Notes under the pieces: model-generated
The model's database searches: none
Told to the model about the DNA's origin: nothing
Seen by the model: only the letters and a program-made list of their open reading frames with translations
Source: Uranotaenia lowii
Taxonomy: Eukaryota; Arthropoda; Insecta; Diptera; Culicidae
Direction: 5' to 3'
Length of the DNA: 64,000 nt
NCBI RefSeq assembly: GCF_029784155.1
Contig: NC_073691.1
Span: forward strand, 127,844,714-127,908,713
Shown here: positions 1 through 64,000 of the stretch, piece after piece
Layout: every line of letters begins with the position of its first letter
Position numbering within the stretch: the stretch's first letter is position 1
Translations under genes and position numbers: made by a program

Positions 1-740
1 GGAATTAATAAAATGAACTGCAAAATCAGCACGTTTTTATTTATAAAATCCGAAAAAGTTATTACGTTCATATTTCCATGAAATCTACGTGATTCGCATG
101 TGGCAGAACGAATTCTTTTTCACATGCGATCTACGTTTCTTTCACACACAACTCATATGATAATTACGTGAATTCTGCTTGCTGCGCGAGTTCTGTTTGC
201 TACCTGAAATTCACGTAGATTTCACGTGATTTTCATGGTGGCAAAAATCTATGTACATTTTCACGTAGCGTTCATGTGAAAAGTTTTTTCGGTGTAAGTA
301 TTTGAAATCGAAATGGTGTTCTATAAATGTTCTTTTATTTAAAAACGCGAGAGATAATTAACTACACACAGAAAAATTTATTGTAATATCAATCAAATTT
401 GGCCCGAAAATAATAAAAATTTTGGTTGGGAAAAAGCAGAAATATATTTTTGTCTAAATCGATAAAAAACGCTACTTGGAATTGAACTTATCGTTTATGT
501 TAAGGTAATATAGGCCCTTTTTGAAAATAAACCATATTCATTTTCATAATAATAAAAAAAATTTGGGTAAAATTGAAAAATTGAGATTGGAAAGAAAATT
601 CATTTTCGTTGTTCAAAATTACATTTTTTTTGTGGTTTTAAAAATTAAAGTGATTAGTAACAATTCAATGTATTTCATATAAATTAACTAGAACATATTT
701 TCAGGTTCTGCTGTATTGATATAGAAATGTTTTTTTTCAA
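1..740. other. AT-rich intergenic DNA with CACGTGAA-type repeats
   Basis: No gene is visible. Bases 60-290 hold many diverged, alternating copies of TTCACGTG and CACGTAGATTT, ending near 285 in TTCGGTGTAAG. This looks like one end of a MITE-like repeat, but the other end lies outside the window or is not recognisable. The remainder is AT-rich. Confidence 0.4.
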
Positions 741-744
741 TTTT

Positions 745-2305
745 TCTTTATTTATTCACTCCATTTATTATTTAACGGGGTAAAGCCACCAAACCAACCA
801 TTGTCTCCTCAAGCTCCAATAATGAAAGCGGCGATGCTGCTTGTGGTAAAGGCCAACTCTGGAAGGACCTATTGATGGCCGTCCATGCGGGATTGAAGGA
901 ATGTCGGCCCTATGGAGTTGGAGTTTGAGTTTTGATGAATCTCTTCCGCCCATCGATCTGTGGAAAATGAATGATTTTTCGTTAATATTTAACTAAACTT
1001 GATTACGATTTTGAATTATTAAATTAGCTTACCTTTCATGGAACAAATATGCGGATGAGAATATCCGTTCAGGATCGGATCTAGATTCCTGCGGCTCTGA
1101 AAGGCAGGCTGTATTCCGGCATGCGCCCTCCAGGAGCACGTACCCGTTCGTGCCTGCATGCCTGCCCAATGTTCCAGGTTCCGAGGTTTCCTGCAAATAA
1201 AAATAGCTAAAAAGATTGAATAAATAAAACTTAAGTTTCGAAATCTACCGGTGTCTGGTCCAGCAGAAACGGTGAATGAGCTCCAGCTAAAACTGTTTGG
1301 TTCGATCGGATGCTGGAAAATTTTGTATATTTTTTTTCTTTTTTTCACTTATCGTTTTTAAGTTGCACGTCGAACGAAATAAACCGAATTTTGGTTGCAA
1401 ATTAAATCAAATTTAATTTGTAAGTAATTAAAAATGTGCATGTATAAATAACAAAATTTGGTTATTATTTTCGATCTATTTTTTCGTGAAAGGTATCAAA
1501 AAAACTGCATCGAATATATAAAATAAAATAACAATTCGTTTTGTTGAAACCATCCCCCATTCTTTTTCTGCGTGTAGAAACTTACTTAGAAATTCAGATA
1601 AATTTCACTCGAACGTCAAAGTGTAATTCACTTGACCGGTCACTTACACTGAACAAAATTGGGCTGTAAGCTTTATTAGAAATTGTAGTATTTTCGCACT
1701 ACTAGAAAATCCAATACTTTTTATCAATAGAGAAAGGATTGAATTTATAGGAATTCCAATGAATTTTAAAGCAAGCCAAATTCATAAAATTTATTGTTTA
1801 ATGTAATGAAATGAATGATTTTATCGCGTAATAAAATATGCTCGTTCAGTTTATTAGTTTTATTCAAATTTATTTCCAAGTTGAATAATTATTCTAAGTT
1901 TTTATTGATGGTTAATACATTTTATTCTCGTCTACCAAACAAACTCGATCGACAATTTCACACACAATTCACTGCTTTCTGGAGGACTAGCAATGTACCG
2001 ACAGTTCATCTGGGATATGCTCAAATTTTTCGTTTAAATCGGGTGTGGTTAAGGTGTTGGCCGCTGACCACATTTCGTATTGCTATCTGGTGTACCCGTC
2101 TGCAGACTACATTAGATTTATTTTTTTCCGACTATTCTGACAATTTGATGTATAATCTAAAAGCAAACCACAATTTCAATTTCAACATAAATTAATTTTT
2201 AAAATCATGGATTACCTGTTCTGTTGTAGTATAAAATCGTACTCGCAGCCGCTCAAATCCGGATTTTTTCTTCTGGGCTGCTCCCCCTCTGGGATACAGA
2301 TTTAC
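745..2305 (-). pseudogene. Spliced minus-strand gene fragment of unknown function
   Basis: Four exon-like blocks with plausible GT-AG borders lie in minus-strand order: 2305-2216, 1312-1249, 1190-1033 and 957 to about 745. An AATAAA-rich end (TAATAAATGG, AATAAATAAAG on the minus strand) follows the last block. Joining the first three keeps one frame open for 87 codons (starting VNLYPRGGAAQKKKSGFERL) until TAG at 1083-1081. A second frame is open across exons 3 and 4. No methionine starts the upstream part. A possible earlier exon with a GTAAGT donor lies near 2440-2402. I do not recognise the family. Frame continuity across two introns suggests a real or recently real gene, or a captured fragment. 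It could also be a long non-coding RNA. Confidence 0.35.
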
Positions 2306-3024
2306 CTAAAGAAGGATACATATATCATCAATTTCCACGGCGCATTTTGAAATTTAGCAATTTCTATTTCGAAAATCACATTAAAAACAATTTACTTACC
2401 AATCGAAAAACCAACAAACTTGAAACGAGCTCAAGTACACGGAAAGGACGAATTATCCCGCCAAATGTACTTTTTTTTTCAAACTGATGAAATTTATAGG
2501 AAATTCTTGTATACTTTCCTTGGCACAGAAAATTTTTGTAATCCATTGGACTTTCTTATAATTTTTACTGGATTTGTCTTTAGCTTCTATTAGTACCAGA
2601 ACTATAAGATTTATTGGATCGATCTTTTAAATTTCATAGCCAGGTTTGGTTCAGTGTAAGTGAATTCACTTGACCCATCACTTAAAATTCAAATGAAATT
2701 ACGTATGGCGAGAATTTACTACAGATGTCACTTATTTTTCAAGTGAAAATTATTTTGGGTGTAGGGCTTTACATGAAACTGCGTTGAAATCGATTTTTAA
2801 ATATACACTGCAAAAAATCCACATTTAAAATGTATGTTTTTTTCACACATACGAATCTAAAATTGTTCAGCACATCGAATTTATTAGAACTAAATAATAA
2901 TCATTATTTTTCCACATAAATCTAATGTGAGAATTATATACAGTCTGACTGTTTTAAAATGAGCGTGTAAAAACAGTCCGAAAATCATCGAACATCTTTT
3001 TCGATGATAAATTCCTTCTTCAAA

Positions 3025-3365
3025 ATGGCGCGGTCGAAAAAATTAGAAAAGTTTTCGCGGTGCCGCCAAACGCAAAAATGAAGCGGAAAAGAAAATTAAT
3101 CGGACCCAAACGCCATCCGAGGAGAAGAGCGCCTTCCGGCATATTGCTTCCTACAGAAACAACCGCAAGGGAGGAAAGTTCCAGCCGTCTTACAGCAGAG
3201 TTTTTCTTCTTCCTGATACTTGTGTGCGGTGCGTTAGAAGTGGAAATTGAAATTGAATTGGCAAACTAATAAAATAGTTTAATTTTTCAGGTGATACCCA
3301 GTGAACTTCATGGACCATCTAATCATTTTAGTATGGCCCGGAAGTTGCGGAACGTCGGACAATGA
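3025..3365 (+). pseudogene. Frameshifted fragment of a basic protein gene
   Basis: An ATG at 3025 opens MARSKKLEKFSR. One base then appears to be missing near 3055-3060. The shifted frame continues as a lysine-rich, strongly coding-like stretch (AAKRKNEAEKKINRTQTPSE, then HIASYRNNRKGGKFQPSYSR) to about 3200. A possible intron (GTGCGT donor at 3229, acceptor AATTTTTCAG ending at 3290) leads to a second open block that stops at 3363-3365. The two blocks do not share a frame. The composition suggests a nucleolar or RNA-associated protein, but I cannot name a family. The broken frame argues for a pseudogene or a captured fragment. Confidence 0.3.
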
Positions 3366-3399
3366 CAGCAGCTTGACTCCGGACCATAAGAATTGTTAC

Positions 3400-4319
3400 C
3401 TCAGATGGTTTTTTTTTGTGTGTGGAATGCATCGCCCAACTCAAATTTTTTTTTTTTTGATATAGTGCTGCAAATCAATCATTTAGTGCAATAGTTTTCA
3501 TAATTAGAGTTATGTTTGTGTTTTTTTAGTTAGTGCTTTGACACGCAAGCAGTGTTATGATTTGAATATTTACAATGAGATTAAGCAATAAAACTGTAAG
3601 TTTTGTTTGAGTACAATTTTTGCGTATTTTTTTTAAATTAAAAATCGAGGGAAATTGAAAGAAATTGTGAAAATAAACAGCAGAAAAAATTATTAAATAT
3701 ATGTGTCCTGCATATAGCTATCAAATGCAGAATTTTATAACGTGAATTTGAATCGCCTATGCCTTATATGTGTCGGCACACATAACCATTCTATGTTTTT
3801 TGTTATATGAGGGACACATAATCTTTAATTGGGAGGCAAATTGCAAAAATCTATATAGGCTCACACATAGCCTCAATGTGTCGATTTCGTTGAGTGTACC
3901 ATAACGATTGAATTAACGAAATTGTATTTCTGTGATCATTCTAAACAATAAGCAGAAATGGCATCACTGATACTGCTCGAAATTTGCAAGAAAATTTTTA
4001 CTTTTCTAACGACAACAAGCAAAACGGGTTCATGTTTTTGTTTTTTTTTTTTCATTTGCAGCCGTTTAAGAGGTTTTAGGTGATCCGTTAATCGGTTTTG
4101 CTGTATTTCATGGGCAACGGTAGAGAACAATAGACGCAGCTTGTGAAGTGCGGATAAAAAATTTTGTGGCTCGCTGGTTTATTAGACATTTTTGTGGAAA
4201 ACGATCTTCTGCCTGTTTTACATTCGGTAAGCAACAAAATTCTTTTCTTATAAGATATTTGCATATGGCGGTGGATTATTGAGTAACGAGATTAAATTCG
4301 CTAGCAGGTATTCGCAAAA
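3400..4319. other. AT-rich DNA upstream of the helicase gene
   Basis: Bases 3690-3895 contain inverted short repeats around ACACATA/TATGTGT, ending in GTTGAGTGTA, and resemble a small MITE. Bases 4130-4319 are presumably the 5' UTR and promoter of the downstream helicase. A possible 5' UTR splice donor (ATTCGGTAAGC) lies near 4230. I see no convincing TATA box. A 64-codon minus-strand ORF at 3936-4130 is lysine-rich and not convincing as a gene. Confidence 0.35.
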
Positions 4320-4704
4320 ATGGACGATTGGGATGATAGTCCAATGTTTGGCGAGTCAGCGGTGGAGCGTCCTCGTGGCGGCGACATCAATGATGGACGA
4401 TATGACAACTACACTGGCGGCGGCGGCGGCGGAAGAGATGGTTATAATGCCGATAGAAGAGGAGGTGGTGGCGGAGGAGGAAGCTATAACCAAAGCAGAA
4501 ACGATGGTGGAAGTTACAGAGGGAATAGAGGGGGATATGGTGGTAACAAGGGAGGATCCGATTTTGAAAGAGGAAATCGACATCGAAATTCGGACGACCA
4601 GGATAACATTGAAGTAAACTGTTCCGTCCTTCCTCGGATAATCGGCAAACAAGGTGTCATCATAAAACGCATTCGCTCGGAAAGTCGGTCGGATGTCATT
4701 ATTG
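4320..4704 (+). CDS. DDX43: DDX43-like KH/DEAD-box RNA helicase, coding exon 1
   Basis: This is the first coding exon of the helicase whose second exon is 17359-19184. The ATG at 4320 is in good context (AAAATGG) and follows an in-frame TAG at 4302. The exon encodes 128 residues plus one base: an acidic start (MDDWDDSPMFGES), Gly/Arg/Ser/Tyr-rich RGG-like runs at about residues 28-85, then the first half of a KH domain from about residue 97. That half contains the RNA-binding GXXG loop (IIGKQG) and ends at SRSDVIIG. The exon stops at ATTG|GTAAGT in phase 1, so the intron interrupts the KH fold between its GXXG half and its C-terminal strand and helix. Reading on past the donor gives only an artefactual tail. 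Confidence 0.93.
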
Positions 4705-5154
4705 GTAAGTTACTTGTTTTTGCATTGAATATTCCTTTTTCGAGACGGGTTTTACTTACCCGAATAGAAAAACATTGTGAAAAGACCATGAATTTCATTT
4801 TCACGCAACCAAGAATTTTATGGTAGACACAATGCGAATTATGGTACATGAAACATGAAACCGTGAATGTACTGTCCATATTTTTTGACAGTGAATTTTA
4901 TGGTATTGCCAAATTTACCATGAAAAGGGGGTTGCAACTTAATGAAAAAATAAACTTTTTTTCATACATCCTGAAACGCAAACCTGAAATGTTTAATATT
5001 TTCAAGGAAAACTGTGAAATGCATTGTTTTTTAAGGAATTTTCATTGCTTTAACAACGAACACAATTGTTTATTCATAGCGCTTAAAAATATTTGGGATA
5101 GTGAATTTTCATGGTTTTATAGTTTTAATTATTTCTTCCAAGAGTATATACATA

Positions 5155-6093
5155 TAAGGTACACCGGGGTAAGTGGGGACGGTTTTCCGTATAGTTCAAC
5201 TTTAAAAAATCATTAAAAAATCAGCAGTTGATCAATTTTGATAAAATTGCATTCAATGTGATGCAGAACATGTTGTTTACAAATGCTGAAGAGATGAGCT
5301 TGATAAACGAAAAGCGAAAAAAGTTATCACGTGAAGTGTTATGGACGCTGGTGTCTTCACTTACCCCGCTTTATGGGGTAAGTGGGGACGGTAGATTTTC
5401 CCTTTGATTTCTCAGGAAATTTTCAACAAATTTGTGTTTTCTTGATTGAATACGTTACTTTATTGCTCGAACCGTCAAAAATTTTGAAAAAAAGTTCATG
5501 GTAGTGATAATTGTGTGTTATTTATGTTGCAACACACGAGATCCGATTTTATCGAAAATTTATGCCTATTCCAGAAAACACAAGTTTTTTCCCAACTTTT
5601 CATGGTTCGTATGCTAAATAAAGCTAAAATGTATTGAATGAAGGAGAGAAAATTGAAAAAATATCTAAACATCAAGTATGTTTGAAGCCGTCCCCACTTA
5701 CCCCAGGTAGGGTTTGGAGACAATATTTTAGATTTTTGAAAATAAACTCTTTTTTCTAAATTTTTAATCGTCGTTTCTTTTCCTAACTTGTTGTTTCTAA
5801 TGTAAGGATTGTTTCCATGTAGAGTTTTTCGTCAAGAGCCAGCTAGTTTACGATAAATTCGCGATTGAAAAAGATGCACATCAACTCCACATCGTAGTTA
5901 AAAATAGAAAATTTACGAAAAGTCATCGTAAACATCCGTTATTGTCAGAACCGTGTCTCTTTTACAGTTATTGGATAGATTACAAGTAAATTTAACATTC
6001 TGCATTAAAAGTTTGAAAAAATAGTTGATAGTATTGTTTTAATAGCCACCGTCCCCACTTACCCCGCGTCCCCACTTACCCCGGTGTACCTTA
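5155..6093. mobile_element. MITE with GGGGTAAGTGGGGA terminal motifs, TA target site
   Basis: The terminal inverted repeat TAAGGTACACCGGGGTAAGT at the left matches the right end (ACTTACCCCGGTGTACCTTA). The element is flanked by TA on both sides (5153-5154 and 6094-6095). The motif GGGGTAAGTGGGGACGG also recurs internally near 5377 and inverted near 5690, 6050 and 6065. It has no transposase. It is 939 bp, non-autonomous, and probably mobilised by a Tc1/mariner-type transposase, judging by the TA duplication. Confidence 0.75.
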
Positions 6094-6179
6094 TACTAAA
6101 ACACATCGTTTACTTTATTTAAAAAAAACATCATAAAACGAACAATTTTGCATTAGTTATACATAACAAAAATTCAATT

Positions 6180-6430
6180 GGAAAAAGATATTTCTTGAGA
6201 CTATTTTCTTGATCCATGTCAGTGGGTATCATCCGAAACTTGCCAGCTTTTTGGTCGGTTCCAGAAGCTGGAGGAATGATTCGGTTTCCGAACACCGTAT
6301 TTTCTCGGGGTGTAATTGCACGCCAATGTTTTCACGTAGGAGTAGGTACCTGAAAGAGAATTGTTTTTTTTTTCATTACTAGTCGTATGATTCTAGAATA
6401 AATTTATTTCTCACCTCAGCCATTGCCAGG
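6180..6430 (-). pseudogene. Minus-strand exon fragments in the helicase intron
   Basis: On the minus strand a short block ending near 6415 (…GGCTGAG|GTGAGA) is followed by an intron of about 60 bp. An acceptor (CTCTTTCAG) then leads into an exon near 6350 to 6190. Spliced, one frame reads YLLLRENIGVQLHPEKIRCS and on to a TGA near 6234. An AAATAAAG poly(A)-like signal lies near 6115. The product is not recognised. The 5' part is cut off by the adjacent SINE region, so this looks like a captured or truncated gene end. Confidence 0.3.
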
Positions 6431-6454
6431 CAATGGTTGATCACAGCGGAAGCT

Positions 6455-6700
6455 ATTTTTTTTTTAAAACGAACACAAACACATACAGGATCTCAATGAA
6501 ACTTAATGTTTCCTCGAAGAGATTCCTTTCACTTAACTCTAAGCGTACATCTTTCGAGGATATGATGGCTAGCATCTTACAAATGCTAAAACCACCAACC
6601 CACAGAAAGTGTACTATGTATGCCGTGACCGGGATTTGATCTCATGACCGTTGGCTTAGAAGACTGGAAGGCTATCCTCTACGCCACGGGCTGCGGCTTC
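6455..6700 (-). mobile_element. tRNA-derived SINE
   Basis: On the minus strand an RNA polymerase III A box (TGGCGTAGAGG, 6686-6676) fits the consensus. It is followed about 35 bp later by a B-box-like GATCAAATCCC (6641-6631). The body ends in a poly(A) tract, seen as a T run at 6455-6465 on the plus strand. This is the standard layout of a tRNA-derived SINE. Target-site duplications were not clear. Confidence 0.65.
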
Positions 6701-7110
6701 CTCCAGCCAAGAGAATGCTTTGACTGACAATTCATCTGCTGGTTCAAACCCGGCCAGATGAAATCCATCAGAATTCGAGGATTTGGGCGGTTTCGCTCTT
6801 CTGTTCTGTCTTAGTTTTGTTCTTCCAAACAAAATGGCGTTCTTCACAGTCACTAAACGAAAATTTGTAATTGCGCTAAAAGAGCCGAAATTAACTCATG
6901 TTCGATATGATTAATATTTTAATTCTACCATAAAGTACATATAGTAACAATCATAATCTCAAAGAAAATATTCATTTTTATATCATGCGTCTGATATTTT
7001 CGAGCACTATGAAGTATTTTGAAATAACGATATACTCCACGGTGACTTTAAAAACTATGGTGGTTTCAAAATTTAATGTGTTTGATAAAGATTTAGATAT
7101 TACAATGAAG

Positions 7111-7691
7111 TGTTCTGGCATCCCTGACGTCGCTGCATCTGAACAGACCTAACGGCCACGCTACGAACTGTCAAACCAGAAAACGGTTAGAAGTGAAAAT
7201 TTGCGACGAACCAAGAAAGACAAGTGACGCTCTGCGTATATTTTATAAATTAACGATAGTTTTAGTTGTTAAAGTTGTTTGTGCCATTCGTGAGTACCTT
7301 TTTAAATTGTTGTGAACCTTTGACTAAATCTAACTTTTTGTAATATTTAGCGCACATCGGTAAAAACCCGATCTAAGGCTGATACCACGCACAGTCGAGC
7401 ATTCCTTTCAAAAGGGCCGATATAGGTTAGATTTTCTTTTATTGGTATCAGAATTATTTGTAATAATGCGCATTTTCTCGAACTCTAGGCCAGAAATCTA
7501 TGCTCTCGATTATAACTTGGCATCAAAACACGGAAACTCCTCTTGTACTAAAGGAGACAAATGTAAGAAACAAAAAATCCTATGTAAAACTATTTGCCCT
7601 AATAAACTCATTGTTTTTTAGCTTTGAGCTGCTCCTGCTCCTGCTCCAACTAGAGCTGCTGCGAGAACCTTTAGTGAATTATATTCCAACA
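7111..7691 (+). repeat. 5' LTR of BEL/Pao element
   Basis: Direct repeat of 13635-14215, TGTT…AACA. It holds an AATAAA signal at 7601-7606 and a possible initiator (CAGTCGAGCATTCC) near 7395. The sense-oriented AATAAA could act on transcripts of the host gene. An open frame runs from 7500 through the LTR end into gag without a stop. Confidence 0.95.
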
Positions 7692-7727
7692 TCCTCAAAG
7701 ATTTTCGAAAACCCTAAAGATTTCGAG

Positions 7728-10700
7728 ATGGTCAATTCGGAAGAGGAAATTGATTGCCAAGATGGATTCGACTGTGGTGGATGCAACAGACCTAATTCGG
7801 TGGAACGGAGAATGGTGTCGTGCGATAATTGTTTAGGCTGGTGGCATCTGAGTTGTGCGAATCAATCTCCCGGCGTAAAGGATCGCCCATGGAGATGCAC
7901 TAAATGCACACCACCTTCTGCAGACCCGTCAGAGTCCGTAAACACCGCCGATTTCAGCACACCCATCGTGCGATCAAAGGCTCCTCACTCCAGTTCAACG
8001 AGAATAGGAAGGGCTGAAGTTGAGAACGGAGCTAGGAAGAAATGTGCGGAATCCAACAAAGATTCGTCCGTGAGAAGTGCCGGCAAATCTGTGAGATCTA
8101 CTACATCCAGCGCCCGCATCCGGACCGAACTTGAGTTGGCCAAATTGGTAGCAGAAAGAGAAATTAAAAGTCGCCGTATGAGAGAGGAAATGCGTTTCCT
8201 AGAAAAGGAACGGGCTATCCGTCTAGAAGAGCTTGCTTCTGAGGAATCCTTCTTAAAGAAGAAGCACCAGCTGGAAGAGAAGCTAGTAGAGGACTCGGGA
8301 TCGGAAAGTGTTTCCGAATCAGCGCCGAGTGGAAGTCAAAAGGCTGAGGAATGGTTGCGCAATCAGCTGGAGGAAAACAATAACGATCCGGAAGAGGTTT
8401 TTGATGTTTCGAACGCCGAAGCTCGAAGCGGAAAGATTTTGCACGCCATGGTGGAACGAGGTGAAGAGCATCACGCTAACTCTCGGATAGTCGAACTGAG
8501 TACATCGAAATCAGTTCATTCCGAACCTAGAAGTCACTCGGCACGAATCCGTGTGCCAATTATGAACCTGATTCCTGAAGTACCACCTCCAAAGCAACCC
8601 ATAAATCCTTTCCCACAACCGGTAGCGTTTGCCAACCTGAATATTGGTCCGTCTGCAGAACAAGTGTTGGCTCGCCAAGTCTGGCCCAGAAAACTACCTG
8701 TGTTTGCCGGAGAGCCTGAGGAGTGGCCAATATTTTTCCATAGTTACGAAACGTCCAATGCTGCCTGCGGTTTCTCAGACGTTGAGAATCTTGTCCGTCT
8801 TAGAGAAAGCCTGCGAGGGGCGGCTCGAGAAGCAGTGAGAACAAAATTGACATTTCCTGACAGCGTGCCGAAGATAATGGAAACACTGAAACGTTTTTAT
8901 GGACGGCCCGAAATTCTTGTAAGGAACATGCTGGCTAAAGTGCGCAAACTCGAATCGCCAAAATCTGAGCGTCTAGATAGCCTTATTAAGTTTGCCACAG
9001 CTGTACAGCACCTTTGTGACCAGCTAGAGGCTGCAGGTCTACGAGCTCATTTATCGAATCCCGATTTGCTCAGCGAATTGGTTGAGAAGCTCCCTGCTCA
9101 TCATCAGCTTGCTTGGGTGAGATATAAACGCTCCTTCCCCGAGCCTACGCTGAAGGAATTTGGCCAGTATATGGAGGAATTGGCCGAGGACGCCTGTGAG
9201 GTTACTACGCTTGTACCGCCGAAACCTGAGGCAGCGAAGTATGCAAAACCGTCGCAGAAGAAAGAGGGACATTTCCATGCTCACATTAACAGTAATGCAA
9301 ACCAGGAAGAATATAGACAACGTAAGCCATGTCCAATCTGTGGTGGCATAGATCACCGGGTTCGGAACTGCTCGAAGTTCCAAGAACTAAATCTCGATTC
9401 AAGAAAGCGTGCAGTACGCCAGTGGAATTTGTGCGAAATGTGCCTGAATGAGCACGGTAATTGGAAGTGTAAATCAAGAATCCGATGTAACATCGAAGGC
9501 TGTAGAGTTCAGCACCATCCGTTGCTCCATGTTCCAGCGCAAGCCAAAAAGGGAGAAGCAACAGTCGTTAAATCTGTTTGTAATTCCCACAACGAATTCA
9601 GAAAAGCTTTTTTCTTTCGAATATTTCCACTTACCCTGCACAACGGAAATCGCACTGTCGATACTTTTGGATTCTACGATGAAGGGTCATCACTGACCAT
9701 GATGGAATCGTCATTAGCACGCCGCCTAGGAATAGAGGGAAAGAGGCATCCGCTGGAATTGCAGTGGACTTCCGGTGTAACCCGGAACGAAGATTCATCC
9801 AAGCTCATTAAATGCATGATCTCGAAGTTAGGAGATCCGAAACAACATTCTTTTACCGCACACACGGTTTCGAAACTTGAGCTACCGAAGCAAACCCTCT
9901 GCTACGACGAATTAGCTAATCGTTATGAACATCTGAAAGATATCCCAATCAGTTCAATTAACGATGCTCAGCCTGAAGTGCTTATTGGGTTAGATAACAT
10001 TGACATTTTAACCCCAATCGAAAGTCGGCAAGGTCAACCTGGCGAACCTGTTGCCGTGAGATCACTGCTCGGATGGGCCATCTATGGGCCTAACGAGGCA
10101 GGAGAAAGAAATGACAAGAACTCGGTCCGAGTTAACTTCCATCACTGCGACGCAGATCAAGAGCTTAACGACCTCATCCGACAACATTTCGTTCTGGAGG
10201 AACCCCAGAACCCGTTTGCGCCGATTCTTGAATCTGCCGAAGACAAGCGAAGTAAAACGATCCTAGAGGAAACCACGGTGTTCCGTGACGGTGCATACGA
10301 AACTGGATTGCTGTGGAAAGCAGATGTAGTGTGCTTCCCAGATAACCGGTACATGGCTGAGAGGCGTCTGAAATGTCTAGAGAGCAAGCTGTCAAAAGAC
10401 CCCGAACTACAGGCTAACGTACACCAACAAATACGAGACTATTTGACAAAAGGGTATGCCCATAAGGCAACCGAAGAAGAGTTGGCAGAAACTAGTGCTG
10501 AGCGCGTCTGGTACCTCCCCCTGAATGTGGTGTCGCACCCGAAGAAACCGAACAAAAGACGGCTGGTGTGGGACGCGGCTGCCTCAGTGGGTGGAGTTTC
10601 CCTCAACAATCAACTATTAAAAGGTCCGGATTTACTGGTCCCCCTGCATTCAGTGATATGCAAGTTCCGAGAGTGGCGCATCGGATTTGGTGGCGACGTA

Positions 10701-13676
10701 AAGGAAATGTTCCACCAAATCCGAATAAGAGCAGCTGACAAAAACTACCAACGATTCCTGTTTCGATTCGACGCAACACAACCGCCCGACGTGTATATTA
10801 TGGACGTCGCGACGTTCGGAGCGACGTGCTCGCCCTGTTCGGCGATCTACGTGTTGCACAAAATAGCAGACGAGTGTCGGGAGGATTTCCCGAAAGCTAC
10901 GACAGCTATTAAGGAGAAAACGTATATGGACGATTATTTCGATAGTGCCCCCACTTCCGAGGAAGCAGCTGATCGAGCGATTCAGGTGAAAGGAGCCCTT
11001 GCTCGGGCCGGATTCACCATGAGAAATTGGGTTAGCAACGATGAATCGGTGCTACAAGCAGTCGGAGAGAATTCGGAACAGAAATCGCTCTCACTTATCA
11101 GTGACATAGGAGGCGATAACATCGAGAGGGTCCTTGGACTGGAGTGGAACCCACGGCAGGATTGTTTCCAATTTCCTACCAGCCTACGTGGTGAGCTGGC
11201 GCCGTATGTTTGCGGCGAACGACGACCGACTAAGAGAATGGCTCTTCGATGTATTATGAGTCTTTTCGACCCATTGGGTCTTCTGTCCCCGTATACAATC
11301 CACGGGAAGATGCTGTTCCAAGATCTTTGGAGATGCGGCATACAATGGGATGACGACATTCCGGATGAAGCTTTCGAGAAATGGGTCCGATGGACAAAGC
11401 TTCTCCAAGAAATCAACAACCTTCAGATCCCCAGGTGCTACTGTGGTGGAGATCATGCTGGAGGGTACGAAACATTGCAGCTACATGTGTTCACCGATGC
11501 CAGTGAACTGGGCTACGGATGCGCGGCGTATTTCCGTGTCATCGAGGATGGAAAAGTGAAATGCTGCTTGGTGATGGCGAAGGCTAAGGTGGCCTCCCTC
11601 AAGGTGCAATCGATTCCCAGAAGAGAGCTTCAAGCCGCTGTGTTGGGTGCTAGGATGTTGATAAACGTTTGTTCTAGCCACACGGTGGAAATCAAGGAGA
11701 AATTTCTTTGGACGGATTCTACCACCGTCTTGTCCTGGATTAGATCTGACCACCGAAGATTCAAGCAATATGTAGCCGTTCGCATCGGAGAAATTCTGAC
11801 CTTAACAGATTCGGATCAGTGGCGCTGGGTGCCTTCGAAAGAGAACATCGCTGACTGTTTGACCAAGTGGAATAAAGATACGGATCCAAAACCGGATGGT
11901 CGTTGGTTTAATGGCCCATCATTCCTGTACGAACCTGCTGATAGATGGCCACAACAGAAATCACCGAATGAAAGCACCAACGAAGAGTTGAGAACCCACT
12001 ACCTTTTCCACCACATTGATATTCCCATTCAGCTAATTGACATTGCTAGAATCTCTAAATGGACCATATTGGTACGCATACTGGCTACGGTTATGCGATT
12101 TATTTCGAATTGTCGTCGACGAAAGAAAGCATTGCCCATCGAGACGGTACCTTCCGTAGAGAATGTGAAGCGATACGTAATGCGAACCATCCCGAATATC
12201 GAAACACCGTTGAAGCAATCCGAATACCAATCAGCCGAGAACATCCTTTGGCGATTGGCTCAAAGTGAGCACTACCCTGATGAGGTGAAGGTGCTGATAT
12301 CAAATCGTGAAAGAGCCCTAGAGGATTTAATCAAGATTGAGAAAACTAGTTGCCTGTATCAACTCTCCCCGTTTGCTGACGAATTTGGTGTTATTAGAGT
12401 GGAAGGAAGAACCGTGAATGCGCAGTACGCGTCCTTCGATTCCCGATTTCCAGTAATATTGCCCCGAGAGCATGTAGTTACCCAAAGGCTTTTGGAGCAT
12501 TATCACCGAATTTTTGGACACGCAAACAGAGAGACAATTGTCAACGAAGTCCGTCAGCGTTTTCAGATCGCGAATCTGAGGTCCGCTGTTAACGAAGTAT
12601 CGAGAAGCTGCCAGGTATGTAAGATTAAAAAATGTAAACCACATCCACCAAGAATGGCGCCATTGCCAGAGCAAAGATTGACACCGTATACCAGACCCTT
12701 TGCGTATACCGGTGTGGATTATCTCGGGCCGTTGGAGGTAACCGTTGGCAGGCGGAAGGAAAAGCGATATGTAGCGGTCTTCACATGCTTGGTAGTCCAT
12801 GCCGTTCACCTGGAGCTGGCGTACAGCTTAACGACGGATTCCTGCATAATGGCGATCAGGAGATTTGTGCCAAGAAGAGGTCCCCCACGCCAAATATTTT
12901 CCGACAACGGGACGAACTTTGTCGGTGCCGATCGCGAGCTTAAACGACAGATCAAGAGAATCAACAGCGACTGTTCCGACACATTCACCAACGCCCGAAC
13001 AAGCTGGTTATTCAATCCGCCCTCCGCTCCCCACATGGGTGGAGTATGGGAGCGGATGGTGCGAAGCGTGAAAGAATCGATGAGAGCTCTCGACGACGGA
13101 AGGAAACTCAACGACGAGATTCTGCTGACGGTGTTGGCGGAAACAGAAGCTTTTATAAACTCTCGTCCACTGACGTACATGCCTCAAAGTTCGGCCGACT
13201 ACGAAGCGTTGACACCCAACCACTTTTTGGGTAACTCCACGGGAGATCAGGACCCTATGCGTGATCCAATCAGTCTCAGCCAAGCACTGCAAAGCAGTTA
13301 CCTTCGTTCGCAGTATTTAGCTGATGCTACATGGGACAGATGGCTGAAGGAATACTTTCCTAATATGAACAAGCGGTCCAAGTGGTTCGAAGATGTGGTG
13401 TCGGTTAAACTTGGAGACCTGGTGTATATTGCGGAAGGCAGTCGGCGTACCTGGATCCGAGGAAGGATCGTGGAGCTAATCCCGAACAAGGATGGAAGGA
13501 TCAGACGTGTTGCAGTACAAACGACATCTGGACGACTCGAGAGACCGGTGGCGAAGCTGGCCGTTATGGAGATAGGTAACGGTGAATCCGAGCAAGGTGA
13601 TACGGAGGCCGTTCCGGATTCACGGGGTGGAGAATGTTCTGGCATCCCTGACGTCGCTGCATCTGAACAGACCTAA
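7728..13676 (+). CDS. BEL/Pao Gag-Pol polyprotein
   Basis: Single frame, 1982 residues from the ATG at 7728 (MVNSEEEID). The frame is open back to 7500 inside the LTR, but that part is LTR sequence. Domains in order: an N-terminal PHD-type zinc finger (about residues 18-62, Cys pairs CGGC, CDNC, then H, C and CTKC); a charged coiled coil (120-200); a Gag region with LPVFAGEPEEWPIF near 323; zinc knuckles (CPICGGIDH near 534, CEMCLNEH after it); an aspartic protease with FYDEGSS near 650; reverse transcriptase with YMDDYF near 1066; RNase H (FTDASELGYG, RRELQAAVLG, TDSTTVLSW); integrase with an HHCC zinc site and DDE residues (GVDYLGPL, SDNGTNF, WERM); and a C-terminal DUF5641-like domain. The last 14 codons lie in the 3' LTR. 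It drives copying and integration of the element. No frameshift or stop is seen. Confidence 0.95.
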   Translation: MVNSEEEIDCQDGFDCGGCNRPNSVERRMVSCDNCLGWWHLSCANQSPGVKDRPWRCTKCTPPSADPSESVNTADFSTPIVRSKAPHSSSTRIGRAEVENGARKKCAESNKDSSVRSAGKSVRSTTSSARIRTELELAKLVAEREIKSRRMREEMRFLEKERAIRLEELASEESFLKKKHQLEEKLVEDSGSESVSESAPSGSQKAEEWLRNQLEENNNDPEEVFDVSNAEARSGKILHAMVERGEEHHANSRIVELSTSKSVHSEPRSHSARIRVPIMNLIPEVPPPKQPINPFPQPVAFANLNIGPSAEQVLARQVWPRKLPVFAGEPEEWPIFFHSYETSNAACGFSDVENLVRLRESLRGAAREAVRTKLTFPDSVPKIMETLKRFYGRPEILVRNMLAKVRKLESPKSERLDSLIKFATAVQHLCDQLEAAGLRAHLSNPDLLSELVEKLPAHHQLAWVRYKRSFPEPTLKEFGQYMEELAEDACEVTTLVPPKPEAAKYAKPSQKKEGHFHAHINSNANQEEYRQRKPCPICGGIDHRVRNCSKFQELNLDSRKRAVRQWNLCEMCLNEHGNWKCKSRIRCNIEGCRVQHHPLLHVPAQAKKGEATVVKSVCNSHNEFRKAFFFRIFPLTLHNGNRTVDTFGFYDEGSSLTMMESSLARRLGIEGKRHPLELQWTSGVTRNEDSSKLIKCMISKLGDPKQHSFTAHTVSKLELPKQTLCYDELANRYEHLKDIPISSINDAQPEVLIGLDNIDILTPIESRQGQPGEPVAVRSLLGWAIYGPNEAGERNDKNSVRVNFHHCDADQELNDLIRQHFVLEEPQNPFAPILESAEDKRSKTILEETTVFRDGAYETGLLWKADVVCFPDNRYMAERRLKCLESKLSKDPELQANVHQQIRDYLTKGYAHKATEEELAETSAERVWYLPLNVVSHPKKPNKRRLVWDAAASVGGVSLNNQLLKGPDLLVPLHSVICKFREWRIGFGGDVKEMFHQIRIRAADKNYQRFLFRFDATQPPDVYIMDVATFGATCSPCSAIYVLHKIADECREDFPKATTAIKEKTYMDDYFDSAPTSEEAADRAIQVKGALARAGFTMRNWVSNDESVLQAVGENSEQKSLSLISDIGGDNIERVLGLEWNPRQDCFQFPTSLRGELAPYVCGERRPTKRMALRCIMSLFDPLGLLSPYTIHGKMLFQDLWRCGIQWDDDIPDEAFEKWVRWTKLLQEINNLQIPRCYCGGDHAGGYETLQLHVFTDASELGYGCAAYFRVIEDGKVKCCLVMAKAKVASLKVQSIPRRELQAAVLGARMLINVCSSHTVEIKEKFLWTDSTTVLSWIRSDHRRFKQYVAVRIGEILTLTDSDQWRWVPSKENIADCLTKWNKDTDPKPDGRWFNGPSFLYEPADRWPQQKSPNESTNEELRTHYLFHHIDIPIQLIDIARISKWTILVRILATVMRFISNCRRRKKALPIETVPSVENVKRYVMRTIPNIETPLKQSEYQSAENILWRLAQSEHYPDEVKVLISNRERALEDLIKIEKTSCLYQLSPFADEFGVIRVEGRTVNAQYASFDSRFPVILPREHVVTQRLLEHYHRIFGHANRETIVNEVRQRFQIANLRSAVNEVSRSCQVCKIKKCKPHPPRMAPLPEQRLTPYTRPFAYTGVDYLGPLEVTVGRRKEKRYVAVFTCLVVHAVHLELAYSLTTDSCIMAIRRFVPRRGPPRQIFSDNGTNFVGADRELKRQIKRINSDCSDTFTNARTSWLFNPPSAPHMGGVWERMVRSVKESMRALDDGRKLNDEILLTVLAETEAFINSRPLTYMPQSSADYEALTPNHFLGNSTGDQDPMRDPISLSQALQSSYLRSQYLADATWDRWLKEYFPNMNKRSKWFEDVVSVKLGDLVYIAEGSRRTWIRGRIVELIPNKDGRIRRVAVQTTSGRLERPVAKLAVMEIGNGESEQGDTEAVPDSRGGECSGIPDVAASEQT

Positions 13677-14215
13677 CGGCCACGCTACGAACTGTCAAAC
13701 CAGAAAACGGTTAGAAGTGAAAATTTGCGACGAACCAAGAAAGACAAGTGACGCTCTGCGTATATTTTATAAATTAACGATAGTTTTAGTTGTTAAAGTT
13801 GTTTGTGCCATTCGTGAGTACCTTTTTAAATTGTTGTGAACCTTTGACTAAATCTAACTTTTTGTAATATTTAGCGCACATCGGTAAAAACCCGATCTAA
13901 GGCTGATACCACGCACAGTCGAGCATTCCTTTCAAAAGGGCCGATATAGGTTAGATTTTCTTTTATTGGTATCAGAATTATTTGTAATAATGCGCATTTT
14001 CTCGAACTCTAGGCCAGAAATCTATGCTCTCGATTATAACTTGGCATCAAAACACGGAAACTCCTCTTGTACTAAAGGAGACAAATGTAAGAAACAAAAA
14101 ATCCTATGTAAAACTATTTGCCCTAATAAACTCATTGTTTTTTAGCTTTGAGCTGCTCCTGCTCCTGCTCCAACTAGAGCTGCTGCGAGAACCTTTAGTG
14201 AATTATATTCCAACA
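13635..14215 (+). repeat. 3' LTR of BEL/Pao element
   Basis: Second copy of the 581-bp LTR, apparently identical to the first. It overlaps the end of gag-pol (stop at 13674-13676), a layout that constrains the U3 end. It is followed directly by the target-site copy GAAG. Confidence 0.95.
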
Positions 14216-14294
14216 GAAGTTTGAAGGAGAAAATCATTGTTCGGTTGTATGATTATGATATTCAGGCAATCTGGGCCTTTGCAACACTACCTAC

Positions 14295-17278
14295 CAGAGG
14301 TGCAAAGAGATCCCTACATGTAGCATGCAGCGCACGACTTTTAGCCGATTCTAACAGACCGACGTCAGCCACGAAAGAATCGTCTTGCAAAGTTGCAGAC
14401 TGATTCTTTCTCCCTTATGTGCAGAACGTCGAACGTGTCTGCAAGTAAAAGCCAACCGCGCGGTAAAATCCTTTGACTGCACGTTCCGAAAATTACAAAC
14501 GATTCTCCGAAGTTAGGAACAGTTGCAAACTTGCAAGCCCGAAGATAAAATCCCTTGAGCCGAACAGAAAGAATCATTTCCGAAGATAGCTACAGTCTGC
14601 AAGTTGCTTGCATGCAGCGCGATGATGCGATGTACGTTTGCAAACTTGCAAGTTACAGTTCTTGTGCGGTTCGATTTGATCCACCCCAACCCAACCTAAA
14701 ACCGAACCGAATCCATGGCATGGTGTAAGAAAATGATAGGCCGAGGTGCCGTCGACTATCCATTCAGTTGCCGTTCAGCCAGCGAAGCGGCATGCCGTAC
14801 GACAAGAGCAAGGACATGTTGAAGTTGTTGTTGTTGGTGCCTTCGTGTTCGTTTCGTTTTCTTCTAAGACGGATTCGAAAGGAAGTGGTGCCCAAATTTT
14901 ATTTGAATTTTCAATTATCATACCAGGGTGATTGATATAAATCATCAAAGCAAATACAAGCAAATTTGTTTTGATTATAACTTTGTCATTTTACAAGTTA
15001 TTTATAAACACAAAGTTGTTAATTAAAACTGATCCAAACTCTGTTGGAAAATCATCTATATTGTTTTATAACAGAGCTGCCTTAAAATTCTTTAAAGTTT
15101 CGTTCCGAAAAATTCAATCGATTCTCCAAAGGCAGGATCACTTGATTAGTAGGATCACAGATTAAATTGTGTGAATTTCAATTTTAGAATTCAGTTTCAT
15201 TTGCTTAGACATGTATAAGAATCACGTCATCTTTACCAAGTTATCTACAGTTTTTACAGAAAGTTTTTACAGATCGGTACAAAACTCAATAGAAATTCAG
15301 TGCTTGCTCGTCGTCATTCCAACCTTGAACTCAAAAACTTCACACACTGTTTGATTCGAATCTTCTGTCAAAGTTTTATAACTTGTTTTTAATTAATTTC
15401 GCGTTCTGAACTAGAATTTTTGGTCAGATTTTGTCTATCGCATCCAGTATTACTGATAAGGCTTTTAAAAATCAGTGCTATGATAAATCAATTACTGTCT
15501 ATATATTATTTTTTACTTCTTTGCTGAAGACTGTAAAGCGTTTTAAGTTATACTTTGAAAAATATCTATAATTCATTTTGGTATAAAATTTCATCAGAAT
15601 TTCGTCTCAACAGAAGGAAGAAAAAATTTCTTTTACTTCAAAGCCAAAATTACTTGCAGTCTTCGTAGAAACTTAAATTTTAAAAATCTTACTCAACGGT
15701 TGCTATTTATCTCAGATATTACGAAACTGCTTATAAAAAGCTGGACGTTTCACGGTTAAACATATCCCGCTTTCGCCCATCAATCAGTCAATTGCATAAT
15801 CTTCAAAATAAGAAGTATGGAAACTGAATAAATTATTGATTTATGTTTCAAAGTCAGCAACTTATGTACTTTTTATCAAAATAAATTGACTAAAGGATTA
15901 ACATGAATGAACATTTTCATACAAATCGGAATTTTTTATTCAAGTTTTTAAAGCTGTTTGCGTATCTTTCGTAACGAACTTTTGAAATCTGCCACTTTTA
16001 AGTTTAACTTCGCGAGAACTACTATGAAGAATTTTTGCAAAAGGCTTTGATAAGTATCTCAAATATCAAAATTTAAATAAAACAAGTCCAAAAAAGTAGA
16101 TTTTCAAACAACTGCTGAATCACATATTTGAAAAACGCTGAATCACATTAAAAAAAACGCTTTGATACGAAATATGAATTAATGGCATGAAATCAAATAA
16201 CATCGCGTTTAAAGGTTGAAGTGACAGTGAGCACTTAGCTTATTTAATAGAACTATGAACGGTAATGTGTATCAACTCCATTTCATTTTACAACGGTGAC
16301 CAAAAAAGGCACTCAGCTCGATCATTTTATGTTAACCTGATTTTCTTTGATTTTTCTTTTCAAGCTCCTTGAATTTGTGCATGTTGGCAACCCTGCTCTC
16401 AATACTGAATCTTTAATATGTGATTCTATTTTATCAAGTGATCCTATCCATGGAGAATGGATTGAATTTTTCGGGCCGCAGCTGTGTTATAAAACAATAA
16501 AGATGATTTTCCAACATTTTTCGGATAAGCTTTTATTAACACTTTTGTATTCATAAATAACTTGTAAGATGACAAAGTTATAATCAAAACAAACTAGTTT
16601 TTATTTGCTTTGATGATTTATCTTAAACACCCTAGAATGATCATTGAAAACTCAAATAAAATTTGGGCACCACTTCCTTTCGAATCCGTCTTAGAAGGAA
16701 ACGAAACGAGCACGAAGGCACCAACAACAACAACAACTCCAACATGTCCTTACTTCTGTAGTACGGCGGCGCACCGAGTGTTTTGCAGACAGCCATGTAC
16801 ATACGCTACACACGCACGCTTCGATGGCTGAACGGCAACTGAATTGATGGTCGGTGGCTGTGGCTCTTCGGCCTATCACTTTCTTTCTCCATGGATTCGG
16901 TTCGGTCGGTCCTAGGTTAGTGGAACGAATCCAACCGCACAAGAACGAGTCCACCGTCCTGTAACTTGTAAGTTGCAACTTGCAAATTTGCAAACGTACA
17001 TCGCATCATCGCGCTGCATGCAAGCAACTTGCAGACTGTAGCTATCTTCGGAAATGATTCTTTCTGTTCGGCTCAAGGGATTTTATCTTCGGGCTTGCAA
17101 GTTTGAAATTTTCGTAACGTGCAGTCATCGCGACTTTTACTTGCAGACACGTTCGACGCTCTGCACGTAAGGGAAATAGAATCAGTCTGCAACTTTGCAA
17201 GATGATTTTTTCGGAGCTGACGTCGGGCTGTTAGAATCGGCACTGCATGTTTCATGATGGGATCTCTTTGCACCTCTG
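14295..17278. mobile_element. Non-autonomous hAT foldback element
   Basis: The 8-bp duplication CTACCTAC (14287-14294 and 17279-17286) flanks termini CAGAGGTGCAAAGAGATCCC and its complement, which is the typical hAT start. The arms are long inverted repeats, about 14295-15190 and 16390-17278, diverged by substitutions and small indels. The spacer of about 1.2 kb has no meaningful ORF. It is 2984 bp in total and encodes no transposase, so it must move in trans. It lies about 80 bp from the BEL 3' LTR and 80 bp from the helicase splice acceptor. Confidence 0.88.
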
Positions 17279-17358
17279 CTACCTACAAATTAAACGTGTT
17301 TGATAAACTCTGTCTTTCAAATTCATCTGGTAATGTTTATTTTTTCTTGTAATTCCAG

Positions 17359-19184
17359 ATGAATCCGTCCCCGGAAATGGCCGCGCTACCATCCGCTTCG
17401 AGGGCCGTTCGGATGATGTGAAAAAAGCACGCCAAGCCGTTTTTGATATCCTGAGATCAGGTGATGGCGGAGGAAGAGGAAGCGGTGGCAGTGGAGGATC
17501 TGGCAGCGGTGGTGGAGGCTACGGTGGAGGAGGCTATGGAGGTGGCGGTGGAAGAGGGAGAGGTGGCGATAGACGCGGAGGGAATGATTACTTCAGCAAT
17601 CGTACAAATGATGGCAATCGAGATCGATCGCGCAACGATTTTTACAACTCTGGCAGTAATGATAACAATAATCGTAGCACAAGTCCTGGCCTGATCGATT
17701 GGGATGCCTTGAATAAACAGTGCGATGAGGCTCGCAAAGAACGCTGGCAGAAGTGTCCTCCGCTGACGAAGAATTTCTATAACGAACTACCAGAGGTAGC
17801 AAACATGACCGCAGAAGAGGTCAATACTTTCCGTTTAGCAAACAACAATATTGTTGTTGACCGTACCTTCAAAGAAAATGCAGATACCGACGCTCCTATT
17901 CCTAATCCAGTGCAAACGTTTGAGCAAGCATTTGGAGCTTATCCAGATCTGTTGGAAGAAATTGCCAAAGCTAAATTTGTAAAACCATCACCTATTCAAG
18001 CACAGGCCTGGCCCGTGCTACTGAAAGGAGAAGATCTTATTGGAATCGCCCAAACAGGCACAGGGAAAACATTGGCTTTCCTGTTGCCGGCTTTCATCCA
18101 TATTGAGGGACAAACGGTGCCACGAGGTGAACGTGGTGGCCCTAATGTGCTAGTTATGGCTCCAACGCGTGAATTAGCGCTACAAATAGAAAAAGAAGTG
18201 TTCAAGTATCAATTCCGGGACATAAAGGCCATCTGTTTGTATGGCGGCGGCGACCGTCGGGCTCAGATCAACAAAGTTGAAGCAGGTGTCGAGATAATTA
18301 TCGCAACGCCAGGCCGGTTAAACGATTTGGTTAGTGCTAATGTAATCGACATAACCAGTATAACATATCTGGTATTGGATGAAGCCGACCGTATGCTGGA
18401 TATGGGTTTTGAACCTCAAATACGAAAACTTCTGCTGGATATCCGCCCAGACCGCCAAACTATCATGACCAGCGCCACATGGCCTCCTGGTGTTCGAAGG
18501 TTGGCACAAAGCTATATGAGTAACCCGATTCAGATTTATGTTGGTACGCTAGACTTAGCAGCGACACACACGGTTACTCAAGAGATAGAGGTAATCGATG
18601 AGGAAGACAAGTTCATACGTATCATGAACTTCGTGAAAAATATGGGTCCCACTGACAAGGTTATCATATTCTGTGGGCGCAAAACACGAGCCGATGATCT
18701 TTCGAGCGAATTTGTGCTGTCCGGAATCAACTGCACAAGTCTTCACGGGGACAGGGATCAAGCAGATCGCGAGCAAGCTTTGGCAGACATTAAAAACGGT
18801 GACGTCAGAGTTCTTATTGCAACCGATGTGGCTTCTCGTGGCCTGGACATCGAGGACATTACCCACGTTGTAAATTATGACTTTCCTCGTAATATTGAAG
18901 AATATGTTCATCGTGTGGGACGAACAGGTCGAGCAGGAAGGAGCGGAATCTCGCTGAGCTTCTTTACGCGTACGGACTGGGCTGTGGCTTCCGAGTTGAT
19001 AAAGATTTTGGAGGAAGCCGATCAAGAAGTTCCGAATGAGATTCGTGCGATGGCAGATCGATTTGCTGCTAAAAAGGAACGCGATGCCAGGGAAGGAGGT
19101 CGGGGTGGACGAGGAGGGGGAGGTCGTAGAGATGGTGGTGGACGTGGTGCAAGAGGAGGAGGTGGTGGTGGCGGACGATGGTAA
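17359..19184 (+). CDS. DDX43: DDX43-like KH/DEAD-box RNA helicase, coding exon 2
   Basis: Spliced to 4320-4704 this gives a 736-residue ATP-dependent RNA helicase. The acceptor is TTCTTGTAATTCCAG at 17358. The exon first completes the KH domain (GNGRATIRFEGRSDDVKKAR), followed by a second Gly-rich linker (about residues 161-195). The SF2 core follows: Q motif (KPSPIQAQAWP), Walker A AQTGTGKT at 359-366, PTRELALQI, TPGRL, DEAD at 469-472, SATWP near 500, VIIFCGRK, RGLDIED and HRVGRTGR at 646-653. The C-terminus is an RGG-rich tail. The KH domain plus SATWP and VGTLDLAA after it fit DDX43 (HAGE) better than Vasa or DDX5, which lack KH. Human DDX43 is somewhat shorter; the glycine-rich insertions explain the difference. 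All catalytic motifs are intact. The family unwinds RNA; germline roles are known in mammals, and a similar role here is inference. The nearest poly(A) signal is AATAAA at 19603. Confidence 0.95.
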
Positions 19185-19620
19185 CCACTTTCCTGGAATG
19201 TGTAATTTAGATGAATGTACAGACAGCAGTACCCTTAGGCCTTGCTGTAATCGAATTGTTGTATCAGACTGACATTTTTTTTAAACTAACTATCCAATCT
19301 TCTTTTGACAAGAAGATGAACTGAAGTATTTGGTTTCGAATTGTTGAAATTAGAGTGTAGAGAGAAAAAAAAAACAAAAACAAAACATTTCGAATAGAGA
19401 AATGTACTGCACCTGTAATAAGCCTGCATTCGTTTGAATCGTTTATTTTCTAATACACTATGAACAAACTGTGTTTGTTGTAAAAAAAAAATCGAAAAAA
19501 AAATATTGACACAGAACTAAGCGTAGGTTATATAAAACCGACTCGATTATAAAAGAAAGATTTATTGGATTTGAACCACTTCAAATAATTTTGTTGATTA
19601 ATAATAAATCTATATTGAAA
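19185..19620 (+). other. Probable 3' UTR of the DDX43-like gene
   Basis: AT-rich DNA directly after the stop codon, ending near an AATAATAAATC poly(A) signal (AATAAA at 19603-19608). A further AATAAA cluster lies near 20140. No competing feature is present. Confidence 0.5.
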
Positions 19621-21426
19621 GTTAATTTGTTTTTTTTTTCTGAGCCAATCCGATGTTTATGGTAGAGGATATTTTAACACTTGGATGAGCAACCTGTGGC
19701 CCTGGAGACATGTTTGTGCAGCCCGCGAAGCTTGTATTAAATTGAATTTTTATTTCACGATTTACCTACTACCTACCTACTACATTTAATGTGTTCTTTT
19801 GAAGGTATAGCTGCAATATTGAAAAATCGTGATATTTTTTTTTGTTGCATTTAAATAGCTGTGGGAAGCTGACGCTGAAAAGGAAATGTTGGTAGAGGGG
19901 TCAGGGAATTGAAGTTTAGAGTAGGCAGCTTAGAATAGTAAGCGATCTTAAGATTTTGGCTATACCATCTTACACTTCCTCAAGTCCACTTAGGATGAAT
20001 ATGAACTTAAAGCAGAACAAGATAGTGAACTAACCCTCTCATGATACCAGTTGGAGGAATTACGTTGGCGGTTTAAGACAGGTCGCTCACTTAATCTTAA
20101 CGAAACTAACTACTATTAGGTATTTTATATATAATTTGAAACAATAAAATAAAATGGACAGCCCTCACCATGTTATAGAACTCTTTTATTATAACAGGTA
20201 CTATAATTGACGATTTGCAGCAAAGCTATTTCACATGCAACGCCAACTGGTTGCCACTAATGGAACTAACAAAAGGGTGATGATAGCAGTTTTTCAACAT
20301 GTCAGTTAATACAAATTTTTTTAAAAACTAAGTTTTTTTGTGGAAACTATCAAGTTTCTAACCATTATAATTGCTAAATCTTGTAAGAAAATCATTATTT
20401 TACTAGTTTCATTGCTTTTTTCGTTAGTAAAAATTATTTCGCATAAATTTTCAGTCAAATTCAATTTTGAATTTCCCAATTCAAACCACAAAAAGTACTC
20501 AGGAGGTGAATGGGCTGCTCAATAAGATGTTGAGCGATGTCCGGGCTGTGTAAATACTTTTTCTAATTTAAAGGGTCGCAGACACAAATCAGTAAAAAAG
20601 ATACGTCCTGATAATTTCCTTGAAAATTGAACCAATGTTAAAGTAAAGAACAATGAACAGTAATTTGTTCGTTTATTAACTTTTTTTTACCAAAATACAA
20701 GTGATAACTGTTAAATTCTAAATGACTCAAAACCACTTATAGCTATGCATAAATATTTGCATTGGTGTGTGGTTTTGTCAGGCCGATGCGAATAATATTT
20801 TTGATAGGTAACGTAGACAAATAAAACATCCCTTGCCAAGGTAGTTCCTAATCAGTTCCGTCCGTTCCGTCACATTATTTGGCACTTGTTTTCCGAAAGA
20901 GGTTCAAGTTATTTTTTCATCCAATGATGCTGCAAACAAAAATTCTTTCCAAGCCGTATTTTTTCCAAATCGTCCCTTTTTCGAAAACTTTTGCTTCAAA
21001 AACGGCACATTAAACAATCTTTCCGCGTATAAGGCATTTCCCGACTTGTCAACCAAACAGCTGATTCCTCATGTTTACAATTTTCGGCATCTGGTGGTAG
21101 GGTAAAAATAACAACAACACTACGCATGTTCAATGGCCGGATAGTAACGAAACCAAATTGGCGATGCAATAGTAATGGTTATGCGAAATTCTAATTTTTT
21201 TAAATTAGCTAAAATTGAAAAAAATGTAGACATGACATACTTTGAAGGTAATGTTGATCTTATGTAATGTTAATTTGAAAAAATTATATATTTTGAAGAA
21301 ATAATTTAACAGTGCTTATCTTCCAAGTTCAAAATGGCGACCAGTAAGTGTTCACATTTTTCAAAACAAAAACAAAATGCTACCCTACCAAAATCTGTCT
21401 CAGGAAATGCCTATAGGCCTTCCAAG
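19620..21426. other. AT-rich intergenic DNA
   Basis: No gene is recognised. Near 19690 the stretch GAGCAACCTGTGGCCCTGGA resembles a hAT-type MITE terminus, without a visible partner. The 61-codon ORF at 20340 is low-complexity. Confidence 0.4.
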
Positions 21427-21891
21427 CAGAGGTGCCAGGTCGTTTTGTCAAAAATCAGGACAACGCGAAGAAAAAATCATGATTTTTCAGGACACCACCA
21501 AATTGGTGAAAACAAAATGCAGTTCTGCTAAGATTGCATAACTAAAGGCGAAATATAGGTGCTGAAGACGCCTCGAATTATGCAGCTGAAGCGAGAATAA
21601 CCTTGGCTGGCCTGCAGTTCATATCGAAAAACCTCATTTGAATGTCATTTGAATCAAAGAATCTCTTTGGTTTAACTGGTTAAACAAATTTATTTAAGAT
21701 TTGTTTGATGTTCTCGTCATTTAACAATAAATTAAGTTATGATTTGGATATTTTCTAAAAATCAGGACAAATCAGGACATTTTAAGGCCAATTTTTCAAA
21801 AATCAGGACAATTCAAGCGTTTTTGAAAAATCAGGACGGTCTCTCGAAAATCAGGACAAATCCTGATAAATCAGGACACCTGACACCCCTG
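21427..21891. mobile_element. hAT-type MITE with AAATCAGGACAA repeats
   Basis: Termini CAGAGGTGCCAGGT and ACCTGACACCCCTG form imperfect inverted repeats. The 8-bp target site CTTCCAAG is present at both ends (21419-21426 and 21892-21899). The interior is dominated by AAAATCAGGACAA repeats and has no coding capacity. Length 465 bp. Confidence 0.82.
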
Positions 21892-21924
21892 CTTCCAAGC
21901 AGCTGCAAGTTGACACTTTTCATG

Positions 21925-22816
21925 CACGGAAAATAATAAAAAGGTAAAATTTACCGAGTTAGCAAAGGTGAACGCTCGTGAAAGCTAAAAAGGTAACTTC
22001 TACCTCTTCGAGGTGAAACTCACCTCACAGTGAGGTAAAATTTACCTGAATCGAGGTTGGAAAAAAGGTACAATTCACCGAGAAAAACGGTGAATCCAAA
22101 AAAGGTAAATATTACCTCGTAGCGAGGTGAAGTTCACCTGAATTGAGCTCGATAAAAAAGTATAATTCACCTATAAAAAAAAGGTAAATCCAAATAAGGT
22201 AAAACTTACCTCGTAGCGAGGTGTAATTGACCTGGATTGAGCTAAACAAAACGGTACAATTCTTCTAAAAAAAAGTAACTATTCGCCGAACCCATTCATT
22301 GAGGTTAAGCTGTTTTGTCATTCTAGGAACAAGTTTTGCTTTGTGCCTAATATGTGAAAATCGGAATAGAATGGTAAATGTTCTTAAACATTAGTTGTGC
22401 TGGTTCTCGTCATAATACTGTTGATTTTGTTTCAGATCGGCCCATAGAGCTTTGAGGTGTATTCCACATCATACTCCAGCCGGAAAAGCCGAACCTGACC
22501 GGATTAGTCGAACGGAGGAGGCCATGAATGTACGCAACTTAGGTGGATTCAGCGGCCATAGCGGCTCAGAAGAACGCGAAGCCGAATTACCAGTCCCTAT
22601 CTATCTCCAATAAATATCATTTTTGAAAGAATTTTGTATTTTTTAAATTCTTATTGAAGAAAACAATCAAACCAACCAGCATTTACCTTTTAAATCAGTA
22701 AATGGGAAAACGGTATTATTTACTATTTTGCTAGGTGAATGCGAAAAAGGTAAAATTTACCTTTTTGCTAGGTGAATGAAAAAAAGGTAAATTTTACCTT
22801 TTTTTTATTTTCCGTG
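21925..22816. mobile_element. TIR element with GGTAAAATTTACC repeats carrying a terminal exon
   Basis: The ends CACGGAAAATAA and TTATTTTCCGTG are inverted repeats. Both subterminal regions are built from AAGGTAAAATTTACCT and related palindromic units (21955-22270 and 22680-22800). Between them is unrelated, coding-like DNA (22436-22613) with a splice acceptor and poly(A) signal. No transposase is encoded. A target-site duplication is not clear. Confidence 0.65.
22436..22613 (+). pseudogene. Captured 3'-terminal exon with poly(A) signal
   Basis: A good acceptor (GTTGATTTTGTTTCAG, ending 22435) leads into a frame open for about 58 codons (AHRALRCIPHHTPAGKAEPD … LPVPIYLQ). It stops at TAA 22611, which overlaps AATAAA (22609-22614). 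The GC-richer composition differs from the flanking MITE arms. No upstream coding exon was found inside the element. The family is not recognised. This looks like the last exon of a host gene picked up by the element. Confidence 0.4.
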
Positions 22817-23331
22817 TGTATTTCCGGAGAACTAAAAATTAATGAAAAAAACTGATTAACATGTTTCGAAAAGTATAGGCGATTCAAGAATTCACTTTTT
22901 CTTACCATATTATTCAATCAAAACTGACTAAATAGTTTGTTTAACCATTTAACTGCGAAATTTTCAAAAACCTTCTTGTGTTTTGGAAAACTACTACGCG
23001 TTTTGACACTTGCGTCCATAACATCATCATTTTGATCGCAGGGCCCTCTGAGTGTCGTTTTGAGCTGCGAATCGCCAATAGGTGTTGATTAAATCCTTGG
23101 GATGACCACCACATCATGCGAAACCATCTTAGGGGTCCAATGTTGAGAGGAGATGGTTGAATGCTTGTTCGTCATCATCAAAAGATCACATGAAAAGAAA
23201 TACAAAAAAGAAAAGAAAAATAGGATAATATAGTTCATTTCCTCTATCAATATATAATAGGAAGCCTAGTTCAAACCATCTAGTTTAAATATATTGATTG
23301 ATATCGTCTACTTAGAACATGAAATGCACAA
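22817..23331. other. Unassigned AT-rich DNA
   Basis: No gene, RNA or repeat structure is recognised in this stretch. Confidence 0.4.
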
Positions 23332-24529
23332 CCCAGACAACCAGAAGTCGTATTTTCTTTTACAGATTACATCGTATAGAATGTTATTTATACTCATTTT
23401 CGTATATCTGCACCTACAATGTGCGGTTCATGCATATTCTTTATCGTATTTAAAAGCATTGCATGATTTTATTACGACAAGAAGTGAGACTCGTATTTAT
23501 GTACATATGAACTCGACCTTTGTGTACGACAATTCGCAAACAAATCCGTGAAACGACCCATATATGGTGATCAGCCGTGACTGAGAGATTTTGTCGTGCT
23601 ATGCATAAAATAATTCGAAATAAAAAACGTTTATAACTGTATTGATTCGTAATAATGTGCATGCAATCGTATACCTTTGCAAATTAATTCGCATGTCTGA
23701 TTTTCGTAAAACGTATCTGCTGGCAATCGTAAAAGAATACAAAAAAGTTCAGTAAAATCGTTTATGATAATGGGACATCGATGATTGGAATCGAATTAAA
23801 GGTGGCTTCAAAATGTTGGTCTATTTTTAGATCATCGATGACGTGTTCTACGGTTTAAAAGATTTAAGTTATAGAAATATACGATTTGCTTTTGGTTTAA
23901 TGCCTTTGAAGCAAATCCCCTTGAATTTATATATCCCAGATAGCTTCGAGGAACCATCATGAGCTGCAGATCGTATGGTCAGGGGATCAAGTCCAGGTAC
24001 TAACAATAAAATCAGCTATCTGGCAAATAATAAACTTGTACGATATAAACTTGAATTTGACAGCAAAAAATGCATTTCTTTGAAATAATCTCATTTTTAT
24101 TATTTTTATGGATGAATAAACTGATTGGTTTAAAGTATAAAAAAAATAATAATCTTAATTTTATTCAACTGACGGAAAATGAGAGCCCTGCACTCAAGTC
24201 GCAAAAGACGACCAAATAAATCGTCAAACTTTCCATATTGTTACGAAAAATGTCGTATATTACAACCTCAACCATCTATATGATAATGCAAATTGTCATA
24301 GTATATTCCAAAAAGAATCAGGGTAGTCGTAAATGATGCGCATGACAAGTCGTGCAAATCGTAATTTAATACAATCCAAATCAAGAATATGTTTGCTAAT
24401 GTACCTATATGGCCTCCAAAATGATACGTATATACTGGTTTTGCTACATTATATACGATATGTTTACAGGTATATTTGCATGTATATTTGCGTTGCAAAT
24501 TCGAAACACCCACCAAATGGTTGTCTGGG
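23332..24529. mobile_element. CCCAGACAACC…GGTTGTCTGGG element
   Basis: The terminal inverted repeats CCCAGACAACCA (23332) and TGGTTGTCTGGG (ending 24529) enclose 1198 bp of AT-rich DNA. The interior has many TCGTA-containing motifs (TCGTATTTATGTACATATG and relatives). AA flanks both ends, which may be a 2-bp target site. There are no convincing ORFs. The CCC…GGG ends resemble the elements at 25414, 40259 and 50666. Confidence 0.6.
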
Positions 24530-25413
24530 AATGCTGTTCTTCTAAAACCTAATCCTTATTCTGGTCAGCCTCTCTGACAAACTATGCTAAGAGCACCTGC
24601 AACGGTTCAGGCGTAAATATTGGTTTTAAGTATACCAGTTTTAGCAAAATTTTAAATTTTAGAATCGGCTAAAACACCCACTCCCCACCGGTGTAGGAGC
24701 AAATTTAAAACGGGAACACTTTCATTACAGACACTCAATAATTGAGAAGAAAAAACCCATTTTATTGGAAAAATGGCATAAGTTTTGAGTTTCACGGTTG
24801 ATTGTCTTAAAATTAATTCTACGAATATTCTTTTTGACAGAACAATGATTTTAACTATTCTACCAGGATTTCATTAATTTAAAAGCAAAAATGACTACAC
24901 AACGAGGAAAAAAAAGGTCAATTGAAACAATTCTTTAATTGATTTAATCAAATTGCTTTGAATCAATGGAATAAGGTTTTGTTAAAATGAAATGAAAAAG
25001 CATTTTTTTTTCAAGCTATTGCTGACATTGATAAAAGAAACGAGAAATGTTTATCCCAAAGTCAAAGGAAATTTTCCTTTGATTTGTCGACATTTTTGTT
25101 TGACAAAAACTTGTTTCACTTTGTAAATTTATGTATGGATACAGAATAATATGCTGCCATTGGCGAAAACTCCGAGCAATCTATACGAAATCTCTCAATA
25201 TCTCAAATAAAACAAAAATTATAGAACAAACAATAAACATAAACAATTAAATATTTGATTTACCTCATCGAAAAAGTATTAAAATTTTCTTTTCGTTTCT
25301 TTTTTTCAAAAGCTTTTTATTTAATTATATTAAATCGAGAATAATGTGACATCTATTATTATTTATACTTGATATGGTTTTTATTAACATCTATTCTCAA
25401 TTTATGTTACGTA
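24530..25413. other. AT-rich DNA, no gene
   Basis: Near 24600-24720 a GC-richer piece (AAACACCCACTCCCCACCGG) could be a MITE end. The rest is AT-rich without recognisable structure. Confidence 0.35.
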
Positions 25414-25587
25414 CCCAGACAGGAAAAATCGCCCGAAATCGGCCCGATTTTTGTCCGTTCATCTGCTCGATCGGTCCGAAATCGTATAAGAAATCGGGCC
25501 GAGTTTAGTACAAAATCGCGCGAAAATGAAACACTTTTTCGGACGACGATAAGTTTTTTCAACCAGTTCGAGCAGATCAAATGTCAA

Positions 25588-25885
25588 AACAAACGAACCG
25601 TTTCCGGACCGAAACCGAACGATTTTTGAACCGTTTCTGGGCCGATTGCCATAGCGTCCATCCGAAACGATTGACCGATATCGGACCGAAACCGCACGGT
25701 TTTTCGAACCGTTTCTGAGCCGTTTGCCATAGCATCCATCCGAAAAAAGGACCGATTTCGGACCGAAACCGAACGAATTTTCGAACCGATTCTGGGTCGA
25801 TTGCCATTGCATCCATCCGAAAAAAGGACCGATTTCGGACCGAAACCGAACGGTTTTTCGAACCGTTTCTGGGCCGATTAGCATT
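25588..25885. repeat. 77-bp tandem repeat, about 4 copies
   Basis: A unit containing GGACCGATTTCGGACCG, then CGAACGG, then TTCGAACCGTTTCTGGGCCG recurs every 77 bp (for example GACCG at 25673, 25750 and 25827). The spacing is not a multiple of three, so the long minus-strand ORFs through it are repeat artefacts. It lies in the subterminal part of the candidate element starting at 25414. Confidence 0.85.
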
Positions 25886-26369
25886 GTTGCCATTCATTTA
25901 GATTTTTCGGTTTTTCTTCATAAAGAAAGGTATTTAAATTTATTTGTTTTTTTTTATTTTTCTCCTAATTTATGCTTTAAATCATAACTAGTATTAAACA
26001 TAATTGTATAATTATAATAAAATAATAGAAAGTAATAACAATTTTTAATGGTTTAACGTTTGAAATTTCCAAACTAAATTGAACCTCTCAACACCGAGTG
26101 AACATTCATTTTGGGAATTTTCTAACGCAGTCTCAATGCTACAATCCTATTTGCCTACAGTTTTTTACATGATCTATTAAATAAACCTGTTATTTCCACT
26201 AGGAGGTCATTTTAGGCCTTGGTTTCCTATTATTTTACCGAGTTTCAATTTAACTATTTATTGTTAACGTAAAACTGTTTAAATTAACTTCTGATAAAGT
26301 AATTGAAACGGTTGACGCTAACTGCTGGCATCAATATGAGTATCCGGAGTGTTGTTGATCCTGCTGTCA

Positions 26370-26925
26370 TGATGATTGCTGTCGTTGTGGTTGTTGCGTG
26401 GCCGGCTTTTCGGTCAGTTCAGCCCAACGCCTCTACAAAGCTGGCACATTCTATGAACAGCTGTGCCCACCGGCGAATCGTCATCGTTGTACATTTCACA
26501 GTTGTGAAAGATGAGCAGGACGTTCATTAAAGAAGTCCTCCTGTGATTTGTAGATATTGAAGGATGAAATGCACCTACGGATACAAAAGGAAAAAGATTT
26601 TCAAATAATTCAAAATCAATAAAATGGGGTAGCAGCAAATACCTCCATCTCCTCGAACACGGGGGCAACTCCTTCATTAATTTCTTAGCCTTCTACTCCT
26701 TCTTGGCTTGTTCCTTAACCTCTCCGAACCGTTGTTGCTCCTATGGGACTGTTGCAGTTTTGGTTCAACTGAAGATTCCGAAACCAGGCCTCGGATAGAC
26801 TCGTAACCAACCGGTGAATAATAATAATTTTTCGAACCAAGCCACTGGCCGCTACTATCGAACTGAGATTTGTCCATGCTACTCATGGATTCATTGAGGC
26901 TACTGTTCTCCATGTTGCACCTATT
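26370..26925 (-). pseudogene. BAZ2-like bromodomain fragment
   Basis: Block 26925-26640 reads MENSSLNESMSSMDKSQF and, in a shifted frame, EVKEQAKKE*KAKKLMKEL. After an intron the next block gives IYKSQEDFFN, then a frameshift (an extra A near 26522), then VLLIFHNCEMYNDDDSPVG, another shift, and RRWAELTEKPATQQPQRQQS before a stop. The segment NCEMYNDDDSPVGKAGH-like followed by FEARW-like residues is the last part of a bromodomain. Its spacing is closest to BAZ2A/BAZ2B (Drosophila Toutatis). Bromodomains bind acetyl-lysine on histones. Several frame breaks mean this copy is not functional. Confidence 0.6.
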
Positions 26926-29204
26926 ATCGTTCGGTAAGAAACCCCCTTTTTCAACCTAAAAAGACAAATTGAAATATATTTAGGAAAATTGAATTTTTGA
27001 AATCTTTTTCCAAATTTTACTTTACAAAGTACTGTAAACAAAAGTGCACCAAATTTACAACTTATTTAAATAGTATGTTACACTGAACTCGTTAGCTATC
27101 CTAATTTTATTTAAAATTAATTAATAAGTAATTAAAAATGTAAAATTAAAAATATTTTATGATCAAATTTTGCAAATTATTTTTTACGTTATTGAAAACT
27201 AAGTAAAACTCCATTATACTTACATGAACACGGACAAGTTGCGATTTAAACAGAGTCGGAGGGCAGCTCGTGGGGCCATCTCAGAATCATGAACAGTTGT
27301 TTAAAATAACGCTGGTCAGCCGAAACCAGATTGCTTAATAACGGCTACTCAGGCGACATGAAAATTACGATGACATTCCGGTGACCGACTCTTGTTGACT
27401 GGCTGTTGTTCAAGTCAAAAAGACCTACAAGAAAAAAAATCATAAATTTTACATTTATTATCAAAAAAGGTCAGATACGGGAAACATACGTTACAGAGAA
27501 CAAATAGGACGTTCGTTCATATCATTTATCAATATCTAATAAGAAACCTCGCTCAATCTAACAACAACTTCAACTTATATAATAACAGATACACTTTATC
27601 TTATACCTATCATAATATCACAAAATTATACCCTAGGATTATGGATATATTAACCTATCTTACAGATTTAGCCTCATCCTACTTGCCTCACAACCCTACC
27701 TGATTAAATGGTTTTTTGAAACAAAAATACTAGCAAAACTTAACACTAAAAATTAAATTATTGTTTTATTTAAGTTATCAACATACGGGTTGAAATATGA
27801 TAATCTACTTTATTCTAACTGTTTGAATATATTTATCTTCAAAAAAAAAACAGTAATTTAAAAAAATCTAAAATTAAATTCAAAATGAAACAAAAAACAA
27901 AATACATTCCCTCTTCCTTCTTCGATGTCTGCAATCGGCAGCAATGATTCTTGGTATTTTCTTGTTTTGCTTATCATTATTCATTATAATCAATCATTAA
28001 AATCATCCCTGGAAGGAATCGCTTCTTATGAGAGGAAAATTGAGTATCAAACGAAAAATAACCCCCTTATACAATAAGATTTGTAAAGTTAGGAAGGAAG
28101 GAAAGAAAGAAGAAACAGCATGCAAAAAACTTCTGACACAGCTCCTTAAAATCGACTAACTTGACTTAAAATTACCTGTTCGAGATTTGCTTCAGTGACT
28201 GACCGACTTCCAGCAGGAGTTTCTCATTGTCATGCACATTCTTTCTGCCCCCAGAACGTAGCGAGAGCGACTAATTCTCTACCCGGGTGATCAGCTCCCG
28301 GAAGTGAAACTTAGTGTGCGGTGGAAGCGTTTCGTTGTCGGCAAATGTAACACAGCAGAACAGGAGTGAATTCAAGCCCTCGCATAACTGGGAGGCCGAG
28401 ATGGAATTGACTGGGATTTTAAGACTGCCCTCGGGCATGTTGATGAGTTCTAGGATGCCCTCCCAGCTGACCGTCGACTAGGGTGCCGAAGAGGAGGAAG
28501 CCGTTTTCCGATAGCAGCGAACTGTTGCTGATTCGGAACCAGCGTCACGTTGATCGAGGAAAATTTTAATGGTTTAACCGGGTGATGCGATGAGGTTTTG
28601 TTTTCGTGATTATAACTATCGATTTGAGCAACCGCCTTGAGCATCTTTCAGCCCTTTCTTCAGACCTATGGTACTGAAACTTCGTTAAAGTTCGGTACCT
28701 GGCGTAGCATAAGACTCAATCGTACTTCAACACTAAAGCATTTTATTGCTTTATCATTACGCTGGTTTACGTCTGGCTCCAGTGGCATCCAAAGATTGTC
28801 AAAATCGACAATCCAGCAATCTCGGCATAATTTTATCAACAAAATCTGAAAACGAATCAATAATTGCTAAATGATAAACTGATTCAAATGAATTATTGTT
28901 AAATTGGTTACCTTTGTAAGAGGGGACAATATAGTAGCGCGGATTGATGAATCGTCTTCGTGGTTGGCAGACGTCTCATTCGGTGAATGAAGTCGCCGTA
29001 CTAGTTTTGGTGTCATCTTTGTACCGTTGCTAGCATAAGAAAAAAAAATCAAATTAAAATCAGATCAGCCGCTTGTGAATCATTTTACCAAAAATAAAAT
29101 AATTTACTAAACTAAATTAAATTTCTTATCTCCTAATAAAAAGTATCAACCAATCTTTGAACGATTATTCTCGATGATTAGATAGCAGTAATTGTATTGT
29201 AATT

Positions 29205-29380
29205 TGTTAAGTTGTATGAACATTCATTATCAAATACATATAGTAACCCTAACTAACATGAAATAATAATTCATTCATCCTATGATGCCAACACTGTTTG
29301 ATCAGAGACACATCCGGTTGATTCTATAACTTCACTTCTTGTACAACCAGTGACCAGAGTGGAGGGTTTAAGTGCAAACA
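29205..29380 (+). repeat. Left LTR of the GLG1-bearing unit
   Basis: 176 bp, starts TGTTAAGTTGTATGAAC and ends AAGTGCAAACA. It is uninterrupted and so serves as the empty-site reference for the hAT insertion in the other copy. It is preceded by TAATT. Downstream to about 29600 are many GAATCTTGAATCT-like simple repeats. Confidence 0.8.
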
Positions 29381-29673
29381 GAATCCAAGTCTTGGATCGT
29401 GGACCTGAATCTTGTATTATAATATTTAATTTGAACCTTGAATTTTAGTTCTTGACTCTGTATGTGAATCTCGAATCTGAGACTTGCATCTGAATTTTGA
29501 ATCTTGAAATCGAATCATCAATGTAAATTCGGAATCTTCTGAATTCTGAATTCTAAATGCTGAATCTTGAATCTGCAATCACTTGAATGTTGAAAATCCA
29601 CGCAAAAGCAACGATTAGATGATAACACTTAACGAATGAAAGGACAAATCACACTTGCATTGTTCTTATTCAC

Positions 29674-32165
29674 CTGACCGGATCCGTGCGGCACGTTGAA
29701 GCACAGCTTCGCGATCTCGGCCTGGCAGGCATCTTTCAGCAGCGGATCGAAGTCGATGTTTTCCCGCTGCTGGTACAGCTGGGCCCGGACCTCCTTGCGG
29801 CACTCCTTCGGTATCGAGTGTTTCGCCTCTTTGATGGTATCGTTGCGCATCACCTCGCTCAGACAAGCGACGACGTCATACTTGGTGTTGCTGCGCGGGC
29901 AAAAGCGGGTCACGTACGGGCGGCAGGCTTCCTTGAATTTATAGGTGAAATGATAGTTTTTAAGGGAGATGATCTGGAAGTGTTCGATTGCGGCGCGACA
30001 TTTGGTGTCGACTCTCATATCTGCGTAGTTTTTGTAGTTTATCAAACACTCCCATCATTTCTCCCTCGTCTTTGCCAGTTTTTAGAATGTTGGAACAGTG
30101 TTTCTGCATAGCGTCCCCACAAACGGCCATAATTACCGGATTCAGTTCTACGTGAGCGGCTTCCTCTTCTGTAAAACGAATCACGGCGTTTTTGCAATTT
30201 TGCGCAAGTTTGTCTAGGTTATCCTGCAAGCATTGCATTTCTTCGCCTTTTCCTGTTTTGTCGAAGCAAAAGTAGGAGAGATCGTCAATGCACTCATCTT
30301 CGACTTCCGGAATGAGATCGACCGATCGGGCTCGCTGCCGCATTACACGTTTGACTTCCTGGAAGCATTCCTGTTTCAGCTGCAAGTCCTTTTCCGGGTG
30401 GTACGTGTACCGGTGCAAACAAGGCAGGATCAGGGGACCTTGTTCCGGGTCCATCTGGGCCGTGTCCAAATCGCCCAAGTTTTTTTCGCCCGACAAAATT
30501 TGATGGCGTCGTCCTTGCAGTTTCTAAAACATTAAATTAAAAAAAAATTAAAAAAAACGCTTCTACTTTGTGCATATTCGTTACCTGTACAACTGCGGAT
30601 CCTATTTAAAATCTCGGGCTACAAAGTACTGAATCTGCAGCAGGGCGGATTCGCAATCGGCGTTCATGAAATTGGTACCCAACTTTTCCATCAGACAGGA
30701 CATAACTCGTGCATCGCCTCCTTCAGTATCGGAGCATGCTACATCCACCACCGGTTTGCAGGCCTGCCTAAGCACAGGATCAACCCGCCAGTCCTCGCCT
30801 GCATCGGCAACTTTGACCAGAGTTTCCAGAGCTCGTTGACACACTTCAGTGACGCGTCGTTCCTTCTTTTTCTTCGGTCGAGCATGATCCATCAAACAGT
30901 GGATAGTCTTGCCTCCGGCATCCAGATTGCTGCAGAACTTATCAATGTCCCCAGCACATCCAGTTAGAATTTCCGGCGAAAGTTTGTAGTCTTCCATCAG
31001 CATTCGTCGGTGGTCGTTGATTTCGACCACACAATCCTGACTCAGCTTAGTGTTGTTCTTCTGAACGCCTTCCAAACAAAGCAAAATTTGTGCCAACCGC
31101 ACGTCCTTATCGTCGGAAACACCCCGGCGACAGTGATGCAGTTTGATGTCTTCCTTGCAAGCCCTCGTCAAACCCTTGCTGAGCTTATAATCGTGGGCAA
31201 TCAACTTCTCTCTTCGAAGCAGTTGTTTTTGGCAATGGTCGGTCATGGCAGCATCGTTCCGATTTTTCATCAAACATTTCAAAACCAGCTGGGACCCGGC
31301 CGGAATCGAGGGACAGAATCGAATTGCATCAACGTCACAGGATAGGAACAGCGGCTTATCCAGCTTTACGTCCTCGACCTGAATCTCGGACAGATGCAGC
31401 ACTCCCTTGCGGCAAACTTCACTCAAAGTGTCCAGATGGCTTTGGAGACAGGCGATCGTTTCTTCTTGGGAAACTTTTTTGTTATCGTTGCCCAGGCGAC
31501 CACAGTTCAGGGTTTCGATGTCCCGGGTACAATCCTTGAGGAACGGCCCTATTAACCGGTAATCGGAGAAAGCTACGTACTCCAGACGTTGAATGTATTC
31601 CCGGCAACCGTTTCCCTTGACCTGATCCCGATGGTCGATTATACAGGACAGATACTGACCCGGAAGATCCGCGCTCGGTGTGCAGGGGAACTTGTCGTAG
31701 TGCTTTGGACAACCTGAAAGGGGAAAAACGCAATATATTTGACGAAAAATACTGCTTTTTTAACTTGACGCATCCAAAACTGGGTTATTCATCCAGAATT
31801 CAGCTTTTCAAAATCATAATTTGAAAATAAATTCAGAAGAAATTACCTTTCTGTATCAGCCGCTGCACGTTCCGATCGTCCAGCAGGGCCGAGGTGTGGG
31901 CCCAAATCAGATGCTGACAGTCGTCGCTGAGCGCATCGACCCGTTCCTGCGGCAAATTCTGGACACCATCCAGGGCCTTCAGATCCCCGGCCGTTTCCGG
32001 CACATTCGGGCACAGCGTCCTAAGCTCCGGGCAGGCTACCTCTTCCAGCAGCTTCGGATTTTGTGGGCCACCCGCATTGATGACTGCCTGAGCTTGGGTT
32101 GTCGGTGACCACACGGTTACCAGCAAAAGAATCGGAAGGATGGCTTTCCCGAATCCTTCCATCAC
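29674..32165 (-). pseudogene. GLG1: Truncated GLG1 (Golgi apparatus protein 1) copy with introns
   Basis: Three exons on the minus strand: 32165-31847 (ATG, signal peptide ILPILLLVTVWSPTTQA), 31713-30585 and 30523-29674, with GT-AG introns in matching phase. The protein is made of cysteine-rich GLG1 repeats (CREYIQRLEY, ACKEDIKLHHC, CAGDIDKFC, ECIDDLSYFCFD). GLG1/ESL-1 is a type I Golgi membrane sialoglycoprotein. The family is about 1,000-1,150 residues; about 760 codons are present here. The copy ends at a splice donor (GGTCAG|GTGAAT), and the C-terminal repeats, membrane segment and tail are absent. Breaks: TAG at 30604-30602 just before DPQLYR, a 1-base loss near 30475, and a 1-base gain near 30048. 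The 450 bp upstream to 32620 probably includes the original 5' UTR and promoter. It lies antisense between two LTRs. Sequencing error is unlikely to explain three lesions plus the truncation. Confidence 0.88.
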
Positions 32166-32620
32166 ATTAACTTGAATTTTCCAGTTGGTATCCCAGGGTT
32201 TGTTGTTCTTTTGTTCCCGGTATTAATTTTTTTCTGGTTCGACTTTTCTCTGACACACTTGGAAAACAGATGAGCGAATCTCGACCGGAAGTCGGTCCGT
32301 TATAGGCGGAACATTTCGCTCACTCTCGAAATCTTCAGAAAAGAAAACTAAAACAGGAACTTTTTTAATTAATTCAGCTGAACTTCAGGGAGCCGAAAAA
32401 CTGTAAACCTGTTCCCTGGTACGTGTCCAGTCCAGCGATGATAAAAATTCGTCGAAGCGAACTCGACGAAAAAAGAGAAGAAGAACCAGCAAGATTTGAC
32501 AGCTGCGTTCTGAGGACGTGTGAGAGTAGTCACTTTAAAAACAGCTAAGGGAGAAATCAGAAGATCCGTTGGCAAATTGTGTCCACTGCCTATTCAATAA
32601 CTTTCTCGGCGGGGGGAGTA

Positions 32621-33779
32621 TGTTAAGTTGTATGAACATTCATTATCAAATACATATAGTAACCCTAACTAACATGAAATAATAATTCATTCATCCTATG
32701 ATGCCAACACTTTGATCAGACACACATCCGGTTGATTCTATAACTTCACTTCTTGTACAACCAGTGACCAGAGTGGAGGGTTTAAGCACTGATGAACTGA
32801 TGTACAAGCTCGAACAAAACATCTTCAAAAACTTGTGTAAAATTTCCAGTGCTCTCTTTTAAAGAAGCCGTTAAAAAGTGACGAAAAACAGTGCCATCTA
32901 TTGCTTGACTTGTAACTTTTGAACGGCGCAACAGATGGCACTGTTTCTAGATAGCTCTTTTGCAAGTAAGAATTTTTCGAGAGGGCGAAATGGTGTTTGA
33001 ACTCATTAATAAATAAATTTAAATACAATTAGATGAATTGCTCTATGTATGTAATTAGATGAACTAAGAATAAATTTCAGCTGAAAAAAATAGCATCATT
33101 ATAATATTGTCACTAGAGAGACTGGCGAAATGACACATATACAAATGCTATCATTCAAGCAAGCCGAATCAACTTTTGAAGTACCTGATTCTTGGAAGAG
33201 CGCAATTGTATATGATCTTAAAAATTAATAAACTAACATCGTAGAAAAATGGACGGCTTCAATATATTCACAGCAAGATAAATTCATCTGGTTCATTTTA
33301 CCTCGATTCTTTTTACTAAGGAGGCTAACTAACAAAGCCAGACGAACCAGTTATTTTATCCAGTTGAGCTTAAAATTAACAATCCAACAAAGACATACAG
33401 ATTCTAGGCTTCTCTGAGAGGGCATTTTCACGCATCATATCTGTTTATATTAAGTGCTTCATGCTAGTTTGAAGCAATTCGAAAAACAGCGTTAAGCGTA
33501 AAATTTTGATAATGCAAATCAGAAATGTGTAACGAATCTTCAACATCAACTTGATCGAAACTCGTCAAATAGATACGACCTTTTCATAATTGACTAAAAG
33601 TTTGTTGTTTTTTTTTGTTTACATTTCATTTTCTTCTTGACAGTTCTCTCTGGTGTCCTTGGAGACATCTGGTGGCTCAACCAAAAAACATAAAATTGAT
33701 TCAAAACGGTCGTCGGGACTTTACACACTTTTCAAGGCTTAGCTTGTACATCAGTTCATCAGTGGTTTAAGTGCAAACA
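32621..33779 (+). repeat. Right LTR of the GLG1-bearing unit, split by an insertion
   Basis: 32621-32786 and 33772-33779 together match the left LTR. The intervening sequence is a hAT-like insertion with a duplicated GGTTTAAG. It ends in AAACA followed by the TAATT target-site copy. Confidence 0.8.
32787..33764. mobile_element. hAT-like element nested in the right LTR
   Basis: The 24-bp perfect terminal inverted repeat starts CACTGATGAACTGATGTACA (32787) and is mirrored at the right end (33741-33764). The 8-bp target site GGTTTAAG is at 32779-32786 and 33764-33771, sharing one base with the TIR. The left LTR at 29362-29376 shows the uninterrupted site. An internal stem, AACAGTGCCATCTATTGC against GCAACAGATGGCACTGTT, lies at 32887-32945. 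It has no transposase ORF. Length about 978 bp. Confidence 0.85.
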
Positions 33780-33784
33780 TAATT

Positions 33785-34040
33785 AATTTATAAAAGCATC
33801 ATGATCCTCAATCTGTGCCGCACGTGAAGTGACGATAGTCGAGTCACTCCATTCCAGGAGTCGCTTTGGGTGAGGAACGTCACTTCGGATGAATTTTGGT
33901 AATGAACCTCTGTCACTTCATTTACCCCGACTATCTGAATAAGGTGACTAGAGTCCCATGAGGGTAAGATGCCTCGACCGACGTCACCTCACGCGCGGCG
34001 CAGAATAAGGGCATATTTATTTAATAATAATAATAATCTT
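33785..34040. other. Short GC-richer stretch rich in GTCACTT/GAAGTGAC
   Basis: Bases 33820-34005 contain several inverted copies of GTGAAGTGACG, TCACTTC and GGTGAC. They may be a small MITE or part of an intron of the decayed minus-strand gene. No coding capacity. Confidence 0.3.
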
Positions 34041-36437
34041 ACCGGTTTGTGGCCATTTCCAGTTGTCTCGCCTTAATTTCTCCAGGTCATCATCAAACCA
34101 TAACTGGACGTTCCGTAATAACATTATAATATTATCCTCGAAACCATTAGAAAGGCAGGACGGTCTGCAGCGATAGTGTACAAATGACTAAAATCTAATG
34201 TTGGCTTGTGATGGCATCTTTCCAATTTCCAGAATCTGCAAAAGAGAAAAAATATTGCAGTATTCCATTATAAATGGAATTTATCTTTTATGAATGCCAA
34301 ATTTTTAACAAGTTTAACTTTTCTCACCTGGTATGACCTCCGATGATGTTGAACATCAGGAGCAGGAAAGGCGACGCCAGATAAGAATTTTTCAGCCATC
34401 GACATTCGGCAAGCAAAAACACTGCTTCTGGCAACCTGAATAGGTGAAATTTGGAATATTAGTAGGTACTATTTTTGTTTTCAAATTGTCCAATAAAATA
34501 TTATCATTTCATGATTATCAGGATAATTTGAAATTGCTCATTGAGTATAGATCATCATTATCTATAAGTACTCAATAAGCAATTTCAACTTATCACGGGG
34601 AAAGAACGTCCTGATTTAATTTGCGCTAAAAATTATAATTAAATTACCTATTGTTGCTGCTGCTGGTGCCTTTGCATCTAAATAGGTCCTCCTAACTTGA
34701 CACTGATCTTTATGGAAACTCTTAAATCATCAGCTTTCAATCGAGGAAGGTTTTTCCTGGTCCATCTGTCGTCCAAGTTAATTTGCTTGGTTCGCTTTGA
34801 TTCTGCTGTTGCGCTGCCTGTTGCTGTCGTTTGATAATGAAGGGCGGAACTTTGTCACCGGTTGTAGTGAGCCGTAAATTTAAGAAGTACGGTTGGTTTC
34901 GAAGTCCATGGTATAGCGAACCAGTCGTCAGTGTCAGCTAAGAACCTGAAATCAAAATCAGAGAAATAGGTACGATTCCTAAAATTTTTAAATTGACTTA
35001 GATTGGTAAAATAATCTTAACAAGATGATTTTTCTAAAATTTAGTTCCAGTACTGCTTTAGAGCTTGTAGAAACAATTCTTGGTCTTTTCGCTTCGACCA
35101 AATGAGCGTTGCAGTAATGAAACTAAAAAAAATAAAACATATCAGCTGAATTTTGATTAGTATTCAGTGATTAAATTAAGGAGGTGAGAAAAAAAATACA
35201 ATTTCAATGCAAGTACTGAGGTCAAAGCAAATACCAAAAATGCCATCGAAAATACTAAATATTTTTCCTTCTGAAGTGAACAAACGGAACAAACATTTAA
35301 AAAACACAGAATGTGAGAACATCACAGTTAAATTCTCGTGCCGCGCCGCCACGGAAACTTACCGTACATTCGTCAAACTCTATGCACATTAGCACTTCTT
35401 CCTGCTTCAGATCAAAGGGCTGATCAACCAGTTCCGCTATTTGATTTCCACCAGTTTAATCCCCGGTCGATCCGATGTCGAAGGTACGACCAACTCTGGA
35501 GCTATCGAAACTGGCCGGAATGAAACTAAAAGGCGTTGAATTTAGCTCACCGGAATTTGTAAGTGTTGGAGCAACTGATTATTGAGAAGGAAAACTGAAA
35601 AAATGACTTCGTTCACAATGGACATAAAAAACGAAAAATTTTACCTGTATCGATTTTATGACTGTTTACACTTTTTGCATATGGTCGGTGCACCGACCCG
35701 ATTGCTTCCCAGATCGGAAAAAATCTTTGTTCACCAGGTGGATCGGTCAGAATAGCTATCTATGTGACTATTGGCCATCAAATGATGTTTGTTGGTGCAG
35801 GAAGTCGTCGTTGTGGTAGCATACTGGGAGGCGGAGAAACTTTAGCTACGGAAGCTTCCCGAATCACTTCCGCTTAAGCTACAGTCTCTGGAACTGGAAA
35901 CAACTTGGTGCTGGATATGAAATCACCAGTATTTTGCGCTCCGTCCAACCGCTCCAAATGGCTAATCCAAGCTAAACGGGAAATAAAAAAAGAGCAATGA
36001 AAAATAAGCGTTTTTTCGCGATTTTTATTCTGTTATCATGAAAACACATCAATGGCGGCTTTTTCTTATCCATATCGATATTCCTACTATGGATTACGGG
36101 TTTTGTATTCCGTGAAGAGTGGATTTAACACCAGTTGATAAACCGTCCTCCCTAAGCAAACAATTTGATAACAAAAATTGAAGAGGAAACACTGATTTGC
36201 AACATATTTTCACTAAAACAATAACGCACACGACGACGGGAAAAACTAAAATGGCAGTAATCGCGACTTTGTTTCGTTTCGTTCATGCTTCGCAAAAAAA
36301 ATACCGTTTAGATTTCGAGCAATCGAGCAGGTGGATGGAAATCGAACCGAAAACGAACCGATTTCTAACCGCTAGAATTCGAGTGCCGCCATCTCTGTTT
36401 TGCAATCGGCCCGATTGAGCAAACGTTCCTGACAGGG

Positions 36438-36940
36438 TATAGGCTGGTTGAAGCGAAAAAAAACATTCAAATAATATCTCAAAAAGAAACTATTATCACA
36501 CCCAATGTTACCCAAACATGTGTGAAAGAAATCTTTGATGGCTAAAATTTTCTCACCGTGAACTAAATCGGTCTGTCGGGTCTGTCGTATATTTTGAAAT
36601 CCTGTTCCAAATTTGCATGAATTTGGAACAAAGGCGTATAACTGTTGGGAATTTTGAAATCGATAACTGTGCTAAAACAGCGATTTACGACACCGGTGCC
36701 AGCCGAAATGTTTTAGCGTGGTCGAAAACCGTGTTTTGCATCTACCGTTGGGACAGCCCTAAGTCTACATAGGGGTTCTTTTAAAAATATACCGTGTGCC
36801 TATTTTCAAATGCCCGAAATCAGTTATTTGGACTACCTACGCATTGTTATTCTTCAAAATCGTACATTCTATTATCTACTTCCATAGATAAATTTCAAAC
36901 CTTACCGAAAAACGCAAAGATCTGCTAAAAGTGATTGATT
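36438..36940. other. Unassigned intergenic DNA
   Basis: No gene, RNA or clear repeat is recognised between the candidate TIR end at 36437 and the LINE 3' end near 36945. Confidence 0.35.
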
Positions 36941-37242
36941 GATTGAAGTGCATTTATTTGGGAGGGTGCCGTGCGCCAAGCGATTAAGCACCCTTGTTTC
37001 GGTTTTAAAACTAACAATTACATTAAATTTCTCCTAACCATAGACATTAGATTTCTTTCAAAAGGTTTGTTAATCCTAAAAATTTCAGCACTTTTGTTTC
37101 TCTAGCAGCATCGTATAGGATAGTATAGAGCGGACATCATCTTCAAGTTCAGCCTCGTCACGGGCATCTTGGTATAGACGGCATTCGACCAAGATATGTA
37201 AAACCGTCATTCGTACTCCACAGGATTCACAGTCATCACTCT

Positions 37243-37872
37243 GTAGAGAATATTGGTAAAAGATTGAATAAATATTAATTTCCTTGGAATAAATTAAATA
37301 AGATTAATTAATTAAAAGTATTTACAGTTCGTGTGAACTACCCTGTTTAATTGGTTGATCGATTTCAAGAACATCGATGTTTCTGTCAAGAAAGAAAGCA
37401 TGCAAGAGCAAGGTGGGTATATATTCAGGAGGTGTTCCCGAATAACGAATTCCCGATTCAGCCATTTTGGCTATGTAGGCTATGCAACTATACGGAACTC
37501 ATGAAGTTTGTTTACCAACAAACCCCAGAAAAGCTGAGCAAAAAATAAACAAACTCATTGAGAGCCCCGCTCACTCCTCGCCTACTTACTGTGAAAGTCG
37601 GAGAACCTAGTGTATCTAAGAACCTTGTGCAAGAGAGAGTATCGTGGGAAATACTCAACAGTCAACGGCAACGCTTTGATGAGAGAGTGCGAGAATATCC
37701 TGTAGCTCGAAAGAATGGGTACATGAGAGGAGTCAGTTTATAGAGCAAGCTTGAAATAGACGGATCTTTCGCGGAGTTTCGAGTTTTATGTGAGAAAAAT
37801 TAAAGAGTGAAGTGAAAAAGAACGCCAAAGAAAACTGGAGGTCTCGGCTAGGAAAGTCGACCGGTTACGACA
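37243..37872. mobile_element. 630-bp insertion inside the LINE zinc-finger region
   Basis: It is flanked by CACTCT on both sides (37237-37242 and 37873-37878). Removing it and one CACTCT rejoins the LINE frame exactly, at IERK followed by SDDCESC. The insertion has no terminal inverted repeats that I can see, no poly(A) tail and no recognisable protein, only ORFs of about 60 codons. Its class is unknown. Confidence 0.6.
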
Positions 37873-38142
37873 CACTCTTTCTTTCGATGTAGCAGGAATG
37901 GGTTAGTCGGGTGTGGCCGATTCGAAGTCTTGCCTGTTGTCTCGGTCTTTCCAAGCACAAGGAGTCGGTTTAGTTTTGAGAATAAACAAGTCTCTCTCAG
38001 ACAGGAAGTGAGAGTTCCATTTACACCACAGGACCTCATTGAACCAACGAACAGCATCCGGTGCTGGAACTTCTTGGGTAAGTAGGTCCCCGCTGCGCCC
38101 AATTTTTGCCAGAAGGTCTGCTTTATCATTGCCAGGAATACC

Positions 38143-38304
38143 CAAGGGGTTGAAAGAAAAGGAAACTTCCGAACTGAAATTTCAGTACCGCACTGACGTT
38201 TTGGTACCAAAATGCCATTGAAATCAAAGGGGAACTGACGTTCTGGTTCCAAAAAGTCGGTACGGTCCGTTTGTAAGTGATTTGACAGTTGCTTCAGTCC
38301 TTTG
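38143..38304. mobile_element. 162-bp hAT-type MITE inside the LINE RNase H domain
   Basis: The 8-bp target site GGAATACC is duplicated (38135-38142 and 38305-38312). The ends CAAGGGGTTGAA and TTCAGTCCTTTG are weak inverted repeats. The insertion falls within the WIPGHCGIPGN motif and shifts the frame. Confidence 0.7.
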
Positions 38305-38742
38305 GGAATACCGCAGTGGCCGGGTATCCAGCAGAGCTTGGTTTCGGTGTTTTTAAGAGCCGACCTGGCCTTCAATATCCAAGGGTGTGAAGATTTTTCG
38401 GAACAGATTGCATCAATGCAGCTTGCCGAGTCGGAAAAAATGATTTTTGGTTTGTTGGAGGGGAGTTCGATGGCAATAAGTAGACCCAGCGCTTCGGCCG
38501 AGAAAACAGAACATTGCTTGGGTAAGCGTCCTTTGATTTCAATTTCTTCACTGTAGCAGCCAATGCCCACAGAGCCGTCTAAAGCAGCAGAGCCGTCGGT
38601 GTAAATCGCATGATGGTTTTGGTAGGTGGTGTTTATCAGATGATTGAACAAGGCTTTTGCTTTAGTAGGGGGATCGCCTACACGGAAAGCATTTTTCATG
38701 GTTAGGTCGCGCTGCGGATGTTGATCATACCAAGTGAGCGTA

Positions 38743-39480
38743 CACAGTAAACGAAAATTACCGAGTTCGGTAATTATTTTACCGAAATCCTAACATGTGG
38801 AGATCGTTAAACTGTTCGGTAATTTTTTCATGGCTGAGAAGTGACAGCTGTCAAATATTACGGACCTTTGTCGGTAAAAATAACCAAAACTCGGCTGATC
38901 CTCTGTCAAAATATTGACAGTTGTCAACATGACAGCTCGTTATATAACCGGCCGATCGGTATTGTTGAACCGAAATGTCTTTAATTATTACCGAAAGGCC
39001 GGTTATTTTTAACCGAAAAACTAAAAAGCTCGGTTATATAAACCGAACAACTGGTAGACTTAACCGAAAAAACCTGTAACCATTACCGAAATACCTAAAA
39101 CTATTACCGAAATACTTGAAATTTTTACCGAAATACCTGTAATTATTATCGAAATACTGATAACTTTTACCGAAAAAACTGTAAAAGTTCGGTAATATTT
39201 ACCGAACAATCGGAAGAGTCTACCGAAATATCTGTAATTATTACCGAAAAATCGGTCAGTTTTACCAGATAAATTCAAAAAGTTCGGCAATGTTTACCGA
39301 AAAACCGGTGATTTTCACAAAATTCCACTACTTTTTACCGAAAACTCGGTTGTTTTCACCGAAAAACCGATTTTTTTCGCCGAAATATCTGTTATTACCG
39401 CATCGCCGATAATATGAACCAAAAACTAAATTTTTCACTAATTTTTACCGAAAACCGTAAAACGTTCCGTAGTTTCGGTG
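38743..39480. mobile_element. ACCGAAA-repeat MITE, TA target site
   Basis: It starts TA|CACAGTAAACGAAAATTACC and ends TTCGGTG|TA. The interior is made of about 25 irregular copies of TTACCGAAATA and the complement TCGGTAA, giving strong self-pairing. It interrupts the LINE. A 215-bp relative lies at 45683-45897. No protein is encoded. Confidence 0.7.
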
Positions 39481-39489
39481 TACGATACC

Positions 39490-39543
39490 CAGCATACTAC
39501 ACGAGATGATTTGAGTTTCGAATATCATCTCATGTAATATGCT
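39490..39543. repeat. Perfect-style hairpin
   Basis: CAGCATACTACACGAGATGA pairs with TCATCTCATGTAATATGCTG across a short loop. Outside it, AAAACCGTAAAACGTT (39453) pairs with AACGTTTTACGGTTTT (39579). This is a nested stem of about 160 bp total span at the edge of the ACCGAAA element. It could be a second, inverted fragment of the same element. Confidence 0.55.
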
Positions 39544-39769
39544 GAAACCTGAATACCATGTATAAGCTGAAACCACCAAACGTTTTACGGTTTTCGTCAA
39601 AAATTACCGAAAAAAATATTTTTTGCTAAATACTATCGCATTTCTAGAAGACGCCTCAATAGCAGAGGCTCAATCTACAAATAAAAATGTGGAGCTGGAT
39701 CAAATAATTTTAACTTTATTTTCTGTTTATGGCAACATGATACCGTCTCGTGGCTTTTCAAGGAATCCC

Positions 39770-40061
39770 CTAATCCCCTCCCCCCTCCCCTACATTCTGT
39801 GGACAATGGCCATCTGCCACAGGTGACTGGAGGAAGGTTGTCACAGCCACGGGACCTGGAAGTAAAGTTAATTTTTTTTGATAAAGTGCAGAAAATAAAC
39901 TCATCCGATGTACCTTTACTGGAGCTGCGATCAAATAAGCAATCCGTTCCATGCGAAGAGCCGCGGTGCTGGTGATGTCCCAAATCCGATGGTCTATGTG
40001 CGTTCAAGTGCATGCATGTAGGCCAACGAAGCAATAAAAAAACTGCTGCTCCATTGCTCAA
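39770..40061 (-). CDS. Two-exon minus-strand ORF, 77 residues, unknown
   Basis: Exon 40061-39914 (ATG, MSNGAAVFLLLRWPTCMHLN, then His/Ser-rich) ends AGTAAAG|GTACAT. The acceptor CTTTACTTCCAG leads to 39855-39770, which reads GPVAVTTFLQSPVADGHCPQ and stops at TAG. The splice keeps the frame for 77 residues. No family is recognised and no signal peptide is clear. It may be a small real gene, a non-coding transcript or a captured exon pair; the neighbourhood is full of mobile elements. Confidence 0.25.
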
Positions 40062-40447
40062 AAAACGCGAAACCGAAAATGCCGAACAATGGCGACGACT
40101 GGCCGGTTAAAAGATAACCATCACACTCGAGCGCACGAAAGAAGTCGAAACGATTAATTTCGGTTGCAAGAATGAGAAGGAAGCCCGCATACTCAAAAAC
40201 TGTATCTCTAATAGTCTAAACCAAACATCTACTGCTCCAGAAAAAGTGATCGTCTCTACCCAAGCAACCAAAAGTCGCGTTTTTACTTAAAGATGGAACT
40301 CCGAAGTTCACATTTGGCTGAAAAAATGTTTTACGGGAACTTCAGGTGACTCTTGTCGCGTAAAAGTTACTCAGGAACTTCCATCGCCCTTTGAAAGGTT
40401 AAACTATCGATAACAGAACTTCTAGGCGCTTTCAATGGAACTTCTTT

Positions 40448-40891
40448 CAAGAAGGTCGATAACGTTCGCGTAACATTCCAAAACGCACCATTATGATACT
40501 TGAAGGTGTTTTAAAGAACCTATATGGGAAATCTAAGCGACATGTCAAAAATGTTTTTCAAGAAGGTCGATAACGTTCGCGTAACATTCTAAAGCGCACC
40601 ATTAAGATACTTGAAGGTGTTTTAAAGAACCTATATCGGAATTCTAAGCGACATGTCATAAATGTTTTTCAAGAAGGTCGATAACGTTCGCGTAACATTC
40701 TAAGGCGCACCATTAAGATACTTGAAGGTGTTTTAAAGAACCTATATCGGAATTCTAAGCGACATGTCATAAATGTTTTTCAAGAAGGTCGATAACGTTC
40801 GCGTAACATTCTAAGGCGCACCATTAAGATACTTGAAGGTGTTTTAAAGAACCTATATGGGAATTCTAAGCGACATGTCAAAAATGTCTGT
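40448..40891. repeat. 111-bp tandem repeat, 4 copies
   Basis: Units start CAAGAAGGTCGATAACGTTC at 40448, 40559, 40670 and 40781, an exact 111-bp period. Each continues through GATACTTGAAGGTGTTTTAA to TTCTAAGCGACATGTC. The inner copies are nearly identical, so the array probably expanded recently, perhaps by unequal exchange inside the element. Confidence 0.92.
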
Positions 40892-41154
40892 CAATTTTTT
40901 GTCATGGTATTTGTTTTGTTTATATCTGTACTGATATTTACAAATGGAATTCAAGATTTTTTCGAATTTTTCTTATAAATGTTAAATAAGATATTCGAAT
41001 AAATTTTGATGATGCGAATTTTTGTTTTGATTCATATTGTGTACTGAAAGTCCTTTGAACGAAATAAGGTACCTTCTATTGACCAACCCACTCAATCATC
41101 TCAAATGACATTAAGTTTAAATACTAATCATTACAGTGGCAATTAGCTATTGAT

Positions 41155-41230
41155 GGATTGGTCGAGAGGCTGGTGAGTTTCATTGCAACCTAGAGAGCAG
41201 CGGTTCAATTCTCTAGGCGTGTAAGCAGCT
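41155..41230 (+). mobile_element. tRNA-like SINE head
   Basis: The A box TGGTCGAGAGG (41159-41169) fits the pol III consensus, and a B box GGTTCAATTCT (41202-41212) follows 33 bp later. The segment could fold as a degenerate tRNA but has no clean acceptor stem, so it is more likely a SINE head than a functional tRNA gene. It lies inside the TIR element 40259-41524. Confidence 0.5.
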
Positions 41231-42406
41231 TTTGTAATCAAAACAATATAATAAAAATCAATGAGATAGACCATGATAGACCGGCAACCTAGCAATCTGA
41301 CATGTGGTTGTCAGAGCAATCTGTCACTCGGATTTTTTTTTCGGCGCGTAGAAGTTTCTTGACATTCTCTTAGAAGCTGAATAGCGTTCTCTACAGCCAC
41401 CTAAACGAACTTGAAAGTAGCTTTAAGAACTTAAATTTTGGGCTGATTAGCATTCTCTTCAGACACAAACGAGAGCTGATTAAGCTTCTATGGAACCTTT
41501 TTAAGGGAATTCTGGTTGCTTGGGTATTAATGTAGCTGTTATATTGAACTTTACTTCGATATTGATAAGAACGAAACAAGAACGTTCATGTGAAAAGTGA
41601 TGAAATCTGAAAAGGTGAACCAATGATATGGACGATAATTCAATTTTATCACTAATCGTAAAAATGATCAGCAACCGTTACCCGCAGCGTTCATCTTTAT
41701 GTCAAACTCCACGTCAAAAATGACCGAAAAGCAGGTCAGAGCTGCCAAATTTTAATGTTAACAAGTATTTGACCATTTTGTTCTACTAAATGTTTATTTA
41801 GTTAAATTTTATCGTTTTACTGAAGAGGCTTTAAACAAGAAGCGCCGTGTTGTGATTGGAATTTTGAATTTTGTGTCAGTGTAATTCCAATCGAGTAATA
41901 ACCTGTCGAACTGAGTATTTGTCAGAAATAATAACTTACTACAGCAATTTTAGTACTTTGAAATTTCGAAAACTTGAACTTCTTGAAGTCTTGTCGCAGT
42001 GTTACTAAGTATTAACTGTGGTTTTTACGAATTACTGTGGGAGAAATCAGATAGTCTATTTGTTTATGTAATCTAAAAACATTTTACTATATAGTTCTAT
42101 GATTCATGAAAAATCATAATAAATAATTCATTACAAATTTAAATATTGATTCAAATTTATTTGTAATTTTCTTATTGATTCAGTTGGCATTGTTGGTGAA
42201 TAAGTTATGGTTGTTATTATCAGAAATTATTTTTTCTCAAATCATATTAAAATTTGTATTAACATAGAAATATAAAAAAATCTAAATTTTGAAAAATCCT
42301 CATACTTGGCACCACTGACTGTTTGATGTCGTTCGCGCGCGTGTTGTTTATCAATCGTTGCTTTGTTTTTTTGCATCTCGTCGGGGATCCTGCGACTGCG
42401 ACAAAA

Positions 42407-42759
42407 ATGGATCGGAGTACGAAGGTCATTATTCCGAAGATTAAAAAGGAACACCAGTTTCCTTCCTCCAGCCATTCAGCAGCTCAACACTTCAACTACG
42501 GAGCCAGGAGGCTCATGAAAGTATCGAAACTTCCGGCAAGAGCAGCGGCGATGTCCGGGGAAATTTCACCACCCAGCCGCCGTGGGAACATCGGATTGCT
42601 GTTAGTAACAGGTAGGTGGATTGAGTTCTTAAAAAAATCAACAGTACCAGGCCAGTTAGCAGAACAGAAAAGAAAAAATATACAGGATATTGGAACTTAT
42701 TTCACTTTTCGCATATTCCAGGTTATGGATGTCAGCTGTCACCACATCATTCGGAGTAG
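42407..42759 (+). CDS. Two-exon ORF, 80 residues, unknown, inside an inverted-repeat pair
   Basis: The ATG at 42407 is in strong context (ACAAAAATGG). Exon 1 (42407-42611) encodes MDRSTKVIIPKIKKEHQF and a Ser/Arg-rich stretch, ending at a GTAGGT donor. The acceptor CATATTCCAG leads to exon 2 (42722-42759), which reads YGCQLSPHHSE and stops. The frame is maintained across the splice. I do not recognise a family. It is flanked by long inverted repeat copies, so it may be a captured gene 5' end with a foreign terminal exon. Confidence 0.35.
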
Positions 42760-42949
42760 CCGGAAAGCCGTAAGAGTTCTTCGAATTGGATGGAGGATTA
42801 AATTTTATAAACATTAAAACATTAAAGGTATGGATACAGATGACTAATTAATAAATAAATCATAAATATCCAAAATTATTGGTTCTTTCACTTTCAATCC
42901 GAAAATTCCCGGTATTCACGAACGATTCCAAATAACGTACGCATAGCGT

Positions 42950-43390
42950 TGGAGAACGTTACGACAAATCTTTTCACGACTTCAACCTTAAATGTCTCCC
43001 CGAATACGAAAATATTGTATCATGACGGTTCCTGTAGTAGTTATAAAACGTTAAGAAATAGTGTAAAAAAACGTTTAGAAAATGATATCTGAAACCATAA
43101 AAAACATTGCACTTATCTTGAATTCCAAAACGACGGTCTGTTGAATATGGCGTTAAGTTATGTTACTGTTTAAAACTGTTAAAACCTTTATATGGAGGAA
43201 CTGTACTACAAACAGTTTAAATAACGTGCAGAAACCGCTCTTGGAAAACGTATTCAGACATCCAAACTGTTAATATTAAAGTTTTTCGAAGAGTAATCTT
43301 TTATCAAAACAGTAACAGTAATAGTTATCAAACGATTCAAAATAAAGTTTTTTCCAACGTTATCCAGAACCGTACGTCAATGGAGGTCTC
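42950..43390 (+). repeat. Long repeat family, copy 2
   Basis: It aligns in direct orientation with 45950-46350. Shared landmarks: GTTATGTTACTG against GTTATGTAACTG, then AACTGTTAAAAC, TATATGGAGGAACTG, CAAACAGTT, and AACGTTATC against AGCGTTATA. It is followed by a related AT-rich segment containing GGGAATATTTCGGATCTTTAATAT. Confidence 0.6.
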
Positions 43391-43487
43391 ACACACACAT
43401 ACACATAGATGGGAATATTTCGGATCTTTAATATCAATTCAGTTTTTTTCACATAATCTTTATTACACTTGGTTTACTTACAAACGG

Positions 43488-43790
43488 TGAGAATTCAAAA
43501 CCAACTGATACCATATACTTAGATGATTCTTGCAGGAAGATCCTACCCGGCCATGGGCATAACATATGGATTCTCGTAGCTCCAGCGCTGCGGAATACTG
43601 GGAAGCCATCGGCACCCGGGTGATGAATGAGTGAGGAAGCTGGAATTAATGTTTGATCATAAAAATTTTTTTATATATTAAGAATTTATTACGCTACTTT
43701 ACTTACGATAATTATTTCCGGTAGCTTCTGCAGAACGAGCCAGACAGCCACAGCCAGGAATCCAGCGATTTCGGAGGAGCGAAAAATTGT
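43488..43790 (-). pseudogene. 3' end of an unknown minus-strand gene (two exons)
   Basis: On the minus strand, exon about 43790-43707 encodes a hydrophobic segment (AGFLAVAVWLVLQ) that could span a membrane, and ends at a GTAAGT donor. The acceptor AATTCCAG leads to 43639-43488 (LPHSFITRVPMASQYSAALE …), which stops at TAA. A TTTATT (AATAAA in reverse) lies about 20 bp downstream. The upstream exon start was not found. The frame is open throughout, with no visible damage. The product is unknown. Confidence 0.3.
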
Positions 43791-44093
43791 TGTTGTTTTT
43801 TTTTGTGTATATATTCCAGTTGTCAGCAGTGGTGCCGACTAGACCGATTTTTCAAAATTGTACCGATTTAAAATTTAAATGTGAAATTAAAAAAAAAAAT
43901 TTTGCTTTGATGATTCTAAGTCATCTTTTTGCATGCATGCTACACAACAAATTTGTGATTGCTGGTTGTTTCGTTATAAAATGCATTATTTTCAATGACA
44001 AATGAATTAAAATTGTAATTAAGTCCATGGATTCGTAAAAAAAAACTTTCATAATCATCTTACATAATGGAGCGTTGTTAAAGGCATCTTGTA

Positions 44094-44494
44094 AGGCCGA
44101 TGACATAGTGAGAACGACTTGGCGAACGCGATCAATGCGAACTCAAGTGGCGTGAAAAATTGGCATCTCCTTCGTTGCATTTAATGTCAGGTTTAAGCAA
44201 TTCACATACATATCCATCAAATGTGGTTCGCCACATTAATTCGCATCGCATCGCATCGCCATAGGCCATAGGCCGATGACATAGTGAGTGCGATGCGAAT
44301 TGGCGGAAATTTTACGGACGCAGCCTATGCGAACTCGAGCGGCGGAACAAATTGACATCTCCTTCGCCGCGTTGAGTATGTCAGGTTTAAGCGATTCACA
44401 TACATTTTCATCGAATGTGGTTCACCGCATTGAATCGTATTCACCGCATCGCATCGCATTGTATTCACTATGTCATCGGCCTATGTCATCGGCC
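44094..44494. mobile_element. Tandem dimer of a GGCCGATGACATAGTGA MITE
   Basis: GGCCGATGACATAGTGAG occurs at 44095 and 44271, and the complement TCACTATGTCATCGGCC ends the array. Two copies share GATGCGAATTGGCG and TGTCAGGTTTAAGC(A/G)ATTCAC. The right terminus is partly duplicated. Non-coding. Confidence 0.75.
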
Positions 44495-44571
44495 TAAATC
44501 AAGAGCTGAACTTCAAAAGTAAAAAAAATAAATTAATTCCATAAATGTATACTTATTTTATACAAAACCAA

Positions 44572-45205
44572 CTGGCATCTCTGACCGGGCGTTTCGTAGA
44601 TTTTGACGTGTGAGTTTGACGAGTATGACAGAAGGGATGAACGGTTTGTTTAACGGTTCGTGTTCAGTTTTAAGATTAATGGAAAATTGAAGGAAATCGT
44701 TCATATCATGCTATCACCTTTTCAGATACCGTCGCACGGGTTTACATGAACGTTCATATTTCGTTGTTATCGTTGGCGAAGTAAAGTTTAGGAAAACAGC
44801 AACGTTTACAGATACAATCACTATTTCTGAAACCGTAGATGTATCGTAGAGACTGTTCAAGATATGGTTTTTTTGCATGCGGGTCTTTAACAGCGAACTT
44901 CAAGAATTACTTTAACAATTACAGTTTGAAGTGCGAAATATGTTTACATGAGCGATTTTTGGATGTTATCTCAACTGTTTGATGAACAGTTCCTCCATAT
45001 AAGTGCTTTAACAGTTTTTAACAATTACATAACCTAACAACATATTAAAAATACAATCAATTAGAAATTCACGATTCGAGCAATGTATTCCACGGTTCAT
45101 ATAATCGTTTGCAAAGCGTTTTTTTACGCCTCATCAAATCGTCGTTTGACTATTTAAGAAATCGTTTGGTTACGATCCTTATTTATGCGGGAGGACACGC
45201 AAATT
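44572..45205 (-). repeat. Long repeat family, copy 3 (inverted)
   Basis: This is the most complete copy (about 630 bp). Its left part pairs with copy 1 and its right part is the reverse complement of copy 4 (for example GCATAAATAAGGAT(C/T)GTAACC). Together, copies 3 and 4 form a second inverted pair around 45.2-45.95 kb. It has no transposase. Confidence 0.65.
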
Positions 45206-45682
45206 TAATATTAAAGCTGGTCTTTGAAGAGCTTCAACGCATTGAGTTTACAAGGCTCTTATTTGAAGAAAATGAGGGGAGAGGGGATGCTAACCATTTA
45301 GTTTTTTAGAATTCGAGTTAAAACAGAGATTATTTAAAGTTAGAAACGAGAACAGAATAAGTTTATAATTTAGCGAACGATTAAACTAATTTGTCCAAAA
45401 TTTGAAGGTTGGTTCAAACGGATTGACGTTGCTGTTATATTTATTTCGTTTTTAATTTTCATTTAAAGAAAAGTAGGAATGTAGGGTTCTACTTTAACGA
45501 ATAATGCATTGTGTTTAATCATAACACACCTTACTATATGAAATACCTTTGGACCGGGAGAAAAGGAACAGAAAAGCTGACAGCACGGGAGGAATGTAGA
45601 GAACGTCACACGCGGTCAGAGTGCGGAGGATTCTACGGGTGTTAAAATGGGAAATAAACGACGTTGGACGGACACTACACTA

Positions 45683-45897
45683 CACAGTAAACTAAAATTA
45701 CCGAGTTCGGTAATTCATTTTACAGAACTAGTTCTGTAATTAGAAAATTTTCGGTAATTGATCAATCTGACGTTTAGTTTTTACCGAGTTCAGTAAATCG
45801 GCTCTTGACTTACCGAAGTTCTTTTATTTTGATGTAAACAAATCTCAATGCCATCAATTTTCGGTAAAAAATTACAGAAATTAAACTGCAAACAGTG
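45683..45897. mobile_element. Short ACCGA-type MITE, TA target site
   Basis: It starts TA|CACAGTAAACTAAAATTACC and ends AACTGCAAACAGTG|TA. It shares its first 35 bp with the 738-bp element at 38743 and contains inverted TTCGGTAA/TTACCGAA motifs. Length 215 bp. Confidence 0.7.
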
Positions 45898-45949
45898 TAG
45901 CTGTCAAGACGAACGTCGAAATTCGATTGTCAATTTTTGGCACTCCGGG

Positions 45950-46350
45950 TCTCCCGCATAAATAAGGATTGTAACCAAACGATTTCTGAAATAGTCTATC
46001 GACGATTTTATGAAGCGTAAATAAAAGTTAAGCAAACAATTATTGAAATTGTGAAATACATTGCTTGAATCGTGAATTCCAAAATGACTGTATTTTAAAT
46101 ATGTTGTTAGGTTATGTAACTGTTAAAAACTGTTAAAACACTTATATGGAAGAACTGTAATACAAACAGTTAAGACAACGTCCCAAAACCGCTTATGGAA
46201 ACATATTTAGAACTTACAACAGTTATCGTTATAGTTTTCCTTGAAGTATGCTTGAAACTGAACGTTTACAGCAATAGTTATATCACGATTCCACAAAATG
46301 TTCTTCCAGCGTTATACTGATGGTTATGGGAACCGTATGCGTTAATGGCG
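45950..46350 (+). repeat. Long repeat family, copy 4
   Basis: Direct relative of 42950-43390 and inverted relative of the right part of 44572-45205. Followed, as copy 2 is, by GGGAATATTT…TTCGGATTTAATAT and then by unrelated exon-like DNA. Confidence 0.6.
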
Positions 46351-46489
46351 AATAGGGAATATTTTTCGAAGTTTCGGATTTAATATAAAGTTATTCGATT
46401 TCACTTTACCTATATTTTATTTTTCTATTAACTTACATTTACAGCTATCAGGATCTTTTTAATTATTTCTCTGATTCACCTTGCGTACC

Positions 46490-46635
46490 TTATCCATTAT
46501 CAATGGTGAATGATGTGGGCATAGACATTGGCATTTGGTCCGAAATCTGCATTGCAGGGCCAATCGCTACACCAGCAAGGGCATCCCCCACGGTCGGGGA
46601 AATCGGGCTGTTTAAAAAACTAGCATTCGGCGACA
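46490..46635 (-). pseudogene. Terminal exon of an unknown minus-strand gene
   Basis: The acceptor TTCATTTCATTTTAG leads into a frame reading SPNASFLNSPISPTVGDALA, then GVAIGPAMQISDQMPMSMPT, then SFTIDNG and a stop. It is clearly coding-like, low in charge and serine/proline-rich. Upstream exons, if present, fall in the N gap. The gene is not recognised. It sits beside copy 4 of the long repeat, in the same relative position as the 43488-43790 exons beside copy 2. Confidence 0.35.
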
Positions 46636-46664
46636 CTAAAATGAAATGAAAAACAAAACAGTCA

Positions 46665-47164
46665 NNNNNNNNNNNNNNNNNNNNNNNNNNNNNNNNNNNN
46701 NNNNNNNNNNNNNNNNNNNNNNNNNNNNNNNNNNNNNNNNNNNNNNNNNNNNNNNNNNNNNNNNNNNNNNNNNNNNNNNNNNNNNNNNNNNNNNNNNNNN
46801 NNNNNNNNNNNNNNNNNNNNNNNNNNNNNNNNNNNNNNNNNNNNNNNNNNNNNNNNNNNNNNNNNNNNNNNNNNNNNNNNNNNNNNNNNNNNNNNNNNNN
46901 NNNNNNNNNNNNNNNNNNNNNNNNNNNNNNNNNNNNNNNNNNNNNNNNNNNNNNNNNNNNNNNNNNNNNNNNNNNNNNNNNNNNNNNNNNNNNNNNNNNN
47001 NNNNNNNNNNNNNNNNNNNNNNNNNNNNNNNNNNNNNNNNNNNNNNNNNNNNNNNNNNNNNNNNNNNNNNNNNNNNNNNNNNNNNNNNNNNNNNNNNNNN
47101 NNNNNNNNNNNNNNNNNNNNNNNNNNNNNNNNNNNNNNNNNNNNNNNNNNNNNNNNNNNNNNNN
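46665..47164. other. Assembly gap (500 N)
   Basis: Exactly 500 N bases, a conventional filler for a gap of unknown size. ORFs drawn through it are meaningless. It abuts the left arm of the hairpin element at 47165. Confidence 0.99.
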
Positions 47165-47668
47165 AAAATTGGATCCAATTTTAAGGATCTGTTGAGCGAA
47201 ACTCATTAATTTACGGTTTGGGCCGTTGACTTCGATGTCCGTGTTTCAGAAAAAGTTGTACATATATCAAAATAAGATATAATCATTTTATTTTGGGACA
47301 ACCCGAAAAAATTCTTCATCATTGAAAATTATCTCAACCCCATTCAAGTCTGTCAATCAGAATAAGATATAATTCAGATTGGATAAACTTAAAATCTAAA
47401 TTTTTCCGTACTTAATTATAACTGAATCAGATGTAAATATCTTGGTGAGATACGTTTGAGTTATTATTTTGATATGCTTTCCTGATCGGGATGAGGTTGA
47501 GCTCATTTTCAATGATAAAGATTTTTTTTCGGATTGTCCTAAAATAAAATGATTATATCATATTCTGATATACGTGCAACTTTTTATGAAACACGGACAT
47601 CGAAGTCAACGGCCCAAACCGTAATTTTCTGAGTTTCGCTCAACAGATCCACAAATTTGAATCCAATT
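47165..47668. mobile_element. Hairpin (foldback) MITE
   Basis: The left arm (from AAAATTGGATCCAATTTTAA through GGATCTGTTGAGCGAAACTC and ACGGTTTGGGCCGTTGACTT) is mirrored at 47484-47668. The arms are about 180 bp with few mismatches and the loop is about 140 bp. The left terminus may continue into the N gap. Confidence 0.8.
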
Positions 47669-47824
47669 TTTGGGAAACCAAAAAAGGAGCATGGTTTTAG
47701 CATAAAATGTGGTTTATTGACATTCCACTAGAAATTTTTTTCGAAGCACTCATATCTTGATAAGTTTAATTTTGATAGGTTTTGTTCTGTCCAATATCAA
47801 ACAATGCTATCTGAATGAGATATA
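47669..47824. other. Host repeat interrupted by the Tc1 element
   Basis: This stretch and 49520-50146 seem to belong to one older AT-rich repeat with ATATCTCAT and TGATATAATTTGAGATATTT motifs, into which the Tc1 element inserted. Confidence 0.4.
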
Positions 47825-49519
47825 CAGTCAATCGCAAAATTGATCGTACATCCATTATTCATTCTTGAATTTTGAGTTTTCAGGGTTTAATAGTAAATAA
47901 GTGAAAAAATCTTTAATACATTAAAAAATACCTCCTTTTTACTTTTTAACTGTGAAAAGAAAAATACAAATTATTTATATTTTCACTTCATATTTGAAAA
48001 TACAACAAAAAGACACCATTTCAGACATGGCAAAATTGATCGTACAGTACTACTTTTTCTTAAAATTTTAATAAAAATCAATTAAAAGAAAGTAACAGAT
48101 ATCAAAAACAACTAAATTAGTATCTGGTATGACCGCCTTTGGCATCTAGCAATGCTTGCAAGCGTTGTGGCATCGACTCAACGAGATTTTTGGTCACACT
48201 ATTTAGATGGAATGTTTTTCCAGATCTCCTTAATCGCCGTTCAGAGTTCTGCCTTGTACCTATAATTTTTATTATTCAGGCGATTTTTGTCCTCCCACCA
48301 GAGGTGTTCTATCGGGTTCAGATCGGGAGACTGCGGAGGCGTTTTGAGTTGTTTATGGGTATTATACAATAACCACTCTCGAACGACTATAGCGCTATAT
48401 CTGAGGTCATTATCTTGTTGGAAGTAGTACTCACGAGGTAGACCCAATTTATCAACGGAAGGCTGCAGGTTACGCTTGAGGATGTTCAAATAACCCATCT
48501 TATCCATCGTTGGGTCAATGAATTCCATGGTTCTAGGTTCAGAGGTCGATATTGAACCCCACAACATCTGGTTGCCGCCAAGGTGTTTTACAGTTGACAC
48601 CAAATTCTTGGGCTGGAGCTCCATTCCATGTTTTCTCCACACCATTTGCCGTCCATGCGATCCGAAAAGGTTTATTTTTGTTTCGTCGGTAAATAGAACT
48701 TTGTTCCAGAACTGTTTAGACATATTAACATAAGCCTTAGTGAACTTCAGTCGTTTTTTCATATTTACCTTTGAGATAAAGGGCTTCTTACGGCTTATAC
48801 GACCTCTCAAACCGCTTTTGTGCGCTACACCCGGAGAGTATCTGCGCTGACATGTCTTTCGATGATCCCAGCGACTTCAATGGCCAATTTCGGAGTACTT
48901 GTTCTAGGTTTCCTTTTCAGAGTTCGCACAATTACCCGTTCATCTGTAGGAGTCAAGATGCGTTCCCGTCCTTTTCCAGCGCTATTTTTCACGGTTCTTT
49001 CGTATTTCTTCTTTTCGATGATGTACTGTACTGTAGGGTGGTTCTCTCGACAGATTCTGCTATTTCCCACAATGACTTTTCGCGGCAACACATATTTATC
49101 ATAAACGATCGCGTCGCAATGTCCGTTTCCTGGCGCTTGTTTGCCATTTTGATTACAACTTTTCGAAATTCAGCAAAAAACAAAAACAAACATTGCCCAA
49201 GTAGCTGCTGGGTGTTGACATGAAACACTGACAAAAAAACTTCGCTTATCCACATTGATCTTGTTTACTCATCACACATTGCAGGTCAAATAAAAAGTGT
49301 ACGATCAATTTTGCATATCTCTCATTTGGGATTTTTATCAATTTCTTGAATTATAAAATCAGCAAAACATATTTTTCAAAATTGTCGCGATCAGATCAAT
49401 AGCTAAATTTGTGAACAATTAATGTGCATCAAAATCATTAATGTTGAACCATTTTTTCCCACCAAATAAATGAAAAGAGTTAGTAAACCATGTTGTACGA
49501 CCAATTTTGCGATTGACTG
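47825..49519 (-). mobile_element. Tc1-family transposon, degenerate
   Basis: The inverted termini start CAGTCAATCGCAAAATTGAT (one mismatch to the other end) and are flanked by TA at 47823-47824 and 49520-49521. The element is 1695 bp with a single broken transposase gene on the minus strand. Confidence 0.92.
48241..49152 (-). pseudogene. Tc1 transposase, frameshifted
   Basis: The ATG at 49152 begins MANKRQETDIATRSFMI. The frame shifts near 49000-49080 into a block with the helix-turn-helix region (STPKLAIEVAGIIERHVSAD), and again near 48815 into the catalytic domain. Catalytic residues are visible: FTDETKINLFG, FQQDNDLRYSA and SPDLNPIEHLW, with 34 residues between the last two acids (DD34E). 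The usual DPKH histidine is replaced. Two frameshifts mean no active enzyme. The family catalyses cut-and-paste transposition into TA. Confidence 0.88.
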
Positions 49520-49576
49520 TAATCTTGAAAGGAGCATATCTAAAATTGATATAATTTTGCTATGATCGTATAGATT

Positions 49577-50146
49577 TTTTGATATAATTTGAGATATTTT
49601 AACATCCTACGAGTACTGAATAATAACTCATTTAGATAGAAAAAAATTAGTATCAAAATATCTCATCTTGCTATAATTTAGTTTTTCCCTCCTGATCGGG
49701 ATGCACCAGGCATGGTTCTGTGGTAGCGTGCGCGCCTCTCAGCCTGCAGGTCGAGGTTCAAATCTTCTGGCTGGTACCCAAACTTTTCAAGAATTGTTGA
49801 AGTTGGAAACAATGCATGAAAGTTTGAATACAAATCAGGGTAGTCCAACATCATTGCATACAAGTAATGATGAGTATAACGCAAAAATTGCATACAAGGT
49901 AGTATGCAAGACTCATATTTTGCATTTTTGGTGATCTAAATCCTATCTGATTGAGATATAATCTTGATATAATGCTATCAACAGGTGATGTAGTTTTGCA
50001 TAGCCTTGTTTAGCATAGACTTTTTGTTATAATTTGAGATATTTTAACATCCTACGAGTATTAAATTATATCTTATATTGATAGGAAAAAATTGAATATC
50101 AAAATATCTCATTTTGATAAAATTTTGTTTTTCTCTTCTTATCGGG
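49577..50146. repeat. 120-bp direct repeat pair around a SINE
   Basis: The block TGATATAATTTGAGATATTT … CATCCTACGAGTA … ATCAAAATATCTCAT occurs at 49577-49698 and again, diverged, at about 50025-50146. The DNA between includes the tRNA-like sequence at 49700. This may be one element's duplicated subterminal region. Confidence 0.6.
49700..49790 (+). mobile_element. tRNA-derived SINE head
   Basis: A-box-like TGGTTCTGTGG (49713-49723) and B box GGTTCAAATCT (49755-49765) lie within a GC-richer 75-bp segment (GTAGCGTGCGCGCCTCTCAG) that contrasts with AT-rich flanks. One A-box position deviates. No discriminable acceptor stem, so a SINE head rather than a working tRNA gene. Confidence 0.55.
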
Positions 50147-50665
50147 CAGTGCCAACACATTCAAAAGCAACTGCGTCCATCCATAGGGAACATGAACTTT
50201 ATAACTGTGTTGGTACGAGAAGAGGGACCTCGACACAAAAAGACCGAAAATATTCTAAGTTCGAGATCTCAAAGCCTGCGCCTTCGGGCCGTTCAGCTAC
50301 CACATGGACAGAAAGATGAGATTTTTGACCCCCTGCTCCCTCCGTGGACAAGCGTGGACATTTTGCAAACCCCTCCCCCGGTCGGTCACACTACTCATGC
50401 CTTTTTGTTATTGAAATGGTTGATTTCGAAAAAAAACTAATAAGCAAAATTCATCACTTGCTTTCAAGTGGCTACCAATGGTTTAAACTTAAACTGAAAG
50501 AAAAGCTTAGCAATTTCAAGATTTAGATTAAAACACCTTTACATAATATTATGGAAGTAAGTATATCCACGTGAACATGACCCAAACCTCTACCCCCCTC
50601 TCCGTGAACAAGCGTGGATATTTCTCTACTCCCCTCCCCCCTCTCCTAAGTTGTCCACGTGGTAT
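50147..50665. other. Repeat fragment with CTCCGTGGACAAGCGTGGAC motif
   Basis: The sequence around CCGTGGACAAGCGTGGACAT occurs near 50341, and a relative (CCGTGAACAAGCGTGGATAT) near 50601, with C-rich runs and GTCCACGTGG near 50653. This looks like a 3' UTR piece of a retroposon. No ORF of interest. Confidence 0.35.
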
Positions 50666-51217
50666 CCCAAGTAACACAGATTATGCCAACTAGCATTAGG
50701 AAGTTTTATTATGGTTTAATTATGGCATTTTTTGTGCAGCTCGTTTTATAACGGTTTTATTATGGTCATGCAGAATGCTTATATTTTTTTTCGACCATAT
50801 GTTTGCAGATGGTTTTGAAAACGCTAATAAAACTTTTATTAAACATACTGTTTTAGTTATTTTGAAAGAGTTATGAATGCTTTTTTAAAACTATAATAAA
50901 ACACAAACTTAGAAGTTTGCTCCAAGCTTTCTTTAGCATGTTCTATAATAGCACTCAGTGCCTGATTATTAAACCGCCATAAAACTTAGTGACAGTTCTC
51001 GATCAAAATGTCAAAACAGGACACGCTCAGATTAGATAGCACATATTTGAATTGGAACTCCCATTTTTACACATTTTTGGTAAGTTATGCGTGTTGGTTT
51101 TGAGTTTAAATTAAAAAAATACATCTTTGAAAACTTGAAATCACCGAAAGTGGTATGAATATCTTTATAATATGAGTATTGAGTGAAAGGGCCCAAATAG
51201 TAGGAAAAAAAAGCTTG

Positions 51218-52880
51218 ACGCCATCATTAATTCAAGATGGCGGCTTCCTCTTTTATTTTCAAAGCTGAAAATTACTGAAAATATCGTGAAACCTTCTCAA
51301 TATGGTTATAAGGTGAAAGTAATAAACGAGTAGAAGTCAAATTTCGTTGCCCGTCGCCATCTTAAATCCAAGATGGCGGTTACCACTCAACTTAAAAATA
51401 CTGTAAATGACTGAAAATCGTATAAAACCTATATTATAGGGGTATAAGTTAAAAGAAATCAACCGGTAGAAGTTGAATTACGCTATCTTACGCCATCTTG
51501 AAATCCAAGATGGCGGCTTCCGCTAAACTTTAAAATGTAGTGAATGACTTAAAATGACATGAAACCCAAATTGGTAGTGGGTGAAGGGGTTTACGAGTAG
51601 AAGTCGAATATTGCTATCTTACGCCATCTTGAAATCCAAGATGGCAGCTTTCTATAAACTTAAAAAATGCTCTAAATCATTGAATATCGCATGAAACCTC
51701 CAAAATATGGATATTTGTCAATTGGGATAAGCTATAAAAAGTTTATTTTTGCATTCTGACGCAACCTTGAAATCCAGGATGGTGGCTTCAGCTGAACTTA
51801 AAAATACTGTAAATGAATGAAAATAGCATGAAACTCCCAAATATATTGTATTGGGTGCTAAGGCTAAATGATAGAAGTCAAATATCTTTTTTCGCGTTTC
51901 TCTAAAAATCTGTAAGTGACTGAAAATCCCACAAAAACTACCACAATACAGACCCCGTTCGTTTTTGGCAACATTCGATTTTGGAAACATCGAATTTGGC
52001 ACATGTGCCTAAATCAGACGGTTTTTAGAAACAACATAACCTTATAGTTTTCGCTAGAATAAGACCAATACAATTTAGACATAATAGCATGATAGGAATA
52101 AAAGAATTACATAAATGGCAAAAAAAAATCAAAAGCTATAAACAAAACAAGAAAAGTTCTAAATGCATTAAAAACATAATGAAAAAATAATAAAAGTGAT
52201 TTAAAATGATCTAAAATGTTTTAAAATAGTAGTTTAAATGTAGTATTACGTGAAAAAAAGTTGTGTTCAAGCGATTTTCATTGATTAACAGCATTTTAAA
52301 TTCAGTGGAAGCTGCCATCTTGGATTCCAAGATGGCGTCGGAAAGAAAAAAATCGACATCTTCTAGCTTAGCCTTTTCATTCAATACTCGTATAGTGATG
52401 GTTTAATGCGACTTTTTGTCAGCATTAAGCATTAAAAGTTGAGCGGATGCCGCCATCTTGGATTTCAAGATGGCGTCGGATAGCGAAATTCGACTTCTAC
52501 TCGTTTAGCACTTTCACCCGATACCCATTTTGTTGGGGTTTCATGCGATTTCAAGTCATTTACACCATTTTAAAGTTCAGCGGAAGCCGCCATCTTGGAT
52601 TTCAAGATGGCGTCAGACAACGAAATTTGACTTCAACTCATGATTTATTCCACGGGTCATTGAAAACCAATCCCTTTTCATTCAAAAAGTCTGTCCTCAT
52701 TTACTGTACTAATGATTAACAACTCAGAAATGAGGAACTCAACCTTAGCGTGTAATTGGTTGGCTTGCGAGAGAAACGTCAAATCGTAGCTTTTTTTGGG
52801 GTCATCATTAAACCATAATAAAACTATGAATTGACTCGCGCCATGTTGGTTGCAAAATCGAAGGGTACAAAATGACGCCA
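51218..52880. repeat. Array of inverted AAGATGGCGGC motifs, left arm
   Basis: Units centred near 51230, 51368, 51504, 51636, 51768 (diverged), 52326, 52461 and 52600 each contain GCCATCTTG(G/A)A next to its complement CAAGATGGC, separated by 2-4 bp. They are spaced about 130-137 bp apart, and each is followed by a related sequence with CATGAAAC and GAAGTCGAAT. Weaker CGCCATGTTG copies lie near 52840 and 52870. Confidence 0.88.
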
Positions 52881-53734
52881 TGTTGATGGATTCACAATGC
52901 CAGCATTGGAAAATATTTTTTCAGGCCTTTTTTCCATCAATCCCATCATGATTGACCATCAGATTTGACGAGGCGCATTTATTTTAAGATACTATTTCAT
53001 ATACATTTTACCTAAAATCTTGACTGGCAGTAGAAAAGACGCTCATTATATGGGTAAAACATTGGTTTTTTAGCTATTAATTTTACCAGATTCATATCTG
53101 AATAATGCAATCATCATTCATCAACCATTACGGTTGCTGGAAAAAACAAAAAAAAAAAACTCCGAGAACTGACAGAACCGAAAAAAACAAAAATTTCTAA
53201 CATGTTTTATAATAGCTTTTTAAAAGCTTTGGTGACCAATATTGATGACTAACAATGATTGGTCATGATGACGTTCCTAGGATAGGGCCAAATAGCCTAA
53301 TTTTGGCTTTATTAGAGTCCAGGTTATGTTATAGAATGTACTTTAGCTTTTTATAAAGATTAATGCTATGGTCCAAACGACATTTTGCTGACCATAATAA
53401 AGCTTAAATTGTTACTTCCCAAGTTTTTGTTTTTTTCGGTTCTGTCAGTTCTCGGAGTTTTTTTTTTGTTTTTTCCAGCAACCGTAATGGTTGATGAATG
53501 ATGATTGCATTATTCAGATATGAATCTGGTAAAATTAATAGCTTAAAAACCAATGTTTTACCCATATAATGAGCGTCTTTTCTACTGCCAGTCAAGATTT
53601 TAGGTAAAATGTATATGAAATAGTATCTTAAAATAAATGCGCCTCGTCAAATCTGATGGTCAATCATGATGGGATTGATGGAAAAAAGGCCTGAAAAAAT
53701 ATTTTCCAATGCTGGCATTGTGAATCCATCAACA

Positions 53735-55400
53735 TGGCGTCATTTTGTACCCTTCGATTTTGCAACCAACATGGCGCGAGTGAATTCATAGTTTTATTAT
53801 GGTTTAACGATGACCCCAAAAAAAGCTACGATTTGACGTTTCTCTCGCAAGCCAACCAATTACACGCTAAGGTTGAGTTCCTCATTTCTGAGTTGTTAAT
53901 CATTAGTACAGTAAATGAGGACAGACTTTTTGAATGAAAAGGGATTGGTTTTCAATGACCCGTGGAATAAATCATGAGTTGAAGTCAAATTTCGTTGTCT
54001 GACGCCATCTTGAAATCCAAGATGGCGGCTTCCGCTGAACTTTAAAATGGTGTAAATGACTTGAAATCGCATGAAACCCCAACAAAATGGGTATCGGGTG
54101 AAAGTGCTAAACGAGTAGAAGTCGAATTTCGCTATCCGACGCCATCTTGAAATCCAAGATGGCGGCATCCGCTCAACTTTTAATGCTTAATGCTGACAAA
54201 AAGTCGCATTAAACCATCACTATACGAGTATTGAATGAAAAGGCTAAGCTAGAAGATGTCGATTTTTTTCTTTCCGACGCCATCTTGGAATCCAAGATGG
54301 CAGCTTCCACTGAATTTAAAATGCTGTTAATCAATGAAAATCGCTTGAACACAACTTTTTTTCACGTAATACTACATTAAAACTACTATTTTAAAACAAT
54401 TTAGATCATTTTAAATCACTTTTATTATTTTTTCATTATGTTTTTAATGCATTTAGAACTTTTCTTGTTTTGTTTATAGCTTTTGATTTTTTTTGCCATT
54501 TATGTAATTCTTTTATTCCTATCATGCTATTATGTCTAAATTGTATTGGTCTTATTCTAGCGAAAACTATAAGGTTATGTTGTTTCTAAAAACCGTCTGA
54601 TTTAGGCACATGTGCCAAATTCGATGTTTCCAAAATCGAATGTTGCCAAAAACGAACGGGGTCTGTATTGTGGTAGTTTTTGTGGGATTTTCAGTCACTT
54701 ACAGATTTTTAGAGAAACGCGAAAAAAGATATTTGACTTCTATCATTTAGCCTTAGCACCCAATACAATGTATTTGGGAGTTTCATGCTATTTTCATTCA
54801 TTTACAGTATTTTTAAGTTCAGCTGAAGCCACCATCCTGGATTTCAAGATTGCGTCAGAATGCAAAAATAAACTTTTTATAGCTTATCCCAATTGACAAA
54901 TATCCATATTTTGGAGGTTTCATGCGATATTCAATGATTTAGAGCATTTTTTAAGTTTATAGAAAGCTGCCATCTTGGATTTCAAGATGGCGTAAGATAG
55001 CAATATTCGACTTCTACTCGTAAACCCCTTCACCCACTACCAATTTGGGTTTCATGTCATTTTAAGTCATTCACTACATTTTAAAGTTTAGCGGAAGCCG
55101 CCATCTTGGATTTCAAGATGGCGTAAGATAGCGTAATTCAACTTCTACCGGTTGATTTCTTTTAACTTATACCCCTATAATATAGGTTTTATACGATTTT
55201 CAGTCATTTACAGTATTTTTAAGTTGAGTGGTAACCGCCATCTTGGATTTAAGATGGCGACGGGCAACGAAATTTGACTTCTACTCGTTTATTACTTTCA
55301 CCTTATAACCATATTGAGAAGGTTTCACGATATTTTCAGTAATTTTCAGCTTTGAAAATAAAAGAGGAAGCCGCCATCTTGAATTAATGATGGCGTCAAG
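53735..55400. repeat. Array of inverted AAGATGGCGGC motifs, right arm
   Basis: Mirror image of the left-arm array, with units near 54013, 54153, 54288, 54846, 54978, 55110, 55246 and 55380. Together the two arms carry about sixteen paired motifs. Confidence 0.88.
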
Positions 55401-55948
55401 CTTTTTTTTCCTACTATTTGGGCCCTTTCACTCAATACTCATATTATAAAGATATTCATACCACTTTCGGTGATTTCAAGTTTTCAAAGATGTATTTTTT
55501 TAATTTAAACTCAAAACCAACACGCATAACTTACCAAAAATGTGTAAAAATGGGAGTTCCAATTCAAATATGTGCTATCTAATCTGAGCGTGTCCTGTTT
55601 TGACATTTTGATCGAGAACTGTCACTAAGTTTTATGGCGGTTTAATAATCAGGCACTGAGTGCTATTATAGAACATGCTAAAGAAAGCTTGGAGCAAACT
55701 TCTAAGTTTGTGTTTTATTATAGTTTTAAAAAAGCATTCATAACTCTTTCAAAATAACTAAAACAGTATGTTTAATAAAAGTTTTATTAGCGTTTTCAAA
55801 ACCATCTGCAAACATATGGTCGAAAAAAAATATAAGCATTCTGCATGACCATAATAAAACCGTTATAAAACGAGCTGCACAAAAAATGCCATAATTAAAC
55901 CATAATAAAACTTCCTAATGCTAGTTGGCATAATCTGTGTTACTTGGG

Positions 55949-56200
55949 TTGGGATGTGAACGACTTCTTCGGAAAATCACCCATTTACTCATTTGAAGGC
56001 GGATTAATGAAAGGAAATAATCTTTTTTCTTGCTGGGTATTCTTATTTCGCACCCTTTTTTCATATTTTTGGTCCTCAACGCTAATTGCTTCATCCAAAA
56101 AAAGTAAAGTTATGCTTGATTTATCCGTTGAACAGTTTAAAACTTAATGTGAAATTTTGATAATTTTCAATCTTTCATATTTTTACAAGCAAAACTCATA
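55949..56200. other. Short unassigned segment
   Basis: AT-rich DNA between the palindrome and the next TIR element. The 67-codon ORF is not recognised. Confidence 0.3.
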
Positions 56201-56450
56201 CACTCAGGCAAATTCTTATTATAATTTTCATAAGATGCGTCTTATGAACCGCTTTTTAGAGTGTAAAATTGTTTTTCATAAGAGTCTTATGAAATTCTTT
56301 CAGTTTTCATAATAATATCGTATGAAAAATAGAAGAAACGGCATTGTGAAAAAATAATGAACACATTCACTCATTCTATCAGTAATTTTTCCATCGTCGC
56401 ATCGTACGGAGTTATTGAGTTTTTTTTTATAGTTTGAAGTGATTTTCTAA

Positions 56451-56639
56451 ATGGTAAGTTTTAGTAATAGTTTATTTTTATGACGCTGAAAACATTTGTG
56501 AATTAAATTACTTTTTCATTCACTTACTTTTCAGAAAATCACCGGCAAAATGCACAAGGTCAAAGGACCGGATGAGGAAGAAGAATTGTGTTGGATGGAA
56601 CCGGGTGATTATGTGCTTATGTGTGTGACCATGGTATAG
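56451..56639 (+). CDS. Two-exon 35-codon ORF inside a MITE
   Basis: The ATG at 56451-56453 is followed immediately by a GTAAGT donor. The acceptor CACTTACTTTTCAG (56534) leads to AAAATCACC…, and the frame reads KITGKMHKVKGPDEEEELCW and on to DYVLMCVTMV, stop TAG 56637-56639. An ATAAAATAAAAG poly(A)-like region originally followed directly and is now displaced to about 58285 by the insertion. No family is recognised. It resembles a captured fragment with its own splice sites and poly(A) signal. No homologue can be judged without a search. Confidence 0.35.
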
Positions 56640-56643
56640 TTTC

Positions 56644-58239
56644 ACATCTCATTCCTTTAGGGAAGAATGACACTCCGTGTTAAACTCCCATAAAAAAGAA
56701 AAAAAAAAAAAAAAAAAAAAGTTTCACATCTCGTTGTGCTTTCGTCGCGTGCAGTTCGTTTTGGTTTTGCTCCCATTCGTCGGCCAGGAATCTCGGTTGC
56801 CCGGAAGATTGGTTAGAGTTCAGTGATTTGAATCGATGAAATTGAAAAGAAAAGTTAGTGGATCGACGCTTTTTATCGTTATTACTGGTTCTAGTGCACT
56901 ATATTTGTCAGTGATGATAAAAATTTAAAAATTAATGTGCTCAAAGTGGTGATTGTTTGTGCGAAGCAGCAGTCGCCAAATCGCGTGTGAACATTTTCAC
57001 CTGGATTATTGCTGGCAAGGTGACATTTCGGGAGGATAAACCTTAAAACTGGTGAGGAGTTTCCAATTTTCACTCTTATACCTTATTCAATTTATTTTTT
57101 ATTCGATTTTTTTTATACATATGTATTTCATTTTTAATTCTCAATTTTCAATCAAAGTAAGCATTGGCTTGCATTTTTTCGCCAGTCAGCGTTGCTTATG
57201 TTCACCGCGTTCGTGCGGTTCGTGTAGGTTTGTGTCACTGCTGCTAACTAGGACAAATTTTTGACGATAATTGCGCTATTTTGGATGTTGCGGCGGGTAG
57301 CAGATCTAGTAGCGAAGATTAGAATCATGTCTTAAGTCTTCTAAATAAAATGCGTACCCAACCCAACATTTTCCCAAAAATTTCCAAAATTTTGAATGTT
57401 GAAATTGTTTTTGGCCGAAGCAGCTGTTGACTCTACATGGGAATAAATCAACTAATTACAGATCCATTCTGAACAAGGTTATCTTCTAATTTTCCGTTTT
57501 ATATTGTTTTTCTTTTTTGTTTTTTCATTTTGAATGGTTTAATATTTTTCAAGTTAGCTATTCATTAATTCAATTTTCTTGCAGAAATTCCGAATAAAAT
57601 AGTTATCAACTATTTATATTTAGTTTTCAACTTTAGTATTTTATCATACACTCAACTGAGTAATTGTCACATCAGATCACAAACGATACAAGTAAACATT
57701 TGTCACAAAATAATATTCAATCACCAAATTCAAAACTGTTACTCTATTTCCTAATAAATGTGGAATTTGAATAATTCAAAAATTCAAATTCACCTTTTCT
57801 AATATCATTATGAAAAAGAATCGTATTCTATAATATTTTCTATAATACTTTTTTTAATTTCTTATTGATCACATTTTGACTGTTTCTCTAATTCATATTT
57901 ATACTTATTATGATATTTGTTATACATTTCTTTTTTTAAATTCACATTGATTATACTTCATATTCATTATATTTTTTTAATTATATTGTGTATATTGCGT
58001 AATTAAATATTTATTCTATTGTGCTTGTATATATACCAGAGGGAATGCATCTGGGGATAACCCAAGGAAATTATTGCAAGCGGAGTGGATTGCCAACCAT
58101 TGTAGATTTTTAAGGGTTGGATGCCTTCTCTCGACGAACCATCGGCCGTGGAAGCCCTAGAAGTTAATTCGAAAGGCCAAGCCACACAGACATAGGCTGG
58201 ACCTTGCTACCGATGGGGGAACCATACATACATACATAC
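56644..58239 (+). mobile_element. Retroposed insertion with (CATA)n tail and 25-bp target duplication
   Basis: A 25-bp exact duplication containing GTGTGACCATGGTATAGTTT lies at 56619-56643 and 58240-58264. The insert starts ACATCTC…GTTGTGCTTTCGTCGCG, like a LINE 5' UTR, and ends ACCATACATACATACAT, a short-repeat tail typical of some non-LTR elements. About 1.6 kb, mostly AT-rich, with no RT or endonuclease ORF: an internally deleted LINE or a SINE-like derivative. The GC-richer tail (58040-58215) is the conserved 3' end. Confidence 0.7.
56651..56720 (+). mobile_element. 70-bp truncated retroposon with poly(A)
   Basis: The 12-bp target duplication GTTTCACATCTC (56639-56650 and 56721-56732) brackets TTAGGGAAGAATGACACTCC and a short 3' end finishing in about 20 A. 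This is a strongly 5'-truncated LINE copy nested at the 5' edge of the larger insertion. Confidence 0.8.
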
Positions 58240-58513
58240 ATGTGTGTGACCATGGTATAGTTTCGATCAAATATGCCGAAAAAATAAAATAAAAGTTTTA
58301 TCCATCAAATTTCTTGTACTATTTACATTAAACATGACATTTCCTGTTTTCATAAGACTCTCTTATGAAAAACAACAAAAGCTCATTGGAGAAGGTGTTC
58401 ATCTGAAGAATTCATTCGCGTCATAAGACAATCTTATGAATTTCATTGATTTCTCTTATGGCGCCACTTCATAAGAGAATCTTATGGCATACTTAATAGT
58501 ATTTTTCTGAGTG

Positions 58514-61190
58514 TAGTGCTACTATTCTTATTTTGCTCACTGTATAATTCATGAGTGTGTGCATTGTTTTTATTCTTCAAACAGACATACATTGCTTTGT
58601 TTGATGGATCTACGACCTACCGTTTAGAGCAAAATGCATCGATCGCTGGTCCACTGATAACATGGGTTCGATGGGTGTTAAATGTTAATCTTAAGTTGTC
58701 CACGTCATTTATATTCAGTCTGTAAAGCCTAAATCGGCTGAGACGGTGTATGTCTTTAAAAAAAAATCTACTAATTATCTCTCCGACACCTTACCAATAA
58801 GAAAAATCATCAGATGAAACGAGTCAATCTGTCAACATTTTTATCTACTTTTTCAAGTTTTAACCCGTTAAGAAATATGCTTTTTTTTGTCTAAACACGA
58901 AACAATGAAGTAACTCACAAATTATAGCTGTTTTCTATGGTTAAAATAGCTTCCTTCTTCAGGGGGCCGTTATGCCCTTATCTCCTCTATGTATTAGAAA
59001 TTTATCGGCGACAAACGAATCCATGTTGCTTACCAACACCGTGTGCAGCGATTGCCAACAAGTCTAGCCACATCGCTGCTGGTTCTAATTTATCGCTGGG
59101 TTCGTTCGTGTGATATTCTTATACACTCGACTTCCGCATGACATGAAAAAATATGTACAAAGCAAAAAAACTTAACGATCATCGGTATTCTAGTCAAGCA
59201 AAAGGAACAATGTGTCGCGTTGCCCTGCCTGTGCCAGTCGAAAACGACAAATGGAAAAGAGAAATATTTCACGAAATGTCTCCACATGTAACGGCAACAA
59301 ACAACCGGCACACACGTCAACAACACCAAAAAATGGACAGAAAGAAATGCGCGCAAAACATTAGAACTCCTACTTCGAGAACAGCCATAGGAAAATTAAA
59401 GGTTCCACTCAATCCCGCTCTGTGATTCCTCTCCCAATGGGAGTTGTTAAGCAAACACTAGCGACACCATGTCCTCCATAGAAAAGTTTAGATTAGTTAG
59501 GAAGCTTTTGGGAACGGCCATACATTTTCTCCTAACTACAAAACGTCAAACATTTATCTGGTTTCGCGGATGAAAGTTATCTGAAACAACCGTCTTCCTG
59601 TATATTGTGCATGCACGGTGCAAGCACTTCAAAAAGAAAAGTCAGAAGAAGGTGAGCGAGCGCAGAGGCGTTCAATCTTCTAGGATTCGATCGATGGTTT
59701 AGCAGACGGGTACGAGAGAAAACGGCGACGACAGGAGACGAACGAGGTAGGTCGCAAAACTGTAATCATTTCAGTTCAGATGAGTCATACTTTTTCATAT
59801 AATACTCTTGTGTAGGTACTTCTCCACAGCTCATAGAAGAGCTCTCTCTGCTGCTGTTGTATATTTATAGGCGACATAAGGGAACGGGAAGATTCTACGG
59901 TGCTGCTGCGGAGAAGAAGAAATATAAACAACAACTGGTGCCCGTGTAAACAGACTCACCAATACTAACCCCGTCGTGTGCGGGAAATCGGTGATGTTGG
60001 TGCGAATGAGGTTTATCTCTCTCTACTCGCTGGTGGATTTTTGCTAAACAATCATACAATCTCATTGATCTGGTGAGAACGCAATATTCGCAATTTTATG
60101 ACTACACAAGCACTACCTGTATTTTTTCTTTAAAAAAGGTGATTTCAAAATCTTTCGTTATGAACGAATTGTGATTTTGTTATTGAGTATGACGTTCATA
60201 AATAGAAGCGCCACGTGGTCCCTGCTAGCGCTGGTTCGTTATCACAGACAAACAGATGTGTGTTTTTATTTCGTAACGCGTTTTCGTTTACGAGCAGAGG
60301 CAACCTAATTCTCCACGAGTTTTGCACTAATTGCTGTCATTGTATGTATGTAGGTAATCCACCATGGGCGCACGGACTCACCGCAGATTCGCCAACGCAT
60401 GCGCTAGCTTGCATTCTTTAGATTATTAGTTCGGTAAATCTTCAATGCAAATTACCGCATACCCGACACCTTGGCTTCGTATGAACTGTTATGTTATGAA
60501 TGTATTATGTGAAAATGTATGTATTATAAGGACGAACAAGTCAATCACTTACGCAACCGTGTTAAAATTAATAAGATTTTTGATGATATTGATCTATGAC
60601 AGGTATTACGCACACGTTTAGATACCTGCCCAGTTGGCAAGTGATTGGTTGTTCTAATATTATTATTTATATGATGATATATGAAATGGAAATTCAATGA
60701 ATCAATCTTACCTTTTCAAGAAACCCAAATCATACCTTACCTAACAGCTTACACTTATCGCAGCTTTAACCTGAATCCCGTTCATCGATCAGAACCAAAA
60801 CTTTTCGGGAAATTTCAAATAAATAAATGAATGTTGAAATTCTTATGCTGCATTAGGATCGCCACATACTTTTCAAAAGAGCGACATGCATGCATGTTGA
60901 TAGGGAGACTAGAAAGTCGAGATTTTCATCGAAAATTTGCGATCAACAAAAATGCCTGCAATCGGTCAATCAAAACAGAAAAACTATCCAGTTTTGCACT
61001 AACTGCTGTCATTGTGTGTATTTATCCATTCAGAATGTGAAATCCCGGACGGTTGTTTCCAGGGTTTCTCTCGAAACTGATTCACAATTGACTTTATTGA
61101 TCTCTAAAGCAAGCCATACGTTAAGCGGGCCGTAGACTACACAAATGGCGTGTGCAAATTCGATGATTCAACGACGATTGTTTAATCTAT
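58514..61190. other. Intergenic DNA; possible 5' region of a gene near 59.5-60.1 kb
   Basis: No protein family is recognised. The 90-codon ORF at 59153-59425 is basic but unremarkable. Bases 59560-60120 are GC- and GA-richer (GGCGACGACAGGAGACGAAC) with donor-like sites at 59651 (GAAG|GTGAGC) and 59747 (CGAG|GTAGGT), as in an untranslated first exon running off to the right. The segment GCACTAATTGCTGTCATTGT at 60325 recurs, diverged, at 61000. Confidence 0.3.
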
Positions 61191-61890
61191 GCTAGGCAGA
61201 AAGGTCGTTAGGCCGAATGGCAATTTGCCCGAATGTTCGTCAGGTCTAATGGTCATAAGGCCGAATGGTCGTGAGACCGAATGGCCGGCCGTAAGGCCGA
61301 ATAGTCATGATGCCGATTGGATATAAGGCCTGATTCGACCTTTCGGCTTTGCTAGCATTCGGCCTATTGTTCATTCGGCCTTACAACCATTCGGCCTTAT
61401 GACCATTCAGTCTCACGACTATTCGGCCTGATGATCCTTCGGCCTTACCCTAGCAACCAATCGCCCTTACAACCATTTGGCCGGACGACCATTCGGCCCG
61501 ATGACCATTTAGCCACAGATTAGGCTTACGACCATTCGGCCACGACCAGTCGGCCTAACATGCTGACAACTGTAAAAGATTTCTTATTGACCTAGCCAAA
61601 ATTCATCACGAGCATTCAGCCATATGACCATTCGTCCTAACCACCATTCGGCCTAACAGCCAATTGCCCGAACATGCAAACAAGCGTTAATATGTCTTAT
61701 GGGCCTGACATACATTTGGCCTAGCGACCATTCTGCTCAATGACCATTCGGCCAAATGACCATTCGGCCAATTGACCATTCAGCATTTCGGCTTTGCGTC
61801 CTTTCGGCCTTACAGCCTTCAGCTGGATAACCATCGGCCGAATAACCCATTCGACCTGATAAACCATTCGGCCTAACGTCCATCGGCCGA
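61190..61890. repeat. GGCCGAATGGTCAT foldback array
   Basis: About 20-22-bp units based on AGGCCGAATGGTCGT run in one direction from 61190 to 61330, then as the complement (ATTCGGCCTTACAACC) from 61335 to 61890, with many degenerate copies. The change of orientation makes one large imperfect hairpin. Non-coding. Confidence 0.85.
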
Positions 61891-63398
61891 ATGACATTCA
61901 AATTTGGCTAGAAATACCAACAATACCAAAATACACAACAAATAAGGCACATATTTTATGTGTTTTACAATTTCAGTGGTGCTAATTCTTTAATTTTAAC
62001 TTTCAATAATATTAATTGAATTGGTTGATTCAACATTGTTATCAAAATCCATGAAAAATATTTAAAATTATCTTAAACTAGTTGCAGAAAATACGCAATT
62101 AAAACAAAGAATATTGCTTTAAAAAATATCTCCTAATCATACAATTTAAAAATCGGCTGGCAAATCTTGTAAGCAGTCTTGGAGGGTTGAATAATCTGAA
62201 ATCATAAAAATGATCTATAATTATATGAATCTATAAATGAATCCATTTGAGTCCATTGTCTTTTGATTTTCTGATTGTGAAAACATTAGTGAAATTTTGA
62301 ATAAACTAGATTAAAGATTAAGAAAATCACTTAATACTTGACACTACTTTAATTTTTTTGTGATAATGCTTATCGTGATGCGATCTGGAGTTGAAACGTT
62401 TGTCCTAACTCAAGCTTTAGAAAAACTAAGAAAATCAAATAGTAATTGAGTCAACATTGCGCATAAAAAATAAGCTTTGGAGTTGCTACTTCGAATCATT
62501 TTTCGAACTTTTCAAAAACAAAAGCTAGAAACAAAGTTATTCTTATTGAAAATTAAAATTTTTTGGCTTCCAAGAAGATTATATTTTCAAAACACAAAAA
62601 TTTAGACTTGAAAACAAAGAAAAACTTATTGAAATTATTCAAATTTATTTATAATTCGGACTATAAAATTCGGTGTTTAGATACATTTCATAATAAAAAC
62701 AAATTTCAAAGACAATATAGGGTTTTGTATAAAATTGTAAATCGAAATTGACAATTTATTTAAAACTAGCTTCAATTCGTAAATGTCATGTACTGTCTTA
62801 GGCCTAGCGCATAGGTCGGCAACCTGCGGCTCTTTGGATGTATAACTGCGGCTCTTTAGCTCAATGTGTGAAAATTTTGAAAATTTTCGAAATTTTCTAG
62901 AGTAAACGGACGCAACATATGTTTTCCTTCAGTTCAGTTAATATTTTCCAGGATTTAAAAAGAACCCAAAAAAACATCTATGGATCAAATAAACAGCATT
63001 TTATCAGTTTGCAACCAAGGTGAGCTTTAGAAATCAGTTAACGTTCTTCATAAAAGTTTGTTTCTGATTAAGTCTGATCCAGCATTTGGAAGCCTGGAGA
63101 AATTTTCCTTCGGTGGTATGGGAAGTTTTCCGTTGAATTTGTTTTCTTTGTTGTTCTGATTTAATCGGCTAAAAACTGAGCATTTTTAATCGTCAAATAA
63201 AATCCTCACTGTTGAGATTATGAAATTGAGTTTGTTTTTCTTGAATTGAATATTTTAAAAATAAATTTGCTTTACCACCGTTCTGATCGAATATGAACAT
63301 CAGATGATGATTTTAATAATGCTTTGAATACTGATAATAATTGTTATGTGCATAAAAATTTCAGTCTTAAAACTTGTTGTTTTTAAATTTTTCAAATA
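61891..63398. other. AT-rich DNA with one hAT-type terminus
   Basis: At 62803-62860 the sequence CATAGGTCGGCAACCTGCGG followed by GCGGCTCTTT repeats looks like the end of a hAT MITE. Its partner was not found. The rest is AT-rich and without genes. Confidence 0.4.
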
Positions 63399-63817
63399 CA
63401 GACCCCGTTCGTTTTTGGCAACACGCTCGTAAATTTTATGTTGCCAAAATCGAATGTTGCCAAAATCGAACGGTTTTTTTTGTCACTTTTTTATTTTGTA
63501 TTTAAATTTCAAATAACTCGAAATATATGTTAAACCTAATAAAAGCATTTTTTTTTCAATTTGGCTCAATTTTATTAGTTTCAAGCAGTAAAACATGGAA
63601 AAATTCGTGGTTTAACTGTTAAAAACTATTATAATTAAGCCGAATTGAAAAAATTCATGCTAAAATTACGTTTTACATTAATTTTGATTGAATTGAAATG
63701 AGAATAAAAAATAAAAAAGTAACAAAAAAAACCGTATTTCTTTAATGTTGCCAAAAACGAACGGTTTTTGCTCGGATGTTGCCAAAATCGAATGTTGCCA
63801 AAATCGAGTGGGGTCTG
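63399..63817. mobile_element. CAGACCCCGTTCG MITE, TA target site
   Basis: Termini CAGACCCCGTTCGTTTTTGG and CCAAAATCGAGTGGGGTCTG are flanked by TA (63397-63398 and 63818-63819). The motif GTTGCCAAAATCGAA(C/T)G recurs four times inside. 419 bp, non-coding. A fragment of the same family lies in both arms of the palindrome (51952 and its mirror near 54660). Confidence 0.85.
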
Positions 63818-64000
63818 TATTGAATTCCCTCTCTCAGTGTTCTTTTTCAAATCCATGAAAGCATTTCACAAATTTTCAAAAATTCAAGTTCTTCTTTCTA
63901 ATTTTGAACATGAATTCAAGTGAACAATATTTTCAAGTTTGTGAAAAATATTTTTGTGTACCGGGAGCAGAGTGCTTGATCTAATTTTAAAATTTCATAC
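63818..64000. other. AT-rich end of window
   Basis: Nothing recognised. Confidence 0.4.

Follow-up and report, generated by a model that had tools for sequence, protein, structure and literature searches.

Part of a GLG1 gene, with introns and promoter side, is carried in antisense orientation by an LTR retroelement in the mosquito Uranotaenia lowii. This capture of a host gene by an LTR retroelement is real and unusual in type, and we infer a mechanism for it. The chimera quite probably arose by antisense read-through and a template switch in a Bel-Pao-type element, followed by insertion into a TIR DNA transposon and then by spread. The window, the whole 64,000-nucleotide stretch analysed here, lies on contig C1 of a 1.08-Gb assembly (C1, C2 and C3 are 216, 437 and 370 Mb).

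Results

The insertion unit and its GLG1 segment

The features of the unit are listed in Table 1. The original prediction described two nearly identical 176-bp TGTT..AACA repeats. This description fits the left LTR; the right one is 174 bp and is split in two by a nested insertion. The duplication around this insertion, GGTTTAAG, is 8 bp long, or 7 bp if its last G is assigned to the insertion. Over ~174 aligned sites, 1 substitution and one 2-bp indel distinguish the two LTRs. TAATT is found at both outermost borders and is, as proposed, a target-site duplication. Among six older copies of the host stretch that were fetched, three span the insertion site; all three lack the retroelement unit, and in these empty sites the target occurs once, slightly diverged. 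The direct TG..CA LTRs and the 5-bp duplication are as for a Bel-Pao LTR retrotransposon. The polypurine tract noted ahead of the right repeat, GGCGGGGGGAGTA, is also present. Two independent solo LTRs around GLG1 were rejected on the strength of the joint outer TAATT, the empty sites and the presence of the same unit on C2.

Table 1. Features of the chimera and its carrier (window coordinates)
Feature	Position	Strand	Remarks
Host TIR DNA transposon	25414..36437	.	~11 kb; ends CCCAGACAGGAA / CCCTGTCAGGAA; TA duplication; high-copy left end
Target-site duplication TAATT, left	29200..29204	.	
Left (5′) LTR	29205..29380	+	176 bp, TGTT..AACA
GLG1 intron 3, captured part	29381..29673	-	293 bp, adjoins left LTR end; alignment with resident GLG1
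GLG1 exon 3	29674..30523	-	
GLG1 intron 2	30524..30584	-	61 nt (resident 240 nt)
GLG1 exon 2	30585..31713	-	stop at codon 476, window copy only
GLG1 intron 1	31714..31846	-	133 nt (resident 675 nt)
GLG1 exon 1 with start codon	31847..32162	-	
GLG1 5′ flank (UTR/promoter side)	32163..32516	-	354 bp, 98.6% to resident (349/354)
3′ end of Bel-Pao-type pol and polypurine tract	32514..32620	+	28 codons and stop at 32514-32600
Right (3′) LTR, first part	32621..32786	+	
Nested DNA insertion in right LTR	32787..33763	.	977 bp, inverted ends
Right LTR, second part	33764..33779	+	takes in duplicated target of nested insertion
Target-site duplication TAATT, right	33780..33784	.	

The captured GLG1 (29381-32516) is antisense to the element. 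The original prediction recognized a minus-strand 5′ region with a presumed promoter and two introns between the repeats; the start codon, the 5′ flank and both introns are seen there. It also placed the truncation exactly at a splice donor, which is not the case: similarity to the resident gene passes the donor (29674/29673) and takes in 293 bp of intron 3, as far as the LTR. The splice sites of introns 1 and 2 (133 and 61 nt) are intact, and the window copy reads for 475 codons. A processed retrocopy formed by LTR-mediated retroposition was rejected, as the introns are kept rather than lost. Three GLG1 frames were scanned for domains: two matched Cys_rich_FGFR (PF00839), and the exon 1 frame gave no match. 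The captured gene is broken in both the C1 and the C2 copy. Two single-base changes in exon 3 are common to them: a deletion near 30472 (codon 499) and an insertion near 30051. The C2 copy has one further one-base insertion and a stop at codon 87.

Junctions and relatives of the element

At the left junction, intron 3 of GLG1 directly follows the LTR end. From this end, the captured DNA extends the way the element is transcribed, an arrangement by which read-through transduction is recognized. A breakpoint at the LTR terminus would be expected if the LTR had been inserted in intron 3, whereas a random switch would rarely fall there. At the right junction, DNA upstream of GLG1 joins the pol end within ~3 bases. 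On the element strand, the body has one AATAAA and three ATTAAA, signals that could terminate a read-through RNA.

A fuller Bel-Pao-type relative, L032 (C1:114896386-114902695), served for comparison. Its matches above the cut-off are DUF1759, Peptidase_A17, RVT_1, Integrase_H2C2 and DUF5641, with rve below the cut-off. Its two LTRs are identical to each other, and the LTR is followed by a 7-nt spacer and then by sequence like the complement of the tRNA-Tyr 3′ end, which we take to be a tRNA-Tyr primer-binding site (PBS). L032 resembles the chimera in its 176-bp LTRs (80% to the chimera LTR over 149 bp), its polypurine tract, which is identical, and its pol end (88% over 101 bp of DNA, in the last part of the ORF with DUF5641). 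L032, which may be autonomous, differs in having gag-pol-like frames and a PBS; the chimera has 28 pol codons only. The best match of the pol tail elsewhere is 88% (best 40 of 351 candidates).

We also rejected an L032-type PBS where the body begins: comparison with L032 shows other sequence there, and intron 3 follows the left LTR instead. A 14-nt stretch that begins 10 bases past the left LTR is missing in resident GLG1, with the match resuming beyond it. It contains TGG, which leaves a small chance of a different PBS. Since it has no L032-type PBS, the chimera is probably not an active non-autonomous element. The predicted LTR element with an antisense GLG1 passenger, introns in place, is supported in its structure (target-site duplication with empty sites, pol tail, polypurine tract and LTR-end junction), but it is probably inactive and its source is not the resident GLG1.

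Copies inside a DNA transposon

The retroelement copies found are only those inside three copies of one DNA transposon: C1 (the window), C2:239833871-239848897 and C3:29780475-29800064. The genome search suggested by the original prediction yielded one further LTR pair with GLG1 inside, on C2. This copy has the same body at 99.7% and the same flanks, and its left LTR equals that of the window copy over the first 162 bp with no mismatch. Its presence on a second chromosome means that the LTR/GLG1 unit is not a chance arrangement. The C3 copy has a solo LTR only, as after LTR-LTR recombination. The carrier flanks of the three copies differ by 0.2-0.4% at aligned sites, and the C1 and C2 copies have distinct nested insertions, in opposite LTRs.

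The carrier ends are inverted, with 10 of 12 terminal bases matching. All four copies with both flanks read have 2-bp duplications (C1 TA, C3 AG, L047 AG, L048 AA), although so short a duplication says little about a single copy. The outer ends of the C2 carrier were set by coordinates only. Among the 41 other near-complete matches of the left end listed (best 40 of 777 candidates scored), 38 start at window positions 25410-25414 and 3 start 13-24 bases earlier. No transposase was found by Pfam among 10 short carrier ORFs, the sole match above the cut-off being F_actin_bind. A search with window positions 19185-25900 gave a result dominated by an inner repeat (best 40 of 10904 candidates).

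A plain segmental duplication of the locus was rejected, as the common flank stops sharply at 25414 and 36437, at the transposon ends. The three carrier copies could in principle be an assembly error; this is countered by the outer flanks, which differ between C1 and C3, and by the nested insertions, which differ among all three copies. To judge from these copies, a single retroelement insertion into a high-copy DNA transposon is most likely, and the transposon apparently moved the cargo onto three chromosomes.

The gene that was captured

The intact GLG1 locus, whose mapping and comparison the original prediction had called for, lies at C3:306.59 Mb, where 765 translated residues are 100% identical to the U. 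lowii GLG1 protein P0001. It has two copies, 0.5% apart and tail to tail around a 500-N gap, which may be two haplotypes set side by side. The same repeats around the orthologous GLG1 locus of related species had been named as evidence against a capture; within the U. lowii genome, neither resident copy has an LTR match.

Captured and resident GLG1 agree at 96% of aligned sites (3009/3135). The window copy has 53 synonymous and 12 nonsynonymous differences from the resident gene (dS 0.114, dN 0.0067), of which 51 and 9, respectively, are common to both captured copies; third positions account for 53 of the 65 coding differences (p ~2e-15 vs one third). Introns 1 and 2 differ at 22% and 16% of aligned sites and are much shorter in the captured copy. 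Between themselves, the C1 and C2 captured copies show 1 synonymous and 4 nonsynonymous differences, the pattern expected without selection. With dS far above dN and no constraint between C1 and C2, nearly all of the divergence would predate the capture, when both genes were working. The 9 shared amino-acid changes were compared with 8 other proteins, from seven mosquitoes and Corethrella. At codons 53 and 80, the captured residue matches 6 and 7 of the 8, respectively. Codons 189, 510 and 522 are altered at positions invariant among the proteins compared there, and codon 232 at a position invariant except in Anopheles; codons 11, 180 and 597 are uninformative.

On this pattern of divergence, the present resident GLG1 is not the source of the captured segment. 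The source was probably a functional GLG1 ~11% diverged at synonymous sites; it may have belonged to another species, or have been a paralog since lost or an allele of great age. The chimera itself, judged by its own differences, is recently built, the time since capture being much shorter than the split from resident GLG1, because the LTR pair differs by so little and only a handful of neutral changes have accumulated. An old capture of the resident gene, with slow decay or selection acting on the copy since then, would agree with the overall identity and with the splice sites and reading frame kept in C1. Neutral decay at dS 0.114, however, predicts ~100 amino-acid changes on the captured branch (half of 0.114 x 1789 sites), far from the 9 common to both copies or the 12 in C1. 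A 5′ fragment with frameshifts is unlikely to have been under selection, and an LTR pair separated by 1 substitution and 1 indel also argues against great age. We regard an old capture as very improbable.

The LTR family bears on where the chimera was formed. Among the best 40 of 59 candidates, five LTRs are at 98-100% (four from C1 and C2, plus the solo LTR on C3). The next closest is a single LTR at 91% across its length, and further matches are a group at ~80% over ~149 bp and ~50-bp pieces at 90-92%. A 27-base LTR pattern had 0 matches in viral_contigs. A recently active resident family would be expected to leave closer copies. Together with the GLG1 divergence, the lack of close LTR kin suggests, without proving, that the chimera was assembled outside U. 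lowii, perhaps in another species. Bel-Pao horizontal transfer among mosquitoes has been reported as frequent, in a study without mention of Uranotaenia (PMC7728395). On a tentative reading, which we hold at somewhat below even, GLG1 and the LTR family would both have come from another mosquito species, the segment with its introns and promoter arriving as retroelement cargo by horizontal transfer or introgression and then being multiplied by the DNA transposon.

A source within U. lowii, either a paralog or a deeply diverged allele that was lost or is unassembled, would need no species crossing and comes close to an even chance; it competes with the outside source only and leaves the capture model untouched. 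Related Bel-Pao copies are present in the genome, including the 80% LTR matches and L032 with its identical LTRs, and the case for a foreign origin is drawn from the U. lowii genome only. An internal source is harder to reconcile with an assembly in which no third GLG1 was found (best 40 of 351 candidates), the resident copies are merely 0.5% apart and no full-length LTR lies between 91% and 98% (best 40 of 59 candidates).

Discussion

In the mechanism that we prefer, a Bel-Pao-type LTR retroelement would have sat in the third intron of a GLG1 gene, in antisense orientation. An RNA that began in its downstream LTR, or ran through it, would have crossed exon 3 to the GLG1 promoter in antisense, and because such an RNA is antisense to GLG1 the introns would be left unspliced. 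During reverse transcription, one template switch to an ordinary element RNA, 28 codons short of the pol end, would have added the 3′ end with its polypurine tract and LTR. Integrase would then have placed the product in a copy of the TIR DNA transposon, creating TAATT, and movement of the transposon would have brought the cargo to three chromosomes. The U. lowii assembly, the sole genome examined, yielded no GLG1 allele whose intron 3 holds an LTR; both resident copies lack such an LTR, though the resident gene is not the source. Ordinary reverse transcription would not work if there is no PBS, which calls for an extra assumption. The junction may have arisen without a PBS, helped by a helper RNA, or gag-pol may have been lost afterwards through recombination between LTRs.

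Alternatively, with no RNA copy of GLG1 involved, the interior of an ordinary element at the site could have been replaced at the DNA level: a GLG1 locus with element pieces on either side would have been the donor in ectopic gene conversion or break repair. This would likewise yield the left junction at the LTR end, keep the target duplication and account for the kept introns and promoter side. However, the donor locus must have had an LTR inside GLG1 intron 3 together with the 3′ end of an element lying upstream. Neither is present in the resident stretch (though that stretch is not the source), and this route takes more steps than a single template switch. We consider it unlikely.

Processed retrocopies have no introns and usually no promoter. 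In antisense read-through capture, if true, introns and promoter are kept, and an LTR element could move a genomic-style copy of a gene. LTR-mediated mRNA retroposition was described in animals, a mosquito included, by Tan et al. (2016; via review PMC5408686). As that review outlines, host RNA is there too fused to an LTR element by template switching and then inserted by integrase, but the products are mRNA copies joined at microsimilarities (PMC5408686). The mosquito chimera differs in keeping introns and promoter side, as an antisense-running RNA would predict, and in that the LTR end forms its left junction. In the literature searched by title and abstract opening, nothing was found on an LTR element that had captured an animal gene in antisense with its introns, and neither "antisense" nor "intron" occurs in the main text of PMC3726574. 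The captured GLG1 is datable in three ways: by the LTR pair, by the C1-C2 pair and by the codon pattern.

Read-through transduction is the model for retroviral oncogenes. A plant review describes how an element beside a gene produces a read-through RNA that takes along flanking host sequence (PMC13317346). The mosquito case differs in that GLG1 is antisense and that neither an L032-like PBS nor gag remains. For Rider/SUN in tomato, read-through is reportedly the mechanism proposed. There, a Copia LTR element is described as holding >20 kb of the SUN locus and, as in the mosquito, as having taken a host gene to another chromosome in one large hybrid retroelement (PMC6762207, PMC4034497). Rider/SUN is a very recent and expressed Copia product in a plant; the mosquito chimera, in contrast, is a decayed, Bel-Pao-type element with an antisense 5′ fragment from a non-resident source, apparently spread by a DNA transposon. 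Since neither parent of the chimera was found in the genome, it lends itself to testing whether retroelements move host genes from one species to another.

The nesting in a DNA transposon means that a capture probably past retrotransposing may still spread. Animal Pack-TIR DNA transposons are described as moving other sequences (PMC8277862); the mosquito arrangement differs in that the gene piece is nested in a retroelement within the transposon.

Gene fragments and repeats in and around the carrier

The domain matched by the F_actin_bind ORF is presumably the C-terminal domain of Abl kinase. The location of this ORF within the carrier suggests that the transposon itself may hold a fragment of a host gene as cargo of its own. 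Two carrier left ends in opposite orientations, both inside a stretch of 450 bp, are found at G000:C1:127835930-127836361, ~8.4 kb upstream of the window start.

The CTTGAATC-type repeat in intron 3 of the captured GLG1 has genome matches on contigs C1, C2 and C3, often in arrays. The resident GLG1 locus (L033-L036; G000:C3:306588658-306616802) consists of two tail-to-tail copies, which are 99.5% identical and separated by a 500-N gap. The pair represents either a true inverted duplication or a misplaced haplotype.

Features of the window, by position
Feature	Position	Strand	Remarks
DEAD-box helicase gene	4305-19184		Pfam DEAD and Helicase_C
Bel-Pao element, open	7467-13676		between exons of the helicase gene
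F_actin_bind-matching ORF	28271-28477	-	PF08919, E 1.3e-11; inside the carrier
CTTGAATC-type repeat	29390-29594		within GLG1 intron 3
Tc3-like transposase fragment	48241-48876	-	DDE_3, HTH_Tnp_Tc3_2
Inverted repeat, 2.5 kb	50648-53196 and 53421-55966		arms 99.3% identical

The arms of the inverted repeat are spaced by 224 bp and inner repeats are present. The Bel-Pao element has 581-bp flanking repeats that are 100% identical. Searched against the genome, the helicase exon at 17334-19184 gives a single full match. The gene looks vasa-like.

The left LTR of the C2 copy (L029) is interrupted by a short insertion with an 8-bp duplication, GTGGAGGG. Its site adjoins the position of the 977-bp insertion, which lies in the opposite LTR of the C1 copy. 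The ends of the short insertion, CATGATG..CATCATG, are ones that we take to be P-element-like.
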